Shown here: positions 1 to 64,000 of the stretch, piece after piece | How positions within the stretch are numbered: position 1 is the first letter of the stretch | How the letters are laid out: every line of letters begins with the position of its first letter | Source: Synechococcus sp. CBW1004 | GTDB lineage: Bacteria; Cyanobacteriota; Cyanobacteriia; PCC-6307; Cyanobiaceae | Direction: 5' to 3' | Assembly (NCBI RefSeq): GCF_015840715.1 | Contig: NZ_CP060397.1 | Span: 310,001-374,000, forward strand | Length of the DNA stretch: 64,000 nt | Translations under genes and position numbers: made by a program | The notes under the pieces: generated by a model | The model's input: the letters and a program-made list of their open reading frames with translations, nothing else | The model's database searches: none | What the model was told of the DNA's origin: nothing

Positions 1-1
1 G

Positions 2-211
2 GGCTTCTGGCTGACCCTGGCAGCCTCTCTGGTCCTGGCCGGTGCCCTCGGAAATGGCATCGACCGCTGGCGCCTGGGGGCAGTGGTCGATTTCCTTGAG
101 CTGGTGCCCATCCATTTCCCGATCTTCAATCTCGCCGATGTGGCGATCAACGTCGCCGTGGCCTGTTTCCTTCTCGATGCCTGGCAGCAGCGTCCCCGTC
201 GCCGCGGCTGA
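2..211 (+). CDS. lspA: Lipoprotein signal peptidase, C-terminal part
   Basis: This is the end of signal peptidase II, an inner-membrane aspartic protease that cleaves the signal peptide of lipid-modified prolipoproteins. The gene starts before the window, so only about 69 codons are visible. The reading frame contains the two conserved blocks that carry the catalytic aspartates: GNGIDR followed by VVDFL, and FNLADVAIN. A last hydrophobic segment and a short basic tail (QQRPRRRG) precede the TGA at 209-211. The next gene starts inside this one at 177, so the two are probably translationally linked. The motifs make the family assignment secure. Confidence 0.93.
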   Translation, partial: GFWLTLAASLVLAGALGNGIDRWRLGAVVDFLELVPIHFPIFNLADVAINVAVACFLLDAWQQRPRRRG

Positions 212-2450
212 GCGCCGTGATCCCCCGGCGGCCGCTGGTCCATCCGGCGCCGCCGTGCTGGAGATCCTCGAGCCGGGCGAGCCTCTTCGTCGTGTCGTGC
301 TGCATCCCGGTTGTTATCGGATCGGCCGGGACTCAGGCGCCGAGGTGTCCCTGCAGCATGGGGCGGTGAGCCGCCGGCATGCCCTGCTCGAGCAGCGGGG
401 CGGGCGCTGGCTTCTGCAGGACCAGCAATCCACCAATGGGCTCTGGTGGCGCGGACGCCGGATCCGTCGCCTGCTGCTCGCCGATGGGGACGCCGTGCGC
501 TTCGGGCCGCAGGACCAGGGTGAGCTGCCAGAGATCCGCTTCCGAGGCGGTGCGTCCGACCATCGCCTGCGCTTGTTGAGGGGGCTGGCGATGGTCCTGG
601 CAGCAGCCGCTGGGCTCGGGGCCCTGGGCCTGTCCCTGGCGGCGCTGTTGCAGCCGATCCGCGGACAGCTGACCCCCATGCGGGGTCCCCTCCTGCTTTA
701 CGACCGCGCCGGCCGCCCGATTGCCTCGGCCCAGGATCAGCGCCACCGGGAGCTGCGCCGGCTGACGGACTACCCCCCGGTGCTCATCGATGCCCTCCTC
801 GCGAGTGAGGACAGCCGTTTCTGGTGGCATCCCGGCGTCGATCCGATCGGCACCGCCCGCGCCCTGGTCACCAACCTGATGGGCGGGCGGGTGCTGGAGG
901 GGGGCAGCACCCTCACCCAGCAGCTAGCCCGCAGCCTTTATCCGGAGCAGGTGGGCCAGGGGGAGACCCTTGGCCGTAAGTTCCGCGAGCTGCTCGTGGC
1001 CTTGCAGCTGGAGGCACGCTTCAGCAAGCACGATCTGCTTCTCAGCTATCTCAACCAGGTGTTTCTGGGGGCCGGCTGGGGCTTCGAGGATGCCTCCAGG
1101 CGGCTGTTCGGGCGTTCCGCTGCCCAGCTGCGCCTCGAGGAGGCGGCCCTGCTGGTGGGCCTTCTCCCCTCCCCCAACGGTTATGACCCCTGCCTGGACC
1201 CTGCCGCCGCCCTGGCCTCCCGCAATGGTGTCCTGGCCAAGATGCTGGAAAGCGGCCGCCTCAGCGCCGCCGCTGCCCGCAGCGCCCGGCGTCGACCGAT
1301 CCAGCTGGCTCCGGGCGCCTGCCGGCCGGGTGAACGACGGGCGCTGCCCTTCTACAGCGATCAGGTGCGGCGGGATCTCGATCGGCTGGTGGGGGCTGAT
1401 GTGGCCGAAGAGGGCAACTTCCTGATCGACACCTATCTCGACCCCGGGCTGCAGGAGCAGGTGGAACGCCTGCTGCGTCAGCGCCTCGACGCCAGTCGCT
1501 CCCTCGGCGTCAGCGAGGGCGCCGTCGTGGTGCTCGACAGCCGCACGGGGGGCATTCTCGCCGTGGCCGGGGGGCGCGACTATCGCCAGAGCCAGTTCAA
1601 CCGGGCCACCATGGCCCTGCGCCAGCCAGGCAGCACCTTCAAGCTCTTCTCCTATCTGCTCGCCCTTGAGCAGGGCGCCCGTCCCGGTGATCCGGTGTCC
1701 TGTGCGCCGCTCGACTGGCGCGGCCAGCGCTTCTCCAGCGGTTGCGGTGGCACTCTCAGCCTGCGTCAGGCGCTGGCGATCAGCAACAACACGGCCGCCC
1801 TGCGGCTGGCCCGTCGGGTCGGGCTGGAATCGCTGGTGCGCAAGGCCCGCGAGATGGGCATCACCACGCCACTGACTCCCGTGCCGGGGCTTGCCCTCGG
1901 CCAGAGCGAGGTGACCCTGCTGGAGCTCACCGGCGCCTACGGGGCCGTGGCCAATGGCGGGATCTGGCTGCAGCCCAGCACGATCCGGCGTCTGACCGAC
2001 GCGGAACACTGCTCTGCCGGTGCCGGCGCGGCCTGTCGGGATCGTCGTGAGCGGACGGTCTCCGACAAGGCCGCGCCCGGTGCCGGGTCGCCCGCAGCCA
2101 CCCCCGGGCTTCGCCGCTCCGCTGCCGCCGCGCCGTCTGTCGCGGCGGCGTCGTTGTTTCCCCCTCGCCGGGTGATGAAGGAGTCCACGGCTCGCACCCT
2201 GCGCAGCCTCCTGCAGTCCGCGGTGCGAGGTGGCACCGGCACGGCGGCCTATGTCGGTGGTGAGGAAGGTGGTAAGACCGGCACCACCAATGAGGGCCGC
2301 GACCTGCTGTTCGTCGGCTTCGAGCCCCGACGCCACTGGGTGATGGGGATCTGGCTGGGCAATGACGACAACCGCTCCACCCGGGCCAGCAGTGCCCTGG
2401 CGGCGTCCCTGTGGTCCGAGATCGTGCGCGCCTCCGGGCCCTCGCCCTGA
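177..2450 (+). CDS. Class A penicillin-binding protein with N-terminal FHA domain
   Basis: A bifunctional peptidoglycan synthase of 757 residues: a glycosyltransferase (GT51) that polymerises glycan and a transpeptidase that cross-links peptides outside the membrane. From the N-terminus there is a forkhead-associated (FHA) fold (roughly residues 28-105, with GRDSGAEVSL, SRRHALL and STNG), one membrane segment near 137-160, a GT51 domain with EDSRFWWHPG and GGSTLTQQLAR, and a transpeptidase domain with SxxK at Ser486 (STFK), SxN at Ser536 (SNN) and KTG at Lys700. An upstream GTG at 42 is open in frame but lies deep in lspA, so I chose the ATG at 177, which overlaps lspA by 35 bases. The stop overlaps the next start (TGATG). 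A cytoplasmic FHA domain suggests regulation by a phosphothreonine partner; that is inference. Confidence 0.93.
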   Translation: MPGSSVPVAAAERRDPPAAAGPSGAAVLEILEPGEPLRRVVLHPGCYRIGRDSGAEVSLQHGAVSRRHALLEQRGGRWLLQDQQSTNGLWWRGRRIRRLLLADGDAVRFGPQDQGELPEIRFRGGASDHRLRLLRGLAMVLAAAAGLGALGLSLAALLQPIRGQLTPMRGPLLLYDRAGRPIASAQDQRHRELRRLTDYPPVLIDALLASEDSRFWWHPGVDPIGTARALVTNLMGGRVLEGGSTLTQQLARSLYPEQVGQGETLGRKFRELLVALQLEARFSKHDLLLSYLNQVFLGAGWGFEDASRRLFGRSAAQLRLEEAALLVGLLPSPNGYDPCLDPAAALASRNGVLAKMLESGRLSAAAARSARRRPIQLAPGACRPGERRALPFYSDQVRRDLDRLVGADVAEEGNFLIDTYLDPGLQEQVERLLRQRLDASRSLGVSEGAVVVLDSRTGGILAVAGGRDYRQSQFNRATMALRQPGSTFKLFSYLLALEQGARPGDPVSCAPLDWRGQRFSSGCGGTLSLRQALAISNNTAALRLARRVGLESLVRKAREMGITTPLTPVPGLALGQSEVTLLELTGAYGAVANGGIWLQPSTIRRLTDAEHCSAGAGAACRDRRERTVSDKAAPGAGSPAATPGLRRSAAAAPSVAAASLFPPRRVMKESTARTLRSLLQSAVRGGTGTAAYVGGEEGGKTGTTNEGRDLLFVGFEPRRHWVMGIWLGNDDNRSTRASSALAASLWSEIVRASGPSP

Positions 2451-4048
2451 TGCTTCCCCGGCGCGTCTGGCTCTGGATCGGTCTGGCCCTGGCGGTTCTG
2501 CTGCTGGTGGGCGTCGTGATGCAGGCCCTCAACCAGCTGATCTGGCAGCTCAGCTACTGGCTGCCGGGCTGGCTGATCGGGCCGCTGTTGCTGCTGCTGA
2601 TGGCGTTGCTGGTGCTGGCTGTGGGTCCTCTCCTGTGGCCGTGGCTGCAGGCATGGCGACGGCCGGGGCGCGGCGCGGCCTCTCCTGTGCACCCGCCCTC
2701 CCGCAACCGCCGTGAGGCCGCCGAGCGCCAGCTCAGCGCCATGCAGCAGACGCTTGAGCAGGTGCGCGACGCGGTCGAGCGGGAGGGACTGGAGCAGGAG
2801 CGTCGCCGCATGCAGGCCGAACTGGAGCGGGGCGACCTGGTGATCGCCGTGTTCGGCGCCGGCTCGACGGGCAAGACCTCGCTGATTCGCAGCCTGCTGG
2901 GAGAGCTGGTCGGCCAGGTGGGAGCGCCGATGGGCTCCACCACCGACACGGCCCGCTACCGGCTGCGGCTGCAGGGTCTGCCGCGGGCCGTCATTCTCGA
3001 GGACACCCCGGGCATCCTCGAGGCCGGTGCGGCGGGCCAGGAGCGCGAACGGCGTGCAAGGGCTCAGGCGGCCCGAGCCGATCTGCTGTTGCTGGTGGTG
3101 GACGGCGATCTGCGCCAGGCGGAGCAGGAGGTGTATGAAGCGTTGGCGAGCCTCGGCAAACGGCTGCTGCTGGTGCTCAACAAATGTGATCTCCGCGGCG
3201 AGCAGGAGGAACAGCGGCTGCTGACCCTGTTGCGGCGCCGTTCGGCCACGCATCTCGCGGCTGCTGATGTGATTCCCGCCAGCGCTGCCCCGCAGAGCGT
3301 GCCCAGGCCAGGCGGCCGGCCGCTGCAGCCGGCGCCGGAGGTGCAGGCGCTGCTCAGGCGCCTGGCGGAGGTGCTGCATGCCGACGGCGAGGAGCTGATC
3401 GCCGACAACCTCCTGCTGCAGTGCCGCCAGCTGGGCGAGGCCAGCCGCAACCTGCTCGAGCGCCAGCGCCGCCGCGATGCCGAGACGATCGTGGAGCGTT
3501 ATGGCTGGACCTGTGCCGGCGTGGTGGCCCTGACGCCTCTGCCTGGGGTGGACCTCCTCGGAGCCGCCGCGGTCAACGCCCAGATGGTGATCGAGATCGG
3601 CCGCGTCTACGGGGTCCAGCTCGGCCGCACAGAAGCGCAGGATCTGGCGGTGTCGGTGGGCCGCACCCTCGTGGGCCTGGGGCTGGTCAAGGGAGGTGTG
3701 TCGCTGCTGCAGGCCGCACTCAGCCTCAACCTGCCGGCGCTGCTGCTCAGCCGTGCCGTGCAGGCGGTCGGGGCTGCCTGGCTCACCCGCGTGGCTGGCC
3801 GCAGCTTCATCGTCTACTTCCAGCAGGGCCAGGACTGGGGAGACGGTGGCCTGCAGAACGTGCTGCAGCACGAGTACGACCTCAGCCGCCGGGAGGATGT
3901 GCTGCGCCGCTTTCTGCAGGCTGCCCTGCAGCGGGTGGTGGAGCCGTTGCAGCGCCGGGAACGGCAGCTGCCACCGCAGCCGCCGGGGCGCCGCCCAGGG
4001 CCTCCGGCGGCGGGGGGAGCAACGGACCCCGACTGTCGAGAACCGTGA
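2450..4048 (+). CDS. Membrane-associated GTPase with DUF697 domain
   Basis: A 532-residue GTP-binding protein. Two hydrophobic segments at the N-terminus (about residues 5-30 and 40-65) are followed by a coiled region and a P-loop GTPase domain with all motifs: G1 GAGSTGKTS, the G2-like TTDTARYR, G3 DTPG and G4 NKCD. The C-terminal third matches the DUF697 pattern, with hydrophobic stretches such as GWTCAGVVALTPLPGVDLL. The start ATG overlaps the stop of the penicillin-binding protein by one base, so lspA, the PBP and this gene form a compact operon. The function of this cyanobacterial family is not established; an envelope or membrane trafficking role would be inference. The 3' end overlaps a convergent small gene by 167 bases. 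Confidence 0.88.
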   Translation: MLPRRVWLWIGLALAVLLLVGVVMQALNQLIWQLSYWLPGWLIGPLLLLLMALLVLAVGPLLWPWLQAWRRPGRGAASPVHPPSRNRREAAERQLSAMQQTLEQVRDAVEREGLEQERRRMQAELERGDLVIAVFGAGSTGKTSLIRSLLGELVGQVGAPMGSTTDTARYRLRLQGLPRAVILEDTPGILEAGAAGQERERRARAQAARADLLLLVVDGDLRQAEQEVYEALASLGKRLLLVLNKCDLRGEQEEQRLLTLLRRRSATHLAAADVIPASAAPQSVPRPGGRPLQPAPEVQALLRRLAEVLHADGEELIADNLLLQCRQLGEASRNLLERQRRRDAETIVERYGWTCAGVVALTPLPGVDLLGAAAVNAQMVIEIGRVYGVQLGRTEAQDLAVSVGRTLVGLGLVKGGVSLLQAALSLNLPALLLSRAVQAVGAAWLTRVAGRSFIVYFQQGQDWGDGGLQNVLQHEYDLSRREDVLRRFLQAALQRVVEPLQRRERQLPPQPPGRRPGPPAAGGATDPDCREP

Positions 4049-4145
4049 TCAGGGCCAGGTAGGCCACACCGATCAGGATTGACAGGGCGCCGGTGATGAT
4101 CGCCACCCAGCGCTGGCGGGTGGCGGGCTGGGGGCGTTCAGACAT
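3882..4145 (-). CDS. Small single-pass membrane protein, unknown function
   Basis: An 87-residue protein with a basic cytoplasmic start (MSERPQPATRQRW), one clear membrane helix (VAIITGALSILIGVAYLALI), the short motif TVLDSRGPLLPPPPE, and a low-complexity Ala/Pro tail. The helix followed by LDSRG resembles small conserved proteins I remember from marine Synechococcus, but I cannot name a family. The tail is encoded opposite the 3' end of the upstream GTPase gene, so the two genes converge and overlap by 167 bases. The conserved N-terminal half is the convincing part; the alanine-rich C-terminus may be unconstrained readthrough. Confidence 0.6.
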   Translation of the reverse strand: MSERPQPATRQRWVAIITGALSILIGVAYLALITVLDSRGPLLPPPPEALGGAPAAAVAAAVPGAATAPPPAAGQPAESGAAHPPGG

Positions 4146-4372
4146 GGAAGGGTGCGAACAACTGGCTCCTGAAGGGCTGAGGATCGGCTCACCCAGGCCT
4201 CGCTCAGGACGCTAGGCGGCAATGTGATCCCATCGATGGCGCCGCTCCGGCCAGGGCAGCGAAGTGCCAGCTGGGCACGCCCCTGCCAGCGTTGATGGGT
4301 TGCTGCCTTCGCGAATGCCGCCGGTGCGGCTCTGGAAGGCCTGGTGCTGGCGACAGGGAAAGGGGAGCCGGC

Positions 4373-5902
4373 TCAGGGGCAGGGCTGGGCGGCCACCACG
4401 GCGGCCAGTCGCTCCAGGTGGGAGGGCTGGGTGTGGGGATTGCCCAGCACCGCCTTGAGGTGATGCACGCCGCCGTAAAGCGGCCGCGACAGCATCAGCT
4501 GCTCGGCCAGCAGGGCAGCGCGGGTCTTCTCTGACCAGTGCGCCAGAGCCTCGTGGCTGCCGCTGCGGGGACGGAACGAGAGAAGATGCAGCGGGCCCTC
4601 GAGCAGCTGCAGGCGCCCGTCGCCGGCCAGAAGCTGCTGCAACCGCCGTCTGCGGGCGAGGGCGCCCTCCACCAGCGCGGTGATTCCGTCCAGGCCGAGC
4701 TGCCGCAGGCCCAGCCACAGCTTGAGGATCTCCGCCGGCCGGCTGCCCTGCAGGCCCATCTCACCGCCGTGCCCACCGCCCCAGCTGGGCTCCATGTAGG
4801 GAAGACCGGTGCCGAAGGCCCGTTGCAGCTGGGCCGGATCGGGCAGCAGCAGCAGGGAGGAGGTCTTGGTGATCCCCAGCAGCTTCTGGGGGTTGACCGT
4901 CACCGAATCGGCGCGTCCCAGCCCTGCCAGGAGTGGGCGCTGCTCAGGCGCCAGGGCGAACACCCCGCCGATCGCGGCATCAATGTGCAGCCACACCCCA
5001 TGGCGCCGGCAGAGCCCGGCGATCGCCTCCAGGGGGTCGATGGCGCCGCGCACCGTGGTCCCGGCGGTGGCCACGACGGCGATCACCGGGATGCCGTCCC
5101 GTTGCAGCCGCTCCAGTTCGTCGGCGAGCCGCTCCGTGCACAGTTGACCATGCCCATCGACCGGCAGGCGACGCAGGGCCTGGGCAGGAAGTCCCATCAC
5201 GGCCAGTGCCTTGACCAGCGATACATGGGCATCGGTGCTGCAGAGCACCACCGCCTCACCGCACTGCCCCAGACCGCGGCTGTGGCGGGCGGTCACCAGG
5301 GCCATCAGATTGCTCAGCGAGCCGCCGCTGGCGGCTACGCCACCGGCGGCGGCACCGAGACCGAGAGCGCCGGCGAACCAGGCGCACAGGCCCCGCTCGA
5401 GATGGCTGAGGCTCGGCGCGAGTTCTTCGGCCAGCAGGTTGTTGTTGAGCCCGGCGCAGATCAGGTCCGCCGCGATCGAGGCCGTCAGGGCCGGGGGATC
5501 GAGATGGGCCAGGGCGCCAGGATGTCCTGGATGAAAGGCACCCTCCATCACCAGCTGGAGATCAGCCAGCAACCGGTCGCCGCCCAGGCCCTGTCGCTCC
5601 GGTTCGACGCTCGGCAGCACGCTCAACGCCGGCAGCGGCCCACGCATTTCGGTCTGCCCCAGCCAGGTGCAGAGCAGGCTGGAGGCCTGCTGGAGGAAGG
5701 CCTCCAGCCGGGGATCGAGCCCGCTCGGAGGCGCAAACAGGGGTAAGGCGTCCAGGCCACGATCCTGCGGGGAGTGCGGCGTCGGCCACGGGGCGGGAAG
5801 GGCGCTGGCCAACGGCTGGGTCAGGGCGGGGAACGATGCTGTGGGGGCATTCTGCCCCCGCCCGGGGCAACCCCCGGCGCGATGCCGGTTCGCAGCCGCC
5901 AT
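4373..5902 (-). CDS. PLP-dependent group II amino acid decarboxylase
   Basis: A 509-residue pyridoxal-phosphate enzyme of the glutamate/aromatic/diaminobutyrate decarboxylase family. Seen motifs: GGSLSNLMAL (substrate and PLP-binding loop), the HIDAA block that holds the aspartate contacting the PLP ring nitrogen, and NPQKLLGI, where Lys340 is the expected Schiff-base lysine. The usual motif is NPHKW or DPHKW, so the residues after Lys are unusual. The substrate cannot be read from sequence; L-2,4-diaminobutyrate, tyrosine or glutamate are all possible. The ATG at 5902 shares the palindrome CATG with the tadA start on the other strand. No other ATG precedes the conserved region, but a downstream TTG start is possible. 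Confidence 0.85.
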   Translation of the reverse strand: MAAANRHRAGGCPGRGQNAPTASFPALTQPLASALPAPWPTPHSPQDRGLDALPLFAPPSGLDPRLEAFLQQASSLLCTWLGQTEMRGPLPALSVLPSVEPERQGLGGDRLLADLQLVMEGAFHPGHPGALAHLDPPALTASIAADLICAGLNNNLLAEELAPSLSHLERGLCAWFAGALGLGAAAGGVAASGGSLSNLMALVTARHSRGLGQCGEAVVLCSTDAHVSLVKALAVMGLPAQALRRLPVDGHGQLCTERLADELERLQRDGIPVIAVVATAGTTVRGAIDPLEAIAGLCRRHGVWLHIDAAIGGVFALAPEQRPLLAGLGRADSVTVNPQKLLGITKTSSLLLLPDPAQLQRAFGTGLPYMEPSWGGGHGGEMGLQGSRPAEILKLWLGLRQLGLDGITALVEGALARRRRLQQLLAGDGRLQLLEGPLHLLSFRPRSGSHEALAHWSEKTRAALLAEQLMLSRPLYGGVHHLKAVLGNPHTQPSHLERLAAVVAAQPCP

Positions 5903-6449
5903 GCTTCCCCCTGAGGATCTGCCGTTCCCGCTGCAATTGCTCTGGATGGAGCGCCTGCTGCGATGCGCACGGCGGGCCGGGGAGACCGGCGAGATTCCTG
6001 TTGCCGCGGTGCTGCTCGACGCCGATGGCCGCGCTCTTGGCTGGGGCAGCAACCGCCGGCACCGTGATCAGGACCCGCTCGGCCATGCCGAGCTGATTGC
6101 CCTGCGGCAGGCGGCGGTGCTGCGCCGGGACTGGCGCTTCAACGACTGCACGCTGCTCGTGACCCTGGAGCCCTGTCCGATGTGCGCCGGCGCACTGATC
6201 CAGGCTCGGGTCGGCCGGGTGATCTACGCCGCCGCCGATGCCAAGCGTGGCGCCCTGGGGGGATGCCTGGATCTGGCCCATGATCCTAGTGCCCACCATC
6301 ACATGGTGGTGCAGGGTGGGCTGGAGGCCGCGGCTGCCGAGGGGCAGCTCTCCGGCTGGTTCCGGCAGCGCCGCAGGGCCCGCCGCCCATCCACAGGCCC
6401 CCAGTCGGGGCGCGGCGAAGCATCGGGGCCGGCGGTGCCACCGGTATGA
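5901..6449 (+). CDS. tadA: tRNA adenosine(34) deaminase
   Basis: Converts A34 to inosine in the tRNA-Arg(ACG) wobble position, a zinc-dependent reaction. The 182-residue protein has the deaminase signature HAE (zinc His and catalytic Glu, in LGHAELIALRQA) and PCPMCAGA (two zinc Cys). It extends about 25 residues beyond a typical TadA with a proline-, glycine- and serine-rich tail. The frame is open much further upstream, but homology begins shortly after the ATG at 5901 (LPFPLQLLWMERLL). That start overlaps the start codon of the divergent decarboxylase gene, so the two genes have no leader between them unless one start is wrong. Confidence 0.93.
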   Translation: MLPPEDLPFPLQLLWMERLLRCARRAGETGEIPVAAVLLDADGRALGWGSNRRHRDQDPLGHAELIALRQAAVLRRDWRFNDCTLLVTLEPCPMCAGALIQARVGRVIYAAADAKRGALGGCLDLAHDPSAHHHMVVQGGLEAAAAEGQLSGWFRQRRRARRPSTGPQSGRGEASGPAVPPV

Positions 6450-6574
6450 GTGGGGTGCGCGGGTGCATGGGGCCGGCGTCTCTGCCGCCATCCCAGGAAT
6501 CAGGCCATCCCAGGAAGGATCCATCGCCAGCTCGTCTACGAACGCGAGCTCCCGCCATGGATCCTCAGACAGCT

Positions 6575-6605
6575 GAGGCCCATGGGAGCCGTGCCCATGG
6601 GCCTC
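6575..6605. terminator. Perfect inverted repeat between convergent genes
   Basis: GAGGCCCATGGG and its exact complement are separated by seven bases, giving a 12-bp GC-rich stem. It sits in the 193-base gap between the end of tadA (plus) and the end of the aminotransferase gene (minus). The position suits a bidirectional terminator, but no T-run follows on either strand, so termination would not be a classic intrinsic type. The rest of the gap shows nothing else I recognise. Confidence 0.5.
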
Positions 6606-6642
6606 TGGGATGTCAACAGCTGAAAGGGGTGTGACCTGGAGC

Positions 6643-7821
6643 TCAGGCGACCGCGGCCATGGCGGCTGCGGCGGAGCGGAAGGCCGGGAGCTCCGTCTCG
6701 ATCAGGTTGAGCAGCAGGTCGACGTTCTCGGGTCGGCTGTTGTAGCCCATCAGGCCGATGCGCCACACCTTGCCGGCAAGCGCTCCCAGACCACCGCCCA
6801 CCTCGATGCCGTGGCGGTCGAGAAGGTGACGGCTGAAGGCCTTTCCATCGACGCCCTCGGGGATGCGCACCGTCGTGAGGGTCGGCAGGCGCAGGTCCTC
6901 CCGCACATGCAGTTCAAGACCGAGCCGCTCGAGACCGGCCCAGAGGCGCTCGGCGTTGCTGCGGTGGCGGGCCCAGGCGTTCTCGAGCCCCTCATCGGCC
7001 AGCAGCCGCAGGGCCTCGCGCATGCCGAAGTTCATGTTCACCGGGGCGGTGTGGTGATACACGCGATCGCTGCCCCAGTACTGATTGAGGAGCGAGACGT
7101 CGAGGTACCAGTTAGGCACCTTGCCGGAGCGCGCTGCCAGCTTGACCTCGGCGCGAGGTCCCATGGTGAAGGGGCCGAGGCCGGGCGGGCAGCTCAGGCC
7201 CTTCTGGCTGCAGCTGTAGGCCAGGTCCACCTTCCAGTCGTCCAGGAACAGCGGCACCCCTCCCAGGGAGGTGACGGTGTCCAGCAGCAGCAGACAGTCG
7301 TGCTGACGACAGAGATCGCCGATGCCCTCCATGGGCTGGCAGACGCCGGTGGAGGTTTCGGCATGGACCATCGCCAGGATGGTGGGTTTGTGGCTGGCGA
7401 GAGCTTCCTCGATCTGATTCAGGGAGAAGGCTTCCCCCCACGGGCATTCGATCGTCACCACCCTGGCGCCGTAGCGACCGGCCATGTCGGCCAGGCGCAG
7501 GCCGAAGTACCCCTTCACGGCCACCAGCACCGTGTCACCGGGTTCGACAGTGTTGGCGAGGGTGGCCTCCATGGCTGCACTGCCGGTGCCGCTCATCGGA
7601 ATGGTGAGGCGGTTGTCGGTCTGCCAGGCGTAGCGGAGCAGCTCCTGCACCTCTCCCATCAGCTCGATGTAGAGGGGGTCGAGGTGGCCGATCGGGCTGC
7701 GGGAGAGGGCCTGCAGCACCGTCGGGTGGGCGTTGGAAGGGCCGGGGCCGAGCAGCAGCCGTTCGGGCGTGGCGATCGGATCGAGGGACAGCCGGTGGGT
7801 GGAATCGACGGAATGCTGCAC
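6643..7821 (-). CDS. Serine/alanine-glyoxylate aminotransferase
   Basis: A class V PLP aminotransferase (392 residues from the chosen start) that transfers an amino group to glyoxylate, probably part of photorespiratory glycolate recycling. Motifs seen: LLLGPGPSNAHP at the N-terminus, MSGTGSAAMEA, HAETSTG, LLLLDTVTSLGG (PLP aspartate) and SCSQKGLSCPPG, with the Schiff-base lysine in SQKG. The frame is open to a TTG at 7884. I prefer the GTG at 7821, because homologous sequence starts near THRLSLDPIATP; no ATG is available nearby, so the start is uncertain. Downstream of apcF on the same strand, with about 200 bases between them. Confidence 0.92.
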   Translation of the reverse strand: MQHSVDSTHRLSLDPIATPERLLLGPGPSNAHPTVLQALSRSPIGHLDPLYIELMGEVQELLRYAWQTDNRLTIPMSGTGSAAMEATLANTVEPGDTVLVAVKGYFGLRLADMAGRYGARVVTIECPWGEAFSLNQIEEALASHKPTILAMVHAETSTGVCQPMEGIGDLCRQHDCLLLLDTVTSLGGVPLFLDDWKVDLAYSCSQKGLSCPPGLGPFTMGPRAEVKLAARSGKVPNWYLDVSLLNQYWGSDRVYHHTAPVNMNFGMREALRLLADEGLENAWARHRSNAERLWAGLERLGLELHVREDLRLPTLTTVRIPEGVDGKAFSRHLLDRHGIEVGGGLGALAGKVWRIGLMGYNSRPENVDLLLNLIETELPAFRSAAAAMAAVA

Positions 7822-8023
7822 GGGGGGGACCAAGACCGGGACGACGGCGAAGAAGTTGGGTGTCGAGATTAGGCAACGGGGCAAGTCCGCCCCTCAGATC
7901 AGCCGGGCACGCCAGGGGTGGTCGACGGTCGGTCGGTGCTTCACCCATTGGGTGCGGGTCGAAGGCAGGCCTTCGACGCTGGGCCGTTGCCAGGACTGGA
8001 TTTCAGGCTGTTCCGGGCCGGGT

Positions 8024-8545
8024 TCAGCGGGCCCGCACGTTGCAGGCGGCGAGGCCCCGGCACAGGTGCTCGAAGGGGGGACGCACCACGGCGCCGGCGT
8101 CGCCGACTCCGGCATCCGACAGCATCTCGCAGATCACGTCGGCCAGCAGGGCGATGCCGCGGACGGTGGGACCGGTGGGGACCCCGAGGCTCTTGTAGGT
8201 GTCGTCGAGGCCATTGAGCACCCGCTCATCGAGGATCGTCAGATCGTCGGCGATCAGGGCGTAACTGGCGTAGCGCAGGAAATAATCCATGTCGCGCAGG
8301 CAGGCCGCCAGGCGCCGGGTGGTGTAGGCGTTGCCACCGGGAAGCAGCAGCTCAGGGTTCTCCAGCCAGAGCCTCTGCGACGCTTCACGCACGATGCCGG
8401 CGGCTTCGCGGTTGATCAGTTCGACGGCCTGCAGGCGCTGCGCAGCCTGGCCGTAGTAGGCATCGATGCGATCGATCGCGGCGCGGTCGAAGTAACGGCC
8501 CAGCTGGTCGTAACGGCCGATCAGACCGCTGATGGCATCCCGCAT
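8024..8545 (-). CDS. apcF: Allophycocyanin beta-18-like phycobilisome core subunit
   Basis: A phycobiliprotein of 173 residues, the special beta-type core subunit of the phycobilisome that helps pass energy to chlorophyll. It begins MRDAISGLIGRYDQLGRYFD and has NAYTTRRLAACLRDMDYFLRYASYAL, with the Cys in AACLRDMDY that binds phycocyanobilin and the following Asp that holds the chromophore. The DERVLNGLDDTYKSLGVPTGPTVRGI block fits the beta-18 (ApcF) type better than the standard ApcB. It is transcribed away from glnA. The organism therefore assembles phycobilisomes. Confidence 0.9.
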   Translation of the reverse strand: MRDAISGLIGRYDQLGRYFDRAAIDRIDAYYGQAAQRLQAVELINREAAGIVREASQRLWLENPELLLPGGNAYTTRRLAACLRDMDYFLRYASYALIADDLTILDERVLNGLDDTYKSLGVPTGPTVRGIALLADVICEMLSDAGVGDAGAVVRPPFEHLCRGLAACNVRAR

Positions 8546-8760
8546 GGTGGCTGAAAAGTCGATGCACCTGGGGCGGAAGTTAGCACCGATGAATCGCCGG
8601 AATCCTTGTGCTGGGGCTGGATCTCGGCGGATTGACAGAAACGGTTACGCGCAGCTGCCGGGGTTCGCGGGCTCCATCGAGGCGAGGGCTCCTCGGAGGA
8701 CTCGGGTTCCTCCGAAGGGGCACCTCGTCGGTGCGCCGGTGGCCTCTGAGCCTGCAATCG

Positions 8761-8803
8761 GTTACGGCTGATACAAAAGCGAGTCGGGAGCGCTCCGTAC
8801 GTT
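8761..8803 (+). promoter_or_regulatory. Candidate NtcA-activated promoter of glnA
   Basis: GTT-N8-TAC at 8761-8774 differs by one base from the NtcA consensus GTA-N8-TAC. A TAN3T-type -10 box (TACGTT, 8798-8803) follows after 23 bases; the known spacing for NtcA-activated promoters is about 20-24. The glnA start codon lies 49 bases after the -10 box. Gene, box and spacing agree with the nitrogen control expected for glnA in cyanobacteria. Confidence 0.7.
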
Positions 8804-8852
8804 CCCGCCTGTCGCGCCGCGGGCCGACGTCTCCACAGCCACCTTCCGTGCC

Positions 8853-10271
8853 ATGGCCAGTACTGCCCAGGACGTGCTTCGTCGCATCAAGGACGAGGGC
8901 ATCGAACTGATCGATCTCAAATTCGTCGATCTGCATGGCAAGTGGCAGCACCTGACCGTCTGCAACGACCTGATTGATGAGGCCGCCTTCACTGAGGGCG
9001 TCGCCTTCGATGGTTCCTCGATCCGCGGCTGGAAGGCGATCAATGAATCGGACATGGCGATGGTGCCGGATCCGAACACCGCCTGGATCGATCCCTTCTA
9101 CAGCCACAAGACCCTCAGCCTGATCTGCTCGATCCAGGAGCCCCGCAGCGGCCAGCCCTACGCCCGCTGTCCCCGTTCGCTGGCCCAGAAGGCCCTCGAC
9201 TACCTCGGTTCCACGGGCCTGGCCGACACCGCTTATTTCGGTCCAGAGCCCGAATTCTTCATCTTCGACGACGTCCGCTACAAGAGCAGCAACGGCAGCA
9301 GTTTCTACAGCGTCGACTCGATCGAGGCCCCCTGGAACAACGACCGCATCGAGGAGGGCGGCAACCTCGCCTACAAGATCCAGCTGAAGGAGGGCTATTT
9401 CCCCGTCGCTCCCAACGACACCCTGCAGGACATCCGCACCGAGATGCTCCTGACCATGGGCTCCCTGGGGGTGCCGATCGAGAAGCAGCACCATGAGGTG
9501 GCGACGGCGCAGCACGAGCTCGGCATCAAGTTCGCCGAGCTGATCAGCGCGGCCGACAACGTGATGATCTACAAGTATGTCGTCCGCAACATCGCCAGGA
9601 AGTACGGCAAGACGGCCACCTTCATGCCCAAGCCGGTGTTCGCCGACAACGGCAGCGGTATGCACGTGCACCAGAGCCTCTGGAAGGATGGCCAGCCCCT
9701 GTTCTTCGGGGAGGGCACCTACGCCAACCTGTCCCAGACCGCCCGCTGGTACATCGGTGGTCTGCTCAGGCATGCCCCGAGCTTCCTGGCGTTCACCAAC
9801 CCGACCACCAACAGCTACAAGCGCCTCGTGCCCGGCTTCGAGGCGCCGGTGAACCTGGTGTACTCCCAGGGCAATCGCTCGGCCGCCGTGCGCATCCCGC
9901 TCACCGGTACCAATCCCAAGGCCAAGCGCCTGGAGTTCCGCTCCGGCGACGCTCTCTCGAATCCGTACCTGGGCTTCGCGGCGATGCTGATGGCGGGCAT
10001 CGACGGCATCCGCAACCAGATCGATCCGGGTGACGGCACCGATGTCGACCTGTTCGAGCTCTCCGCCGAGGAGCTCTCGAAGATCCGCACCGTCCCCGCC
10101 TCGCTCAACGGCTCCCTCGAGGCTCTCGATGCCGACAAGGACTACCTGCTGGCCGGCGGTGTCTTCACCGAGGACTTCATCAGCAACTGGATCGCCATGA
10201 AGTACGAGGAGGTGCAGCAGCTGCGCCAGCGCCCTCACCCCCACGAGTTCGTCATGTACTACGACGCCTGA
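8853..10271 (+). CDS. glnA: Glutamine synthetase type I
   Basis: A 472-residue GSI enzyme that makes glutamine from glutamate, ammonium and ATP; the dodecamer is the entry point of nitrogen. Signatures: [11 protein letters not shown] near the N-terminus, [10 protein letters not shown] (metal site), [21 protein letters not shown] (substrate and metal binding), [27 protein letters not shown] (ATP-binding segment) and a C-terminal stretch with [15 protein letters not shown]. Length and motifs are normal for cyanobacteria. It is preceded by an NtcA-type promoter and followed by a strong intrinsic terminator, so it is probably a single-gene unit. Confidence 0.98.
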
Positions 10272-10300
10272 TCGCAGGCCCGCACTACTAGACGAATACT

Positions 10301-10369
10301 GGCTTGTCCCCAAGAATGGTCCCCAAGATCGACCCCAAGGTCTTGGGCTCCAATGGGACGGGACAAGCC
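10301..10369. repeat. Nested inverted repeat with CCCCAAG direct repeats
   Basis: GGCTTGTCCC (10301-10310) pairs with GGGACAAGCC (10360-10369), and inside it CCCAAGA (10322-10328) pairs with TCTTGGG (10341-10347). CCCCAAG also recurs directly at 10308, 10321 and 10333. It lies just downstream of glnA and before the intrinsic terminator. It may be an RNA hairpin in the glnA 3' UTR or a remnant of a recombination site next to the insertion sequences. Confidence 0.55.
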
Positions 10370-10384
10370 AACCAGAGTTGAGGG

Positions 10385-10435
10385 AACCCCTCGTGGCTTG
10401 GGCCTGTACCGCAGGCAGGGCCGTGAGGGGTTTTT
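10385..10435 (+). terminator. Intrinsic terminator of glnA
   Basis: AACCCCTC and GAGGGGTT form the outer stem. Inner complementary blocks (GGC/GCC and GCCTG/CAGGC) extend it, and TTTTT followed by C closes it on the plus strand. It lies about 115 bases after the glnA stop codon. This is the clearest Rho-independent terminator in the window. Confidence 0.85.
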
Positions 10436-10481
10436 CTTCGTCAAAGGAAGCTCTGATCAAGACCGGGAATTGAGCGCAAGC

Positions 10482-10507
10482 GTGTCTCATTCTCGTCAAT
10501 GAGACAC
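10482..10507. repeat. 10-bp perfect inverted repeat in AT-richer DNA
   Basis: GTGTCTCATT and AATGAGACAC are separated by six bases. The segment marks the transition from the glnA region to the insertion-sequence remnants and is richer in A+T than its neighbours. It may be an end of an old mobile element or a second hairpin. No gene is seen between 10440 and 10634. Confidence 0.45.
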
Positions 10508-10634
10508 AAGTGGGGTATTTTGTCCTTGGCTACTCGCCAGGTGCTCCAATCCAGGGCCTGACTGGCTTATTTCTCGTGAGTTCCCCGATCATTTTTGGCT
10601 GCTCACCCTCAAGATGGCACACTTATTCTGTCAT

Positions 10635-11025
10635 TTACGCTGTAGAAGGACAACGTTCGCGCACCATCCAGAGATTGGCGAGGGCAAACAGCATCGTCAG
10701 CTTGAGGTTGTTCTTGCGGATGCCTCGGTAGAAGACCTTCCGAAATCCAAACTGGCACTTGATGATCCGAAATGGATGCTCCACCTTTGCCCTGACATGT
10801 GCTTTCGCCGCCTCCATCAGATCCAGCAGTCTTCCCTCTGGGGTGTCCGGTAGAACTCGGCGCTGTCCGGGCTTCATGGCGATGCGCATCTCTGCTTCGC
10901 AGTCCTTGAACGCCTCACGCTTTTCGATGCCGATGTGGCCAGAGTCGCCGTAGATCACGCGTTCCTCGCCATGGACGCGATCGGGTGCCGTGTTCAGCTC
11001 ATGGACGTTGGCAGCCGTGCTTGAC
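10635..11025 (-). pseudogene. IS5-family transposase, C-terminal fragment
   Basis: The minus-strand frame reads TAANVHELNTAPDRVHGEE, then VIYGDSGHIGIEKRE, and ends with VEHPFRIIKCQFGFRKVFYRG and a last helix. These are the last third of IS5-group DDE transposases: the third catalytic residues and the conserved YxGxEKR block. The N-terminal two thirds, including the first catalytic aspartate, are missing. An in-frame ATG at 10958 exists, but the homology runs further upstream to about 11025, where the IS3-type element abuts. It cannot encode an active transposase. Confidence 0.85.
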
Positions 11026-11095
11026 GTGGACCCCGGAAATCAGTCCAGGGTGAATGAGAGTCCTCATCCGGCCAGACTGGGCCGGGGACTCGACC

Positions 11096-11374
11096 ATGAA
11101 ACGCACCAGGCACACAGCCGAGCAGATCATCCGCAAGCTCAAAACCGCCGAGCAGCTGATCGCCCAGGGCAAGACCGTCGCCGACGTCTGCCGGGTGATC
11201 GAGGTGACGCAGCCCACCTACCACCGGTGGCGGCAGCAGTACGGCGGCATGCAGGCCGAGGAGGCCAGGCGGCTGACTCAGCTGGAGAAGGAGAACGCCA
11301 GGCTCAAGAAGCTGCTGGCCGAGGCAGAGCTGGAGAAGGCGATGCTCAAGGACCTCGCCGAGGGAAACTTCTGA
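11096..11374 (+). CDS. IS3-family transposase OrfA
   Basis: A 92-residue DNA-binding subunit of an IS3-type transposase. It has a helix-turn-helix (EQIIRKLKTAEQLIAQGKTVADVCRVIEVTQPTYHRWRQQYGG, split here by positions 8-50) followed by a leucine-zipper-like coiled coil (RRLTQLEKENARLKKLLAE) used for dimerisation. The start ATG at 11096 gives the usual MKRTRHTAEQI beginning. The stop TGA at 11372-11374 comes right after the heptamer GGGAAAC, which allows a -1 shift into OrfB. OrfA itself looks intact, but the element is truncated downstream. Confidence 0.9.
   Translation: MKRTRHTAEQIIRKLKTAEQLIAQGKTVADVCRVIEVTQPTYHRWRQQYGGMQAEEARRLTQLEKENARLKKLLAEAELEKAMLKDLAEGNF
11362..11368 (+). promoter_or_regulatory. 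Programmed -1 frameshift site GGGAAAC
   Basis: The heptamer follows the X XXY YYZ rule in the OrfA frame (G GGA AAC), two codons before the OrfA stop. A -1 slip leads exactly into the OrfB frame (GGG AAA CTT CTG). IS3-family elements normally make OrfAB fusion transposase in this way. Confidence 0.85.
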
Positions 11375-12198
11375 GCCCGGAGCGTCGCCGCAGGGCCGTT
11401 GTGGTCCTGCAGGAGCGTTACCGGGCTTCTGAACGCCAGGTCTGCCGTGTGGTGGGCCAACACCGCAGCACTCAGCGCCATCCGGCCAAGGTCGTCGATC
11501 TGGAGGAGGCCAAGCTCAGAAGCCGTCTCCGTGAGATCGCCGCTGAACACATCCGCTGGGGCCGTCGAATGGCCTATCGCCTGCTGCGGCGGGAGGGCTG
11601 GACCGTGAATCACAAGCGGGTGCAACGGCTCTGGCGAGAGGAAGGCCTGCAGCGGCCCACTCCCAGGAAGCGCAAGCGGGCACGCCCCGCCGACGGCTCA
11701 GTGCGGCGCCACCGGGCCGAGCATCCCCACCAGGTGTGGGCCATGGATTTCCAGTTCGACGCGACAGCCGATGGCCGCAGGCTCAAGTTCCTGAAAGTGA
11801 TCGACGAGCACAGCCGCTTTTGCCTGGCCATCCGGGTGGGCAGGCGCTGCAAGGCCAAGGACGTGGTGGCAGTGCTGGAGGAGCTCACCAGCATCTACCC
11901 GGCGCCGGCCTACATCCGATCGGACAACGGGCCGGAATTCATCGCGCAGGCCCTACGGGACTGGTGCGAGGGCAGTGACACCACCAGCACGGCCTACATC
12001 GAGCCGGGATCCCTGTCCAGCAGCCGCAGTGATGTGAGCTGCGGGATGCATCTCAGGCTGCGGTGGTGCCGTCAGTCACGAGCCAACAGTGACGTCCCAA
12101 TAGTGGCGTGCCAGCAGCGACCGAGAACGTCTGCCTCCATGCCGCTGCCATGCGGTTCGCGGACCCCCTGTGGCCGGATGGGAACAGCAACCTTCTGA
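11362..12198 (+). pseudogene. IS3-family transposase OrfB, truncated
   Basis: The catalytic half of an IS3 transposase (rve/DDE fold). The zinc-like HTH_21 region (RRMAYRLLRREGWTVNHKRV) is followed by AMDFQFDA (first Asp) and IRSDNGPEF (second Asp). Homology continues to TAYIEPGS and then stops near 12024. The next residues (LSSSRSDVSC and onward to the stop at 12198) are unrelated, and the third catalytic residue, a Glu about 35 residues after the second Asp, is absent. The encoded protein should be inactive. Confidence 0.88.
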
Positions 12199-12296
12199 AG
12201 GAGCCACCGCACGGTCCCACAAGGTTGAGCTTGAATCTGGCGGTGAGCGGTCCAGGATTCTTCTGCAGGGACCGCCCATTGGCGAATGCCGAGAGA
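12025..12296. other. Non-coding gap after the truncated IS
   Basis: About 270 bases between the end of IS3 homology and the response-regulator stop codon. The OrfB frame runs on by chance to 12198. I see no other gene, inverted repeat or recognisable IS end. It is probably debris from the event that truncated the element. Confidence 0.5.
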
Positions 12297-13004
12297 TCAC
12301 CTCAATACAAATCCCACACCGCGCACGGTGTGAATGAGCGGTTCGAGATCGGGGCGCTCAACCTTTCTGCGCAAGTAGCGGACGTAGACATCAAGCAGGT
12401 TGTCGTCACCTACCCAGGTTTCCCCCCACACCGCCTTGAGGATCTCCAGTCGCGGCATCACCTGCTGTTTGTGGCGCAGCAGATAGAGCAGCAAATCAAA
12501 TTCCTTCACCGTGAGTTTCAGCGGCTTTCCTGCCCGCAACACCGTGCGGCTCTTGATCCCCACCTGCAGATCGCGGTGACAGAGCAGATCTGCAGCCCGA
12601 TCACCTCCAGCCAGACGCGAGCGACGGCGCCAGACCCGCAGCCGCGCCCAGAGCTCGCCGGGATTGCAGGAGCTACTGATCACATCGTCGGCGCCGCCGT
12701 CCAGCACGGCGATCCGCTCTTCGGGCGTGGCGGTGTCAAGCTGAACCAACAGTGGCATCGCTGGCGCCGCCCTGCGCAGTTGCTCCAGAGCTTCCGTCAG
12801 AATCGAGCGGTTGGGAAGCGTGGTGTGATCCACCTGCCACAGCAGCGCCACCGGCGTTGAGTGCGCCAGCCATGCGAGACAACCCTCCAGCGAGCACACA
12901 GTCTCGACAGATGGCAACCCCTGCTGCTGGGCCGAGGAAGCCAACGCCGCCCCTTCTGCCTCTGGGGCCAGGATCAGCAGCCGATCTACTGCGGATGGGT
13001 ACAC
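12297..13004 (-). CDS. OmpR/PhoB-type regulator with degenerate receiver
   Basis: A 235-residue protein with a receiver-like N-terminus and a winged-helix DNA-binding C-terminus (LTVKEFDLLLYLLRHKQQVM, WVGDDNLLDVYVRYLRRKVE, TVRGVGFVLR), typical of the OmpR family. The receiver fold is recognisable (LDGGADDVISSSCNPGELWARL), but the phosphorylation residues are gone. The acidic pair is replaced by ILAPEAEG, the acceptor position in PVALLWQVDHTTLP is not an Asp in register, and the conserved Lys of the TKPF motif is Ser. It should act without phosphorylation. The start is a GTG. It is the last gene after the giant repeat protein on the same strand, so it may control the secretion locus. Confidence 0.85.
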   Translation of the reverse strand: MYPSAVDRLLILAPEAEGAALASSAQQQGLPSVETVCSLEGCLAWLAHSTPVALLWQVDHTTLPNRSILTEALEQLRRAAPAMPLLVQLDTATPEERIAVLDGGADDVISSSCNPGELWARLRVWRRRSRLAGGDRAADLLCHRDLQVGIKSRTVLRAGKPLKLTVKEFDLLLYLLRHKQQVMPRLEILKAVWGETWVGDDNLLDVYVRYLRRKVERPDLEPLIHTVRGVGFVLR

Positions 13005-13045
13005 AGCGTGTTAGCAACCCGCCGCTGCTGACAGCTTAAACCGGA

Positions 13046-13055
13046 AGTCACGTGA
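13046..13055. promoter_or_regulatory. Palindrome upstream of the regulator gene
   Basis: GTCACGTGAC is a perfect 10-bp palindrome 42 bases before the GTG start of the degenerate response regulator, in the 128-base gap after the giant gene. It could be an operator or part of a promoter. No convincing -35/-10 pair is visible next to it. Confidence 0.3.
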
Positions 13056-13132
13056 CGTCGTGGGATGACGAGATGAACCCGAGATCCGAGGCATCGACCT
13101 GCAGCTTTCACACAGACCAGATTCAGCCGGAT

Positions 13133-16100
13133 TTATCCGAACGAGGAACCGTTGTGATCGCACTCATCCGTTGGTGATGTATCAGGCTGATGGTGATGGA
13201 GACCGGTCATGGTCTGATCATCAGACAACCAGTCGGCATGATCCATTGCCACCAAGCCTGTATCGGCATCGGCAGGGGTGGGTTCGTCCAGACTGAAATC
13301 CTGATGCTCTTGTAGCGCTGTGGCTTCAATACCATGTTCGATGGCCGCATGCTCTTCTGAAGAGAGGCCATATTCAGAGGCGAATTCAACCACCAACTGA
13401 TCCAGGTCAGCGCTGCTTAGATCGGTCTGGATCTCCGATGATTCCAGAGGATCCTCATCTGCACCCTCAGCGCTGATCGTGGCAGCCACCAGATCAGCAA
13501 CAGAAACATCCGATCCTTCTGTTTCTCCATGCATCTCAGTGGCCAACGTATTGGTGCTGTCCTCCTCTGATGGCACCACCGTGTCTGATGTCAGGGGTTC
13601 CGGAGTCAGATCAGGCTCCACAGCTTCAACCAGGAAGGCCACATCTTCCGCCAGGCCAGTCGTGCCATCGGCGTAGGTGATGACCATCTGACCAAAAGAT
13701 AAAGCGCTTGAATCAGCGATAATTGCGGTAGAACTTCCGTCCAGATAGTCGAGGCCAATGGATACGATCCCCCAGTGGGCAAGGTCATGGTATTCACCGA
13801 ATTGCTGAACACCATCAACATTCAGATCCTGCCAAACCCCAAATGATTGCCAGGCACTGTCATTGGCGTCGAAGACTCCATCGTGATTGGAGTCGAAATA
13901 AGCGGCCAGAGCCTGCATATCTGTTGAGACAGCCGGATCATCTCCCCAAGAAGTGAGCACAATTTCAGCGACGTCATTCACTCGACCATCGCCATTGTGG
14001 TCGTACACCAAAAAACCATCTTCAGGGCCAATCCAGGCTGAGCCCACCTGCACGCCATCAACCTGAATCGAGACTCCAGAGTCGACAGAACTGAGAAAAC
14101 CAATCGCTCCATCGTTGTTCAGATCTAGTGCGATGGGTGGGGTGACCAGTGAGCCTCCTGAAGGAAAGTCGTCGAAGTTAGCTGGATTCGGAAAGCCTGG
14201 GTATGGGTTGCCAGCAAGATCAGAGTCGCCCGCAATTGCATCATTCCACTGAGCCGAAAGAACAGCATCATCGTAGGCATTGTACAGGGCATCACCTTTC
14301 CAGTGCCAGAATACAGTTGTTTCCCAGGCAGGATATGAAGTGGATGAGCCACCTCCAAGGCCGACAACGATCTCCTGGTCATTGGGGTTAATTTTGGTTT
14401 GGAGCACCGGATCATTGAAGCCACCCGATCCATTGGAGGTGACTTCTACAGCCCAGATGGACAATGCTCCCGCACGCCATTCACCAACTACAGGTGTGCG
14501 GTCATTGTCCTTCACGCTTCCAGTCTCAGTTCCATGAAGGCCGCCGCCAGTGATTGCATTGTCATCAAAAAGGATCTTCAAGGTTTGTAGAAGTTCTATC
14601 CCGCCATTCGCATAGGTTGCGTTGAGAGTAAAGACCTCGTTGCTGACATGAAGGCTGTTGCCATAGTCTGTGACATCATATATTCGGTTATTGACAAGGA
14701 GATTGGCTCCCGGGTTCAGATGAGCATTCACAACTACAAGCTTGAAATATTTTTCTCCGCTTGCAAGTGGAGATTCGTCGATCTCTGTGAACTTGGAGTC
14801 TTTGTAGGCAAAGGTGTCCACTTCGCTCACGTTGTATTTGTCATCATATTGGTGAACGTGCTTAGATGACTTTCCGGAGTCGTTGTAGGTGTCCACATCA
14901 ATATGCCCCCCCCTCAGCCCAAGCTGGGAGCTAAGTGTCAGAGTAAGGGTTGTCGTCGAGATGTCTCCATCGGCATCTTGAATGCTGTAGACAAAAACAT
15001 CCTGGTCTCCCTCCGACGAACTCCCATTGGCCGTATAAGTCCACCCTCCGTCAGCGTCCAGCTTGAGTGTTCCATACGTGCCCGCGATCTGGCTGCCTAC
15101 ACCAGTCGTAACAGAGGAAGAGAGATCGGAACCGGCAGCTCGAACACCAATCACACCCTGCCCCAAGACATTGGGACCGTCTGCACCAAACTGATCATTG
15201 AATAACACACCTTCATCCTCGTCAGCATGCCTCTCAGTGACCGCACCATTTACGCCAGAAGCATTTTCATTGTCAGCTATGGCCATGGGCACATCATCGA
15301 TAATCTCAACCGTGAGTGTCTCTGGAGACGATACAGCTGTGCCGTCCGATGTATTCAGTGAGAATACATCGGTCTCTGCCCCGGCTGCATCAGTGGCAGG
15401 ACTGGTGAGGAGGTATGTATAGTTTGCAACGCCTGTGGAGGCATCGTAACTTGTAATAGTCAATGTTCCGTTGGTTCCGCTGAAGCTGGCGCCAGCCAGG
15501 TTGGCAATCAGAACCGCGGTCCCGTTGATCGTGACGCTCTTGATATCATCAAGTCCGTCTGGATCCGACAGCGTAAAGATCCCCGATGCTGATCGAGTAG
15601 AAAGATCAGGGTTGCTGCCGTTTACAAGCCCAGACTCATAGACCTGTTCTGGCCCCGTCTGCGAGCCAAGAGTGGATGGATCCGTATCAATAACAATGGA
15701 CGGAGCCTTATTGACCGGATCAACGGTGATGGTGAGTGTGGAGGAATCGGTGGCCCCGACACCATCGGAGACGATGTAGGTGATCAGCGGGACGGTGCCG
15801 TTGTAATTGGCGGCCGGCGAGAAGGTATAAGCGCCATCGCTTGCGATCGTCAGGGTGCCAACGCCAGCGATCGTGGCGCTCTGGCCAGCGCTATAGGAGG
15901 TGGCATCACCATCCACCGTGAATGATGTGACGGCGAGGGGTCCATCACCGGTGGGGTTGGGAGTGCCATTATCGAGCACATTCCCGCTGATGGGAGTGTC
16001 TTCTGAAGTGGTGACGGATTCATCGTCATCAGAGAAGACGTCATCGACCGGATCAACGGTGATGGTGAGTGTGGAGGAATCGGTGGCCCCGACACCATCG

Positions 16101-19100
16101 GAGACGATGTAGGTGATCAGCGGGACGGTGCCGTTGTAATTGGCGGCCGGCGAGAAGGTATAAGCGCCATCGCTCGCGATCGTCAGGGTGCCAACGCCAG
16201 CGATCGTGGCGCTCTGGCCAGCGCTATAGGAGGTGGCATCACCATCCACCGTGAATGATGTGACGGCGAGGGGTCCATCACCGGTGGGGTTGGGAGTGCC
16301 ATTATCGAGCACATTCCCGCTGATGGGAGTGTCTTCTGAAGTGGTGACGGATTCATCGTCATCAGAGAAGACGTCATCGACCGGACCAACGGTGATGGTG
16401 AGTGTGGAGGAATCGGTGGCCCCGACACCATCGGAGACGATGTAGGTGATCAGCGGGACGGTGCCGTTGTAATTGGCGGCCGGCGAGAAGGTATAAGCGC
16501 CATCGCTTGCGATCGTCAGGGTGCCAACGCCAGCGATCGTGGCGCTCTGGCCAGCGCTATAGGAGGTGGCATCACCATCCACCGTGAATGATGTGACGGC
16601 GAGGGGTCCATCACCGGTGGGGTTGGGAGTGCCATTATCGAGCACATTCCCGCTGATGGGAGTGTCTTCTGAAGTGGTGACGGATTCATCGTCATCAGAG
16701 AAGACGTCATCGACCGGATCAACGGTGATGGTGAGTGTGGAGGAATCGGTGGCCCCGACACCATCGGAGACGATGTAGGTGATCAGCGGGACGGTGCCGT
16801 TGTAATTGGCGGCCGGCGAGAAGGTATAAGCGCCATCGCTTGCGATCGTCAGGGTGCCAACGCCAGCGATCGTGGCGCTCTGGCCAGCGCTATAGGAGGT
16901 GGCATCACCATCCACCGTGAATGATGTGACGGCGAGGGGTCCATCACCGGTGGGGTTGGGAGTGCCATTATCGAGCACATTCCCGCTGATGGGAGTGTCT
17001 TCTGAAGTGGTGACGGATTCATCGTCATCAGAGAAGACGTCATCGACCGGATCAACGGTGATGGTGAGTGTGGAGGAATCGGTGGCCCCGACACCATCGG
17101 AGACGATGTAGGTGATCAGCGGGACGGTGCCGTTGTAATTGGCGGCCGGCGAGAAGGTATAAGCGCCATCGCTTGCGATCGTCAGGGTGCCAACGCCAGC
17201 GATCGTGGCGCTCTGGCCAGCGCTATAGGAGGTGGCATCACCATCCACCGTGAATGATGTGACGGCGAGGGGTCCATCACCGGTGGGGTTGGGAGTGCCA
17301 TTATCGAGCACATTCCCGCTGATGGGAGTGTCTTCCTGGGTGGTGACGGATTCATCGTCATCAGAGAAGACGTCATCGACCGGATCAACGGTGATGGTGA
17401 GTGTGGAGGAATCGGTGGCCCCGACACCATCGGAGACGATGTAGGTGATCAGCGGGACGGTGCCGTTGTAATTGGCGGCCGGCGAGAAGGTATAAGCGCC
17501 ATCGCTTGCGATCGTCAGGGTGCCAACGCCAGCGATCGTGGCGCTCTGGCCAGCGCTATAGGAGGTGGCATCACCATCCACCGTGAATGATGTGACGGCG
17601 AGGGGTCCATCACCGGTGGGGTTGGGAGTGCCATTATCGAGCACATTCCCGCTGATGGGAGTGTCTTCCTGGGTGGTGACGGATTCATCGTCATCAGAGA
17701 AGACGTCATCGACCGGATCAACGGTGATGGTGAGTGTGGAGGAATCGGTGGCCCCGACACCATCGGAGACGATGTAGGTGATCAGCGGGACGGTGCCGTT
17801 GTAATTGGCGAGCGGCGAGAAGGTATAAGCGCCATCGCTTGCGATCGTCAGGGTGCCAACGCCAGCGATCGTGGCGCTCTGGCCAGCGCTATAGGAGGTG
17901 GCATCACCATCCACCGTGAATGATGTGACGGCGAGGGGTCCATCACCGGTGGGGTTGGGAGTGCCATTATCGAGCACATTCCCGCTGATGGGAGTGTCTT
18001 CCTGGGTGGTGACGGATTCATCGTCATCAGAGAAGACGTCATCGACCGGATCAACGGTGATGGTGAGTGTGGAGGAATCGGTGGCCCCGACACCATCGGA
18101 GACGATGTAGGTGATCAGCGGGACGGTGCCGTTGTAATTGGCGGCCGGCGAGAAGGTATAAGCGCCATCGCTTGCGATCGTCAGGGTGCCAACGCCAGCG
18201 ATCGTGGCGCTCTGGCCAGCGCTATAGGAGGTGGCATCACCATCCACCGTGAATGATGTGACGGCGAGGGGTCCATCACCGGTGGGGTTGGGAGTGCCAT
18301 TATCGAGCACATTCCCGCTGATGGGAGTGTCTTCCTGGGTGGTGACGGATTCATCGTCATCAGAGAAGACGTCATCGACCGGACCAACGGTGATGGTGAG
18401 TGTGGAGGAATCGGTGGCCCCGACACCATCGGAGACGATGTAGGTGATCAGCGGGACGGTGCCGTTGTAATTGGCGGCCGGCGAGAAGGTATAAGCGCCA
18501 TCGCTTGCGATCGTCAGGGTGCCAACGCCAGCGATCGTGGCGCTCTGGCCAGCGCTATAGGAGGTGGCATCACCATCCACCGTGAATGATGTGACGGCGA
18601 GGGGTCCATCACCGGTGGGGTTGGGAGTGCCATTATCGAGCACATTCCCGCTGATGGGAGTGTCTTCTGAAGTGGTGACGGATTCATCGTCATCAGAGAA
18701 GACGTCATCGACCGGATCAACGGTGATGGTGAGTGTGGAGGAATCGGTGGCCCCGACACCATCGGAGACGATGTAGGTGATCAGCGGGACGGTGCCGTTG
18801 TAATTGGCGGCCGGCGAGAAGGTATAAGCGCCATCGCTTGCGATCGTCAGGGTGCCAACGCCAGCGATCGTGGCGCTCTGGCCAGCGCTATAGGAGGTGG
18901 CATCACCATCCACCGTGAATGATGTGACGGCGAGGGGTCCATCACCGGTGGGGTTGGGAGTGCCATTATCGAGCACATTCCCGCTGATGGGAGTGTCTTC
19001 CTGGGTGGTGACGGATTCATCGTCATCAGAGAAGACGTCATCGACCGGATCAACGGTGATGGTGAGTGTGGAGGAATCGGTGGCCCCGACACCATCGGAG

Positions 19101-22100
19101 ACGATGTAGGTGATCAGCGGGACGGTGCCGTTGTAATTGGCGAGCGGCGAGAAGGTATAAGCGCCATCGCTTGCGATCGTCAGGGTGCCAACGCCAGCGA
19201 TCGTGGCGCTCTGGCCAGCGCTATAGGAGGTGGCATCACCATCCACCGTGAATGATGTGACGGCGAGGGGTCCATCACCGGTGGGGTTGGGAGTGCCATT
19301 ATCGAGCACATTCCCGCTGATGGGAGTGTCTTCCTGGGTGGTGACGGATTCATCGTCATCAGAGAAGACGTCATCGACCGGATCAACGGTGATGGTGAGT
19401 GTGGAGGAATCGGTGGCCCCGACACCATCGGAGACGATGTAGGTGATCAGCGGGACGGTGCCGTTGTAATTGGCGAGCGGCGAGAAGGTATAAGCGCCAT
19501 CGCTTGCGATCGTCAGGGTGCCAACGCCAGCGATCGTGGCGCTCTGGCCAGCGCTATAGGAGGTGGCATCACCATCCACCGTGAATGATGTGACGGCGAG
19601 GGGTCCATCACCGGTGGGGTTGGGAGTGCCATTATCGAGCACATTCCCGCTGATGGGAGTGTCTTCCTGGGTGGTGACGGATTCATCGTCATCAGAGAAG
19701 ACGTCATCGACCGGATCAACGGTGATGGTGAGTGTGGAGGAATCGGTGGCCCCGACACCATCGGAGACGATGTAGGTGATCAGCGGGACGGTGCCGTTGT
19801 AATTGGCGGCCGGCGAGAAGGTATAAGCGCCATCGCTTGCGATCGTCAGGGTGCCAACGCCAGCGATCGTGGCGCTCTGGCCAGCGCTATAGGAGGTGGC
19901 ATCACCATCCACCGTGAATGATGTGACGGCGAGGGGTCCATCACCGGTGGGGTTGGGAGTGCCATTATCGAGCACATTCCCGCTGATGGGAGTGTCTTCC
20001 TGGGTGGTGACGGATTCATCGTCATCGGAGAAGACGTCATCGACCGGATCAACGGTGATGGTGAGTGTGGAGGAATCGGTGGCCCCGACACCATCGGAGA
20101 CGATGTAGGTGATCAGCGGGACGGTGCCGTTGTAATTGGCGAGCGGCGAGAAGGTATAAGCGCCATCGCTTGCGATCGTCAGGGTGCCAACGCCAGCGAT
20201 CGTGGCGCTCTGGCCAGCGCTATAGGAGGTGGCATCACCATCCACCGTGAATGATGTGACGGCGAGGGGTCCATCACCGGTGGGGTTGGGAGTGCCATTA
20301 TCGAGCACATTCCCGCTGATGGGAGTGTCTTCCTGGGTGGTGACGGATTCATCGTCATCAGAGAAGACGTCATCGACCGGATCAACGGTGATGGTGAGTG
20401 TGGAGGAATCGGTGGCCCCGACACCATCGGAGACGATGTAGGTGATCAGCGGGACGGTGCCGTTGTAATTGGCGGCCGGCGAGAAGGTATAAGCGCCATC
20501 GCTTGCGATCGTCAGGGTGCCAACGCCAGCGATCGTGGCGCTCTGGCCAGCGCTATAGGAGGTGGCATCACCATCCACCGTGAATGATGTGACGGCGAGG
20601 GGTCCATCACCGGTGGGGTTGGGAGTGCCATTATCGAGCACATTCCCGCTGATGGGAGTGTCTTCTGAAGTGGTGACGGATTCATCGTCATCAGAGAAGA
20701 CGTCATCGACCGGATCAACGGTGATGGTGAGTGTGGAGGAATCGGTGGCCCCGACACCATCGGAGACGATGTAGGTGATCAGCGGGACGGTGCCGTTGTA
20801 ATTGGCGGCCGGCGAGAAGGTATAAGCGCCATCGCTTGCGATCGTCAGGGTGCCAACGCCAGCGATCGTGGCGCTCTGGCCAGCGCTATAGGAGGTGGCA
20901 TCACCATCCACCGTGAATGATGTGACGGCGAGGGGTCCATCACCGGTGGGGTTGGGAGTGCCATTATCGAGCACATTCCCGCTGATGGGAGTGTCTTCTG
21001 AAGTGGTGACGGATTCATCGTCATCAGAGAAGACGTCATCGACCGGATCAACGGTGATGGTGAGTGTGGAGGAATCGGTGGCCCCGACACCATCGGAGAC
21101 GATGTAGGTGATCAGCGGGACGGTGCCGTTGTAATTGGCGGCCGGCGAGAAGGTATAAGCGCCATCGCTCGCGATCGTCAGGGTGCCAACGCCAGCGATC
21201 GTGGCGCTCTGGCCAGCGCTATAGGAGGTGGCATCACCATCCACCGTGAATGATGTGACGGCGAGGGGTCCATCACCGGTGGGGTTGGGAGTGCCATTAT
21301 CGAGCACATTCCCGCTGATGGGAGTGTCTTCTGAAGTGGTGACGGATTCATCGTCATCAGAGAAGACGTCATCGACCGGACCAACGGTGATGGTGAGTGT
21401 GGAGGAATCGGTGGCCCCGACACCATCGGAGACGATGTAGGTGATCAGCGGGACGGTGCCGTTGTAATTGGCGGCCGGCGAGAAGGTATAAGCGCCATCG
21501 CTTGCGATCGTCAGGGTGCCAACGCCAGCGATCGTGGCGCTCTGGCCAGCGCTATAGGAGGTGGCATCACCATCCACCGTGAATGATGTGACGGCGAGGG
21601 GTCCATCACCGGTGGGGTTGGGAGTGCCATTATCGAGCACATTCCCGCTGATGGGAGTGTCTTCTGAAGTGGTGACGGATTCATCGTCATCAGAGAAGAC
21701 GTCATCGACCGGATCAACGGTGATGGTGAGTGTGGAGGAATCGGTGGCCCCGACACCATCGGAGACGATGTAGGTGATCAGCGGGACGGTGCCGTTGTAA
21801 TTGGCGGCCGGCGAGAAGGTATAAGCGCCATCGCTTGCGATCGTCAGGGTGCCAACGCCAGCGATCGTGGCGCTCTGGCCAGCGCTATAGGAGGTGGCAT
21901 CACCATCCACCGTGAATGATGTGACGGCGAGGGGTCCATCACCGGTGGGGTTGGGAGTGCCATTATCGAGCACATTCCCGCTGATGGGAGTGTCTTCTGA
22001 AGTGGTGACGGATTCATCGTCATCAGAGAAGACGTCATCGACCGGATCAACGGTGATGGTGAGTGTGGAGGAATCGGTGGCCCCGACACCATCGGAGACG

Positions 22101-25100
22101 ATGTAGGTGATCAGCGGGACGGTGCCGTTGTAATTGGCGGCCGGCGAGAAGGTATAAGCGCCATCGCTTGCGATCGTCAGGGTGCCAACGCCAGCGATCG
22201 TGGCGCTCTGGCCAGCGCTATAGGAGGTGGCATCACCATCCACCGTGAATGATGTGACGGCGAGGGGTCCATCACCGGTGGGGTTGGGAGTGCCATTATC
22301 GAGCACATTCCCGCTGATGGGAGTGTCTTCTGAAGTGGTGACGGATTCATCGTCATCAGAGAAGACGTCATCGACCGGATCAACGGTGATGGTGAGTGTG
22401 GAGGAATCGGTGGCCCCGACACCATCGGAGACGATGTAGGTGATCAGCGGGACGGTGCCGTTGTAATTGGCGGCCGGCGAGAAGGTATAAGCGCCATCGC
22501 TTGCGATCGTCAGGGTGCCAACGCCAGCGATCGTGGCGCTCTGGCCAGCGCTATAGGAGGTGGCATCACCATCCACCGTGAATGATGTGACGGCGAGGGG
22601 TCCATCACCGGTGGGGTTGGGAGTGCCATTATCGAGCACATTCCCGCTGATGGGAGTGTCTTCTGAAGTGGTGACGGATTCATCGTCATCAGAGAAGACG
22701 TCATCGACCGGATCAACGGTGATGGTGAGTGTGGAGGAATCGGTGGCCCCGACACCATCGGAGACGATGTAGGTGATCAGCGGGACGGTGCCGTTGTAAT
22801 TGGCGGCCGGCGAGAAGGTATAAGCGCCATCGCTTGCGATCGTCAGGGTGCCAACGCCAGCGATCGTGGCGCTCTGGCCAGCGCTATAGGAGGTGGCATC
22901 ACCATCCACCGTGAATGATGTGACGGCGAGGGGTCCATCACCGGTGGGGTTGGGAGTGCCATTATCGAGCACATTCCCGCTGATGGGAGTGTCTTCCTGG
23001 GTGGTGACGGATTCATCGTCATCAGAGAAGACGTCATCGACCGGATCAACGGTGATGGTGAGTGTGGAGGAATCGGTGGCCCCGACACCATCGGAGACGA
23101 TGTAGGTGATCAGCGGGACGGTGCCGTTGTAATTGGCGGCCGGCGAGAAGGTATAAGCGCCATCGCTTGCGATCGTCAGGGTGCCAACGCCAGCGATCGT
23201 GGCGCTCTGGCCAGCGCTATAGGAGGTGGCATCACCATCCACCGTGAATGATGTGACGGCGAGGGGTCCATCACCGGTGGGGTTGGGAGTGCCATTATCG
23301 AGCACATTCCCGCTGATGGGAGTGTCTTCCTGGGTGGTGACGGATTCATCGTCATCAGAGAAGACGTCATCGACCGGATCAACGGTGATGGTGAGTGTGG
23401 AGGAATCGGTGGCCCCGACACCATCGGAGACGATGTAGGTGATCAGCGGGACGGTGCCGTTGTAATTGGCGAGCGGCGAGAAGGTATAAGCGCCATCGCT
23501 TGCGATCGTCAGGGTGCCAACGCCAGCGATCGTGGCGCTCTGGCCAGCGCTATAGGAGGTGGCATCACCATCCACCGTGAATGATGTGACGGCGAGGGGT
23601 CCATCACCGGTGGGGTTGGGAGTGCCATTATCGAGCACATTCCCGCTGATGGGAGTGTCTTCCTGGGTGGTGACGGATTCATCGTCATCAGAGAAGACGT
23701 CATCGACCGGATCAACGGTGATGGTGAGTGTGGAGGAATCGGTGGCCCCGACACCATCGGAGACGATGTAGGTGATCAGCGGGACGGTGCCGTTGTAATT
23801 GGCGGCCGGCGAGAAGGTATAAGCGCCATCGCTTGCGATCGTCAGGGTGCCAACGCCAGCGATCGTGGCGCTCTGGCCAGCGCTATAGGAGGTGGCATCA
23901 CCATCCACCGTGAATGATGTGACGGCGAGGGGTCCATCACCGGTGGGGTTGGGAGTGCCATTATCGAGCACATTCCCGCTGATGGGAGTGTCTTCCTGGG
24001 TGGTGACGGATTCATCGTCATCAGAGAAGACGTCATCGACCGGACCAACGGTGATGGTGAGTGTGGAGGAATCGGTGGCCCCGACACCATCGGAGACGAT
24101 GTAGGTGATCAGCGGGACGGTGCCGTTGTAATTGGCGGCCGGCGAGAAGGTATAAGCGCCATCGCTTGCGATCGTCAGGGTGCCAACGCCAGCGATCGTG
24201 GCGCTCTGGCCAGCGCTATAGGAGGTGGCATCACCATCCACCGTGAATGATGTGACGGCGAGGGGTCCATCACCGGTGGGGTTGGGAGTGCCATTATCGA
24301 GCACATTCCCGCTGATGGGAGTGTCTTCTGAAGTGGTGACGGATTCATCGTCATCAGAGAAGACGTCATCGACCGGATCAACGGTGATGGTGAGTGTGGA
24401 GGAATCGGTGGCCCCGACACCATCGGAGACGATGTAGGTGATCAGCGGGACGGTGCCGTTGTAATTGGCGGCCGGCGAGAAGGTATAAGCGCCATCGCTT
24501 GCGATCGTCAGGGTGCCAACGCCAGCGATCGTGGCGCTCTGGCCAGCGCTATAGGAGGTGGCATCACCATCCACCGTGAATGATGTGACGGCGAGGGGTC
24601 CATCACCGGTGGGGTTGGGAGTGCCATTATCGAGCACATTCCCGCTGATGGGAGTGTCTTCCTGGGTGGTGACGGATTCATCGTCATCAGAGAAGACGTC
24701 ATCGACCGGATCAACGGTGATGGTGAGTGTGGAGGAATCGGTGGCCCCGACACCATCGGAGACGATGTAGGTGATCAGCGGGACGGTGCCGTTGTAATTG
24801 GCGAGCGGCGAGAAGGTATAAGCGCCATCGCTTGCGATCGTCAGGGTGCCAACGCCAGCGATCGTGGCGCTCTGGCCAGCGCTATAGGAGGTGGCATCAC
24901 CATCCACCGTGAATGATGTGACGGCGAGGGGTCCATCACCGGTGGGGTTGGGAGTGCCATTATCGAGCACATTCCCGCTGATGGGAGTGTCTTCCTGGGT
25001 GGTGACGGATTCATCGTCATCAGAGAAGACGTCATCGACCGGATCAACGGTGATGGTGAGTGTGGAGGAATCGGTGGCCCCGACACCATCGGAGACGATG

Positions 25101-28100
25101 TAGGTGATCAGCGGGACGGTGCCGTTGTAATTGGCGAGCGGCGAGAAGGTATAAGCGCCATCGCTTGCGATCGTCAGGGTGCCAACGCCAGCGATCGTGG
25201 CGCTCTGGCCAGCGCTATAGGAGGTGGCATCACCATCCACCGTGAATGATGTGACGGCGAGGGGTCCATCACCGGTGGGGTTGGGAGTGCCATTATCGAG
25301 CACATTCCCGCTGATGGGAGTGTCTTCCTGGGTGGTGACGGATTCATCGTCATCAGAGAAGACGTCATCGACCGGATCAACGGTGATGGTGAGTGTGGAG
25401 GAATCGGTGGCCCCGACACCATCGGAGACGATGTAGGTGATCAGCGGGACGGTGCCGTTGTAATTGGCGGCCGGCGAGAAGGTATAAGCGCCATCGCTTG
25501 CGATCGTCAGGGTGCCAACGCCAGCGATCGTGGCGCTCTGGCCAGCGCTATAGGAGGTGGCATCACCATCCACCGTGAATGATGTGACGGCGAGGGGTCC
25601 ATCACCGGTGGGGTTGGGAGTGCCATTATCGAGCACATTCCCGCTGATGGGAGTGTCTTCCTGGGTGGTGACGGATTCATCGTCATCGGAGAAGACGTCA
25701 TCGACCGGATCAACGGTGATGGTGAGTGTGGAGGAATCGGTGGCCCCGACACCATCGGAGACGATGTAGGTGATCAGCGGGACGGTGCCGTTGTAATTGG
25801 CGAGCGGCGAGAAGGTATAAGCGCCATCGCTTGCGATCGTCAGGGTGCCAACGCCAGCGATCGTGGCGCTCTGGCCAGCGCTATAGGAGGTGGCATCACC
25901 ATCCACCGTGAATGATGTGACGGCGAGGGGTCCATCACCGGTGGGGTTGGGAGTGCCATTATCGAGCACATTCCCGCTGATGGGAGTGTCTTCCTGGGTG
26001 GTGACGGATTCATCGTCATCAGAGAAGACGTCATCGACCGGATCAACGGTGATGGTGAGTGTGGAGGAATCGGTGGCCCCGACACCATCGGAGACGATGT
26101 AGGTGATCAGCGGGACGGTGCCGTTGTAATTGGCGGCCGGCGAGAAGGTATAAGCGCCATCGCTTGCGATCGTCAGGGTGCCAACGCCAGCGATCGTGGC
26201 GCTCTGGCCAGCGCTATAGGAGGTGGCATCACCATCCACCGTGAATGATGTGACGGCGAGGGGTCCATCACCGGTGGGGTTGGGAGTGCCATTATCGAGC
26301 ACATTCCCGCTGATGGGAGTGTCTTCTGAAGTGGTGACGGATTCATCGTCATCAGAGAAGACGTCATCGACCGGATCAACGGTGATGGTGAGTGTGGAGG
26401 AATCGGTGGCCCCGACACCATCGGAGACGATGTAGGTGATCAGCGGGACGGTGCCGTTGTAATTGGCGGCCGGCGAGAAGGTATAAGCGCCATCGCTTGC
26501 GATCGTCAGGGTGCCAACGCCAGCGATCGTGGCGCTCTGGCCAGCGCTATAGGAGGTGGCATCACCATCCACCGTGAATGATGTGACGGCGAGGGGTCCA
26601 TCACCGGTGGGGTTGGGAGTGCCATTATCGAGCACATTCCCGCTGATGGGAGTGTCTTCTGAAGTGGTGACGGATTCATCGTCATCAGAGAAGACGTCAT
26701 CGACCGGATCAACGGTGATGGTGAGTGTGGAGGAATCGGTGGCCCCGACACCATCGGAGACGATGTAGGTGATCAGCGGGACGGTGCCGTTGTAATTGGC
26801 GGCCGGCGAGAAGGTATAAGCGCCATCGCTTGCGATCGTCAGGGTGCCAACGCCAGCGATCGTGGCGCTCTGGCCAGCGCTATAGGAGGTGGCATCACCA
26901 TCCACCGTGAATGATGTGACGGCGAGGGGTCCATCACCGGTGGGGTTGGGAGTGCCATTATCGAGCACATTCCCGCTGATGGGAGTGTCTTCTGAAGTGG
27001 TGACGGATTCATCGTCATCAGAGAAGACGTCATCGACCGGACCAACGGTGATGGTGAGTGTGGAGGAATCGGTGGCCCCGACACCATCGGAGACGATGTA
27101 GGTGATCAGCGGGACGGTGCCGTTGTAATTGGCGGCCGGCGAGAAGGTATAAGCGCCATCGCTTGCGATCGTCAGGGTGCCAACGCCAGCGATCGTGGCG
27201 CTCTGGCCAGCGCTATAGGAGGTGGCATCACCATCCACCGTGAATGATGTGACGGCGAGGGGTCCATCACCGGTGGGGTTGGGAGTGCCATTATCGAGCA
27301 CATTCCCGCTGATGGGAGTGTCTTCTGAAGTGGTGACGGATTCATCGTCATCAGAGAAGACGTCATCGACCGGATCAACCGTGATTGTCAGAGTTGACGT
27401 CTCCGTCGCCCCGAGGCCATCACTGACCACATAGGTCACAACCGGTACATCCCCGTTGTAATTTGGAGATGGTGTGAAGGTATAGGCACCATCACTGCTG
27501 ATCGTCAGCGACCCCACCCCATCCAGGACCGCAGTCTCGCCTGGGTTGTACGTTGTCCCAGCAACAGTGAATGCAGTGACGCTCAGCGCCCCATCGCCAG
27601 TCGGATCAGGCGTGGCGTTTGCCAGCACATTCCCTGTGATCTCCTGATCTTCTTGGGTGCGGACAACGTCATCGGCATCGGTGAAGATGCTGTCCAGCGA
27701 TGTTTCCGTACTTGGTGCTGGCTCAAGGGTTGGCTCCGTGGCCGCCCTCACCACCTCTCCCAGCTGCGCGAGTTCGGGAACTGGGTCGGACGGATTGAAG
27801 AGAAGCTCCCCGTCTGCAGCTTCCACCTCAGTCGGTGCCGGGCTCCCCACGCCACCTCCCGCACTCCCCGCTTCATCGAAGCTGGCATCAGGACCCAGTG
27901 CCGTCGTCACCACAGAGGTGGCCGCCACGGCGAGTGGCTCGCCCACATCTGCTTCGAGACTGCCGTACTCGAAGGCGTCTGTGGGCACCACCGAAGCGCC
28001 TTCGGGGTTCTCAGTGCTCGCAGCCGGATCAGGCTCAGGGTTGACAGGCACGCTGCCGGCGAGGTCCTTCTGTTGTTGATCAGCCAAGGTCTCCTGGCTG

Positions 28101-28156
28101 CTGGCCTCCATTCCAGTCAAGGCGTCAGCAGAAGGGGCGAGAAAGGAGTTGGTCAT
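13133..28156 (-). CDS. Giant secreted cadherin/tandem-95-like repeat protein
   Basis: A 5007-residue protein of roughly half a megadalton, the predicted cargo of the type I secretion genes upstream. Residues 1-160 are an acidic, Ala/Ser/Pro-rich, low-complexity leader with no Sec signal. A divergent repeat (about residues 161-262) is followed by 35 almost identical 111-residue beta-sandwich repeats starting VDDVFSDDDESVTT and ending TLTITVDP, which resemble the cadherin-like/tandem-95/VCBS group. The last ~860 residues are unique: two more VCBS-like domains (VNKAPSIVIDTDPS on), a globular region, then calcium-loop motifs DLNNDGAIGF, DHNGDGRVND and DSNHDGVFDAND, and an acidic His/Asp-rich tail likely to hold the secretion signal. 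It contains almost no Cys. The expected location is the cell surface, as an adhesin, S-layer-like or gliding/swimming filament protein. No RTX nonapeptides are seen. Confidence 0.9.
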   Translation of the reverse strand: MTNSFLAPSADALTGMEASSQETLADQQQKDLAGSVPVNPEPDPAASTENPEGASVVPTDAFEYGSLEADVGEPLAVAATSVVTTALGPDASFDEAGSAGGGVGSPAPTEVEAADGELLFNPSDPVPELAQLGEVVRAATEPTLEPAPSTETSLDSIFTDADDVVRTQEDQEITGNVLANATPDPTGDGALSVTAFTVAGTTYNPGETAVLDGVGSLTISSDGAYTFTPSPNYNGDVPVVTYVVSDGLGATETSTLTITVDPVDDVFSDDDESVTTSEDTPISGNVLDNGTPNPTGDGPLAVTSFTVDGDATSYSAGQSATIAGVGTLTIASDGAYTFSPAANYNGTVPLITYIVSDGVGATDSSTLTITVGPVDDVFSDDDESVTTSEDTPISGNVLDNGTPNPTGDGPLAVTSFTVDGDATSYSAGQSATIAGVGTLTIASDGAYTFSPAANYNGTVPLITYIVSDGVGATDSSTLTITVDPVDDVFSDDDESVTTSEDTPISGNVLDNGTPNPTGDGPLAVTSFTVDGDATSYSAGQSATIAGVGTLTIASDGAYTFSPAANYNGTVPLITYIVSDGVGATDSSTLTITVDPVDDVFSDDDESVTTSEDTPISGNVLDNGTPNPTGDGPLAVTSFTVDGDATSYSAGQSATIAGVGTLTIASDGAYTFSPAANYNGTVPLITYIVSDGVGATDSSTLTITVDPVDDVFSDDDESVTTQEDTPISGNVLDNGTPNPTGDGPLAVTSFTVDGDATSYSAGQSATIAGVGTLTIASDGAYTFSPLANYNGTVPLITYIVSDGVGATDSSTLTITVDPVDDVFSDDDESVTTQEDTPISGNVLDNGTPNPTGDGPLAVTSFTVDGDATSYSAGQSATIAGVGTLTIASDGAYTFSPAANYNGTVPLITYIVSDGVGATDSSTLTITVDPVDDVFSDDDESVTTQEDTPISGNVLDNGTPNPTGDGPLAVTSFTVDGDATSYSAGQSATIAGVGTLTIASDGAYTFSPLANYNGTVPLITYIVSDGVGATDSSTLTITVDPVDDVFSDDDESVTTQEDTPISGNVLDNGTPNPTGDGPLAVTSFTVDGDATSYSAGQSATIAGVGTLTIASDGAYTFSPLANYNGTVPLITYIVSDGVGATDSSTLTITVDPVDDVFSDDDESVTTQEDTPISGNVLDNGTPNPTGDGPLAVTSFTVDGDATSYSAGQSATIAGVGTLTIASDGAYTFSPAANYNGTVPLITYIVSDGVGATDSSTLTITVDPVDDVFSDDDESVTTSEDTPISGNVLDNGTPNPTGDGPLAVTSFTVDGDATSYSAGQSATIAGVGTLTIASDGAYTFSPAANYNGTVPLITYIVSDGVGATDSSTLTITVGPVDDVFSDDDESVTTQEDTPISGNVLDNGTPNPTGDGPLAVTSFTVDGDATSYSAGQSATIAGVGTLTIASDGAYTFSPAANYNGTVPLITYIVSDGVGATDSSTLTITVDPVDDVFSDDDESVTTQEDTPISGNVLDNGTPNPTGDGPLAVTSFTVDGDATSYSAGQSATIAGVGTLTIASDGAYTFSPLANYNGTVPLITYIVSDGVGATDSSTLTITVDPVDDVFSDDDESVTTQEDTPISGNVLDNGTPNPTGDGPLAVTSFTVDGDATSYSAGQSATIAGVGTLTIASDGAYTFSPAANYNGTVPLITYIVSDGVGATDSSTLTITVDPVDDVFSDDDESVTTQEDTPISGNVLDNGTPNPTGDGPLAVTSFTVDGDATSYSAGQSATIAGVGTLTIASDGAYTFSPAANYNGTVPLITYIVSDGVGATDSSTLTITVDPVDDVFSDDDESVTTSEDTPISGNVLDNGTPNPTGDGPLAVTSFTVDGDATSYSAGQSATIAGVGTLTIASDGAYTFSPAANYNGTVPLITYIVSDGVGATDSSTLTITVDPVDDVFSDDDESVTTSEDTPISGNVLDNGTPNPTGDGPLAVTSFTVDGDATSYSAGQSATIAGVGTLTIASDGAYTFSPAANYNGTVPLITYIVSDGVGATDSSTLTITVDPVDDVFSDDDESVTTSEDTPISGNVLDNGTPNPTGDGPLAVTSFTVDGDATSYSAGQSATIAGVGTLTIASDGAYTFSPAANYNGTVPLITYIVSDGVGATDSSTLTITVDPVDDVFSDDDESVTTSEDTPISGNVLDNGTPNPTGDGPLAVTSFTVDGDATSYSAGQSATIAGVGTLTIASDGAYTFSPAANYNGTVPLITYIVSDGVGATDSSTLTITVGPVDDVFSDDDESVTTSEDTPISGNVLDNGTPNPTGDGPLAVTSFTVDGDATSYSAGQSATIAGVGTLTIASDGAYTFSPAANYNGTVPLITYIVSDGVGATDSSTLTITVDPVDDVFSDDDESVTTSEDTPISGNVLDNGTPNPTGDGPLAVTSFTVDGDATSYSAGQSATIAGVGTLTIASDGAYTFSPAANYNGTVPLITYIVSDGVGATDSSTLTITVDPVDDVFSDDDESVTTSEDTPISGNVLDNGTPNPTGDGPLAVTSFTVDGDATSYSAGQSATIAGVGTLTIASDGAYTFSPAANYNGTVPLITYIVSDGVGATDSSTLTITVDPVDDVFSDDDESVTTQEDTPISGNVLDNGTPNPTGDGPLAVTSFTVDGDATSYSAGQSATIAGVGTLTIASDGAYTFSPLANYNGTVPLITYIVSDGVGATDSSTLTITVDPVDDVFSDDDESVTTQEDTPISGNVLDNGTPNPTGDGPLAVTSFTVDGDATSYSAGQSATIAGVGTLTIASDGAYTFSPAANYNGTVPLITYIVSDGVGATDSSTLTITVDPVDDVFSDDDESVTTQEDTPISGNVLDNGTPNPTGDGPLAVTSFTVDGDATSYSAGQSATIAGVGTLTIASDGAYTFSPLANYNGTVPLITYIVSDGVGATDSSTLTITVDPVDDVFSDDDESVTTQEDTPISGNVLDNGTPNPTGDGPLAVTSFTVDGDATSYSAGQSATIAGVGTLTIASDGAYTFSPLANYNGTVPLITYIVSDGVGATDSSTLTITVDPVDDVFSDDDESVTTQEDTPISGNVLDNGTPNPTGDGPLAVTSFTVDGDATSYSAGQSATIAGVGTLTIASDGAYTFSPAANYNGTVPLITYIVSDGVGATDSSTLTITVDPVDDVFSDDDESVTTSEDTPISGNVLDNGTPNPTGDGPLAVTSFTVDGDATSYSAGQSATIAGVGTLTIASDGAYTFSPAANYNGTVPLITYIVSDGVGATDSSTLTITVGPVDDVFSDDDESVTTQEDTPISGNVLDNGTPNPTGDGPLAVTSFTVDGDATSYSAGQSATIAGVGTLTIASDGAYTFSPAANYNGTVPLITYIVSDGVGATDSSTLTITVDPVDDVFSDDDESVTTQEDTPISGNVLDNGTPNPTGDGPLAVTSFTVDGDATSYSAGQSATIAGVGTLTIASDGAYTFSPLANYNGTVPLITYIVSDGVGATDSSTLTITVDPVDDVFSDDDESVTTQEDTPISGNVLDNGTPNPTGDGPLAVTSFTVDGDATSYSAGQSATIAGVGTLTIASDGAYTFSPAANYNGTVPLITYIVSDGVGATDSSTLTITVDPVDDVFSDDDESVTTQEDTPISGNVLDNGTPNPTGDGPLAVTSFTVDGDATSYSAGQSATIAGVGTLTIASDGAYTFSPAANYNGTVPLITYIVSDGVGATDSSTLTITVDPVDDVFSDDDESVTTSEDTPISGNVLDNGTPNPTGDGPLAVTSFTVDGDATSYSAGQSATIAGVGTLTIASDGAYTFSPAANYNGTVPLITYIVSDGVGATDSSTLTITVDPVDDVFSDDDESVTTSEDTPISGNVLDNGTPNPTGDGPLAVTSFTVDGDATSYSAGQSATIAGVGTLTIASDGAYTFSPAANYNGTVPLITYIVSDGVGATDSSTLTITVGPVDDVFSDDDESVTTSEDTPISGNVLDNGTPNPTGDGPLAVTSFTVDGDATSYSAGQSATIAGVGTLTIASDGAYTFSPAANYNGTVPLITYIVSDGVGATDSSTLTITVDPVDDVFSDDDESVTTSEDTPISGNVLDNGTPNPTGDGPLAVTSFTVDGDATSYSAGQSATIAGVGTLTIASDGAYTFSPAANYNGTVPLITYIVSDGVGATDSSTLTITVDPVNKAPSIVIDTDPSTLGSQTGPEQVYESGLVNGSNPDLSTRSASGIFTLSDPDGLDDIKSVTINGTAVLIANLAGASFSGTNGTLTITSYDASTGVANYTYLLTSPATDAAGAETDVFSLNTSDGTAVSSPETLTVEIIDDVPMAIADNENASGVNGAVTERHADEDEGVLFNDQFGADGPNVLGQGVIGVRAAGSDLSSSVTTGVGSQIAGTYGTLKLDADGGWTYTANGSSSEGDQDVFVYSIQDADGDISTTTLTLTLSSQLGLRGGHIDVDTYNDSGKSSKHVHQYDDKYNVSEVDTFAYKDSKFTEIDESPLASGEKYFKLVVVNAHLNPGANLLVNNRIYDVTDYGNSLHVSNEVFTLNATYANGGIELLQTLKILFDDNAITGGGLHGTETGSVKDNDRTPVVGEWRAGALSIWAVEVTSNGSGGFNDPVLQTKINPNDQEIVVGLGGGSSTSYPAWETTVFWHWKGDALYNAYDDAVLSAQWNDAIAGDSDLAGNPYPGFPNPANFDDFPSGGSLVTPPIALDLNNDGAIGFLSSVDSGVSIQVDGVQVGSAWIGPEDGFLVYDHNGDGRVNDVAEIVLTSWGDDPAVSTDMQALAAYFDSNHDGVFDANDSAWQSFGVWQDLNVDGVQQFGEYHDLAHWGIVSIGLDYLDGSSTAIIADSSALSFGQMVITYADGTTGLAEDVAFLVEAVEPDLTPEPLTSDTVVPSEEDSTNTLATEMHGETEGSDVSVADLVAATISAEGADEDPLESSEIQTDLSSADLDQLVVEFASEYGLSSEEHAAIEHGIEATALQEHQDFSLDEPTPADADTGLVAMDHADWLSDDQTMTGLHHHQPDTSPTDECDHNGSSFG
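15716..27370 (-). repeat. 35 x 333-bp in-frame tandem repeat
   Basis: Exactly 35 units of 333 bp (11,655 bp), each encoding 111 residues, run without a gap. Units differ at only a few positions: TSED or TQED near the start, SPAANY or SPLANY near residue 80, and ITVDP or ITVGP at the end, plus rare silent changes. The order of variants shows a higher-order duplication of 17 units (5661 bp). A 36th, clearly diverged unit precedes them (27371-27676). Such identity implies recent expansion or active homogenisation, and the copy number may vary or be misassembled. Confidence 0.97.
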
Positions 28157-28231
28157 CGGTAACGGCGGTAGCCGTGGTCTATGTCAACAGTAGATCGGTC
28201 ATCTGACGTGGAGCACGTGGCTCTACCAGAA

Positions 28232-28253
28232 GAACCAGTCAGCTGACCAGTTC
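28232..28253. promoter_or_regulatory. Imperfect palindrome upstream of the giant gene
   Basis: A 22-base dyad centred on GTCAGCTGAC (28238-28247) with outer arms GAAC and GTTC; two positions per arm do not pair. It lies 76-97 bases upstream of the start of the giant protein, in the 187-base gap after the small acidic gene. It is a candidate operator for a dimeric regulator, possibly the OmpR-type protein encoded downstream. No clear sigma-70 promoter is visible around it. Confidence 0.4.
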
Positions 28254-28343
28254 TGTGCCCAATGGTGCTGAAATCGCTTGCGGGACAAGCTGTTTGACAA
28301 AGCTGAGAAGACGGTGAGAAAACCCTCGGTCGATCCCGTCGAT

Positions 28344-28793
28344 TCAGCAATCCGGGCTCCCCTCGGGATGGCCCTCGACCAGGCCATTGCCGCAGGCTTC
28401 AAGCACGGCAAACAGGTCATATTGCCCGTTCCCATCCAGCAGGTCAGGAACTGGATCATCGTCAGTTAGGGGCTCCAGATCCTCCGCCAGACTCATCAGG
28501 ATCTCTTGCTGCACACGACCGTAGGCCTCGACATCCAGGCCCTCATCGTCCAGATAGCCGCTCACCACCTGATCCAGTCCGTAGGCCAGTTCAGCCACCA
28601 CTGTGGTGCTCACGAGCTCATCCTGTCCCTCGACCCCCCCTCTCATGCAGGCATCGCCGGCACTCTGGAGCAAGGGACTTGCCAGTACCAGGAAGGCCTC
28701 CACCAGGTGGCTCACACCGGATGAAGGGTCGGTAGTCCCGCTGATCTCAGTGGGGGTGTCCACCAGGCCAGGGACGTAGGCCTCCACCTCCAT
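28344..28793 (-). CDS. Small acidic protein of the secretion locus
   Basis: A 149-residue, very acidic protein (MEVEAYVPGLVDTPTE through DDDPVPDLLDGNGQYDLF) without a signal peptide or membrane helix. I do not recognise a family. The middle part looks helical, and DLLDGNGQYDLF resembles a calcium-loop-like turn. An upstream GTG at 28805 is possible, but the ATG at 28793 has GAGG six bases before it and is preferred. It lies between the HlyD-type gene and the giant gene on the same strand, so it may be a chaperone, regulator or second secreted substrate; all are inference. Confidence 0.7.
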   Translation of the reverse strand: MEVEAYVPGLVDTPTEISGTTDPSSGVSHLVEAFLVLASPLLQSAGDACMRGGVEGQDELVSTTVVAELAYGLDQVVSGYLDDEGLDVEAYGRVQQEILMSLAEDLEPLTDDDPVPDLLDGNGQYDLFAVLEACGNGLVEGHPEGSPDC

Positions 28794-28888
28794 GTTTTTC
28801 CTCACGATTGCTCAAACCTAATCATGCCCAGCTGCCCGCAGCAAGCACGTCCGCACTTCATGTCTGAGAAGTGTCTGAGAATCCTCGA

Positions 28889-30325
28889 TCAGCTTCGCTC
28901 ACGCAGAGCCGAGTCAAGGGTGCGGGTGAAGGGCTGGAACAGATAGCGCAGAACGCTGCGCCTTGGCCCTTGAATCTCGGCTACAAGTGGCATGCCTACT
29001 TGAATCGGATATTTTTGATTCTTGGGATCCACATACTGCCGATCAAGCTCGATGCGAGCCTTGTAATAATACTGACGGTCATCCGGATCCTGGACTGTGG
29101 AAGGCGCAATGCTGACCACCTTGCCCGGTACAGATCCATAGATGCTTGCGTCGTAGGGCTGTAGCTTCACCTCTACAGGTTGACCCACGTTCACAAAGCC
29201 AATATCGGAGGAACGCACGCGTGCTTCCACCTGGTTGAGGCTCTGGCTTGGCACCAACTTGAGGACCACTGCGCCAGGGGCTACCACGGCTCCAGGAGTG
29301 CGGAAACGCAAATCACTCACTGTGCCGGCCAATGGCGCCACGATCTTGGTTCGATCGAGCTGGTTGCGCAATTTCTTGATGTTCTGATTCAAGACTGCCT
29401 CTTCATTCACCAGTTCCGCTACCTGGGAGCTTTCCTCCATGTTCAAGCCACTTTTGAGACTGCGGAGATTCGCCTCGGCCTGCTGGAGCAGCTGAGTCGC
29501 TTCGGCGCGAGTGCCGCGCAACTCGGCAAGTTTGGTGTTGGCGGAGGCAACCTGCTGGTCGGCGTTCAACAAATTCAGCCGTGATGCTGCGCCGGTTTTC
29601 ACCAGATCGGCATACATCCCGCGCTGCGTCTGGTACAGAGTCAGTTCGCGCTGGAATTTTGTGATCTGGTCGTTCAAGCCACGGATTTCTGCTTGCTTCT
29701 CGCGGATCTGGGCTTCGGCCAATGCGATCTTGTCGCTTTTATTGGCCATGCGATTCCGTAGCAACTGTCGCTGGGCTTCACTCACTTTGCCGTTGTCGAA
29801 CGCGGCCGTTTTGTCTCCGCGGATTGCCGCCTGCAACTGCTTCTGCTGCTGCAGCATGTTCTTGAGTTGTTGCTCGACGGCCCGGTATTCACTCTCCACC
29901 AGAGTGGGCCGCAATTCCAGCATGATCTCCCCGGCGCTGACCGGGTCGCCATCCTGCACATTCACCTTCGCAACGATGCCACCTTCAAGGTGCTGCACCA
30001 CGGTCACGTCGCCTTGCGGGATCACTTCCCCGGAAGCTCGCACCACCTGGGTGATCGGGGTGAGCGCCGCCCAGGGGAAGAAGATCAGAGCCGCTGCGCC
30101 CAGCCCATAGAGGGTGAGCCGCAAGTAGCGGTTGTCGGGCTTTTCCTCCAACTCCAGCGCCTGGCTGAGACGTTTTCTGCCCAGCAGAGCGATGGCGTCG
30201 GGATCGTCGATTCCCGGCAGGCGTGCCAACAGTCCTGAGGCAGGTTTCACCGCCAGTGGACCACCTTGATCGTCGACAGCAACTTGGGGGGGGAGGCTCT
30301 GTGGGGGAAGAGGGCTGGTGGTCAT
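28889..30325 (-). CDS. HlyD-family type I secretion membrane fusion protein
   Basis: The periplasmic adaptor that links the ABC exporter to an outer-membrane channel (478 residues). A short cytoplasmic part is followed by one membrane segment (LTLYGLGAAALIFFPWAAL), a lipoyl half-motif (ASGEVIPQGDVTVVQHLEGGIVAKVNVQDGD), a long coiled coil (about residues 130-330), the second lipoyl half (DRTKIVAPLAGTVSDL) and a beta-barrel ending in VGMPLVAEIQG. The frame is open to a TTG at 30370 with an ATG at 30367; I chose the ATG at 30325, which gives a typical leader (MTTSPLPPQS). No TolC-type channel is encoded in the window, so it must be elsewhere. Confidence 0.92.
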   Translation of the reverse strand: MTTSPLPPQSLPPQVAVDDQGGPLAVKPASGLLARLPGIDDPDAIALLGRKRLSQALELEEKPDNRYLRLTLYGLGAAALIFFPWAALTPITQVVRASGEVIPQGDVTVVQHLEGGIVAKVNVQDGDPVSAGEIMLELRPTLVESEYRAVEQQLKNMLQQQKQLQAAIRGDKTAAFDNGKVSEAQRQLLRNRMANKSDKIALAEAQIREKQAEIRGLNDQITKFQRELTLYQTQRGMYADLVKTGAASRLNLLNADQQVASANTKLAELRGTRAEATQLLQQAEANLRSLKSGLNMEESSQVAELVNEEAVLNQNIKKLRNQLDRTKIVAPLAGTVSDLRFRTPGAVVAPGAVVLKLVPSQSLNQVEARVRSSDIGFVNVGQPVEVKLQPYDASIYGSVPGKVVSIAPSTVQDPDDRQYYYKARIELDRQYVDPKNQKYPIQVGMPLVAEIQGPRRSVLRYLFQPFTRTLDSALRERS

Positions 30326-30384
30326 GGCGGCGAACCAGGTGAGGGAATGGAAAGTCAGCTCCGGCATCAAGGCCGGGCATCACA

Positions 30385-32583
30385 TCAACAATCGGCGGTG
30401 GCAGAGCGCTGCATGCGTCTGCGCAGCTCATCCGGTGTGCCTTGAAAGACAGTCACGCCTTTGTCAAGGATGCAGAGCAGATCGGCCTGCTCCAGCAGCA
30501 GCTTGTTGTCTGTGGCCAGGATCACCGAGCGCTCCTGGCCGGAGAAGAGACAGCGACGCAAGCTCGGCAGCAACGCCAGAACGGATTCAAACTCATCAGG
30601 GGAGAGGCCCAGGCTGATGTCATCCAGAAGCAGGATCGGTGCGTCCTTGATCACAGCCTGAGCCAAGGCAAGGAGTTTCAGCACACCACTGGGCAACTGA
30701 TAGGTGACCGCATCATTGAGCTCGGTGTCAAACCCCTGGGGCAATGATTCGATGATCGGCAGAAGCTGCAACTGATCACAGAGCTCCCGTACTTCTGCCG
30801 CACAGGCTTCCGGATTCATGGTCGTGAGATAGCTCCAAATCGTGCCGGGCAGCAGTTCCACCTTGTCCATCAGAAATGCAATGTTCCTCTGGATGGTGTC
30901 TGTGGTGAATTGACGGTAATCTTTTCCGTCGAGCAAGAGCGAACCACTCACCATTGGAAGCAGCTGGTCGATGACCCGCAGCACGGTGCTCTTGCCACAC
31001 CCCGGATTGCCAGTGACGGCCAGGATCTGACCGGGGGATACCGTCAGCGAGGCACGGGTGATGGCGAGACTGTTGTCGTTGCTCACCCGACAGGCAGCCG
31101 AGTCAAGCAGCACGGCACCGCGAAGACGAATCACCTCTCTGTGCTGCACGGTGGTGGTGATGCGTGGTGAGTTGCGAAGATTCAGGAACTGATCAAGTTG
31201 GCTGTACTGTGCCCGCATGGTCGAGAAGCGCAGCAGGGCATTCATCAGTTGCTGGAACGGACCGAACACCCGCCACACAAAGAACATCGAGGCAATCAGA
31301 TTTCCCATTGCCATGGAACCCTGTCCGCTGCCATAGGCCATCCAGGCACCGATTGCCAGGGTGAGCACGGCCGCCAGCTGCGAGCTCGTGGAGGTGATCA
31401 CCTGCAGCTGGCCCACCTGCTGGTTGAGGGTGAGACTGCTAGTGGCACTCTGAGCGGATAATCCCCGCAGTCGCTGCAGCCACACCCACTCGACATTGGT
31501 GAGTTTAACGTCAAGGAAACGATGTACCAATTCCTGCTGGGCCTGCGCCAGCCCTATGCCCGTGTTCAGATTCATCTCGGCAGCCCCGGCATAGAACCTC
31601 GATAACGTCCACACCATCAGGCCTGACACCAGCATCAGCACCAGTGGCACCAGCACCAGCCAGCCGCTGATCAGGGCGATGGCCAGCAGGTAGATGACCA
31701 CATAGGGGAAGTCGAGACAGGCCAGGGCCATGGGACCCTGCAGATAGCTGAGCAGGCTGTCGAGATTGCGCTGGCGGCTCTGCAGACCAAAGCGCCCCAT
31801 GGCCTCGATCTGACGGAGGTCGAGACTGAAGGTCTTCTCCACCAACGCCACGCCCAGCAGGGCGTCGATGCGACCACCAAGCTGGGCCAGCACCGTCGAG
31901 CGCCATTGGCGCAGGATCCAGGTGAGGTCGAAGAGAACCAGGACGCCCAGGAAGATCCACGAGGTGGAGGCAATGCTGTCGCTGGGGATCGCAAGGTTGT
32001 AGATGGCGCGAATGTAGAAGGGCAGTGTCAATGCCAGCAGTGCCAGCCCAAAGCTGATGACGTAGAGCAGGCCGATCCGGTTGGTGAAGCGGTAGAACAC
32101 CTCCTGGAGCATGCCGATCCGCGTTTTGCCACTCCGTTCCTGAATCAGGATCAGTACACCGCCCGGCTCCAGTTGGAGGACATCACTGCGGCCGTTCACG
32201 TTGCCGGCAACCACAGCACTGCCTTTATCGCGTGAGAGAACCCAGGGGACGTTGTCCGGGGCCAGATAGAGGGCCGGCAGCAATTGGGGGTTGAGCTGTC
32301 CCCAGTGGTTCAGGACCTGTTTTGTGCTGTGGAAGCCCAGCCGCAGCAGGAGGTTGCGAGCATCCACCAGGTCCATCCGGCGGGGATCGGCGTCGAACAG
32401 CTCAAACAGCTGCTCAGAGCGGCCGGTCCATTGCAACTGCTGCAGTAACAACCGCACGCAGAAGGCCATCGGCGCTGCTGGGCTGAGAGTGAGGTCGCGC
32501 AGCAGCTGTCCGGAGTCAGGTTTTCCGCTCAGAATGGTGCCGCTCTGGGGAGCGCCGTTACCTAGCTGGATTGACTTTCTCAT
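30385..32583 (-). CDS. Type I secretion ABC transporter subunit with C39-like N-domain
   Basis: A 732-residue exporter half. About 150 N-terminal residues resemble the inactive C39-peptidase-like domain of type I exporters (MDLVDARNLLLRLGF, VPWVLSRDKGSAVV); a catalytic Cys is not seen at the start. Six membrane helices follow (about 175-440), then a nucleotide-binding domain. Walker A is intact (GNPGCGKST). Other motifs are off consensus: the signature reads LPSGV instead of LSGGQ, Walker B ends LLLDD with Asp in place of the catalytic Glu, and the H-loop His is missing (SVILATDN). It overlaps the other ABC gene by four bases (ATGA), indicating coupled translation and a heterodimer. Confidence 0.9.
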   Translation of the reverse strand: MRKSIQLGNGAPQSGTILSGKPDSGQLLRDLTLSPAAPMAFCVRLLLQQLQWTGRSEQLFELFDADPRRMDLVDARNLLLRLGFHSTKQVLNHWGQLNPQLLPALYLAPDNVPWVLSRDKGSAVVAGNVNGRSDVLQLEPGGVLILIQERSGKTRIGMLQEVFYRFTNRIGLLYVISFGLALLALTLPFYIRAIYNLAIPSDSIASTSWIFLGVLVLFDLTWILRQWRSTVLAQLGGRIDALLGVALVEKTFSLDLRQIEAMGRFGLQSRQRNLDSLLSYLQGPMALACLDFPYVVIYLLAIALISGWLVLVPLVLMLVSGLMVWTLSRFYAGAAEMNLNTGIGLAQAQQELVHRFLDVKLTNVEWVWLQRLRGLSAQSATSSLTLNQQVGQLQVITSTSSQLAAVLTLAIGAWMAYGSGQGSMAMGNLIASMFFVWRVFGPFQQLMNALLRFSTMRAQYSQLDQFLNLRNSPRITTTVQHREVIRLRGAVLLDSAACRVSNDNSLAITRASLTVSPGQILAVTGNPGCGKSTVLRVIDQLLPMVSGSLLLDGKDYRQFTTDTIQRNIAFLMDKVELLPGTIWSYLTTMNPEACAAEVRELCDQLQLLPIIESLPQGFDTELNDAVTYQLPSGVLKLLALAQAVIKDAPILLLDDISLGLSPDEFESVLALLPSLRRCLFSGQERSVILATDNKLLLEQADLLCILDKGVTVFQGTPDELRRRMQRSATADC

Positions 32584-34328
32584 TGCCCCACCTCCGCCAT
32601 CAGCGGCAGCGATTGCTGACCATCACTGATCGCCTCGAGGACCCTGCCGCTGCCGTTGATCCAGACGCTGATGCGACCGCGCGTTCGCTTGAGGATGCGC
32701 TGCAGTGCGTCGATGAAATCCTTGCCGTAGGAGCAATTGCTGAGGTCGAGCAACAGCACCTGGGGGTCTGTGGCGAGGGCCCTTACCAGCTGGGCCAGCT
32801 TGATGCCATCGCTCGAGAGACCGCTGCTGGGGCCTTGACCCATCAGGGTGTCGTAGCCACTGGGCAGAGCACGCACTTTGGCGTCGAAGCCGCTGAGATA
32901 GCTCCAGAAGAGGGCCCGACGCTGGTGACGGCGCGGCTGAAAACTCGTCAGGTTCTGCAGCAGCGTCCCTTCAAATGGCTCCTGGGAGGGATCCACGTAG
33001 CTAATCATCTGCCGCAGCCCCTCCCGGTTGTAGGCATCGATCGGCTTGCCGTTGATCAGCAGACCAGGCAGGGGGTGAATCTGAAGCAGTCCCAGAAACA
33101 ACTGCCGCACATCAGCGCCGTAGCGACCATCGCGGAGCAGCATCACGTTGCCCGTCGGAAGTGCGAGGCCCGCCAGGCTCACCTGAAGGGCGCTGTCGGG
33201 GGCAACCTGGAGCCGCAGCCGTCCACCGCCTGGCTCGACCGGCTGGGCCATCAATGCCTCGAATTCCTCGCGGGCGTGGCTGAGTCGGCGGTAGCTGTTC
33301 CAGAGCCCCATGGCCTGCTGCCAGGGGGAGAGCACCTTGCCGGAGAGCAGCAGGCAGGCGGCCAGGGCTCCCACATTCATCCGATCGCCGATCACCAGAA
33401 ACGCTCCCCAGGTGACCATCGTGGCCATGGCCACCTGGCTGGTGAGGGCACCAAAGGCCTGGTACTGGCCGCTGAACAGGGCGTTCTGCATGCGCTGCCA
33501 GGCCAATTCCTCCTGGCGGCGCTCATGCCCCAGGAGATATCGGCTCCCGAGGCCATTGGCCTTGATCAGATCAAGAGCGCCCACCAGCTGGTTCTGGTAG
33601 GTGAGGCGCGACAGCTCCAGCTGGTCGCGCTGCTTGGCGATCTGCTCATAGTTGCGTGAGAACGCCAGGGCGCGCAGCACATACACGACGATCGCCACAA
33701 CAGCGACAATGCCGATGCTGCCGCCGATCAGAAACAGGGCCACCACAAACAGCAGAGAGAAGACCAGATCAATCGCCGTCGTCAGCGCCTGCACGGTGGT
33801 TTCATCGCGCAACATGCTGATGCTGCTCAGCCGTTCGGCATGCGCTGCAGGTGACAGCTGCAGGTAGGTCGTCAGGGGCATTCGGCAGAAGTGGTCGAGC
33901 GCCTCCAGCCGGTTGCGATGTTCGAGGCGTGCGCCATCCTGGCCGGTGAGTGCGAGGCGCAGGGTGTGCAGCCAGCCACCGAGAAGCATCAGCAGCACGA
34001 CGCCCACACTCAGCACCAGCAGGCTCTCCATGGAGCCACTGGGCAGTACGGAGGTGTAGACGATATTGATATAGAGCGGTGATGACAGTTCAAGCAGGTT
34101 GATCAGCAGCGAACTCACCACCAGAGGCCCGATCTGGTAGGCGCTCCAATCCACGTTGCCAAGGGAGTGGAAGAATCTGTTGGTGATGAATTCTTCGATC
34201 AGATTGAAGTTGTCGTTCAGCTCCTGCTTCAGCCAGCGCCCGGGCCTCGCCAGGGATGCGGCAACTGCACCGAGCCAGCTGGCGTTCTGGTTGCCTGCTT
34301 GGCGATTTTGTAACGGTGATGCACCCAT
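32580..34328 (-). CDS. Type I secretion ABC transporter subunit with decayed ATPase domain
   Basis: A 582-residue exporter half and the first gene of the secretion operon. Five to six membrane helices (about 65-330) are followed by a domain that keeps the size and order of a nucleotide-binding domain but lacks its key residues. In place of Walker A is LLRDGRYGADVRQL with no GK[ST]; the signature is LSSDG; Walker B is VLLLDLSN with no catalytic Glu; and the H-loop region is VWINGSG. It cannot bind ATP in the usual way through its own P-loop. With the next gene it forms an asymmetric pair in which at most one composite site (Walker A of the partner plus this LSSDG) could work. Confidence 0.88.
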   Translation of the reverse strand: MGASPLQNRQAGNQNASWLGAVAASLARPGRWLKQELNDNFNLIEEFITNRFFHSLGNVDWSAYQIGPLVVSSLLINLLELSSPLYINIVYTSVLPSGSMESLLVLSVGVVLLMLLGGWLHTLRLALTGQDGARLEHRNRLEALDHFCRMPLTTYLQLSPAAHAERLSSISMLRDETTVQALTTAIDLVFSLLFVVALFLIGGSIGIVAVVAIVVYVLRALAFSRNYEQIAKQRDQLELSRLTYQNQLVGALDLIKANGLGSRYLLGHERRQEELAWQRMQNALFSGQYQAFGALTSQVAMATMVTWGAFLVIGDRMNVGALAACLLLSGKVLSPWQQAMGLWNSYRRLSHAREEFEALMAQPVEPGGGRLRLQVAPDSALQVSLAGLALPTGNVMLLRDGRYGADVRQLFLGLLQIHPLPGLLINGKPIDAYNREGLRQMISYVDPSQEPFEGTLLQNLTSFQPRRHQRRALFWSYLSGFDAKVRALPSGYDTLMGQGPSSGLSSDGIKLAQLVRALATDPQVLLLDLSNCSYGKDFIDALQRILKRTRGRISVWINGSGRVLEAISDGQQSLPLMAEVGQ

Positions 34329-34384
34329 TTTCTGTCAGCCACCGGGTTCAGGTTAGAAATGGCGTCCCAGGTTCGCTGGCAACT

Positions 34385-34394
34385 GTTACGTAAC
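34385..34394. promoter_or_regulatory. Palindrome in the divergent promoter region
   Basis: GTTACGTAAC is a perfect palindrome in the 134-base gap between the first ABC gene (minus) and the MshEN-like gene (plus). Its central place in a divergent region suits an operator, but no regulator or clear promoter boxes can be assigned. Confidence 0.3.
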
Positions 34395-34462
34395 CATGAG
34401 AACGGAGCCGGCCCCCTCTACCGGAGATCTGGCTAGTTTGCCTCGTGTGCAGCCTCCTGGCG

Positions 34463-35143
34463 ATGTATCGCTTCCGTCTCAGTGCTCCCCAGGTGCAGCT
34501 CGAGCTTGTGGGCAACGGCCCGGGCCCCCGGCTGCCGTTCCTGGTGGTGGGCCCCACCACCGAAGTGGCCTTCGTCGAGGAGCTGCTGGAGCAGGAGCTG
34601 GGCAGCCTCACCCTCAACCCCGCTGAGCTTTTCCGCTTCCTCGAGACCGACAGCTGGATCCGTGACTTCTTCCAGGCGCCTGAGTTGCTGGAGGGAGACC
34701 TGGAAAGCGCCGAGGCGGAGGCCCGCCGCTTCAGCAGCTTTGCCAGCCAGCCTCTCGGCAACAAGTTGTTCCAGGCGGGTGTCTTCACCATGGAGCAGCT
34801 CGACGAGCTGCTCACCGCCTACCGACCCTTTGCTGACACCGAGCGGTTTGGCGAATTTCTGCGCCTCAACATGCAGGTGCCGCCCCGGCTCCTGGAGCTG
34901 CTGCTCCACCCCTCGCTGTTCGACGAGAGGGGCTTCAACGACATGCGCCTCGGAGAGCGACTCGTCGAGATGGGCTTCATCAGCACCGAGCAGCTGGAGC
35001 GCGCGCTGGCGGAGCACCAACAGAGTGGTGAGCGGATTGGCGAAGTGCTCGCCCGCCAGGGCCTGATCTCAGCTACCACGGCCCGCTTCTTCGCCGAGGC
35101 GTGCATCAACAGCTCTGGGCAGATCGACTACGAGCCGATCTGA
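34463..35143 (+). CDS. Conserved protein with MshEN/GspE-N-like C-terminal domain
   Basis: A 226-residue soluble protein. The N-terminal half (MYRFRLSAPQVQLELVGNGP and on) is not recognised. The C-terminal ~65 residues (MRLGERLVEMGFISTEQLERALAEHQQSGERIGEVLARQGLI, counted as one domain from about residue 158) have the LGExLVxxGxIxxxQLxxAL pattern of the N-terminal domain of type II secretion/type IV pilus ATPases, which in some proteins binds cyclic di-GMP. An earlier start at 34445 is possible. It is divergent from the type I secretion operon. A regulatory or signalling role is inference. Confidence 0.75.
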   Translation: MYRFRLSAPQVQLELVGNGPGPRLPFLVVGPTTEVAFVEELLEQELGSLTLNPAELFRFLETDSWIRDFFQAPELLEGDLESAEAEARRFSSFASQPLGNKLFQAGVFTMEQLDELLTAYRPFADTERFGEFLRLNMQVPPRLLELLLHPSLFDERGFNDMRLGERLVEMGFISTEQLERALAEHQQSGERIGEVLARQGLISATTARFFAEACINSSGQIDYEPI

Positions 35144-35248
35144 CCGCTCGTGTGCGGCGCGCTGCAAGGTCGATCCAGAGCGCGTGAAACAGACACTGCG
35201 TGGGGCTCAACCAGTCAGCGGTGCTGCTGGCGGGGCCTCAAAAGAGAG

Positions 35249-35280
35249 CTCCCCGACCAGCCGAGAAGCCAGTCGGGGAG
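35249..35280 (-). terminator. Hairpin, possible terminator
   Basis: CTCCCCGAC and GTCGGGGAG form a 9-bp stem with a 14-base loop. On the minus strand the stem is followed within a few bases by a CTCTCTTTT run; on the plus strand no T-run follows. It lies about 105 bases after the preceding plus-strand gene. It may be a plus-strand 3' hairpin or a minus-strand terminator, but no convincing minus-strand gene feeds it. The rest of 35144-35551 holds short repeated TACCGTC/ACGGTC elements near 35378-35398 and nothing else recognisable. Confidence 0.4.
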
Positions 35281-35551
35281 AGGGATCTGAGGGAACGGAG
35301 AGGGTGTCCGTGTGCAACGGACCGGATCGACTGCTATAGGACGACTTGGGACGATGGGTGCCCCCGTCTGTACCGTCTTTTATACCGTCATTCACGGTCT
35401 GTGATGGATGGACGGAATTCGAGGGCCGTGGGACCTGCTTGAGACCCGGATCAGAGGGTTCAGGGGAGATGGCTGAGCCGGCGCTGGTTGGGGCTGAGAG
35501 CTGATCCGCAGCCAGACTGACGAGCACCATCGCTGGATTGACCCATGCGGC

Positions 35552-35977
35552 GTGATCACGCGACAGGAAGGGGCTGAGGAGAACCCTTTCATGGGCGACC
35601 GATTGATCATCTCTGACAACCGTGAGGACCCGGGCAACCCGCTGGTGCTTGACGGTGAGGCCATTGACGCAGCGGCACGGGACCCACTGGCGATCGGGAA
35701 GCTGATGGTGGATCAGGTCTGGGCAGAGGGAACCGACCCCACCGGTGGAGGCCTGTACTACGAGCGCAACAGCAACCAGCACCGCCGGCTGCAGGTCTTT
35801 GAAACAGGCAGCGAGGACTTCATGACCGGCGGCTGGGTGCGGGTGCTGGCTACCGCCGAACAGGTCCGCAAGGAGCGTCCTGGCATGGAGCTTGCTGCCA
35901 AGGCGGGACTGGTCACGATCCATGGCACCCACCGAGGCGTGCTGCTGGTGGAGTTCCTGGACGTTCCCTGGGGCTGA
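35552..35977 (+). CDS. Hypothetical protein
   Basis: A 141-residue protein that I do not recognise. Composition is that of a normal soluble protein (LIISDNREDPGNPLVLDGEAIDAAARDP through LLVEFLDVPWG), without signal peptide or membrane segments. The first start is GTG at 35552; an ATG at 35591 (MGDRLIISDN) is equally likely. It stands alone between two non-coding stretches. Confidence 0.6.
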   Translation: MITRQEGAEENPFMGDRLIISDNREDPGNPLVLDGEAIDAAARDPLAIGKLMVDQVWAEGTDPTGGGLYYERNSNQHRRLQVFETGSEDFMTGGWVRVLATAEQVRKERPGMELAAKAGLVTIHGTHRGVLLVEFLDVPWG

Positions 35978-36346
35978 GCAACCGCCACTGGGCTCCGGTC
36001 GGATTCGTTGAGCGCACCTCCCGGTGCGACAGCGGCCGTCCTTCAGCGTGCCACGGCTGCGCCGTGGCGTGCATCGGCCAGCCGCCGCCGCCCTCCGCTC
36101 CGGGGCCGGTGTGGGGGTGGGCAGGCATGGCTACTCTCCCGCGGCTGCGGTGCCCGGGAAGTTGCCCCGTGCACGGGGCTGGGGTGATGCCTCTGATTTC
36201 CTCGCGCGGCTGCGCGGCCAGCTGGGCATTCAGGGCTGAATCTGGTGGCCTTGCTTATCAGCTCGCCGATCCATCAGCGGCTAGCTCTGCTTTGCGTAGA
36301 TCCATTGCCCCGCAGCCACTCTGCCCGCTGCTCAGTGCGTTTGTAC
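35978..36346. other. Non-coding stretch before the recombination module
   Basis: Roughly 370 bases with no frame that looks like a protein. The left half is GC-rich with many CGGC/GCCG runs; the right half is less so and leads into a promoter candidate at 36347. No RNA gene was recognised. Confidence 0.5.
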
Positions 36347-36355
36347 TGGTAGAAT
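36347..36355 (+). promoter_or_regulatory. Extended -10 promoter candidate
   Basis: TGG followed by TAGAAT forms an extended -10 element (TGn-TAGAAT). No good -35 box is seen 17 bases upstream, as is common for extended -10 promoters. Transcription would start about 80 bases before the ATG of the SLOG-type gene and could serve the three-gene module that follows. Confidence 0.45.
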
Positions 36356-36439
36356 AAGAGCTGCGCCAAAGGCCACGAGCCCATCGCCTGCGGCAACGAA
36401 ATCCTCGGACAACTTGTCCCGTTCGTTTGCTCTGTAGCC

Positions 36440-36961
36440 ATGAGCTTGTCCTCTGCTGCAGTGGCCCAGGCCGCTGCATTGCCTTCCCTTGGCCTCCTGT
36501 CGCCGCCGGCGTTGGCCCATCGCTCGGTCGTCATCGTTGCCGCTGGTGGCCGTGATCTCGTCTGGCCCCAGGAGCGCATCGCCTCTGCTCTCCTCCAGCG
36601 CTCTGGCGGCCGGCCTGTCCATCTGTTGCTGCATGGCGGTGCCCGTGGTGCTGATCGCGCCATCGGCCGTGCCGCCCAGCAGCTCGGCTGGCGGGTCCAG
36701 GCCCTCGCCGCTGATTGGCGCCGTCATGGCCGCGCTGCCGGGCCCATCCGCAATCGCCTTCTGCTGGAGCAGGCCCTGGTCGAGGCCCAGGCCCACACCT
36801 CCCCTGCCTTCAGCGCCTCGGTGCTGGTGATCGCCTTCCCCGGTGGGCCGGGCACGGCTTCGCTCGTCCAGCAGGCCCGCCGCTGCTCCTCCCGCTCGCC
36901 GGTGCCGGTGGTGGTGATGGAAGTGCCGCCGCCCTTCTCGCCGGAGCCGCTCGCCGCCTGA
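36440..36961 (+). CDS. SLOG/YspA-like (DUF2493-type) nucleotide-binding protein
   Basis: A 173-residue Rossmann-like protein. After VVIVAAGGRD comes HLLLHGGARGADRAIGRAAQQLGW, the GG-x-GAD motif of the DUF2493/SLOG group, then GPIRNRLLLEQ and VIAFPGGPGT, which complete the ligand pocket. SLOG proteins sense or bind nucleotides and are common in phage and defence loci. It is the first gene of a run with the Gp157 and Rad52 homologs, all plus strand, with 51- and 86-base gaps. The role in the module is unknown. The first 27 residues are low complexity, so the start may lie later. Confidence 0.75.
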   Translation: MSLSSAAVAQAAALPSLGLLSPPALAHRSVVIVAAGGRDLVWPQERIASALLQRSGGRPVHLLLHGGARGADRAIGRAAQQLGWRVQALAADWRRHGRAAGPIRNRLLLEQALVEAQAHTSPAFSASVLVIAFPGGPGTASLVQQARRCSSRSPVPVVVMEVPPPFSPEPLAA

Positions 36962-37012
36962 GCGGCAGTCGCCGCGCCGTTCTTCCCGTTCCCTCCTCAC
37001 ATCCCCATCCCC

Positions 37013-37633
37013 ATGGCCGTTCTCACCGCCCCCGCCGTACCTCTCGCCCCAGCTCTCCCGCAGACCGCCGGGCCTTCCTGCTCCCTGCAGCGGTCCGGCT
37101 CGCTCTGGCAGCTGGGCATCGAGGCCCAGGAGCTCACCACCGCCATCGGTCAGCTCGCCGAGCAGCTGGAAGCCGATGACGACGACAGCCGCGCCCAGGC
37201 CCTCGCCGAGCTGGAGGCTGCCCTGCTGGCGGAAGAAGGCAACAAGCAGGCCCTCGCCGCCAAAGCCGATGCCACCTGCTGGGTGATCGAGCACCTGCGC
37301 GGCCAGGCCGCCTACCGCCAGCAGCAGGCCAAGCGGCTCACCGAGCTTTCCCGGTCTGATGCCTCTCGGGCGGATGCCCTCGAGGACTCGCTGGTTCTGG
37401 TGCTCACCAGGCTGCAGCCCACGGCCACCCGCTTCTCGTTTCCCAACCACGAGCTCAGCAGCCGCAAGTCACAGGCGGTCGAGATCGAGAACGAGGCCCT
37501 GCTCGATCCCGAGTGGCTCAGCGTCAAAACCACCTTCTCGGCCGACAAGACCGCCATCAAGGCGGCTCTCAAGGCAGGCCAGCAGATCACCGGCGCCCAG
37601 CTGATCTCCCGCCGCTCCTGGCGCATCCACTGA
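37013..37633 (+). CDS. Siphovirus Gp157-like protein
   Basis: A 206-residue protein. Residues from about 35 on form a helical, coiled-coil region (ATCWVIEHLRGQAAYRQQQAKRLTEL), and the end carries a conserved pattern (ALLDPEWLSVKTTFSADKTAIKAALKAGQQI then GAQLISRRSWRI, as a domain from about residue 160). This matches the Gp157 family of siphoviruses, usually encoded next to single-strand annealing recombinases. It is followed by a Rad52-type gene, which agrees with that pairing. A short pyrimidine-rich leader with TCCTCACA precedes the ATG in place of a Shine-Dalgarno sequence. Confidence 0.82.
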   Translation: MAVLTAPAVPLAPALPQTAGPSCSLQRSGSLWQLGIEAQELTTAIGQLAEQLEADDDDSRAQALAELEAALLAEEGNKQALAAKADATCWVIEHLRGQAAYRQQQAKRLTELSRSDASRADALEDSLVLVLTRLQPTATRFSFPNHELSSRKSQAVEIENEALLDPEWLSVKTTFSADKTAIKAALKAGQQITGAQLISRRSWRIH

Positions 37634-37719
37634 GGAGCCACAGGCCTCATGCAACTGGGGTTCCGGCCAGGCAGCCGGGGCTCCTTCTCCTTCCTCCTCA
37701 CACCATTGCTTCCATCGCC

Positions 37720-38727
37720 ATGACCGTCGCCGCTCCTTCCACCAACGGGGCCAGCCGGCCCGCTGCTCCACGTCCCGTCCAGAGGCCCCCCTCAGCCCTG
37801 GAGCTGATCCGCTCCGCTGATCGACGCGAGGCGCTCCCTCCATCCGTGCCGGAATCCGCGTCGGCCGCCGTCTCGGTCCAGCCCCCTGGCTTCTCCCCCG
37901 AGCAGCTCGCCGCTCTTTCCGCCCCCCTCGATCGGGCCAACGTCCGCCAGCGGGAGCAAGGCCGCAGCCGCGTGAGCTATCTGGAGGGGTGGCAGGTGAT
38001 CGCGGAAGCCAACCGCATCTTTGGCTTCGATGGCTGGCAGCGCCAGACCGTGGCCGTCCGCTGCGTCGCCCAGGCCGAACGCTTGATCGGTGCCAGAGGC
38101 ACGAGCCGAGACCAGAAGCCCGGTTGGGGCGTCACCTACACCGCCCGCGTCCGCGTCACCGTCACCGCCGGTGGCCTGACACCCCTGATCCGTGAGGGCA
38201 GCGGTGCCGGCCACGGCATCGACGTGGACCTGGGCCAGGCCCATGAATCCGCCCTCAAGGAAGCCGAGACCGATGCCATGAAGCGGGCCCTGATGACCTT
38301 CGGGAACCCGTTTGGCCTTGCCCTCTATGACAAGCGCCAGCGGGAGGTCAGCAGTGCAGCGGGCCAGGGTGATGGGGCCCAGCGGCCTGGTGGGCAGCGG
38401 TCTTGTCTGAGCCGGCCGGAGGCTGGTTCTCCCGCCGCCGCCGCTGCCTCCGCTGCTCAGCGCCGCACCCAAGCCACGGACCCGACGCCACCGCCATCAG
38501 CCCACGCCGACTGCGGCCAGATCCCCCTCGATGCCGAGACGATCCAGCACCTCCACAGCACGCTGCGGGCTCTCCCCCGCCCCCAGCTGGAGAGCCTCAC
38601 CCGGGCCTTCCGCAAGCGGTTCCAGGTGCCCGAGGAGGCGGTGACGATCGCCGATCGGATCAACCAGAAGTGCCACCACGACTGGATTGAGACGTTCCTG
38701 GTGCAACACCAGCTTCAGTCCGGCTGA
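37720..38727 (+). CDS. Rad52/Rad22-type single-strand DNA annealing protein
   Basis: A 335-residue recombination protein. The Rad52 core lies at about residues 65-210: LDRANVRQREQGRSRVSYL, EANRIFGFDGW, the strand YTARVRVTV, REGSGAGHG, and AHESALKEAETDAMKRALMTFG followed by NPFGLALYDK. These are the hallmarks of the annealing ring. The C-terminal third is Ala/Pro-rich and then has a helical tail. The ATG at 37720 is chosen because the longer frame has no homology upstream. Together with Gp157 it suggests a phage-derived recombination module. Confidence 0.88.
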   Translation: MTVAAPSTNGASRPAAPRPVQRPPSALELIRSADRREALPPSVPESASAAVSVQPPGFSPEQLAALSAPLDRANVRQREQGRSRVSYLEGWQVIAEANRIFGFDGWQRQTVAVRCVAQAERLIGARGTSRDQKPGWGVTYTARVRVTVTAGGLTPLIREGSGAGHGIDVDLGQAHESALKEAETDAMKRALMTFGNPFGLALYDKRQREVSSAAGQGDGAQRPGGQRSCLSRPEAGSPAAAAASAAQRRTQATDPTPPPSAHADCGQIPLDAETIQHLHSTLRALPRPQLESLTRAFRKRFQVPEEAVTIADRINQKCHHDWIETFLVQHQLQSG

Positions 38728-38785
38728 GCTGCCCAGCCCCTCTCCTGAAGGGGGCAAGTTGGCGGCTTCTGCCTACGCTTGGCCC

Positions 38786-39013
38786 ATGGCGTTTCCCCGC
38801 ATCAGCCACGATCCCGCCGTGATGGGTGGCAAGCCCTGCATCCGCGGGCTGCGCATCACGGTGGGCACGGTCGTGGGGTTGATCGCCAGCGGCAGCAGCC
38901 GCGAGCGGATCCTGCAGGCCTACCCGCAGCTGGAAGCGGCAGACATCGATGAGGCTTTGGCGTACGCCGCCTGGCGCATGGAAGAGCGAGAAGAGGCGCT
39001 GGTCCTGAGCTGA
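38786..39013 (+). CDS. DUF433 antitoxin-like protein
   Basis: A 75-residue protein with the DUF433 pattern: RISHDPAVMGGKPCIRGLRITVG, then an HTH-like segment (SRERILQAYPQLEAADIDEALAYAAW). DUF433 proteins are the DNA-binding antitoxins of pairs with DUF5615/PIN-like toxins. The stop codon overlaps the start of the next gene (TGATG). The longer frame to 38687 runs into the Rad52 gene and is not used. Confidence 0.88.
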   Translation: MAFPRISHDPAVMGGKPCIRGLRITVGTVVGLIASGSSRERILQAYPQLEAADIDEALAYAAWRMEEREEALVLS

Positions 39014-39390
39014 TGGCCAGGCTCCTGGTCGACATGAACCTCTCGACCGAATGGATCCCCCTGTTGCGGGCCGCAGGTCATGAAGCCGTGCACTGGTCGG
39101 AGGTGGGCGATCCAAGGGCACCGGATACGGTCCTGATGCAGTGGGCGATCGCCAACAGCTACGCCGTCTTCACGCACGACCTGGACTTCGGCACGATGCT
39201 GGCCCTCAGCGGTGCCGATGGGCCGAGCGTGCTTCAGGTGCGCTGCTTGAATGTCCTGCCCGAGGCGATCGGCACGCTGGTGCTGTCACTGCTCAAGACC
39301 TATGGCGCCGAGATCGAGCAAGGGGCGCTGGTGGTCGCCGATGAACGCCGGCGGCGGGTGCGCATCCTGCCCCTGAAGCGGACGAGCTGA
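39013..39390 (+). CDS. DUF5615 PIN-like toxin
   Basis: A 125-residue protein of the Mut7-C/DUF5615 PIN-like fold. It starts MARLLVDMNLSTEWIPLLRAAG, where the early Asp is a predicted metal ligand, and continues HWSEVGDPRAPDT and AVFTHDLDFGTML, which adds more acidic residues. The family is found as the toxic nuclease partner of DUF433. Its one-base overlap with the antitoxin gene is typical of such pairs. Activity on RNA is inferred from the fold. Confidence 0.85.
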   Translation: MARLLVDMNLSTEWIPLLRAAGHEAVHWSEVGDPRAPDTVLMQWAIANSYAVFTHDLDFGTMLALSGADGPSVLQVRCLNVLPEAIGTLVLSLLKTYGAEIEQGALVVADERRRRVRILPLKRTS

Positions 39391-39445
39391 GCAAGCCAGA
39401 CCAAGACAACCGCGCTAGTACAGGTGTACGCATCTTGAGTGGTTC

Positions 39446-39730
39446 ATGGGCGTCTCCTTGTCCCGGCCGGCAGCCCTGGCAGCCAGGCTTGAAGCCCCGA
39501 TCGAGGAGTGGCCCTACCTCGACAGCGAGGTGCTGCTCAAAACCCGCAGCCGCAAGGTCTGCATGACCTGCCACTGGTTTCGCCACCACGCGGGAGTGAA
39601 CTGCATCCCGGTGCTCACTTGCCAGCTGCATCAGGGTCTGATCGCCCATGGTGAGCACCTCACCAGCCGCTGTCAGGGCTGGACCGACGACATGACCCGG
39701 AGCCAGGGCTGGGCGCCGGAGGTGGCCTGA
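39446..39730 (+). CDS. Small Cys/His protein, unknown function
   Basis: A 94-residue protein with four Cys and several His in one block (VCMTCHWFRHHAG, NCIPVLTCQLHQ, LTSRCQGW), which suggests a zinc-binding fold. I recall similar small proteins from picocyanobacteria but cannot name a family. A GTACA-GG-TGTAC palindrome (39418-39429) lies just upstream of the start and could be part of its promoter. The DUF1651 gene follows seven bases later. Confidence 0.65.
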   Translation: MGVSLSRPAALAARLEAPIEEWPYLDSEVLLKTRSRKVCMTCHWFRHHAGVNCIPVLTCQLHQGLIAHGEHLTSRCQGWTDDMTRSQGWAPEVA

Positions 39731-39737
39731 GCGGCCC

Positions 39738-40022
39738 ATGCACGTCGGTGACCGGAAGCGACCGCCGCTCTCGCCCCAGGAAGGCTGGCTGAGCGACGGT
39801 CGCCAGGTGCTGCACTTCAGGCCAATGCGTTACGACCGCTGGAGTCAGAGCCTGGAGGTGACCTTCGGGGAGGTGATGACCGGCGGTGAGCCGCCGCTGC
39901 TCAAAAAGCGCAGGGAGCTGACGCGAGAGCAGGCGATCAAGCTCTGGGCCCAGAAGCGCCAGCAGGGCTGGCAGCCTTGCGCGCCCCAGTGGCTGCCACC
40001 GCCTTCCCCGGCTGAACGCTGA
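39738..40022 (+). CDS. DUF1651 family protein
   Basis: A 94-residue protein with the layout of DUF1651, a family I know mainly from Synechococcus and Prochlorococcus: GWLSDGRQVLHFRP near the start, PPLLKKRRELTREQAIKLW in the middle and the closing GWQPCAPQW. Its function is unknown. It is probably cotranscribed with the preceding Cys/His protein gene. Confidence 0.75.
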   Translation: MHVGDRKRPPLSPQEGWLSDGRQVLHFRPMRYDRWSQSLEVTFGEVMTGGEPPLLKKRRELTREQAIKLWAQKRQQGWQPCAPQWLPPPSPAER

Positions 40023-40028
40023 GCCGGT

Positions 40029-40587
40029 TCAGAAGCGGGAGCCCGGCGTCTGCAGGAAGGCCAGCTCCTCCGCGCTCGACACCCGCCCCAGAGCAGCATT
40101 GCGGTGGGGGAAGCGGCCAAAGCGGGCGATCACATCCCGGTGCTGGCGGGCGAAGTCGGCGGTGCGGGGATCGCTGAACCGCTCGAACAGCGGCAGGTGC
40201 CGCCTCCTGCTCTGCCAGGTCTTCCGAATGCATCAGCGGCATCAGCCAGAACTGCCGCCTTGCCTGCTCGTCTTCGGCCTCCAGCCGGCCGCGCTCCACA
40301 GCCATCAGGCTCAGCGCCAGGGCCTGGAGATCGCCCGCGAAGGCCATGGCGGTGTCGCGCCAGAACTGGCGCGGGAACTGATCCAGCAGCAGCACCAGCG
40401 CCAGGCCTCGGGACGGCTCTTCATTCCAGGCATCGAGCTCACCGGCGATCGCCCGCCGTGTCAGGCCCAGGAATCGTTCCCGCAGGAGGGCATCAAAGGC
40501 CGGGTCCTTGGCGAACCACTGGCGCAGCCGGCTTTGCACGAACCAGAAGTCCAGCACCTCGCTGACCTGGTGTCGCTGACCAGCCAT
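40029..40587 (-). pseudogene. DUF924 family protein, frameshifted
   Basis: The first part (MAGQRHQVSEVLDFWFVQSR, LLLLDQFPRQFWRDTAMAF, LMPLMHSEDLAEQEAA) is a clear DUF924 protein. After about 40200 the same frame loses homology, while another minus frame continues the family with LFERFSDPRTADFARQHRDV, then IARFGRFPHRNAALGR, and stops at 40029-40031. One extra base near 40196-40205 in the GGCACCTGCCGC stretch explains it. It is either a true pseudogene or a sequencing error. A longer upstream frame to 40770 is not part of the family. Confidence 0.85.
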
Positions 40588-40603
40588 CAGAGCAGGCCCA
40601 AAT

Positions 40604-40770
40604 GGGGAAAACACTGGCCAGCTCGATGCCCTTGCAGTCTTCCTGATCTTCATGTCGCTGACCCTGCTGCTGCGCTTCCCCTGGGGCGTGTTGCCCCTGA
40701 TCGGTGTCTCCGCACTCGTGGGATTGGAGCGCGGTTTGCTGCAGCTTGTGGTGGGAAATGCTCCAGGCAT
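40604..40770 (+). pseudogene. Membrane-protein fragment, possibly end of a ChrA-like transporter
   Basis: The plus frame reads LDALAVFLIFMSLTLLLRFP, then WGVLPLIGVSALVGLERGLL: two hydrophobic helices typical of a transporter C-terminus and loosely like chromate transporter ChrA. The homology has no start, and what follows (VVGNAPGIQSLGHRG) is unrelated. It lies between the DUF924 gene and mntH at the left border of the metal island. The assignment is weak. Nothing else is seen up to 40895. Confidence 0.3.
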
Positions 40771-40895
40771 CCAGTCGCTTGGTCACCGTGGTGCCTCTGG
40801 CATCAGCTCAACGACTCAGTGGCCTTGGATGCTCAGATCGTGTCCCAGTGTTTTTTGCTCGTCATGGGACTAAAGAGGCTGCCGTTGTCAACGGT

Positions 40896-42275
40896 TCAGA
40901 CGCCCCGCAGCACCGCGCTCAGCATCGAGAGGTTGATCAGCACAATCACGCTGGCGCAGATCCAGCCCGCGGCCTGCAGCCAGAGCGGTGCTTTCAGATC
41001 GCCCATCAGGCCCTGGCGGCCGCAGAACCACACCAGCGGGATCACCGCGAAGGGCAACTGCAGCGAAAGCACCACCTGGCTCAGCACCAGCAGATTCGTG
41101 GTGGCTCGCTCGCCGAACAGGATCACCGTGGCCATCGCCGGGATCAGGGCGAGGCCGCGGGTGAGCAGCCGCCGCTTCCAGTCCGGCAGCCGGATCTGCA
41201 GGAACCCCTCCATCACGATCTGGCCGGCCATGGTGGCGGTGAGCGTCGAGCTCTGTCCCGCCGCCAGCAGGGCCACCCCGAACAGCACGCTGGCGAGAGA
41301 GGTGCCCAGCATCGGCGTCAGCAGCCGGTAGGCCTCGCTCAGGTCCGTCACCGGCTGCGGTAGCCGTCCGTAGAAGCTGCCGGCGGCGAGCACCAGGATC
41401 GAGACATTGATCAGAAAGGCAAGGCTGAGGGCGATCAGGGTGTCCCAGGTGCTGAAAGCCAGGGCCCTGCGCCTCGTCCCCTGGCCCTCCGCCCAGAGGC
41501 GGGTCTGCACCAGCGAGGAATGGAGGTAGAGGTTGTGGGGCATCACCGTGGCACCGAGAATGCCGGCCGCCAGAAACAGCTGCTGCCCGTCCCTAAGGCT
41601 GGCGGCCTGGGGAAGGAAGCCCTGGCCCACCTGGCCCCAGTTGGGCTGCAGCAAGAACATTTCCACCGCGAAGCAACCCCCGACCAGGGCGACCAGGGCG
41701 ATCACCAGGGCCTCCAGCCGCCGGATCCCGAAGCGCTGCAGTGCCAGCAGCAACAGGGTGTCGGCGGCCGTGAGGCCCACCCCCCAGGGCAATGGAAGAC
41801 CGAAGAGCAGCTGCAGGGCAATGGCGCTGCCTACCAGCTCGGCCAGGTCGCAGGCAATGATCGCCACTTCGGCCAGCAGCCAGAGGGGGATCCGCCAGAA
41901 CCGCGGCAGCAGACGGCTGCAGGCCTGGGCCAAGTCCAGCCTTGTGGCGATACCCAACCGGCAGCAGAGCGACTGGAGCACCATCGCCATCAGGCTGGAG
42001 AGCCCGATCACCCAGAGCAGGCGGTACCCGAACTGGGAGCCGGCCGCCAGATCCGTGGCCCAATTGCCCGGATCCATGTAGCCCACGGCCACCAGATAGC
42101 CGGGGCCCAGCACCCGCATGAAGGTGCGCAGCATGCCCAGGCCGGCAGGCACCTCCACCGTCTGGGCATTGGTGCGCGCGGCCATGTCCAGCGGTGCATC
42201 AGGCATGAAGCGACGCCAGCGGAGTTGGAGGGTAAGGCGAGGGTGGCTGCGATCCTGCTGGGGCATCGCCGGCAT
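40896..42275 (-). CDS. mntH: Nramp-family divalent metal transporter
   Basis: A 459-residue proton-coupled importer of Mn(II)/Fe(II) in the inner membrane. The TM1 metal motif DPGN is present (GYMDPGNWATDL), and TM6 has MPHNLYLHS; both contribute the metal ligands. About eleven membrane helices can be traced. The first ATG is used; one at residue 24 is also possible. It lies 32 bases after the VKOR gene on the same strand, so the two are likely one operon behind the CadR-type operator at 43260-43290. An importer of Mn under a Cd/Pb/Zn-type regulator is unusual. Confidence 0.93.
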   Translation of the reverse strand: MPAMPQQDRSHPRLTLQLRWRRFMPDAPLDMAARTNAQTVEVPAGLGMLRTFMRVLGPGYLVAVGYMDPGNWATDLAAGSQFGYRLLWVIGLSSLMAMVLQSLCCRLGIATRLDLAQACSRLLPRFWRIPLWLLAEVAIIACDLAELVGSAIALQLLFGLPLPWGVGLTAADTLLLLALQRFGIRRLEALVIALVALVGGCFAVEMFLLQPNWGQVGQGFLPQAASLRDGQQLFLAAGILGATVMPHNLYLHSSLVQTRLWAEGQGTRRRALAFSTWDTLIALSLAFLINVSILVLAAGSFYGRLPQPVTDLSEAYRLLTPMLGTSLASVLFGVALLAAGQSSTLTATMAGQIVMEGFLQIRLPDWKRRLLTRGLALIPAMATVILFGERATTNLLVLSQVVLSLQLPFAVIPLVWFCGRQGLMGDLKAPLWLQAAGWICASVIVLINLSMLSAVLRGV

Positions 42276-42307
42276 GAGCCCACCCTGGGGAAGGGATCAC
42301 CGCTAGC

Positions 42308-43231
42308 TCAGAAGTCGCGAGGACCTGTGTAGCCACTGAGATCAGCGAGAGTTTTCAGCGGCTTGACGCCCGAATCCACGACGCCCTTGATCTGCCAGCT
42401 GGGATAGCCCTGAACCCCCTGCTGCTTGCACAGCTGCGCCTGGCTGTTGGCGCCGTCTTCGGCGCATTCGATCACCTGGAGCTTGGCGGCGGCCTCCTTG
42501 CCGAAGGCCTCCTTCTGGTCATGGCAGTGGGGGCACCAGTACGCCGTGAACACCCGGGCGCCGACGCTGCTCAGATGCTCCGCCAGGGCAATCTTGGCCG
42601 GCGAACTGGCGCTGATGACAGCTGGAGCCGCCCGTCCGCTTTGGGCGACAGGCTGGTCCGCCGATGCTGCCCAGCCCAGCCCCAGCAGACCAACAAGAAG
42701 GACTGTCATCACTCCGCGAAAGATCAGTTGGCTGCGGTCGATCCAGCCACCTCCAACAAGACTCAACAGGAACAGCGCGAGGCTGAGGGCGGCTGAGACC
42801 ACACAGAAGGTGCAGAAGGCCTTGATCTCGAAGACCAGGAGCCCCATCAGCACCAAACTGAAGACGGCCATGCCGCAGCTGACGAGGAACAGAGCCCAGC
42901 GATTGCCCTCCGAGGCTGGGGCGCGCAGACCTCCTCGCAGCAACGGCATCAGGGCCAGCAGGAGCACCGTGGCGTAGGCCAGGAACCCAAAGAGAGAAAG
43001 TGGCTGGCCCAGCAGCGTGCCCCAGGCGCTGCCGAGCACCTTGTCGCAGCCATCGCTACCGCCCGGACAGGACAGGCTGCCGATCCAACCCCAGCGCTTG
43101 GCGGTGATCGAGCCGGTATCGATCATGCCGATCGTGGCGAGCACGGCCATGGTGAGGCGCACCCAGGGCCGGCCTGGCTCCTGGCCGACCCGACGGCTGG
43201 AGAGAGGCTTGGTTCGCGTAGCGCTGCTCAC
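42308..43231 (-). CDS. Vitamin K epoxide reductase-thioredoxin fusion
   Basis: An integral membrane disulfide-forming enzyme, the cyanobacterial VKOR homolog fused to its thioredoxin-like partner (307 residues). The VKOR part has the loop cysteines CPGGSDGC and the active-site CxxC (AFCTFCVVS) near the fourth helix; the C-terminal domain has CPHC (AYWCPHCHDQ) as the thioredoxin motif. It introduces disulfides in periplasmic or lumenal proteins. The frame reaches an ATG at 43261, but that codon would overlap the -10 region of the MerR-type promoter, so I prefer the GTG at 43231. It is followed by mntH. Confidence 0.9.
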   Translation of the reverse strand: MSSATRTKPLSSRRVGQEPGRPWVRLTMAVLATIGMIDTGSITAKRWGWIGSLSCPGGSDGCDKVLGSAWGTLLGQPLSLFGFLAYATVLLLALMPLLRGGLRAPASEGNRWALFLVSCGMAVFSLVLMGLLVFEIKAFCTFCVVSAALSLALFLLSLVGGGWIDRSQLIFRGVMTVLLVGLLGLGWAASADQPVAQSGRAAPAVISASSPAKIALAEHLSSVGARVFTAYWCPHCHDQKEAFGKEAAAKLQVIECAEDGANSQAQLCKQQGVQGYPSWQIKGVVDSGVKPLKTLADLSGYTGPRDF

Positions 43232-43259
43232 AGGGGGAGAGAACGGCTGAGATACGGCC

Positions 43260-43290
43260 ATTGAAAAGCCTGAAGTGGCTTCAGGGTCAA
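43260..43290 (-). promoter_or_regulatory. CadR-type promoter/operator for VKOR-mntH
   Basis: On the minus strand TTGACC (43290-43285) is followed by a 19-base spacer with the dyad CTGAAG..CTTCAGG and then TTCAAT. The long spacer with a centred dyad is the signature of MerR-family promoters. It matches the sequence before cadA almost base for base in the left half. The regulator gene lies divergent, 62 bases away. Confidence 0.75.
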
Positions 43291-43352
43291 GAGCCTAGCG
43301 TTGCGCCAGGGAGGCTTGTCCGCCCGACTTACCTACCCAAGGGGATGAATCC

Positions 43353-43769
43353 ATGCAGATTGGCGAGTTGGCACGGTCTACCGGAGTGACGATCGAAACC
43401 ATCCGCTATTACGAACGCGAGCACTTGTTGCCGGTGCCGCAGCGCACGGATGGCAACTATCGCCTCTATTCTCCGCAGCATGTGGAGCAGTTGCGCTTCA
43501 TCCGCTACTGCCGCAGCCTGGACATGAGCCTGGAGGAGGTCCGCATCCTGATCGGGGTGCTCGACACACCGTCCGGAAGCTGTCTGACGGTGAATGCCCT
43601 GCTGGACGAGAAGATCGCCGAGGTCGATGCCCGCGTGAATGAGTTGCACAAACTCCAGGATCAGCTACGGCAGCTCAGAGGGCTTTGTCAGCAACCGGAT
43701 GAGGTGAAGACCTGCGGCATCCTCATGGAATTGAACCGTTCGGCACGAATCGACAAGGCTCAGATCTGA
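43353..43769 (+). CDS. cadR: MerR-family regulator, CadR/PbrR-like
   Basis: A 138-residue metal sensor and transcription activator. The winged helix (MQIGELARSTGVTIETIRYYE, then GNYRLYSPQHVEQLRFI) is typical of MerR. The dimer helix is followed by Cys in PSGSCLTVN, and by GLCQQPDEVKTCGIL. Three cysteines at these places match the Cd/Pb-binding set of CadR-type regulators (about positions 77, 112, 119). The C-terminus lacks the His-rich tail of some CadR proteins. It is convergent with cadA (16 bases between stops) and divergent from VKOR, with operators for both nearby. Confidence 0.88.
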   Translation: MQIGELARSTGVTIETIRYYEREHLLPVPQRTDGNYRLYSPQHVEQLRFIRYCRSLDMSLEEVRILIGVLDTPSGSCLTVNALLDEKIAEVDARVNELHKLQDQLRQLRGLCQQPDEVKTCGILMELNRSARIDKAQI

Positions 43770-43785
43770 TCATTTCCGACCAGGC

Positions 43786-45999
43786 TCAGCCCCTGATATT
43801 GCCAAGCGTGGGAGTGCGGAGCAGCCGCAGGCCATTGGCGATCACGATCAAGCTGGTGCCCATGTCCGCGAAGACCGCCATCCACATCGTGGCGTTCCCG
43901 GCCACGGTTAGCACCAGAAACAGGGCCTTGATTCCCAGCGCCAGGCCAATGTTCTGGCGCAGGATGGAGAAGGTGCGGCGCGAGAGGGCGATCGTTTCCG
44001 GTACACGCATCAGATCGTCGTTCATGATCACCACATCGGCCGCTTCGATGGCGATTTGGGTGCCCGCGGCCCCCATCGCAAAACCGATGTCAGCCTGGGC
44101 CAGGGCCGGCGCATCGTTGATGCCATCGCCGACCATGGCCGTGAATCCGTAGCGGGCCTGCAGAGCGGCCACCGCATCGAGCTTGTCCTGGGGCAACAGG
44201 TTGCTTTTCACCTGCTCGATGCCGGCCAGGGCCGCAATCGCGCCGGCGGTGGCTGCGTTGTCACCCGTGAGCATCACCGGTTTGACGCCCAGGGCTCTCA
44301 GGGCCGCCATGGCGGCCGCGGAGCTGGGCCGAACGGTGTCGGCAACAGCGATCAAGGCGAGTACGCCGCTGTCATCCGCGAGCAGGCTGAGCGAGCGACC
44401 TTGGCGCTCGTGGACCTGCATCGATGCTTCCAGTGAGCTGGAGCAGAGCCCCAGCTCCTCGATCCAGCGGTGGTTGGCCAGCATCAGCGGCCGCCCCGCA
44501 ATCACGCCGCGCACCCCCCTTCCGGGGAGGGCCTCGAAGGCCTCCACGGCCAGCCGCTCGCCATCAAGGCCTGCGGCCATGGCCCGCGACACGGGATGGT
44601 CGGAGCGCTCCGCCAGGCTGCTAGCCCACTGTTTGAGAACGCCAGCGTCTGCCGTTTCTTGCTGAGGGGAAAAGGCCACCAGCTGGGGCTGGCCCAGGGT
44701 GATCGTGCCGGTCTTGTCGAGCGCCAGCACCTTGATCTTGCGGGCCTCCTCGATGTAGAGGCCGCCTTTGATGATGATGCCGCGACGGGCGGCGGTGGCC
44801 AGGCCGCTCACCACCGTGACCGGTGTGGCGATCACCAGCGCGCAGGGGCAGGCGATCACCAGCAGCACCAGTGCCTTGTAGATGGCCTGCAGGGGGGTGA
44901 ACCCCAGCAAGGGCGGCGCCAGCAGGGCAACAGCCAGTGCCACCACGAACACCGCCGGGGTGTAGCGGGCCGCGAAGCGATCGACGAAGCGCTGGATCGG
45001 AGCACGGGAGGCCTGGGCTTCCTCCACGGCCTGGATGATGCGCGCCAGGGTGCTCAGCGAGGCAGGTGCCGTCACCTGGATCTCCAGGGCGCCGCCCTGG
45101 TTGATCGTGCCCGCAAACACTTCATCACCAGGGCCTTTGTCGACCGGCAGGCTTTCGCCGGTGATCGGGGCCTGGTTGATCGCACTCTCGCCGGAAAGCA
45201 CCGTGCCATCAAGCGGCAGGCGCTCGCCCGGGCGGACACGCACCACATCTCCGATGGCCACAGCACTGGCGGAGACGCGTTGCCAGCGGCCATCGCTCTG
45301 GCGGATCTCCGCCTCGTCGGGAGCCAGGGCCATCAGGCTGGTGATCGCCTGGCGGGCCCGCTGCACCGCCCGCGCTTCGATCGCCTCGGCCACGGCATAG
45401 AGCGCCATCACCATGGCGGCTTCCGGGAAGCGGCCGATCAGGAAGGCGCCCGTGACCGCCACGCTCATCAGCGCATTGATGTTGAGCCGGCCCTGGCGCA
45501 GGGCCGCGAGGCCCTTGCGAAACACGGAGAAGCCCGCCAGGGCGATGGCGGCGATGGCGATCCCGATCTCAAGCAGCTCATGACCCGGGAAGGCGGGAAC
45601 GACCAGATGCAGCAGCTCCGCTGTGATCGCCAGCGCCAGGGAGCCCGCCAGGCGGAGCCGTTCAAGGCGCCGTTCGGCGCGGGTCTGGGCGGCGGACGGC
45701 CGCTGATCGGGGCTGATCGGCTCCGGGGTGAATCCCAGCCGGCGGATTGCGGCAAGGGCGGAGTTGAGCGCTGCTGCTTCGGCATCGATCGCCAGAACGC
45801 GCTCGGCCAGCAGGAACCGCAGGCTGCGGATGCCGTCAACACCTGAGAGGGCATGCCGGATCTCGCCTTCCTCCGTGGCGCAATCCATCGCGCTGATCCG
45901 AAACAGCGCTTCTCTGCCGCTTGCCGGCTCCGGCTGCGGCGCCGTGGTGGCTCCGGCCTTCTGCCCGCTGGTTCTACTGCTGCAGCAATGTTCCGCCAT
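43786..45999 (-). CDS. cadA: Zn/Cd/Pb-transporting P1B-type ATPase
   Basis: A 737-residue heavy-metal efflux ATPase in the inner membrane. The N-terminal metal-binding domain has DCATEE in place of the copper-type CxxC, a sign of the Zn/Cd group. Membrane helices carry the CPC motif (VIACPCALVIATPV). The phosphorylation motif DKTGT, the nucleotide-domain His in SDHPVSRA, and GDGINDAPAL follow. It begins MAEHCCSSRTSG; the paired Cys may also bind metal. A CadR-type operator ends 20 bases before the start. It should export Cd, Zn or Pb. Confidence 0.95.
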   Translation of the reverse strand: MAEHCCSSRTSGQKAGATTAPQPEPASGREALFRISAMDCATEEGEIRHALSGVDGIRSLRFLLAERVLAIDAEAAALNSALAAIRRLGFTPEPISPDQRPSAAQTRAERRLERLRLAGSLALAITAELLHLVVPAFPGHELLEIGIAIAAIALAGFSVFRKGLAALRQGRLNINALMSVAVTGAFLIGRFPEAAMVMALYAVAEAIEARAVQRARQAITSLMALAPDEAEIRQSDGRWQRVSASAVAIGDVVRVRPGERLPLDGTVLSGESAINQAPITGESLPVDKGPGDEVFAGTINQGGALEIQVTAPASLSTLARIIQAVEEAQASRAPIQRFVDRFAARYTPAVFVVALAVALLAPPLLGFTPLQAIYKALVLLVIACPCALVIATPVTVVSGLATAARRGIIIKGGLYIEEARKIKVLALDKTGTITLGQPQLVAFSPQQETADAGVLKQWASSLAERSDHPVSRAMAAGLDGERLAVEAFEALPGRGVRGVIAGRPLMLANHRWIEELGLCSSSLEASMQVHERQGRSLSLLADDSGVLALIAVADTVRPSSAAAMAALRALGVKPVMLTGDNAATAGAIAALAGIEQVKSNLLPQDKLDAVAALQARYGFTAMVGDGINDAPALAQADIGFAMGAAGTQIAIEAADVVIMNDDLMRVPETIALSRRTFSILRQNIGLALGIKALFLVLTVAGNATMWMAVFADMGTSLIVIANGLRLLRTPTLGNIRG

Positions 46000-46019
46000 G
46001 GTCCTGTCATCCAGACCCC

Positions 46020-46050
46020 AGCAAACAGCCTGTAGTCACTTCAGGGTCAA
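46020..46050 (-). promoter_or_regulatory. CadR-type promoter/operator for cadA
   Basis: TTGACC (46050-46045) is followed by a 19-base spacer beginning CTGAAGTGACTACAGGCTG and then TTTGCT. It resembles the known CadR/PbrR operator core (ACCCTATAGTGGCTACAGGGT in related bacteria, given from memory and therefore approximate). It lies 20 bases before the cadA ATG. The divergent side runs into the end of the small secreted-protein gene. Confidence 0.78.
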
Positions 46051-46086
46051 GGGTCTTGGCGGCACCTAGTGCCCGCAGGCTGTTGA

Positions 46087-46497
46087 TCAACGCAGCTGGG
46101 GACACTCCTGATCCTGCATCTGCTGCATCAGCCCATCGGCTTGCCGGGCCAGCTTGGCTCCAGCCGCCGTGTAGAACCTGAACTGCTGGATGTTGACGTA
46201 GAAAACCCGCCGGCTGCGCAGCAGCTGTTCTTCCGCCTTGCGGCGGCACTCGATCAGGGCCTGGTAGTCGATGGTCGTCTCGTTGTGGTCGTTGGCATTG
46301 GCCCCATCGGCCTGCTGGCTGAGGACAGGGCAGATCCGTTCGCGGGTGGTGCGAACCAGGGCGATTTCGGCCTTCATGGCCTGCTCGGCCAGGGCATTGC
46401 GTTGCTCCAGCAGGTTCCGGCACGCCTCCACTTCAGCCGCCATCACCGGAGCTGTCAGCCAGCAGCAGGCCAGCGAGAGGGTCAGGACGTGGCGCAT
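46087..46497 (-). CDS. Small secreted protein of the copper operon, unknown family
   Basis: A 136-residue protein with a clear Sec signal peptide (MRHVLTLSLACCWLTAPVMA, cleavage after AMA-type VMA). The mature part is helical, with cysteines in EACRNLL, RICPVL, IECRRK and DQECPQL, probably forming two disulfides. I do not recognise the family. It follows the multicopper oxidase gene by 73 bases on the same strand. A periplasmic role linked to copper is inferred from position only. Confidence 0.75.
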   Translation of the reverse strand: MRHVLTLSLACCWLTAPVMAAEVEACRNLLEQRNALAEQAMKAEIALVRTTRERICPVLSQQADGANANDHNETTIDYQALIECRRKAEEQLLRSRRVFYVNIQQFRFYTAAGAKLARQADGLMQQMQDQECPQLR

Positions 46498-46570
46498 TCA
46501 CGGATCAATTCGAGTCCTGTGTCTTTGGCGGCTATGGGCGTGATCATCATGGGCAGCGTCAGACCATCCA

Positions 46571-48055
46571 CTACTCGATCTGCAGCACCCCCATCAGCCC
46601 CAGATCCTCGTGGTCGAGGTTGTGACAGTGATAGACGGTGCGCCCCGGGAAATCCCTGAATGTGACGCGGATCCGCACCTCTTCGCCCGCTTTCACCAGC
46701 ACGGTGTCTTTCCAGCGTCGCTGAGATTCAGGACGACCCGCGCGGCTGATCACCTGGAAGGGATTGACGTGCAAGTGGAAGGGGTGATCCATCACGTCGT
46801 CGTTGACGATCAGCCAGTCTTCCGTGCTCCCGAGGGCAACCCGAGTGTCGATGCGATCGGGTTCGAAGGCCTGGCCATTGATCTGAAATCCCATGCCCAT
46901 GCCGCCCATGGCCATGCCGCCTCCGCCCATGGCGCCCATGTCGTGCTTCATCCCACCCATGCCCGTTCCCATGGCATGGGCCATGACGAAACGGCGGGTG
47001 CGCTCCGGCTTCGGCAGGGCCGGCACAGGGATCAGGGCCTTCGGCAGAGGTAGTGGTGGCACCGTTCCGGCGTAGCTGAGGGTGGCCAGGGTCCGGGGAG
47101 CGTCCTCAGCGGCGGCCATCCCCATGTGGCCACTGCGCTGGTAGGGCAGGTTGAGCAGCCTGTAGCTGCCTGGGGTCTGGTTGCCTTGCACCAGCACATC
47201 GGCCCGCTCGCCGGGGGCCAGAAGCAGCTCATCGAGAGGCTCTGGGGTGGCGATCGCGCCGCCATCGGTGGCGATCAGAACCAGTGAGTGGCCCTCGAGG
47301 GCCAGGCGGTACATCCGTGCATTGGAGGCATTGAGCAGGCGCAGCCGCAGCAGGCCGCCGCTGGGAATTGCCAGGCCTGGGTTGATCGCCCCGTTGACCG
47401 TCAGCAGGGGGCCTTCCCGGCCGAGCATGCGCCCCACGCCCATGGCGGCTTCCTGACCGGAGGCGCTGGCGAAATCCTTGAGCACCAGCACGGTTTCTTT
47501 GGCGGCCGCCACTTCCGGAATCCTGTCCAGATCGCCGCGTACCACCAGGGCGCTGCTGAGGCCGCCAAACACCTGATCGGCCGAGAGTCCGTGCTGGTGG
47601 GGGTGGACGTAGAACAGGCCGGCCGGGTGGTCTTTGGCGAGCGTGAACTCATAGTCGAAGGAGCCACCGGGCGGCACGCTCAAGAAGACGTTGTCGGCCG
47701 TGCCGGTGGGGGGGATGTGGAGCCCGTGGAAGTGGAGATTGGTGGGTTGCTTGAGTTCATTGCGCAGTCGCAGCCGCACCCGATCGCCGGCGTTCACCTC
47801 CAGCAGCGGACCGGGTGAGCGGCCGTTGTAGGTGAGCAGCTCGGCGGGGCCACCCGGAAGGCTTCCCCGCGTGGCCTGGGCCACCAGCTCCAGATCGGCC
47901 ACGCCGCCACGGGAGGCCAGCCGCGCCGCACCGGCCGGCTGGGCCCGGGCGGCGGAGCGCTGCAGCCGGTCCCAGAGAAGTGGGCCGACCACGGCCGTGC
48001 CGAGGCCGGCGAGCCCAAGTCCGAGTACCTGCCGTCGCCGAAGTGGAGTGGTCAT
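46571..48055 (-). CDS. Multicopper oxidase, CueO-like, Tat-exported
   Basis: A 494-residue periplasmic copper enzyme, probably oxidising Cu(I) to Cu(II) or a phenolic substrate. The Tat signal RRRQVLGLG is at the start. All four copper-ligand blocks are present: HFHGLH, YVHPHQHG, HPFHLHVNP and HCHNLDHEDLGLM, where the last Met is the axial ligand of the type 1 site. A Met/Gly/His-rich stretch (about residues 375-405: GMGGMKHDMGAMGG) resembles the methionine-rich loop of CueO that binds Cu(I). It lies 10 bases after the DUF411 gene, behind a CueR-type promoter. Confidence 0.95.
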   Translation of the reverse strand: MTTPLRRRQVLGLGLAGLGTAVVGPLLWDRLQRSAARAQPAGAARLASRGGVADLELVAQATRGSLPGGPAELLTYNGRSPGPLLEVNAGDRVRLRLRNELKQPTNLHFHGLHIPPTGTADNVFLSVPPGGSFDYEFTLAKDHPAGLFYVHPHQHGLSADQVFGGLSSALVVRGDLDRIPEVAAAKETVLVLKDFASASGQEAAMGVGRMLGREGPLLTVNGAINPGLAIPSGGLLRLRLLNASNARMYRLALEGHSLVLIATDGGAIATPEPLDELLLAPGERADVLVQGNQTPGSYRLLNLPYQRSGHMGMAAAEDAPRTLATLSYAGTVPPLPLPKALIPVPALPKPERTRRFVMAHAMGTGMGGMKHDMGAMGGGGMAMGGMGMGFQINGQAFEPDRIDTRVALGSTEDWLIVNDDVMDHPFHLHVNPFQVISRAGRPESQRRWKDTVLVKAGEEVRIRVTFRDFPGRTVYHCHNLDHEDLGLMGVLQIE

Positions 48056-48065
48056 GGTTGGGTTC

Positions 48066-48563
48066 TCATTTGGCGTGCTGGGAGAAGCTGCTGATGGCTC
48101 CGGTCCGCGTGAAGGCCATCACCGTGAACGCCTCTTTGCCGTAGGCCGATTCCATGCCTGGGGAGCCCAGGGGCATCCCCGGAAGGGCGAGGCCCGCCAG
48201 GGGCGGCCGTTTCTGCAGCAGCCGTTTCACATCAGCAGCAGGGACGTGACCCTCAAGGGCAAAACCGGCCACTTCGGCGGTGTGGCACGAGGCCAGGCGG
48301 GCGGGGACCCCCAGGCGTCGCTTGATCACGGCGACATCGGCCACCACGACATCGCGCACGGCGAAGCCATTGGCGCGCATGTGCTGCACCCAGCCCTTGC
48401 AGCACCCGCAGCTGGCGGATCGATAGGAGGTGACCGGCATCAGGGCTGGAGCACTGGCGCGTGCCGCGAGCGACCCGCCCCCTGAGACAACGGCAGCAAC
48501 AGCGCCGACCCCCAGCAGCAGGTCCAGGAACCGCGAATGACCGCGGCTTGATGTCGAGTTCAT
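48066..48563 (-). CDS. DUF411 metal-binding protein
   Basis: A 165-residue exported or membrane-anchored protein. The N-terminal hydrophobic stretch (LLLGVGAVAAVVSGGGSLAA) is followed by YRSASCGCCKGWVQHMRANGF, the CxxC-containing start of DUF411, and HTAEVAGFALEGHVPAADVKRLL, the conserved second half. DUF411 proteins usually lie with copper oxidases and exporters. It is the first gene of the operon with the multicopper oxidase. A CueR-type operator lies 25 bases upstream. Confidence 0.9.
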   Translation of the reverse strand: MNSTSSRGHSRFLDLLLGVGAVAAVVSGGGSLAARASAPALMPVTSYRSASCGCCKGWVQHMRANGFAVRDVVVADVAVIKRRLGVPARLASCHTAEVAGFALEGHVPAADVKRLLQKRPPLAGLALPGMPLGSPGMESAYGKEAFTVMAFTRTGAISSFSQHAK

Positions 48564-48587
48564 GGCCTCTGATGCGGGGATGTCTCA

Positions 48588-48619
48588 ACCGTAGAGCCTC
48601 CACTCAGGTGGAGAGTCAA
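48588..48619 (-). promoter_or_regulatory. CueR-type promoter for DUF411-MCO operon
   Basis: TTGACT (48619-48614), a 20-base spacer with CTCC/GGAGGC arms around ACCTGAGT, and TACGGT (48593-48588) on the minus strand. The over-long spacer with an inner dyad is the MerR/CueR layout. Two near-identical elements occur at 48680-48711 and 54506-54475. Confidence 0.8.
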
Positions 48620-48679
48620 GCCCGTGATGACCGGCATCAACCGGCATCGACCGGCTCAGATTTGCTGCGCCCTTGGCCC

Positions 48680-48711
48680 TTGACTCTCCTGTCAAGGGGA
48701 GACCATACCGT
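48680..48711 (+). promoter_or_regulatory. CueR-type promoter for DUF305-copA operon
   Basis: TTGACT (48680-48685), a 20-base spacer starting CTCCTGTCAAGGGGAGACCA, and TACCGT (48706-48711). Arms CTCC and GGAG match the other two sites. The first gene begins at 48734, so the leader is only about 16 bases. It is back to back with the DUF411 promoter. Confidence 0.82.
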
Positions 48712-48733
48712 TAGGAGGTCTCACCTTGCCGCC

Positions 48734-49471
48734 ATGTACCCATTCCGCTTCACCGCCACCCTGATCGGTCTGGCCTCTGCCCTCACCGTTGCGGCTCCTG
48801 CCCTGGCCCAGATGCCCGGTGGCATGAATCACGAAGGGCACCAGGGCATGCCAGGGATGATGAACATGCCTGGGATGTCTGCTCCGGCCGGATCCGCCCC
48901 GGCCCATGCCGCCCACGCCCACGACGTGGGCCCGGCCGGTGCCACCTACGACCTGCGCTTCATCGACGGCATGGTGCAGCACCACACCGGCGCCCTTCGG
49001 ATGAGCGAATTCGTCTTCAACATCGGCCAGCCCGGCGTGGGAGCGCTCGGCAAAACGATCTGGCGCGACCAGGCCAACGAGATCCGGGCCATGGGCCTCT
49101 GGCGCAAGGCCTGGTACCCCCAGGCACCCGTTTACCCCGTGTCCCTGGCCTCCGGAGGCGATCCCAACAGCCTCAGCGGCCTCACCCGCATGAGCCAGGC
49201 CCAGATCGATGGCATGCGGATGATGGGCGAACTCCCCACCAAGGACAACCGGGTGGTGTGGTTCTTGGAGGGCATGCTCGAGCACCACGGCGGGGCGCTG
49301 ATGATGGCCCACGACGCCCTGGCCAAGAGCACCAACCCCACGATCCGACGCTTCGCGCGAGGGGTGATCGTGGCCCAGCGCGCCGAGATCATCGAACTGC
49401 GCAGGATGCTGGCGGTGGAGGGCTTGCGCAAGCCGGAGTACAGCAAATACGACGCTCTTTTTCGTCTTTGA
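48734..49471 (+). CDS. DUF305 exported protein, copper-associated
   Basis: A 245-residue protein with a Sec signal (MYPFRFTATLIGLASALTVAAPALA) and a Met/His-rich mature start (QMPGGMNHEGHQGMPGMMNMPGM). Two DUF305-like helical blocks follow: FIDGMVQHHTGALRMSEF and FLEGMLEHHGGALMMAHDAL, each with the M..HH.GA pattern. The proteins are ferritin-like helical bundles of unknown activity, often found with copper genes. The long upstream frame is discarded because homology and the signal peptide start at this ATG. The Cu ATPase gene follows after 52 bases. Confidence 0.88.
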   Translation: MYPFRFTATLIGLASALTVAAPALAQMPGGMNHEGHQGMPGMMNMPGMSAPAGSAPAHAAHAHDVGPAGATYDLRFIDGMVQHHTGALRMSEFVFNIGQPGVGALGKTIWRDQANEIRAMGLWRKAWYPQAPVYPVSLASGGDPNSLSGLTRMSQAQIDGMRMMGELPTKDNRVVWFLEGMLEHHGGALMMAHDALAKSTNPTIRRFARGVIVAQRAEIIELRRMLAVEGLRKPEYSKYDALFRL

Positions 49472-49523
49472 GCGAAAACCTGGGTAGATCTTTCCTAACT
49501 AGCCCCACCGATCAGGAGCAGCC

Positions 49524-51725
49524 ATGATGAACGCGGCGACAATCACCCAGACCCCTGGCCATTCCCACGGGAAGCCCGGAAGCCACGGCCCGCCGCCCAC
49601 CGGCGGCGGCAAGGGAATGGCCAAGGATCCGATCTGCGGCATGGTGGTTCCCAAGGCCACAGCCCTCAGCGCCCAGCGCGGCGGCCGCGACTACTACTTC
49701 TGCAGCCAGACCTGCCTGCAGACCTTCCAGAATCCCGACCGCGAATTGCGCGTCATGCGCCGCCGGGTGGGCTTCGTGATCGGCGGGGTGCTGGCGCTGG
49801 CGCTGTTCCGGGCCGGAGCCTTCATCGCCCTGGCGGCCGGCATCAGCCTGGTGTCCTGGGTGCCGCTGCCGGCACTGCCCTGGATGAGCTGGGGGAAGTG
49901 GCTGTTCGTGCTTGCCACTCCGGTGCAGTTCATCGGTGGCTGGTCGTTCTACACCGGCGCCTGGGCGGCCCTCAAGCGCCGCGCCCTCAACATGGATGTG
50001 CTGATCGCCCTGGGCACCTCCGTCGCCTACTTCTACAGCGTGGTGGTGGTCTTCGCGCCCACCTGGCTTCCGGTTGGCGTCAATGAACGGGACGTCTATT
50101 TCGAAGTCTCGGCGGTGGTGATCGCCTTCGTGCTGATGGGCAAATACATGGAGGAGATCATCAAGAAACGCTCCTCTGCCGCCGTGCGCAAGTTGCTCGA
50201 TCTTCAGCCCGCCACGGCCACGGTGATCCGCGACGGCATGGAGATGACCGTGCCCGCCGATGCCATCGACACCGGCGAGACGGTGCTGGTGCGCCCGGGC
50301 GAGAAGATCCCCGCCGATGGGGTGGTGCTGGAGGGCAGCTCCTCGGTGGACGAATCCTTGCTCACCGGTGAATCCCTGCCAGTGGCCAAACAGGCCGGTG
50401 CCGAACTCATCGGCGGCACCGTGAATGGCAATGGCCTGCTCCGTTTTCAGGCCAGCCGGGTGGGATCCGACACCGCCCTGGCCCAGATCGTTCGCATCGT
50501 GGAGGAGGCCCAGGCCAGCACGGCCAGCGTGCAGCGCCTGGCCGATCAGGTCACGGGCTGGTTTGTTCCAGCCGCGGTGCTGATCGCCTTCGCGGCGTTT
50601 GCCCTCTGGACCCTGGCGGGCCAGTTCAGCAGTGGTCTGCTGGCCTTCATCGCCGTGCTGGTGATTTCCTGCCCCTGTGCCCTGGGCATCGCCACCCCAG
50701 CGGCCCTGATGGTGGGGGTGGGCAAGGGCGCGGAGCAGGGCATCCTGATCCGCAGCGGCGAGGTGCTGGAGCGGGCTGAGAAGCTCACCACCGTGGTCTT
50801 CGACAAGACAGGCACGCTCACCTTGGGCAAGCCGGTGCTCACCGATCTGGAGCCCCTGGCAAGCCAGTCGGAGCAGGAGGTGCTTCAGCTCGCAGGGTCC
50901 CTGGAGCACGGCTCCGAACATCCCCTGGCAGCGGCAATTGCCGAGGCCGTTGCAGCGCGCCATCTGGAGCTGCTGCCGCTGAAGCAGTTTGAGGCCCAGG
51001 TGGGCGAGGGCATCACCGCCAAAGAGGGCGGGGACGTCGTCTGGTTCGGCAACCGTTCCCTGGCAAGCCGCTTCCTGCCTCGGCTTCCCGAGCCTGTGGA
51101 AGGCCAGCTCGCTGGGCTCGAGGCCCAGGGGAAAACGGCCATGTTGCTGGGGCGCGCCGATCAGATCCTGGGGGTGATCGCCGTCGCTGACACGGTCAGG
51201 CCCGAGGCCGAGCAGGCCGTGGCCCTGCTGCGGCGCCGTGGGGTGCGGGTGATCATGCTCAGCGGCGACAACCGCACCACCGCAGAGGCGATTGCCGCCC
51301 AGGTGGGGATCACCGAGGTGATCGCCGAGGTCCGGCCTGCCGACAAGGCCGGAACGATCAAGTCCCTGCAGTTGGATGGGCAGAACGTGGCCATGGTGGG
51401 TGATGGCGTCAATGACGCCCCGGCCCTGGCCACGGCCAACATCGGCATCGCCATCGGCTCGGGATCGGATGTGGCCAAGGAAGCCGGTGACATCATCTTG
51501 ATGGGCAACGACGTGCGGCTGGTCGTGACCGCCATCGGCCTGTCGCGGGCCACCATGCGCAAGATCCGCCAGAACCTCTTCTGGGCCTTCATCTACAACG
51601 GGATCGGCATCCCGATTGCTGCCCTCGGCTGGCTGAACCCGATGATCGCCGGGGCGGCCATGGCCCTGAGTTCGCTCTCGGTGATCGTCAACTCGTCGCT
51701 GTTGCGTCGCTACCGGGCCGCTTGA
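49524..51725 (+). CDS. copA: Copper-exporting P1B-type ATPase with YHS domain
   Basis: A 733-residue Cu(I) efflux ATPase. After a His/Gly/Pro-rich start there is a YHS/TRASH-like domain ([11 protein letters not shown] to [12 protein letters not shown]) in place of the usual HMA domain. Eight membrane helices carry CPC ([14 protein letters not shown]), YNGIGIP and [13 protein letters not shown], which fit Cu(I) type P1B-1 transport sites. DKTGTLT, the SEHPLA His and [10 protein letters not shown] complete the ATPase. A good Shine-Dalgarno (AGGAG) lies five bases before the ATG. It is the second gene of the DUF305-led operon. Confidence 0.94.
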
Positions 51726-51769
51726 TCACCAGTGCTTTCGTCCGAGTCCGTCCCCTTTAGCGAGATTCG

Positions 51770-52021
51770 ATGGCTGATCCCAACTTCCTGTCCAGCTGGT
51801 CACCACGCCGCCGATCCCGGTGGGTGCTCTATGGCTTTCTCCTGGTGGCGGCCTTCTACCTGCTGCTGGAGCACACAGCGCACACCATTCCCTTCCTTCC
51901 CTTCCTGGTGTTCCTGGCCTGCCCGCTGATGCACCTCTTCATGCATGGCGGCCATGGTCATGGCCATCACAGCGCCCCGGAGGGAACGGACTCGCGATCG
52001 ACCCCTACCCCCAAGTCGTGA
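51770..52021 (+). CDS. DUF2933 small membrane protein
   Basis: An 83-residue protein with two membrane segments (VLYGFLLVAAFYLLLE and IPFLPFLVFLACPLMHLFMH) and a His/Gly-rich tail (MHGGHGHGHHSAP). It fits DUF2933, a family found beside copper or silver ATPases. The histidines may bind metal. The stop codon overlaps the start of the methyltransferase-like gene by one base (TGATG). Confidence 0.88.
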   Translation: MADPNFLSSWSPRRRSRWVLYGFLLVAAFYLLLEHTAHTIPFLPFLVFLACPLMHLFMHGGHGHGHHSAPEGTDSRSTPTPKS

Positions 52022-52659
52022 TGAACCAAAGTGACGCCCCGGCCTATGGCCTCTGGGGACTGGCGGTGGTGAATGCCGCTGTTTTCATCTTCTTTGCCTT
52101 CAGTTTCTTCAAGCCAAAGACGCCGCGTGACTGGCGCAGCTTTGGGGCATTCAGCGCCTTCCTGGTGGCCTTGTTTGCCGAGATGTATGGATTTCCACTG
52201 ACGATTTACCTCCTCTCCGGCTGGCTTGGGAGTCGCTATCCATCCGTGAACTGGCTCTCCCATGATGCGGGACACCTATTGGAAACGCTGTTTGGCTGGC
52301 GGGTGAATCCGCATTTCGGCCCCTTCCATATCGCCAGTTTCGTGCTGATCGCTGGCGGCTTCATGCTCATCGCCAGGGGCTGGGACATGCTTTATGCCGC
52401 CCAGCAAAAGCATGAACTGGCGACCACCGGCATCTACGCGCGTCTGCGTCACCCCCAGTACCTGGGCCTCATTCTGGTGATGACAGGATTCCTTCTGCAA
52501 TGGCCCACGTTGCTCACCCTGGCGATGTATCCAGTGCTTGTGGTGATGTACCTGCGCCTTGCAAAGCAAGAGGAGCGGGAGGCTGTGCGCGAGTTTGGAG
52601 ATCGCTATCGGGACTATCTTTCGGCTGTGCCGGGCTTTCTTCCCTGGCGGCATCGGTAA
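52021..52659 (+). CDS. ICMT-like isoprenylcysteine methyltransferase family protein
   Basis: A 212-residue membrane protein with about five helices. The C-terminal part holds the ICMT/PEMT signature: ELATTGIYARLRHPQYLGLILVM and, later, QEEREAVREFGDRYRDYL. Members of this family in bacteria are often encoded with copper ATPases and DUF2933, as here; the methylated substrate is unknown. The start ATG at 52021 is preferred over the longer frame, which overlaps DUF2933 out of register. Confidence 0.88.
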   Translation: MNQSDAPAYGLWGLAVVNAAVFIFFAFSFFKPKTPRDWRSFGAFSAFLVALFAEMYGFPLTIYLLSGWLGSRYPSVNWLSHDAGHLLETLFGWRVNPHFGPFHIASFVLIAGGFMLIARGWDMLYAAQQKHELATTGIYARLRHPQYLGLILVMTGFLLQWPTLLTLAMYPVLVVMYLRLAKQEEREAVREFGDRYRDYLSAVPGFLPWRHR

Positions 52660-52850
52660 AGGAACTTCACAGAGAAGGATTCATTTCGGCCTGCCCCCGG
52701 CTGCCACGGAGATCCAGATGACCAGCCGCAAAGACACAAGCATTCGGTGGCCAAGTGACACCTGCCATAGAAGAAGCATTGATGCGTGCCTCGACGATCA
52801 ATGCTGCATGGAATGGCATATCGTTGTCTCGTATACATTTTAATGGTTAA

Positions 52851-53345
52851 ATGAATAGCCTGGTGAAGCAAAGGCTTGTGGTCAAGAAAAGTGCACGAAT
52901 TCTCGCTGCACCAGAAACAAATCTGTTTCTCTTTGCCTTTCTGCTCAACTTCGTTTACGAGGTTTGGCAGTCTCCATTTTACGAGTTCTACGCAAGTCCA
53001 TCCCTGGGCGACAAAGTTATTGACTTGACCCACTGCGCCTTTGGCGATGGGGTCATCATTCTCTTCAGCAGTTGGACTGTGAGCGCGTTGATGCGTTCGC
53101 GGTACTGGGTGCTGACCCCAACCTGGAAGCTGACGCTCCTGTTTACCGGTATCGGCCTTCTGATCACGCTTGCGATCGAAACCTATCGAGTTAATGTTTC
53201 CAAGGCCTACGGAGTGCCGATGCTGGCAGTGCCCCTACTAGGCATGAGTGCACTTGCCGTCATTCAATGGATCGTCTTGCCTGTCATCATCCTCTACATG
53301 GCTCGCCGGCACATGTTGGGATATTCGGGGCAAAACTTTCACTAA
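52851..53345 (+). CDS. Polytopic membrane protein, unknown function
   Basis: A 164-residue protein with four hydrophobic segments (LFLFAFLLNFVYEVWQSPFY, VIILFSSWTVSALM, LTLLFTGIGLLITLAIE, VIQWIVLPVIILYMA). I do not recognise a family. Its base composition is lower in GC than the copper genes on either side, and so is the 190-base gap before it, which suggests a later arrival. It has no clear cotranscribed neighbour. Confidence 0.7.
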   Translation: MNSLVKQRLVVKKSARILAAPETNLFLFAFLLNFVYEVWQSPFYEFYASPSLGDKVIDLTHCAFGDGVIILFSSWTVSALMRSRYWVLTPTWKLTLLFTGIGLLITLAIETYRVNVSKAYGVPMLAVPLLGMSALAVIQWIVLPVIILYMARRHMLGYSGQNFH

Positions 53346-53634
53346 CCCGTGGCATCATTCGCGGCTCCTGCTTCTTCTTTTGATACTCAATGTGGCATTG
53401 CCTTTGATGGCATAGATGATGCGTGCTCCCCATCAGTCGTTCAGTGTCTACGAAAGCTGTTGGCATCACTTCATTTCCATCGACCCTGTGGCCTGATTAC
53501 CAGAAGATCATCCGCCGCATTCCTGGCGGAGATGAGTTCAAACCGAGTCCATGCATTTCGAAGTGGTTGTGGAGGTTGAGCTTTTTGTTGTCGTTGCGTG
53601 TCAGGCTCAGAATCCTCATTAATACCCTCCTCCT
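53346..53634. other. Gap between convergent genes
   Basis: About 290 bases of moderate GC content between the membrane protein and the end of the PepSY-like gene. No coding frame, RNA or transposase remnant is recognised. A perfect 20-bp palindrome lies at its right border. Confidence 0.5.
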
Positions 53635-53654
53635 GAGCGGCCTGATCAGGCCGC
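53635..53654 (-). terminator. Perfect 20-bp palindrome over the stop codon
   Basis: AGCGGCCTGATCAGGCCGCT is self-complementary along its whole length and contains the stop codon of the PepSY-like gene. It could form a loop-poor hairpin in the transcript and stop RNA polymerase or protect the 3' end, but no T-run follows. It might equally be a protein-binding site. Confidence 0.4.
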
Positions 53655-53933
53655 TGGCGGCGGTTGCTTCATCCCCCTGCGGCGGCCCAGCAGCAGTCCC
53701 ATGCCGGAGCCGATCACGAACAGGGTGAGCAGCGCCAGGACCGAGGAGTACCAGGGCTGCAGATTGAGGAGGCCGAAGTTGCCCGTGTGCAGCTTCATCA
53801 GCCAGAAGGCCTCGATTCCCTGGGCCGATAGGGCGCCGTACAGGGAGCCGGAGAGCGCCGTGAGCAGCAGTGGCAGGGCTGCCAGGGGCACGAGGCTGCG
53901 GTGCACCCGGCGCATCAGGTGATGGTGCCTCAC
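53646..53933 (-). CDS. PepSY-associated-like small membrane protein
   Basis: A 95-residue protein with a His-rich start (MRHHHLMRRVHRSL), a helix (VPLAALPLLLTALSGSLYGAL), a loop with FWLMKLHTGNFG, and a second helix (LALLTLFVIGSGMGLLL). The layout resembles PepSY-domain membrane proteins in shortened form. The GTG start overlaps the stop of the DUF3721 gene (GTGA), so it is the third gene of the CueR-type operon read leftwards from 54475. Confidence 0.75.
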   Translation of the reverse strand: MRHHHLMRRVHRSLVPLAALPLLLTALSGSLYGALSAQGIEAFWLMKLHTGNFGLLNLQPWYSSVLALLTLFVIGSGMGLLLGRRRGMKQPPPAA

Positions 53934-54184
53934 TCCTTATCCATTGCCTTGTGCAGATCCTGCATGTTGGCGCAGGGCATCCAGAGGGAGCCCATCGCAA
54001 AAGCCCCCTTGCACTTGAGTTCGGCGGCGCGTTTCTCCGCCTCCTGCTTGGTCTTGAACATGCCCTTCATGTGCGCCGCAGCGGGTGCGCTGACGAGCAG
54101 CGGAGCGAAGGTCGCCGCTACGAGGGCCGCCAGCAGAGCCCAACGGTTGGTCTGCTGGAAGGGGCCGGTGGAGTGCTGGGTCAT
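53930..54184 (-). CDS. DUF3721 exported protein (copy 2)
   Basis: An 84-residue protein: a signal peptide (WALLAALVAATFAPLLVSAPAAAH) and the DUF3721 unit MFKTKQEAEKRAAELKCKGA followed by FAMGSLWMPC. Two Cys separated by about 12 residues and a Met suggest metal binding. The upstream copy shares the same unit, so the pair arose by duplication. The ATG at 54184 starts the signal peptide; the longer frame is not used. Confidence 0.85.
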   Translation of the reverse strand: MTQHSTGPFQQTNRWALLAALVAATFAPLLVSAPAAAHMKGMFKTKQEAEKRAAELKCKGAFAMGSLWMPCANMQDLHKAMDKE

Positions 54185-54230
54185 TGAGATTGCGAGGGGA
54201 TGGTCAGTGACAGAAAAGGGACTGCTGGTG

Positions 54231-54443
54231 TCACTTCTCCTTGGAGACGGCTTTCTCATAGACATCGAAGTTCTGGCAGGGCATCCAGTCCTTGCCCATT
54301 GCAAAGGCGCCGCTGCACTTGAGTTCCTTGGCTCGCTTTTCCGCAGCGGCCTTGCTCGGGAACATGTCGTTGGCCTGAGCGCGGGCGGCGCCGGGTGCCA
54401 GGGCAACGCCTGCCGAGAAGAGGAGAGCCAGAGCGAAGGGGTT
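54231..54443 (-). CDS. DUF3721 exported protein (copy 1)
   Basis: A 70-residue protein beginning with a signal peptide (PFALALLFSAGVALAPGAARA) from a GTG start, then MFPSKAAAEKRAKELKCSGA and FAMGKDWMPCQNF. The Cys-x12-Cys layout matches copy 2. The start is inferred from the signal peptide; a longer frame runs through the operator and into the MerR gene on the other strand. The promoter with the CueR-type site lies about 32 bases upstream. Confidence 0.82.
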   Translation of the reverse strand, partial: NPFALALLFSAGVALAPGAARAQANDMFPSKAAAEKRAKELKCSGAFAMGKDWMPCQNFDVYEKAVSKEK

Positions 54444-54474
54444 CACGGAATACCAGGAGGAAGAGGTGGACACC

Positions 54475-54506
54475 AGCTTAGAGTCTCCCCATAGCAGGAG
54501 AGTCAA
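54475..54506 (-). promoter_or_regulatory. CueR-type promoter for DUF3721 operon
   Basis: TTGACT (54506-54501), a 20-base spacer beginning CTCCTGCTATGGGGAGACTC, and TAAGCT (54480-54475) on the minus strand. It shows the same arms and spacing as the two sites near 48.6 kb. It lies directly upstream of the divergent MerR gene, whose own transcription it may also control. Confidence 0.8.
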
Positions 54507-54510
54507 GCCC

Positions 54511-54927
54511 ATGGCAGCTGTTGGCATCAAGACCGGCATGAAGATCGGGGCGCTGGCCGGCCGCAGCGGCTTGCCGGTCAAGACCCTGCGCTACTACGAA
54601 GACTTGGGTCTGCTGCCGGCGATCGGCCGCAGCGAAGGCGGGTACCGCCTCTTCGCCGAGGAGAGCCTGCAACGCCTGGAGTTCATCCGCCGGCTCAAGA
54701 CCCTCGGGCTCAGCCTGGAGGAGATCCAGGACTGCCTGGCGGTGCACGATGCCGGTGAGCTGCCCTGCGGCGACATCCAGGTCCAGCTGGGGCGCCAGAT
54801 CGAGCGGATCGATGGCCAGATCAAGGAGCTGCGGCAGCTCCGCAAGGAACTGCAGGGCCTGCTGGCGGGCTGGCAGAGCGATCCAGCCAAGGATGACGCG
54901 GTGATCTGCCCCAATCTTCACGTCTGA
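54511..54927 (+). CDS. MerR-family regulator, probable copper sensor (CueR-like)
   Basis: A 138-residue MerR protein. The DNA-binding part is KIGALAGRSGLPVKTLRYYE, then GYRLFAEESLQRLEFIRRLK. The metal loop differs from E. coli CueR: one Cys in ELPCGDIQ and one near the end in AVICPNLHV. This spacing suits the group of MerR proteins found in high-GC copper loci. The start ATG at 54511 follows the operator by five bases. All three CueR-type sites of the window surround copper genes, so I take this to be their regulator; that link is inference. Confidence 0.85.
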   Translation: MAAVGIKTGMKIGALAGRSGLPVKTLRYYEDLGLLPAIGRSEGGYRLFAEESLQRLEFIRRLKTLGLSLEEIQDCLAVHDAGELPCGDIQVQLGRQIERIDGQIKELRQLRKELQGLLAGWQSDPAKDDAVICPNLHV

Positions 54928-55059
54928 AGGCTGATCGTGACGTTCGGCCCATACGCAGCGAATGGGCACACCGATTCGATGAAGCCATGACCCGAATCCG
55001 TGTCCGACTCCCTGCTAAGTGCCCATGCTGAAGAAAGGCACAAGCAAGGGAGAGAACTG

Positions 55060-55794
55060 ATGGGCCATCACCATGCCGCGTTGGACCAGAAACGTTCGGC
55101 GGCGCTCAGGCTCGCGGCCGCTGCAGGGCTGGGAGCGCTCGTTCTGTCGCTGGAGGCTCCAGCGCGCTCGGTGCCGCCCCAGGTGGTGGCCCAAGCCGGA
55201 AGCGGGATGGGAAGGGGACTAAGCGGTCCGGGGCGGATGGCGGCCCAGTCGATGGATCAGCACTTCATCGTGATGATGATTCCTCACCATGACGGGGCGA
55301 TCGCCATGGCAGATCTTGCCCTCTCCCGCGCGCGCAGGCCCGAGATCAAGGAGCTGGCCCGCAGCATCAAGGCCAGCCAGAGCCAGGAGAACGCCCAGAT
55401 GCGGACCTGGTACCGGCAGTGGTTTGGCGGCGATGTTCCCAGCTGGACGACCGGAGGAGCCATGGGTATGGGCGGCATGGGGATGGGCATGGGTGGTGGC
55501 ATGAAGATGGGCGGCATGGGCATGGGGATGGGCGGCATGGGCATGGGGATGGGCGGCATGGGCATGGGGATGGGCACAAGCCTGGCCGCCCTGAAGAATG
55601 CCGCCGACTTCGATCGTGCCTTCATCGAGCAGATGATTCCGCACCACCGCATGGGCGTGATGATGGCCTCGATGGCCCAATCCAACAGCCAGCATCCGCA
55701 GCTGCGGGAGCTGCAGCAGACCATGGTTCGGGTGCAGAGCCAGGAGATCGAACAGATGGCGCAGTGGTATCGCAGCTGGTACGGAACGTCCTGA
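55060..55794 (+). CDS. DUF305 exported protein with Met/Gly repeat
   Basis: A 244-residue protein. The N-terminal part has a His cluster (MGHHHAAL) and a hydrophobic signal (LRLAAAAGLGALVLSLEAP). Two DUF305 blocks (VMMIPHHDGAIAMADLAL and EQMIPHHRMGVMMASMA) flank a linker of about 40 residues made of MGM and GGM units (residues about 136-172). Met-rich stretches of this kind bind Cu(I) in other proteins. The chosen ATG has AGGGAGAG upstream. The stop overlaps the DUF302 start (TGATG). Confidence 0.88.
   Translation: MGHHHAALDQKRSAALRLAAAAGLGALVLSLEAPARSVPPQVVAQAGSGMGRGLSGPGRMAAQSMDQHFIVMMIPHHDGAIAMADLALSRARRPEIKELARSIKASQSQENAQMRTWYRQWFGGDVPSWTTGGAMGMGGMGMGMGGGMKMGGMGMGMGGMGMGMGGMGMGMGTSLAALKNAADFDRAFIEQMIPHHRMGVMMASMAQSNSQHPQLRELQQTMVRVQSQEIEQMAQWYRSWYGTS
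55510..55572 (+). repeat. Three exact 21-bp tandem repeats
   Basis: Three identical 21-base units, each encoding GGMGMGM, lie inside the DUF305 gene and are flanked by diverged copies. They build the methionine-rich linker. Exact copies suggest recent slippage, so linker length may vary between strains. Confidence 0.9.
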
Positions 55795-56195
55795 TGCCAG
55801 CCATGGATCCGTTCTTCATCCTCGACACTCCGAAATCCTTCGAGGAGGCCAGTGCCGCCCTCCAGGAGGCGGTGGTGAACCAGGGCTTCGGCGTGCTGGC
55901 CGTCCATGATCTGGGCAACACTCTGCGCAGCAAGGGCCTGCCGTTCCCGGAGCAGTGCCGCATCTTCGAGGTGTGCAACCCCCAGCAGGCCGCCGCGGTG
56001 CTCAGCACCACGATGGCGCTCAACATGGCTCTGCCCTGCCGGATCTCCGTCTACACCGAAGCCGGCCAGACCCGCCTCGGGATGATCCGCCCCGAGGCGA
56101 TGCTTGCTGGCCTCTCGGCCGATCCCTCCCTGAAGGAGCTGGCACGAGCGGTGGAGGCCTCCACAACGGCGATCATCGAGGCCGCTGCGGCTTAG
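55794..56195 (+). CDS. DUF302 family protein
   Basis: A 133-residue soluble protein with the DUF302 pattern: a start strand, then QGFGVLAVHDLGNTLRSKG, FEVCNPQQAAAVLSTTMALN, and LPCRISVYTEAGQTRLGMI. The family is widespread, often encoded near metal or redox genes; its activity is unknown. It overlaps the DUF305 gene by one base and is likely cotranscribed. Confidence 0.88.
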   Translation: MPAMDPFFILDTPKSFEEASAALQEAVVNQGFGVLAVHDLGNTLRSKGLPFPEQCRIFEVCNPQQAAAVLSTTMALNMALPCRISVYTEAGQTRLGMIRPEAMLAGLSADPSLKELARAVEASTTAIIEAAAA

Positions 56196-56360
56196 CTAGC
56201 GGCAGTATCTGAGCGGCTGCGAGACCAAGGAGTCTCTGGACGCTGAATTTCGGGCCAGCCGGCTGCGCTACAGGGTCTGGCAGGTGCCGGGTGGGATCAC
56301 CCGCCCCTGGGACTACCGCCGGGGCCGCAGAGGCGCCGTGATCCCCGATGGCACCACAGG

Positions 56361-56498
56361 GGTGGTCACCGCTACCGCTGTAGGGAGATCGGCTCCTATG
56401 CCCGCGCCCAGGAACTGCTGCGCCAGGGGCACACCGATCTCGATGGCAACGGCAATGAGGAAGCCTGTGAATCATTGCGCTCACTGGGTTTCTGCAGG
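56361..56498 (+). pseudogene. Remnant of an excalibur-type calcium-binding domain
   Basis: The plus frame reads YRCREIGSYARAQELLRQGH, then TDLDGNGNEEACESLRS, the Cys-x-Asp-x-Asp-Gly-x-Gly-x-x-x-Cys pattern of the excalibur domain that often ends secreted nucleases. There is no start codon or nuclease domain in register; an upstream frame (AEFRASRLRYRVWQVPGG) may be part of the same lost gene after a frameshift. It is a fragment. Confidence 0.55.
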
Positions 56499-56519
56499 TA
56501 CGGGAACAGGCACTCCAGC

Positions 56520-56920
56520 AGGCCACCGCCAGCTGAAAAGGGGCGTACTTTGAACTTGAGGGGAGGCCCGGAAGCCAACCAAGGTCCCACCCTCCAACAG
56601 AGTCCGGCCAGGGAGCACCCGAGCCGGTGCGCACAGCGGAGGTGCGCCAACGATGCGACACACAACAGGTGAACTCGATGACGCAGCGCGAGCGTCATCC
56701 CGTAGCCGCAGAGAGCGATACGCCAATTCTGATTCCCGCGTGTTGACACCCCGGGCAGCAGTACCCGGGTCGAGATCACAACCGAGAAGGTCAAGCCTTG
56801 AGCATCTCTTCTCCCAGACGTGATCTCCTTCCCTTCCCTGCCAGGCCCAAGACAGGTCATGCGTGAACCACAGACACCCGACCGGCAGTCCTTGGTGTGA
56901 GGAGGTGACCGCCGCAACCG
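56520..56920. other. Non-coding region with several hairpins
   Basis: Four hundred bases without a credible protein frame but with a series of short stems: GCACC/GGTGC near 56620, ATGACGC/GCGTCAT at 56678-56698, and CCCGGG/CCCGGG near 56750-56768. A hairpin AAGGCGCC/GGCGCCTT with an eight-base loop follows at 56925-56950. The structure could be part of a structured RNA or a decayed group II intron; I cannot tell which. No domain V motif was found. Confidence 0.4.
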
Positions 56921-57515
56921 GTGCTAAGGCGCCCCCCACGGGGCGCCTTCCTGTTGGCGAGACAATCACCAGACCACACCAGCGCTCCTCTAACCTCCCC
57001 CCGATCGCACCTGCAGATCCGCCCCTTTGAGGCAACAGACTGGCCGTTGCTGTGGGCGCTGCTGGAGCCGGTGTTCCGAGCTGGTGAAACCTTCCCCCAC
57101 GACCCGGCCATCAGCGAGGCCGAGGCCCAGCTGGCCTGGGTGGAGCAGAGCCAGGCGGTGATGGTGGGTGTGGATGCGGCCGGGGCCGTGGTGGGCACCT
57201 ACTACCTGAGGCCCAACTCCCTCGCGCTCGGCGCCCATGTGGTCAATGCCGGCTATGTGGTTGCCGAGCAGACGCGGCGGCTGGGGATCGGCAGCCGCCT
57301 CTGCCAGCACTCCCTGCAGGCGGCCAGGCGGCTGGGGTTCCGGGCGATGCAGTTCAACCTGGTCGTGAGCACCAACACCGCCGGCATCCGCTGCTGGCAG
57401 CGCAACGGCTTTCAGGTGGTCGGCACCCTGCCGGGGGGCATTCCGCCACAGGCGGCTGGGTTACGTCGATGCCCTAGTGATGGTCCAGGGCCTGGTGGAG
57501 GGGCCGAAGCCATGA
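56921..57515 (+). pseudogene. GNAT acetyltransferase, frameshifted near the C-terminus
   Basis: The frame encodes a GCN5-type N-acetyltransferase from about 57012 (LQIRPFEATDWPLLW): EQTRRLGIGSRLCQHSLQAA is the acetyl-CoA loop and NTAGIRCWQRNGFQ the last strand. After GTLPG the frame loses homology; removing one G from the G6 tract at 57433-57438 restores AFRHRRLGYVDALVMVQGLV and a stop at 57513-57515. The start is unclear: the GTG at 56921 sits in a hairpin and no ATG is present near the homology. As read, the frame continues falsely into the next gene. Confidence 0.8.
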
Positions 57516-57916
57516 AGGTGGTGCCGCTGCGGCTGCCCCCTGGCGCCGACCTGCGTCGGGCGCTGGAGGCCTGGATGGCCGAGCAGCAGGAGCAGGCCGG
57601 CTGTGTGATCAGCGCCGTCGGCAGCCTGTCGGTGGCCCAGCTGCGCTTCGCGGGGGCGACTGAGGAAATGACAATCCACGGCGATCTGGAGATCCTCAGC
57701 CTCTCCGGCACCCTGTCGCCCGATGGCGTCCACCTGCACATCGCCATCTCAGGCAGCAGCGGCGCTGTGATCGGCGGCCACCTCTGTGTGGGCTCGCTGG
57801 TGCGCACCACCGCGGAGCTGGTGATCGGTCTTCTGCCGGAGTGGCAGTTCAGCCGGAAGCTGGATCTGGACACCGGCTACGCCGAGCTGCAGATCAAGGC
57901 TCAGCCAGAGCGGTGA
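57512..57916 (+). CDS. PPC-domain (DUF296) protein
   Basis: A 134-residue protein made of one PPC/DUF296 fold: MKVVPLRLPPGADLRRALEAW, VISAVGSLSVAQLRFAG, LEILSLSGTLSPDGVHLHIA and VIGGHLCVGSLVRTTAELVI. The fold trimerises; bacterial members have no agreed function, while plant members bind DNA through an AT-hook. The ATG overlaps the restored stop of the acetyltransferase (ATGA), which suggests an operon. The end overlaps the convergent nucleotidyltransferase by 23 bases. Confidence 0.88.
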   Translation: MKVVPLRLPPGADLRRALEAWMAEQQEQAGCVISAVGSLSVAQLRFAGATEEMTIHGDLEILSLSGTLSPDGVHLHIAISGSSGAVIGGHLCVGSLVRTTAELVIGLLPEWQFSRKLDLDTGYAELQIKAQPER

Positions 57917-58604
57917 TCGCCCGCAGGGTCCCCAGCAAATCCGGTAGTCGCTGCTGGCTGGCTTGATCCGGCGGCAGGAACGCAGGCAGTGCCTCCAGGA
58001 AGGCAGAGGTTTTCAACAGCTCAAGGAACTGAGCCGCCAGATCATTCCTCAACTCAAGCGGGCTGAGCCTGCATTCCTCCAGCAGCGAGGCACGTCCGTC
58101 GACGACGGCCATGAGGTCCTCCAGGTCGTGACTGAAGAGAAAATTGCCCTGACCGCGACCGCGAAAGGCCTCCAGCTTGGTGGCCAGGAACACAGGTGCG
58201 GTCACGATCCGAATCGCGCAGCCACTTGGCAGCTCTTGAAGCTGGGCGGTCTCCAGGGCGAGGGGATACCAACGGTTGGAGAAGCCCAGGATCTCGCCCT
58301 GGGTAGGCATCAGATCGAGAATGAGATCGTCTGTGCACCAGCGGCACAGGGGTGCCCCTTGTCGGCTGTCTTCCTGGAAGCCCCGCTGCCGCAACTGCCT
58401 CCCCAGCTGGTGGTAGTCAGACCTGGCGATCACGCTGCAGATCACATCCACATCCTGGGTGGGCCGGATCTCTGGCATCGCCGGATCCGTGATCAACACT
58501 CCGGCCACGGCGCCGCCGACAAACACCAGTTGCTCAAGCAGCGCCTCGCCCAACTGCTCAGCCGCCCGCTCCAGCAGGGAGACGTTGGGGTCGTTGGGGT
58601 TCAT
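57894..58604 (-). CDS. Nucleotidyltransferase, AbiEii/MenT-like
   Basis: A 236-residue nucleotidyltransferase-fold protein. The signature is FVGGAVAGVLITD followed by RPTQDVDVICSV (the GG motif and paired Asp), and a further acidic strand appears in LILDLMPTQGE. The helical second half includes ATKLEAFRGRGQGNFLFS, with a Lys and Arg typical of AbiEii. Such proteins act as toxins that add nucleotides to tRNA in type IV-like systems. It overlaps the upstream HTH gene by four bases (ATGA). Confidence 0.85.
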   Translation of the reverse strand: MNPNDPNVSLLERAAEQLGEALLEQLVFVGGAVAGVLITDPAMPEIRPTQDVDVICSVIARSDYHQLGRQLRQRGFQEDSRQGAPLCRWCTDDLILDLMPTQGEILGFSNRWYPLALETAQLQELPSGCAIRIVTAPVFLATKLEAFRGRGQGNFLFSHDLEDLMAVVDGRASLLEECRLSPLELRNDLAAQFLELLKTSAFLEALPAFLPPDQASQQRLPDLLGTLRAITALAEP

Positions 58605-59146
58605 GGCTGCAGCCGCTCCTCCAGCAGGGCCAGCGCCAGGGCCTGTTCCCGGGCGCTGCCGCCGCGCACCGCATCGAACAGGGCCAGCAGTTCCCCCAGG
58701 GCCGGGTTGCGCTCTGCCGCCTCAGGGACGCTGGGATACAGCGGATGGAAGGAAATGCCGCGGGCCGTTCCCTTCTTCCACGGCCATACCGGCGGTGGGT
58801 CATGGCCCGGGCGGACCTGCTCGCTAAGGGGGGAGGCGGCGTAGCCGGTGGGAACACCGCGGCTGAGCCCGCCCTGGGTGGCCGGGAAGCAGTAGCGGGC
58901 CCCGTGCTGCACGAAGGATTTCAGGGCAGCGCGAACCACGGAGGGCTTGCCAGCCTCATCCTTGATCGCCAGCCTGGCGGCCACGGCACGCTCCACCGCC
59001 GCATGGGCCTCTGAGGCCGTCAGGCCCAGCTCGGCGCCGAGGGCCGCATAGGTGGGCGCCGGGCCTGACTCCAGGGCCAGACGCAAGAGCACCACCAGAT
59101 CCTGCGGGCGCAGGACGAGCTGGGGATTGGAGGGTGAGCGGGCCAC
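58601..59146 (-). CDS. HTH protein paired with the nucleotidyltransferase
   Basis: A 181-residue protein with a winged-helix-like N-terminus (LRPQDLVVLLRLALESGPAP, TYAALGAELGLTASEAHAAV) and a less defined C-terminal part (HPLYPSVPEAAERNPALGEL). The start is a GTG. With the overlapping downstream toxin-like gene it makes a two-gene unit of antitoxin/repressor type. I recall similar pairs in many bacteria but no fixed name for this one; the antitoxin role is inference. Confidence 0.8.
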   Translation of the reverse strand: MARSPSNPQLVLRPQDLVVLLRLALESGPAPTYAALGAELGLTASEAHAAVERAVAARLAIKDEAGKPSVVRAALKSFVQHGARYCFPATQGGLSRGVPTGYAASPLSEQVRPGHDPPPVWPWKKGTARGISFHPLYPSVPEAAERNPALGELLALFDAVRGGSAREQALALALLEERLQP

Positions 59147-59218
59147 GGTCGCACCAGGTCATTCGGCATTCGCGAATAGCGAATATAGAGCGTCCAGCCT
59201 GTCTGTCTCTGCGCGGCT

Positions 59219-59716
59219 TCAGCTTGGCGGAGCAGCCGGCGGCAGCAACCGCTCGATTGCTACCGCAGGTACACCCACCTGCTGAGCGATCAGCAGCACC
59301 AGCTGCTCCAGCCGCTCGAGACGCTGTTCAAGGGCCTGGAGCTCAGCAGTGCCTGCCTTGGACGCGGTCTTGCCAGCACCGATAGGGCTCTTGCTGCCCT
59401 TGGTGGCCTTGCTGGGCAGGGCGCTGCGCAGCGGTGGGCCATCCGGGTGGCTGAGCAGGGCATCCACCTGTTTCGCCGCCGGGCCCTTGCTGAGGCCCTT
59501 GATGCCGCGTGCCTTGCAGAGGCTCCAGAGGACAGCGACGGACAAGCGCTCCAGCTCCTCGCGGCTGGCCGGGGCGTCACCAGCCAGCAGCACGGCGGGC
59601 TGGTCGCTGGCTGGCCTGGGGTCACCAAGCTCCTCCTGCAGTCCGCGGTAGAGGCGGGCATCGGACTGGGCCAGGTCCCGCAACGTGGCCCGCAGGGTGT
59701 CAGTGAGTTGTCCCAT
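59219..59716 (-). CDS. Hypothetical protein with SAP-like and coiled-coil parts
   Basis: A 165-residue protein. The middle part ELERLSVAVLWSLCKARGIK has a short helix-turn-helix look similar to SAP-like DNA-binding motifs. A Lys/Ser/Gly-rich linker follows, and the C-terminus is a leucine-zipper-like coiled coil (LQALEQRLERLEQLVLLIAQ). I do not recognise the family. The start overlaps the upstream gene by 17 bases, so they are translated together. Confidence 0.65.
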   Translation of the reverse strand: MGQLTDTLRATLRDLAQSDARLYRGLQEELGDPRPASDQPAVLLAGDAPASREELERLSVAVLWSLCKARGIKGLSKGPAAKQVDALLSHPDGPPLRSALPSKATKGSKSPIGAGKTASKAGTAELQALEQRLERLEQLVLLIAQQVGVPAVAIERLLPPAAPPS

Positions 59717-60314
59717 CGGCCTTAACCTCCTGGGCCTGCTGGGCCGCTGGGCTGTCCACGATCTCCACCTTGGCGGGCACAGACAGTTCTGGCTGGTTCA
59801 CGGGGCCGCCATGGCCATTGCCTCCCAGGTTGAGCGGCGGCAGATCCTTCGTCTTTTCGATGAACTCCTGACGCTTCTGATCCAGCTGCACCACACGCTC
59901 TTTGGTGTGGGTCCAGCGGTTGATGAAACGGATCACCGCCTGCACCAATCCACCAAGAAAGGAGCCACCCTGATAGGTCTTGCGGCCGAGTTTGTAGCGC
60001 CCAAACTCGTTGACAATGTCATCGCCAGCATCTTCCAGATCACCTGCAATCGCGGTGACGATTTCCAGCATCTGATAAATGTCAGTGCGCACAGAAGCCT
60101 CCCGTGCCGCAAGATCGAGCAGTCGCTGCTTGAGCTGTGCCGTTTCTTCCCGGGCCTTGGTGGCCAGGCTGCGATGCTGGCCGCGACTGCGCATGGAGCT
60201 CTTGTAGCAGTTGCGCAGCTCGAGGTAGACGCTGTTGAGATCTTCCCGACTCAGGGGCTCGGGATCAGGCGGAAAATCAGTTGTGGGGGGTAGAAAAACC
60301 ATGCGGCTGGCCAT
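59700..60314 (-). CDS. Hypothetical coiled-coil protein
   Basis: A 204-residue protein with helical segments rich in charged residues (SLATKAREETAQLKQRLLDL, ASVRTDIYQMLEIVTAIAGD) and a Gly/Pro-rich tail. No catalytic motif is seen and the family is unknown to me. An alternative ATG at 60302 exists. It forms a pair with the following gene. Its place near phage-like genes suggests a prophage or island origin; that is inference. Confidence 0.65.
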   Translation of the reverse strand: MASRMVFLPPTTDFPPDPEPLSREDLNSVYLELRNCYKSSMRSRGQHRSLATKAREETAQLKQRLLDLAAREASVRTDIYQMLEIVTAIAGDLEDAGDDIVNEFGRYKLGRKTYQGGSFLGGLVQAVIRFINRWTHTKERVVQLDQKRQEFIEKTKDLPPLNLGGNGHGGPVNQPELSVPAKVEIVDSPAAQQAQEVKADGTTH

Positions 60315-60769
60315 TCAGAGACAATCCTGCCTCGTGCCGCACCCTGCCCCAGACCACATCGGCTCAGAGAACAATGCAGAAATTGCATACGCCTGCGGCG
60401 ATGCCTTGCAGCACTGGGGGTTTTGGCGCTGACGCAAGGAGCTACGACGGCCAACGGAGGTTCACAGACCCTCACAGCAACAACGCCAGCCCATACCGAA
60501 TCCGCCTTGGTGCAGCCTGGGCGAGGCCCGGTGCACCTGGCGGCCGCTGCCGATAGGTACAACCTCCACCAGCCAGTCCCTTTTGTAGAGCTGATCCCCC
60601 GGGAAGCGAACGGGGAGGCGCCCCTGAGGTCTGGCGATCACGCCACCCGGCCTGCCCCGGCTTGCGCGCCGCGCAAGGGCTGACGCGAGTCGCTGCGCTG
60701 CGCTCCGCGCCCCTTGCGCGGCGCTGGCGGCGCTGGGGCTTGACGGCGGTGTCGTTCGCCAGCACAGCC
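60315..60769. other. Non-coding stretch
   Basis: About 455 bases between divergent genes. No frame looks like a protein and no RNA gene was recognised. Around 60660-60740 GC-rich arms (GCGCCGCGC, GCGCGGCGC) could form hairpins, but no T-run follows. Confidence 0.5.
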
Positions 60770-60982
60770 ATGGCCGCCACCCCTCTCAGCCGCACCTGCC
60801 CGATCCGCATCGTCTCGGTGCATCTGCTTGATGCCGCTGGCCGGCTTCTCAGAGTTCTGTTCCTCGATCGCGAGGGGCACATCTCGGCTGAGCCGCACTA
60901 CGTGCCCCGCGATGAGGCGCTGATCCTGGCCTCCAATGAACAGCGGGTGCTCGGCCCTCAGGCCAGGGTCCAGGTGCTCTGA
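60770..60982 (+). CDS. Small hypothetical protein
   Basis: A 70-residue soluble protein (MAATPLSRTCPIRIVSVHLL and on to LGPQARVQVL) with alternating hydrophobic strands and the segment REGHISAEPHYVPRDEALIL. I do not recognise it. The frame extends upstream without homology, so I took this ATG. The gap to the next gene (60983-61278) shows nothing clear. Confidence 0.5.
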   Translation: MAATPLSRTCPIRIVSVHLLDAAGRLLRVLFLDREGHISAEPHYVPRDEALILASNEQRVLGPQARVQVL

Positions 60983-61278
60983 GCGCCCGCGGCCGGAGGC
61001 CCTCCGCCTCCGGCTTTCGGCTGTCGCCGCATCGCCCGTGGGCTTGGGCTTCCTGGAGCCATGGCCTGACGGTTCGACTGGGCGGTCCCTGGGCTGGGCA
61101 CCCTGCAGGACCGGCAGTGGGGGGGAGGGGTTGGCCCCAGGTCGGCGCACACCCACCGCATCCCTCGGGCAGTCCTCACGCCGCGTCAAGGATCGGGCCA
61201 GGCGCCCTCCAGTGTCGGGCGTCCTTGCCGCGGCGCTGCGGCCGGCCGGTGGGGGTGGGGTTCTCCGCCGTCCCTCAG

Positions 61279-61908
61279 GTGGCTTCCCCCGCTTCCTCCT
61301 CCCGTCGCCAGCAGCAGTCCACGCCTCTCAGCCGTTCTGCCCTGCGTGCCCGCAATGCCCTGGTGCTGGAGCACCTGCCCCTGGCTGATGCCCTCGCTTC
61401 CGCCGCCGCCCGCCGCCTCTTCCCGCTGGTGGAGCGGGAGGATCTGATCCAGGTGGCCCGTGAGGCCCTGGTTCGCTCCGCTCCCCGCTGCAGAGCGGGC
61501 GAGCCGCCAGCGCCCTATCTGCGCCGCTGCATCCAAGGGGCGCTGCAGCACCACCTGTGCGATCGGGTGCGGCTGGTGCGCGTGCCACGCCGGCTGCATG
61601 AGCAGGGCCAGTGCCCACTGGGGCACCTCAGCCTCGATGCCACAGCCGATAGCGAGCACTGCCTGCTCGATCAGCTGGCCTCCCCTGAGCCCGAGCCGGC
61701 ATCCAGCGAGGCCATGAATGGCCTGGGGCTGGAGCAGCTGGTCGAGCAGCTGCCCGCAGCCCAGGCCACAGCCCTGCGGCTCACCGTCCTCGAGGGGCTG
61801 TCCTTGCGGGCCGCCGCGGCGCAGCTGCAGATCAGCCCGATGGCCGTTCAGCGGGCCCAGAAAAAGGCCCTCGCCGCCCTGCGCCAGCAGCTGGCAGGTG
61901 GGGGCTGA
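61279..61908 (+). CDS. Short sigma-70-like factor
   Basis: A 209-residue protein with a region-2-like segment (ARNALVLEHLPLADALASAA, EREDLIQVAREALVRSAPR) and a region-4-like helix-turn-helix (LRLTVLEGLSLRAAAAQLQI, then SPMAVQRAQKKALAAL). This is the layout of compact sigma factors found in phages and cyanobacterial islands. The usual start is not clear: the GTG at 61279 is chosen because upstream codons look unconstrained. It may direct transcription of the tail-like genes, which are on the opposite strand. Confidence 0.7.
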   Translation: MASPASSSRRQQQSTPLSRSALRARNALVLEHLPLADALASAAARRLFPLVEREDLIQVAREALVRSAPRCRAGEPPAPYLRRCIQGALQHHLCDRVRLVRVPRRLHEQGQCPLGHLSLDATADSEHCLLDQLASPEPEPASSEAMNGLGLEQLVEQLPAAQATALRLTVLEGLSLRAAAAQLQISPMAVQRAQKKALAALRQQLAGGG

Positions 61909-61919
61909 GGCCCCTTCAC

Positions 61920-62114
61920 TCAGCTCTGTTCAAACACCAGCGTGGAGAGTGGCCACCAGCCGCTGCCGCCCTCGTCGTAGGTCAGCTCCACCATCGGATC
62001 GGCGTCACTGCTGTCTGCCGCCAGGTTGAGCACTGTGGCGCCGGTCTCTGGGCTGATCAGGTCGCGCCAGCAGCGCGAGCCAGTCGCTGGCAGGGGTGTC
62101 GTGGTGTCAGGCAT
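61920..62114 (-). CDS. Small hypothetical protein of the tail-like cluster
   Basis: A 64-residue acidic protein (MPDTTTPLPATGSRCWRDLI, then MVELTYDEGGSGWWPLSTLV). Family unknown. It ends next to the sigma-like gene and starts three bases after the propeller gene, on the same strand, so it belongs to the tail-like transcription unit. Confidence 0.6.
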   Translation of the reverse strand: MPDTTTPLPATGSRCWRDLISPETGATVLNLAADSSDADPMVELTYDEGGSGWWPLSTLVFEQS

Positions 62115-62117
62115 GGG

Positions 62118-63167
62118 TCAGGGGCTCACCATCACCCGGTTGCCAGCACCGCTGTTGCTCACAGCCACGAACTGGCGCCGCTGGGGCGACCAACAAAGCG
62201 AGCGCCAGCCCAGATCTGCCGGGGAGCTCCGCACCGTCCAACTGAGGCCATCGCCGCTGGTCATGATCCTGTTGCCGGTGCCGCTGCTGGCCGCCGCCAC
62301 CAGCAGCTCCCGCTCCGGAGCCCAGCAGAGGGAGGACCAGGCGTTGTCGGCCACCGAGCTGCGGCTGCTCCAGCTGATCCCATCCGGGGAAGTCATCACT
62401 CGGTTGCCCCGGCCGCTGCTGCTCAGCGCCACCAGTAAACCGAGCTCCGCCGCCCAACAGAGTCCTATCCAGTTGTTGGTTGCAGCGGCCGTCCGCAGCG
62501 TCCAGTTGCGGCCATCGCTTGAGGTCATCACCCGCTGGTTGCTGCCGGTGCTGCTCACCGCCACCAACAACCCCAGTTGAGGCGCCCAGCAGATGGAGCG
62601 CCATTCCTGATCCGCGGCAGCAGGGCCGGCCGTCCAGGTGAGGCCATTGGAGCTGATCATCACGCGGTTGCCCGTGCCGCTGCTGGCCACGGCCACCAGC
62701 AGGCCTAGCTCGGGCGCCCAGCAGATCGAGGTCCAGTTGTTGTCGGCCGGCGTCTGGCGCAGGTTCCAGCTGCGGCCATCCTGAGAGGTCATCACCCGCT
62801 GGCCCGTGCCGCTGTCGCTGACGGCGACAAACAGCCCCAGCGCAGCGGCCCAGCAGAGCGCCACCCAGTTCTGATCAGCGGCCGCCGGTTGGGGGCTCCA
62901 GCGAATGCCATCGCTGGAGGTCATCACCCGATTGCCGCTACCGCTGTTGGCCACGCAGACGTAGAGCTGCAACTCCGGCGACCAGCAGATCGCCTGCCAG
63001 CTGTTGTCCGCCGCCGAGCGCACGGTCGACCAGAGCACGCCGCTGATGCCCAGCACCGGTATCGGGCCAGCCAGCTCTGCCAGCGCCGCTGCCGGCAGCT
63101 GGTAGGTGCCGGCCTGGGGCCCAGCGGGACGGGTGATCGCCAGCAGGTCGCCTGGTTGGAGGGTCAT
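62118..63167 (-). CDS. Seven-bladed propeller, tail-fibre-like protein
   Basis: A 349-residue protein. After a 55-residue N-terminal part (MTLQPGDLLAITRPAGPQAG) seven repeats of about 44 residues follow, each with the pattern W..[IL]CW.P.L.L.VAV..SG.G.RVMTS.DG..W. The first repeat starts in mid-blade (ADNSWQAICW) and the last ends GNRVMVSP, so the ring can close by strand exchange. Similar repeats occur in phage tail and adhesin proteins. The neighbouring tail-type genes support a phage-related receptor-binding role. No signal peptide is present. Confidence 0.75.
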   Translation of the reverse strand: MTLQPGDLLAITRPAGPQAGTYQLPAAALAELAGPIPVLGISGVLWSTVRSAADNSWQAICWSPELQLYVCVANSGSGNRVMTSSDGIRWSPQPAAADQNWVALCWAAALGLFVAVSDSGTGQRVMTSQDGRSWNLRQTPADNNWTSICWAPELGLLVAVASSGTGNRVMISSNGLTWTAGPAAADQEWRSICWAPQLGLLVAVSSTGSNQRVMTSSDGRNWTLRTAAATNNWIGLCWAAELGLLVALSSSGRGNRVMTSPDGISWSSRSSVADNAWSSLCWAPERELLVAAASSGTGNRIMTSGDGLSWTVRSSPADLGWRSLCWSPQRRQFVAVSNSGAGNRVMVSP

Positions 63168-63179
63168 CTGCTGCGGCGC

Positions 63180-63857
63180 TCAGGGCAGAGCCGGCAGGGT
63201 GCTCAGGTCCAGCGGCATGTAGTCGCCGGCCGGCTGGGCAGTGGCCATCGCCGCCTGCAGCTGGGCCGCATCCACCACCCGCCCGGGCGTGCCGTCTGCC
63301 AGCGCCAATGGGTCGGCCAGCTGCACTACCCCCGACGCCTCGGCCGTGGCCAGGACCACGCTGAGCAGCGGTTGGGCGGGATCGCTCTCATCGACGGCCA
63401 GCGGAACGGCCACCTGGATGCGGATCACCCCGGCGCCATCGGGCCCCAGGGCGGCGTTGGCGCTCCAGCTCGTGCCGTCAAACAGCAACAGATCCCCCTG
63501 GGCGATCTCCGCTCCGGCGATGCCGCTCCAGCTCGCCAGGGCAGGGCCGGCGCTGCTGGCCAGGTACACATCTCCGGCCACAGCCCCAGCCGGGGCCTCG
63601 GTGGTGGTGGGGTCGATCGCGCCCCTGTAGGTGAGCGCGCCGGGGATGGCGGCATGGAGGGTGCCGTCGGCATCCACCGAGAGGTTGGTACCGGGCCTGA
63701 TCGCCCCGATCGCCGCCGCGGTGGCCGGGCTGAGCATGAACGCCTTGACCTCATCAGCAGTGGCCCGGTAGGGCGTGCTGCCGCGCTGCACCAGCAGCAG
63801 ATCGGTCGGCTGGGGCAGGGAACGGCCGGCGGTGCGGCTCTCGGTGGTGGTGGCCAT
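63180..63857 (-). CDS. Phage tail-fibre-like protein
   Basis: A 225-residue protein. It starts with RSLPQPTDLLLVQRGSTPYR followed by ATADEVKAFM, a beginning found in many cyanophage tail-fibre proteins, continues with short strands (LTYRGAIDPTTTEAP, AGDVYLASSAGPA, LLLFDGTSWSANA) and ends with ASGVVQLADPLALADGTPGR. It lies 12 bases before the propeller gene in the same operon. The assignment is by pattern; the function is inferred as adsorption. Confidence 0.7.
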   Translation of the reverse strand: MATTTESRTAGRSLPQPTDLLLVQRGSTPYRATADEVKAFMLSPATAAAIGAIRPGTNLSVDADGTLHAAIPGALTYRGAIDPTTTEAPAGAVAGDVYLASSAGPALASWSGIAGAEIAQGDLLLFDGTSWSANAALGPDGAGVIRIQVAVPLAVDESDPAQPLLSVVLATAEASGVVQLADPLALADGTPGRVVDAAQLQAAMATAQPAGDYMPLDLSTLPALP

Positions 63858-63897
63858 GGTGATCCGTGCAGAAGGGGAGAGAGGTGGAGGGGAGAAA

Positions 63898-64000
63898 TCA
63901 GTGCGGCAAGGGGCTGAGCAGGCGCAGGTCCAGCGCGATCACCACCACCCCATCGCCGGCAGTGGCACTGATGAGCGGCGCCAGTGCCTGCATTGCCGTG
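63898..64000 (-). CDS. Partial gene, probable tail-cluster protein
   Basis: Only the last 33 codons lie in the window, reading MQALAPLISATAGDGVVVIA, then LDLRLLSPLPH and a stop at 63898-63900. It continues beyond the right edge. It is on the same strand as the tail-like genes with 40 bases to the next start. No family can be named from this part. Confidence 0.55.
   Translation of the reverse strand, partial: TAMQALAPLISATAGDGVVVIALDLRLLSPLPH

Follow-up and report, generated by a model that had tools for sequence, protein, structure and literature searches.

The genes for a SLOG protein, a Gp157 homologue and a Rad52-type protein at 36440-38727 are likely to be the recombination module that adjoins the attachment (att) site in a family of mobile elements integrating at tRNA genes in freshwater cyanobacteria of the Cyanobiaceae, and the mechanism set out below forms part of that reading. 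Comparison between genomes reveals a fixed gene order, att repeats, an integrase, a multicopy state, transfer across genera and purifying selection; for the biochemical roles of the proteins, control by LexA and the function of SLOG we infer the assignments discussed in the last section. The window, meaning the whole 64,000-nucleotide stretch that was analysed, corresponds to G000:C1:310001-374000 of a 3.67 Mb genome on a single contig.

The trio and its integrative element

The three genes lie in one run on the forward strand, as the initial annotation had read them, and every protein exceeds the curated Pfam cut-off: SLOG (YspA/YAcAr; 36440-36961, 173 aa; PF10686, 9.1e-10), Gp157 (Sipho_Gp157; 37013-37633, 206 aa; PF05565, 2.6e-23, and phrog_253, 1.7e-23) and Rad52 (Rad52_Rad22; 37720-38727, 335 aa; PF04098, 7.5e-41). 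The Rad52 frame is open from 37513, with the conserved start at 37720, and its product comprises a core at about residues 58-214, a variable linker and a conserved C-terminal domain at about 268-330. The Pfam match to the core domain, and the match of the A1 profile of the module Rad52 to solved human and yeast RAD52 (7.9e-17), place it among the Rad52-type annealing proteins. Gp157 is annotated in PHROGs as Mu Gam-like end protection, and the earlier description of a recombination module in an island is upheld by these two assignments. The predicted structure of Gp157 is a long helical model (pLDDT 85), for which a fold search gave zero significant matches. The glycine-rich motifs HGGARGAD and FPGGxGT of SLOG are invariant across 29 copies and, with a predicted Rossmann-like fold, assign the protein to the SLOG superfamily; a fold search with its model returned nothing at E <= 0.001, the weak matches including the CARF sensors Cam1 and Csm6, and TRPM2. 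Among the papers searched, none mentions both Gp157 and Rad52.

Neither an integrase nor an attachment site had been visible to the first reading, but both belong to the element. The 13-bp sequence AACGGAGAGGGTG at 35294-35306, the reverse complement of a tRNA-Ser 3' end, is an att remnant that precedes SLOG by 1.15 kb; the integrase stands at the far end, about 62 kb to the right of the module and outside the window. BLAST for tRNA fragments near the window copy gave none, and the remnant was detected only via cross-genus comparison. In the compared 164 kb the sequence occurs only at C1:345294, C1:412549 (a tRNA-Ser fragment) and C1:448407 (the tRNA-Ser gene), the first two placing a directly repeated tRNA 3' end at each edge of the element; in G084, a closed genome of another genus, it occurs only at the two element edges. 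The whole element occupies C1:345294-412561 (about 67.3 kb), of which 35294-64000 lies in the window, and its left edge is sharp in two comparisons. Over this 28.7 kb the window differs from G084 by one mismatch, and at 35291-51237 it is 98.5-99.7% identical to G195, from a third genus. An intact tyrosine recombinase with Arm-DNA-bind_3, Phage_int_M and Phage_integrase domains (C1:411053-412327) adjoins the right att site, where its neighbours are Bro-N, AAA_25 and a terminase-like gene, and among the cargo are genes for a multicopper oxidase, a P-type ATPase and an RND pump, together with a DUF305 gene. Because the shared block ends exactly at AACGGAGAGGGTG beside the intact recombinase, the module lies, on the strength of this comparison, at one end of an integrative element of ~67 kb that carries metal-resistance cargo. 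The near-identical element has unrelated left flanks in the two genomes, and its presence in different genera indicates that it moved between them recently and almost unchanged. The window Rad52 is in addition 100% identical to loci in the MAGs Cyanobium sp. E1_MAG_00006 and Synechococcaceae bacterium RE-23may17-332.

Beyond the window, similarity to G084 continues at 99.65-99.7% up to C1:387211, with one indel, and 88-94% with gaps from there to 412590. This step within one element, from 99.7% to about 92%, suggests exchange by recombination between resident related elements. An independent ORF (250-290 aa), in many cases close to an HTH gene, has the same C-terminal domain as the module Rad52 and is present at about C1:408085-408903 in the same genome, and at loci L049, L056 and L279-L287. 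The first of these sits in the recombinase-end region of the window element, a hint that it shares a partner with the module Rad52, which both proteins may bind. In G084 (C1, about 2446939-2447400) an open frame adjoining the recombinase resembles, by eye only, an AlpA-type excisionase or regulator. The window segment 60945-61018 is 85% identical to a complete tRNA-Gln(CTG), although ARAGORN makes no call there, and may be the decayed remains of a tRNA that travels with the element. Just beyond the left edge of the element, at 28889-34328, an HlyD-like gene and two ABC-transporter-like genes look like a peptide export cluster.

A second element in the same genome (C1:864946-900459, 35.5 kb) has tRNA-Pro at its left and is bounded by perfect 42-bp repeats of the tRNA-Pro 3' half at 864946 and 900418. 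Its module is at the left end, its recombinase (899199-900278) at the right end, and its cargo consists of mixed metabolic and restriction genes with transposases. Module and recombinase thus occupy opposite ends in both resolved elements, and in a circular form would lie on either side of attP. In the empty-site comparison, the flanks of module-free relatives at tRNA-Pro were not syntenic.

Attachment sites, copies and transfer

A scan for tRNA T-arms (background 0.017 per kb in shuffled sequence) found a tRNA 3' end <=3.2 kb upstream of the module in 33 of 48 copies and downstream in one of 48; within 1.2 kb, T-arms were upstream in 31 of 55 copies and downstream in none of the 55. None was found upstream in 16 copies with enough DNA, where a short remnant like that of the window would be missed. 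Among the complete tRNAs at module sites are Pro(TGG) and Arg(TCT), Gly-, Ser- and Leu-like ends are found among the fragments, and the distance from module to att is usually 0.6-1.2 kb. Tyrosine recombinases lie 0.4-1.7 kb 5' of SLOG in about 15 loci of the genome collection, and the genome of the window has only about four loci of this recombinase type, three of them <=8 kb from a module copy. Recombinase, att and module follow in a row at several loci, such as L105, L110, L118 and L134, as in tandem stacks, and the recombinase stands between att and module at L052, L150, L121 and L162, so the layout varies.

The order and strand of SLOG, Gp157 and Rad52 are constant in virtually every cyanobacterial locus whose upstream sequence could be read far enough, and the same order is present in genome-collection loci of Cyanobium, Vulcanococcus and Synechococcus. 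Since it recurs in dozens of loci, this order is far beyond chance. The initial annotation had counted SLOG as part of the module and had named its absence or scattering in related islands as the finding that would speak against this; a search for gene order over related genomes found the trio fixed, and SLOG is therefore neither absent nor scattered but a constant member.

The genome of the window has SLOG in five places, Gp157 in four and Rad52 in three, plus fragments, and the window copy alone is intact in all three genes. The four further copies, missed in the first reading, are all damaged, with Gp157 frameshifted at 866 kb, a stop in Rad52 at 902 kb, a truncated pair at 3066 kb and a partial SLOG at 933 kb. 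Across the family, Rad52 is present in 63 of 200 genomes and 15 of 34 genera, with up to 11 matches per genome, and intact copies show purifying selection on all three genes (median dN/dS 0.17, 0.24 and 0.25). A tree built from 77 concatenated trios scatters the roughly ten copies of a single strain, Cyanobium Cruz-8D1, with a few of them forming near-identical pairs, a pattern that indicates horizontal spread with some recent duplication. In Vulcanococcus sp. Clear-D1, loci L109 and L110 are an identical duplicate of at least 10.7 kb, 56 kb apart on one contig, and both copies begin exactly at a tRNA 3' fragment.

Phage relatives and cargo

Phages often carry members of the Gp157 and Rad52 families, many module copies are decayed and a terminase-like gene is present in the window element, all of which would suit a trio that is the leftover early region of a prophage, that is, a stranded phage recombination cassette with no role in island mobility. 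The phage versions are, however, arranged differently. In IMG/VR phage contigs Rad52 is mostly the core domain only, without the C-terminal domain, a nearby Gp157 lies downstream of it and there is no SLOG. The nearest phage Rad52, from Microcystis phage Mvi-Yong1342-1, has a core 64% identical to that of the module, and the Gp157 of Synechococcus phage S-LBS1 is 49% identical and lies apart from the phage's own annealing protein; in both phages, unlike in the module, the genes are apart and the stretches read hold no SLOG homologue. Trio-bearing IMG/VR contigs, in which restriction and helicase genes are abundant, were considered as phages and rejected, one sharing 9.5 kb of identical sequence with a contig of Cyanobium Cruz-8D1 and none matching the phrog_2 terminase, which is a weak negative because two comparison phage records likewise gave none. 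Capsid, portal and tail genes are absent among the families listed for these contigs and for the tRNA-Pro element, and the window element has its single terminase-like gene with no further structural genes among the families listed. As intact copies also stand beside att sites under purifying selection, a prophage leftover is an unlikely source of the trio. A search of plasmids returned only a distant Streptomyces Rad52.

Behind Rad52, on the same strand, the window carries a DUF433 antitoxin-like gene (38786-39013; PF04255, 2.8e-24) and a DUF5615 PIN-like toxin gene (39013-39390; PF18480, 9e-23), followed by a Cys-rich 94-aa ORF and a DUF1651 gene (39446-40022; DUF1651, 9e-14). The toxin-antitoxin pair is thus where the initial annotation had placed it, but its membership of the module fails, the DUF433/DUF5615 family being just downstream in about 13 of 85 copies. 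Toxin-antitoxin and Fic genes are equally common upstream and downstream of the module in a Pfam census, and the pair is therefore island cargo. The commonest right neighbours are the Cys-rich ORF and DUF1651 (about 20 of 85 downstream regions), and other downstream content includes BrnTA-like pairs, Abi_2 and an Na/H exchanger, among others.

With flanks so rich in toxin-antitoxin, Abi and Fic genes, and with nucleotide sensors among the weak fold matches of SLOG, the trio could be imagined as an anti-phage defence system, with SLOG as the sensor of a nucleotide signal and Gp157 and Rad52 acting on phage DNA, particularly as some systems need no toxic effector. Nevertheless, none of the three proteins matched a PADLOC model, an effector domain is lacking and the module has a fixed place at att, instead of occurring anywhere in defence islands; a defence system is considered improbable. 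BrnT/BrnA-like pairs behind Rad52 at L057, L270, L273 (G020) and L272 (G028) are followed by an isolated ~85-bp copy of the 3' end of Rad52, accompanied by tandem GC hairpin repeats, and L056 resembles an insert-free version of this arrangement. This would be expected if the Rad52 3' end were an integron-like cassette-capture site, where each inserted toxin-antitoxin pair closes with a duplicate of that 3' end. All four cases have the same insert, though, and could be a single copied event, and most copies have no such repeats. The proposal of cassette arrays was further weakened by the equal frequency of toxin-antitoxin genes upstream in the census, and it is very improbable.

Leader, promoter and proposed mechanism

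The DNA homology common to the copies extends from about 420 bp 5' of SLOG to the Rad52 stop and begins with a conserved non-coding leader (36018-36439, forward strand; alignment of 70 copies) that contains GC-rich inverted repeats. This leader travels with the module: 28 of the 42 genus genomes have it, in most cases next to SLOG. It was considered as a structured RNA and rejected, with no Rfam match, a z-score of -1.0 and covariation absent. The extended -10 promoter candidate proposed earlier in front of the run, TGGTAGAAT (36347-36355, forward), gains from being nearly invariant in the 70 aligned copies, and it is overlapped by a predicted LexA-like box, AGTGCGTTTGTACT (36334-36347, forward), which appears across the 70 copies as AGTGCNTTTGTACT-GGTAGAAT over the extended -10. 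The published cyanobacterial LexA consensus is AGTACWNWTGTACT (PMC3091678). The box has one mismatch to RGTACNNNDGTWCB in most copies and is perfect at locus L125. The sole perfect match in the window, AGTACAGGTGTACG (39417-39430, forward; 0.13 expected by chance), precedes the Cys-rich gene at 39446. LexA control of the module promoter is predicted and considered probable.

DprA is a member of the SLOG fold group, and a host repair or transformation system, with a DprA-like SLOG and an annealing protein present in islands by chance, would account for both this kinship and the LexA-like box, but such a system is scarcely credible given 0 to about 13 matches per genome, absence from about half of the same-genus genomes and from 19 of 34 sampled genera, and movement of copies between genera. 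As an att-adjacent module, the trio is instead probably an SOS-controlled annealing and end-protection system of a multicopy, horizontally moving, tycheposon-like family. It would come into play during excision, entry or replication of the element, or in recombination with copies already present. The LexA-like promoter would be released by DNA damage or when the element enters a new cell, the Gam-like Gp157 would protect free DNA ends, and Rad52 would anneal complementary strands, leading to circularisation or repair of element DNA or to exchange of segments with resident copies. SLOG, which the initial annotation had put forward as a possible sensor controlling the module, may act as a DprA-like partner that is nucleotide-controlled or handles ssDNA, and the tyrosine recombinase would perform site-specific integration and excision. 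A tentative and rather doubtful extension is that SLOG-gated, SOS-induced annealing next to attP allows tRNA-integrating islands to form circles, to stack in tandem and to trade cargo with resident copies, with SLOG as a small-molecule or ssDNA licence. If true, SLOG-licensed single-strand annealing would be element maintenance of a kind not described before.

Tycheposons (Hackl et al. 2023, Cell, as described in PMC10872708 and PMC10187409) are tRNA-bounded cargo elements with a tyrosine recombinase, found in picocyanobacteria and in other planktonic organisms. The present family is like them in carrying cargo, being bounded by tRNA and having a tyrosine recombinase, a likeness of layout and apparent mode of working, and unlike them in occupying larger-genome members of the family and in its att-adjacent SLOG-Gp157-Rad52 module. 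Phage modules (lambda Red type, Rad52-type annealing proteins, Mu Gam) similarly pair an annealing protein with a Gam-like companion, whereas the trio adds SLOG, an extra Rad52 C-terminal domain and carriage by islands, and no exonuclease partner was found adjoining it. With other members of the SLOG superfamily, such as YspA, YpsA (PMC6459960) and DprA, the module SLOG shares the YAcAr Pfam match, a Rossmann-like model and invariant GGARGAD and PGGxGT, but it consists of one small domain and has a fixed place in an operon whose other products are recombination proteins.

The gain and trade of islands with metal-resistance, defence and metabolic genes in freshwater picocyanobacteria are poorly known. 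The module marks one end of the elements and points to the att site, from which exact element boundaries can be obtained, and it raises the question of why an integrase-driven element keeps Rad52-type annealing and SLOG under selection at its junction. A small ORF between att and leader (35552-35977, forward), with no match in Pfam, is common to several copies (tBLASTn 76-94% in L044, L045, L046, L050, L051, L053 and L062). An orphan piece of the leader, 82% identical over 118 bp and without a SLOG gene, is present elsewhere in the same genome at C1:1803048-1803165.

Follow-up and report, generated by a model that had tools for sequence, protein, structure and literature searches.

What two tandem genes for very small exported proteins, together with a third gene for a small membrane protein, contribute to a set of copper genes is the question raised by this locus of Synechococcus sp. 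CBW1004. The window (the whole stretch of 64,000 nucleotides that was analysed) encodes the two exported proteins, A and B, followed by the membrane protein c1 (Table 1). All three genes lie on the minus strand and form one operon; the strand is an addition to the initial annotation, which had described tandem DUF3721 genes with a GTGA-coupled partner. This arrangement was found as described: A and B both score above the Pfam gathering score for DUF3721 (PF12518), and the stop codon of B shares GTGA with the GTG start codon of c1. GTG 54446 was taken as the start of gene A because the homologue in L038 begins at the equivalent codon; GTG 54473 is an in-frame alternative. Signal-peptidase cuts were assigned by the (-3,-1) rule for AxA-type sites and are predictions, which place the mature start at ARA↓QANDMF in A and at AAA↓HMKGMF in B. 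A has no N-terminal His, reads GAF-AMG and keeps the C..C pair, and B carries LH close to its C-terminus. A scan of 53300-55100 for sigma-70 promoters and terminators found none, and a search of phage and plasmid collections with B gave no match. DUF3721 and PF12518 are named in none of the literature that was searched.

Table 1. Position, strand and supporting evidence of the A-B-c1 operon, its operator copies and the neighbouring copper genes in the window.
Feature	Position	Strand	Evidence
Multicopper oxidase	46571-48055	minus	PF07731, PF07732, PF00394
DUF411 (CopG-like) exported protein	48066-48563	minus	PF04214 86.4 bits
Operator copy 2, before DUF411-multicopper oxidase genes	48592-48619	minus	pattern search
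Operator copy 3, before DUF305-CopA genes	48680-48707	plus	pattern search
DUF305 protein (CopM-like)	48734-49471	plus	PF03713 98.7 bits; CopM 76.5 (cut-off 90); start ATG 48734
CopA-type copper P-type ATPase	49524-51725	plus	TIGR01511 583.9 bits (cut-off 397)
c1, 95 aa, two-helix PepSY_TM-like membrane protein	53646-53933	minus	GTGA overlap with B; invariant His11 and His49
DUF3721 protein B, 84 aa, class II type	53930-54184	minus	PF12518 52.4 bits (cut-off 27)
DUF3721 protein A, 71 aa	54231-54446	minus	PF12518 44.1 bits (cut-off 27)
MerR-type operator/promoter before gene A	54479-54506	minus	pattern search
MerR-family metal-type regulator, divergent	54511-54927	plus	Pfam MerR_1, MerR-DNA-bind
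Second DUF305 protein, Met-rich repeat (CopM-like)	55060-55794	plus	PF03713 145 bits; CopM 89.1 (cut-off 90)

The unit, which had been described as copper-responsive, lies in a copper cluster, and its promoter site is common to two further copper operons. The site before gene A, TTGACTCTCC-N8-GGAGACTCTA, has the MerR-family operator architecture, with a dyad between TTGAC and a downstream TA-containing element. Written as TTGACTCTCC-N8-GGAGRCYMTA, the pattern matched three times in the window and not once in shuffled sequences, and a search of the whole 3.67-Mb genome with up to two mismatches returned the same three operators and no others (reversed control, 0). As the pattern was derived from these same three sites, the informative part is its absence elsewhere in the genome and its recurrence in other genomes; it was found in 23 of 42 genomes of the genus (reversed control, 1 of 42) and upstream of A in 10 of 13 A-B tandems. 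The copA and cueO promoters of Escherichia coli show the same architecture with the dyad after TTGAC, but the dyad arms are CCTTCC/GGAAGG in the E. coli CueR regulon and CTCTCC/GGAGR in the window. The E. coli regulon likewise has a copper ATPase and a multicopper oxidase among its targets, whereas DUF3721 and c1 are extra members of the window set.

The site had been labelled CueR-type, which was not established and which we rejected for the regulator on account of its score and its ligand residues. Against the CueR model TIGR02044 the divergently encoded protein reached 80.5 bits (cut-off 147.4), it was slightly closer to CadR/PbrR (88.5 bits, cut-off 151.45) and ZntR (87.2 bits), and none of the NCBIfam equivalogs scored above its own cut-off. 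In CueR, the ligand set includes Ser at position 77 and two Cys of the loop. In an alignment with E. coli CueR and ZntR, the window regulator has a Cys where CueR has the Ser, as in ZntR, and of the loop Cys it has the second only, so that part of the CueR ligand set is missing. Two regulators encoded beside c1 relatives in other cyanobacteria, L249 (with an oxidase gene adjacent) and L242, have the LPC..D motif of the window regulator and are 45-47% identical to it.

The neighbours under the common operator include proteins of the CopG (DUF411) and CopM (DUF305) kinds, to which DUF3721 and c1 are unrelated in sequence. CopG contains a Cys-bridged copper cluster, and Cu(I) oxidation has been proposed for this kind of protein (PMC7558416). 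By eye, genes for an NRAMP-like transporter, a VKOR-like protein and a second heavy-metal P-type ATPase adjoin the copper cluster at 40896-46000, which makes the window a wider metal region.

Among 386 cyanobacterial genomes, DUF3721 was present in 56, all belonging to the window's own family (56 of 57 genomes, compared with 0 of 329 elsewhere). This family comprises the picocyanobacteria (Prochlorococcus, Synechococcus, Cyanobium), and the carriers include Prochlorococcus-like genomes of 1.6-1.7 Mb. From 114 stretches plus the window and L005 we obtained 151 DUF3721 ORFs and classed 150, leaving out one that ends in WMAC (L105): 54 carry an MGV-repeat part at the N-terminus (called 'B type', a label unrelated to gene B), 52 belong to class I and 44 to class II. 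The mature class II proteins are about 47 residues long and have the motif H-x-[KR]-G ... C-x-x-x-H-x-N ... WMPC-x-x-E-x-x-LH. In 43 of 44, the predicted signal-peptidase cut falls directly before the first His, the sole exception being an ORF that begins inside (L061). This His is as invariant in the class as the two Cys, C21 and C34. In a second set, made up of class II relatives from named genomes (the best 80 of 188) and from IMG/VR, a His stands at the predicted mature N-terminus in 80 of 80 (75 by pattern, five by eye).

Class I and MGV-repeat genes (L005 6153-6847; L047, L077, L083 and others) are often in tandem and adjoin genes for Fur-family regulators, Znu-type ABC transporters and ArsP_1-type permeases. 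Class I proteins retain C..GAH.MG..WMPC..H, and many have a His-rich tail end. From these features, class I and MGV-repeat proteins look like zinc-side relatives of the window pair.

Class II genes, by contrast with the other types, are tied to copper genes and to c1. A gene for DUF411, DUF305, a multicopper oxidase or CopA lies within 4.5 kb at 25 of 44 class II loci and at 0 of 71 loci of other types (Fisher, 1e-13), a p value that is overstated because the loci are related; the tree, the Fisher tests and the counts all take related loci as independent. With the window type left out, the figure is 22 of 41 (Fisher, 2e-12). Conversely, Fur genes were found within this distance at 0 of 44 class II loci compared with 29 of 71 others, and ZnuB at 0 of 44 compared with 17 of 71. 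No copper gene was found within 4.5 kb at 19 of the 44 class II loci. A copper role for DUF3721 as a whole was rejected as too broad, since two of its three branches adjoin Fur/Znu genes.

A class II gene is followed by c1 at 42 of 44 loci (37 assigned by clustering, L038 as a member of that cluster, and L125, L145, L040 and the window from HMM matches or inspection of the sequence), which bears out the proposal that the three genes of the window are one unit. At the two others, c1 has an internal deletion (L061) or there is no adjacent c1 (L122). Both genes are present at 78 of 81 loci of the second set, drawn from the best 80 of 188 genome relatives and IMG/VR, and DUF411 at 56 of these 81. 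By hand count, class II occurs in at least 38 of the 57 family genomes, a lower bound because four further DUF3721 copies, in G221, G286, G272 and G209, lie outside the fetched stretches, and a strong c1 (90 bits or more) in 38 of these 38. The only other strong c1 in the family, in G312, stands beside a decayed unit. The gene order is often MauE - DUF411 - class II - c1 in Prochlorococcus-like loci; in Synechococcus-like loci it is often MerR - DUF305 - class II - c1 with an oxidase further away. Position and the shared site together make the copper linkage of class II and c1 strong.

G302 has five copies of the operator, one of them directly upstream of a gene for a glutaredoxin-MauE fusion (Pfam; L038, 1872-2615), and the MauE-only form occurs in class II operons of the Prochlorococcus type. 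At the end of an IMG/VR contig (L230, 2868-5476), genes for DUF305, class II DUF3721 and c1 follow one another; a neighbouring 443-aa ORF may be a recombinase, and the contig may represent a mobile island or host DNA.

The window pair groups with class II. In a tree of the 40-residue domain, which has weak resolution, A and B form one clade (support 0.98) with class II as nearest relatives. Assignment of A to class I, suggested by its tail without LH, was rejected on this placement beside B, and A is better regarded as a class II duplicate. B has His1, Cys21, Cys34 and His41 and is followed by c1, as in class II, but has Phe in place of His25; A lacks His1, His25 and His41. Both carry GAF where class II has GxH, with loss of the central His: every A and B copy (29 of 29, counting a remnant) has Phe at position 25, and the 41 class II ORFs outside the window type have His there. 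The A-B tandem is not due to chance, as A-B-c1 was present in 10 of the 20 loci taken from the window's genus, besides the window, L038 and L040. The other ten have a canonical class II-c1 pair (six), a B-like gene with c1 (two), a deleted A/B remnant with c1 (one) and c1 alone (one). L040, from a genome placed in another genus (G340), matches the window at 99.1-99.7% over 6.2 kb, so that recent transfer or a misplaced contig is possible. Decayed A-B-c1 units were seen in L257 (4718-5265, G312) and L333 (1696-2210), with A and B collapsed into one remnant and c1 kept.

c1 had been called PepSY-like, a description that fits its family and, by the Pfam cut-off, not this protein on its own. The window c1 matched PepSY_TM (PF03929) weakly, at 15.3 bits with a gathering score of 28.8. 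PepSY_TM matches at E ≤ 0.1 were obtained for 20 of 22 aligned c1 relatives (best, 1.4e-5), and one fused relative exceeded the cut-off (46.5 compared with 28.8 bits). All 72 c1 sequences compared carry both His11 and His49. In hhalign comparisons with eight full-length cyanobacterial PepSY_TM proteins, the HTG half of c1 aligned with the last PepSY_TM helix (E 1.4e-4, probability 52%) and the HR half with helices 1 and 3 (E 1.1e-3 and 7.5e-3), and both His of c1 fell on PepSY_TM His, at modest probabilities of 52%, 21% and 5%. The extracytoplasmic PepSY domain between the helices is absent from the 95-aa c1. An AlphaFold model has helices at 3-37, 41-50 and 59-87 (pLDDT 77, weak pTM of 0.36); with this model, Foldseek gave one non-significant match (E 8.3) and the VIA structure comparison none. 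Neither the class II profile nor the c1 profile matched any PDB sequence at E ≤ 10. An FtsX relationship of c1 was rejected (19.4 bits against a cut-off of 25.5, seen in 2 of 22 relatives). Judged from these alignments, c1 is probably best described as a minimal PepSY_TM-like unit with two invariant His.

In our estimate there is about an even chance that A, B and c1 form a copper-induced system in which periplasmic copper binding is coupled to electron transfer in the membrane. The divergent gene and the shared site suggest that the MerR-family regulator twists the dyad at 54506-54479 and the two other copies, whereby three operons, DUF411-oxidase, DUF305-CopA and A-B-c1, would be switched on together. 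B is predicted to be exported and cut to leave His as residue 1, and its putative copper ligands are His1, Cys21, Cys34 and His41, with Met27 in the window version. A, the duplicate with the Cys/Met set only, would hold Cu(I). Metal binding by both is likely from their conserved residues. c1 would correspond to the two-helix repeat of PepSY_TM proteins minus the PepSY domain; in a dimer, the His11 residues would pair at the inner face and the His49 residues at the outer face, and haem could be held at these pairs, as in FoxB. It is homology that suggests a haem or reductase role, and c1 could also work without haem. c1 may pass electrons to copper on B and thereby determine whether the oxidase, the DUF411 protein and the binding proteins meet it as Cu(I) or as Cu(II). 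Because the DUF411 protein of the regulon is of the CopG kind, with its proposed Cu(I) oxidation, electrons could flow either way.

More broadly, class II and c1 may constitute an undescribed two-part periplasmic copper redox device, consisting of a 47-residue copper protein with an N-terminal His and a two-helix haem protein that would be the smallest PepSY_TM unit. DUF3721 would then be a metal-specialised picocyanobacterial family with ligand residues that distinguish its zinc-side and copper-side branches, and the window pair, with His25 changed to Phe, a soft-ligand copper version. We put this reading forward tentatively. CopC-type copper proteins are exported and have an N-terminal His, and the CopC gene adjoins that of the membrane protein CopD. 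Class II is predicted to resemble them in both respects, but has 47 residues and two Cys and no match among PDB sequences. The CopC type has a cupredoxin-like beta fold; the 47-aa AlphaFold model of B has a predicted helix-hairpin-helix shape, with which the best Z was 2.2 in VIA and none of 67 Foldseek matches had E ≤ 0.001 (best, 0.93). FoxB and CrpH, which are PepSY_TM proteins, have transmembrane-helix-end His that hhalign places in register with the two invariant His of c1. Haem reductases of this type hold two haems between their helices, which number at least four, and include large PepSY domains, whereas c1 has two helices, no PepSY domain and, unlike them, a small His-first partner. 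CrpH has been proposed to be a periplasmic copper reductase that requires its haem-type His (PMC13038864).

An unlikely explanation is that A and B are a plain copper sink or chaperone, buffering periplasmic copper or handing it over to the oxidase or the DUF305 proteins, with c1 a mere anchor or helper that has neither a haem nor a redox role. The same gene neighbourhood and the same content of Cys, Met and His agree with it, the DUF305 and DUF411 proteins of such kind are themselves small periplasmic binders, and the structural comparisons, with a weak c1 model and no significant Foldseek match, lend no support to haem in c1. However, two His at opposite helix ends, invariant in 72 of 72 sequences and aligned with PepSY_TM His, would be superfluous in an anchor.

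Copper supply rather than defence, in which class II and c1 would ready copper for plastocyanin or cytochrome oxidase and the window copy would have been recruited into a resistance island, seems rather improbable to us. Most Prochlorococcus-like loci do have the pair with neither CopA nor oxidase genes, usually with DUF411 and MauE, and CrpH has been tied to copper starvation and oxidase function (PMC13038864). On the other hand, neighbouring genes for DUF411/CopG and multicopper oxidase usually serve resistance (PMC7558416), and the window unit has its operator in common with CopA. We regard as very improbable a thiol-redox function, in which the Cys pair of DUF3721 would form a disulphide serving DUF411/CopG or the glutaredoxin-MauE protein and copper binding would be incidental. 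C21 and C34 are invariant and genes for MauE or glutaredoxin-MauE adjoin the unit, as this function would have it, but the invariant N-terminal His, His41 and c1 are left unexplained, and the window proteins change His25 to Phe while the Cys are kept.

The unit matters beyond the window, as DUF3721 occurs in nearly all sampled picocyanobacterial genomes, relatives of the ocean's most abundant photosynthesisers among them. The lock-step of class II, c1 and copper genes points to undescribed copper handling outside the cell membrane. With one branch tied to copper and others to zinc-side genes, testable predictions with named residues can be made for an uncharacterised family. Should c1 hold haem, a reductase superfamily recently tied to copper would gain a domain-free member with two helices. 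According to PMC3598940, Prochlorococcus is more sensitive to copper than Synechococcus, so its copper proteins matter for marine ecology.

Relatives of c1 are more widespread than DUF3721 and were found in 125 of 386 genomes. We read 33 c1-type loci from outside the family (40 were fetched, the other seven belonging to the family), sampled by score and not by chance. A small exported neighbour with His after an A-type site, mostly reading HxGH, was present at eight (L244, L249, L251, L252, L254, L255, L256 and L277), and 25 had no His-first partner. Copper genes accompanied seven of the eight loci with a His-first neighbour compared with one of 25 without (Fisher, p 1.4e-5); here L242 was counted as copper, having only a MerR gene and a P-type ATPase, which need not be copper-specific. 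The His-first pattern missed L251, L255 and L277, which were added by eye, and its matches at L245, L248, L261 and L272 were discarded, those at L245 and L248 and one at L272 because they overlap longer ORFs, the others as unremarkable short ORFs.

Chains of about 190 aa that join two c1 units, both with an HR and an H-x-G, were seen in L259-L263, L269 and L278, with no copper genes in the fetched stretch; tandem-fused relatives are expected if c1 is a dimer. A second c1 paralogue of the MMAWLKHVRQWHRW type (L264-L268) has a constant picocyanobacterial neighbourhood far from copper genes.
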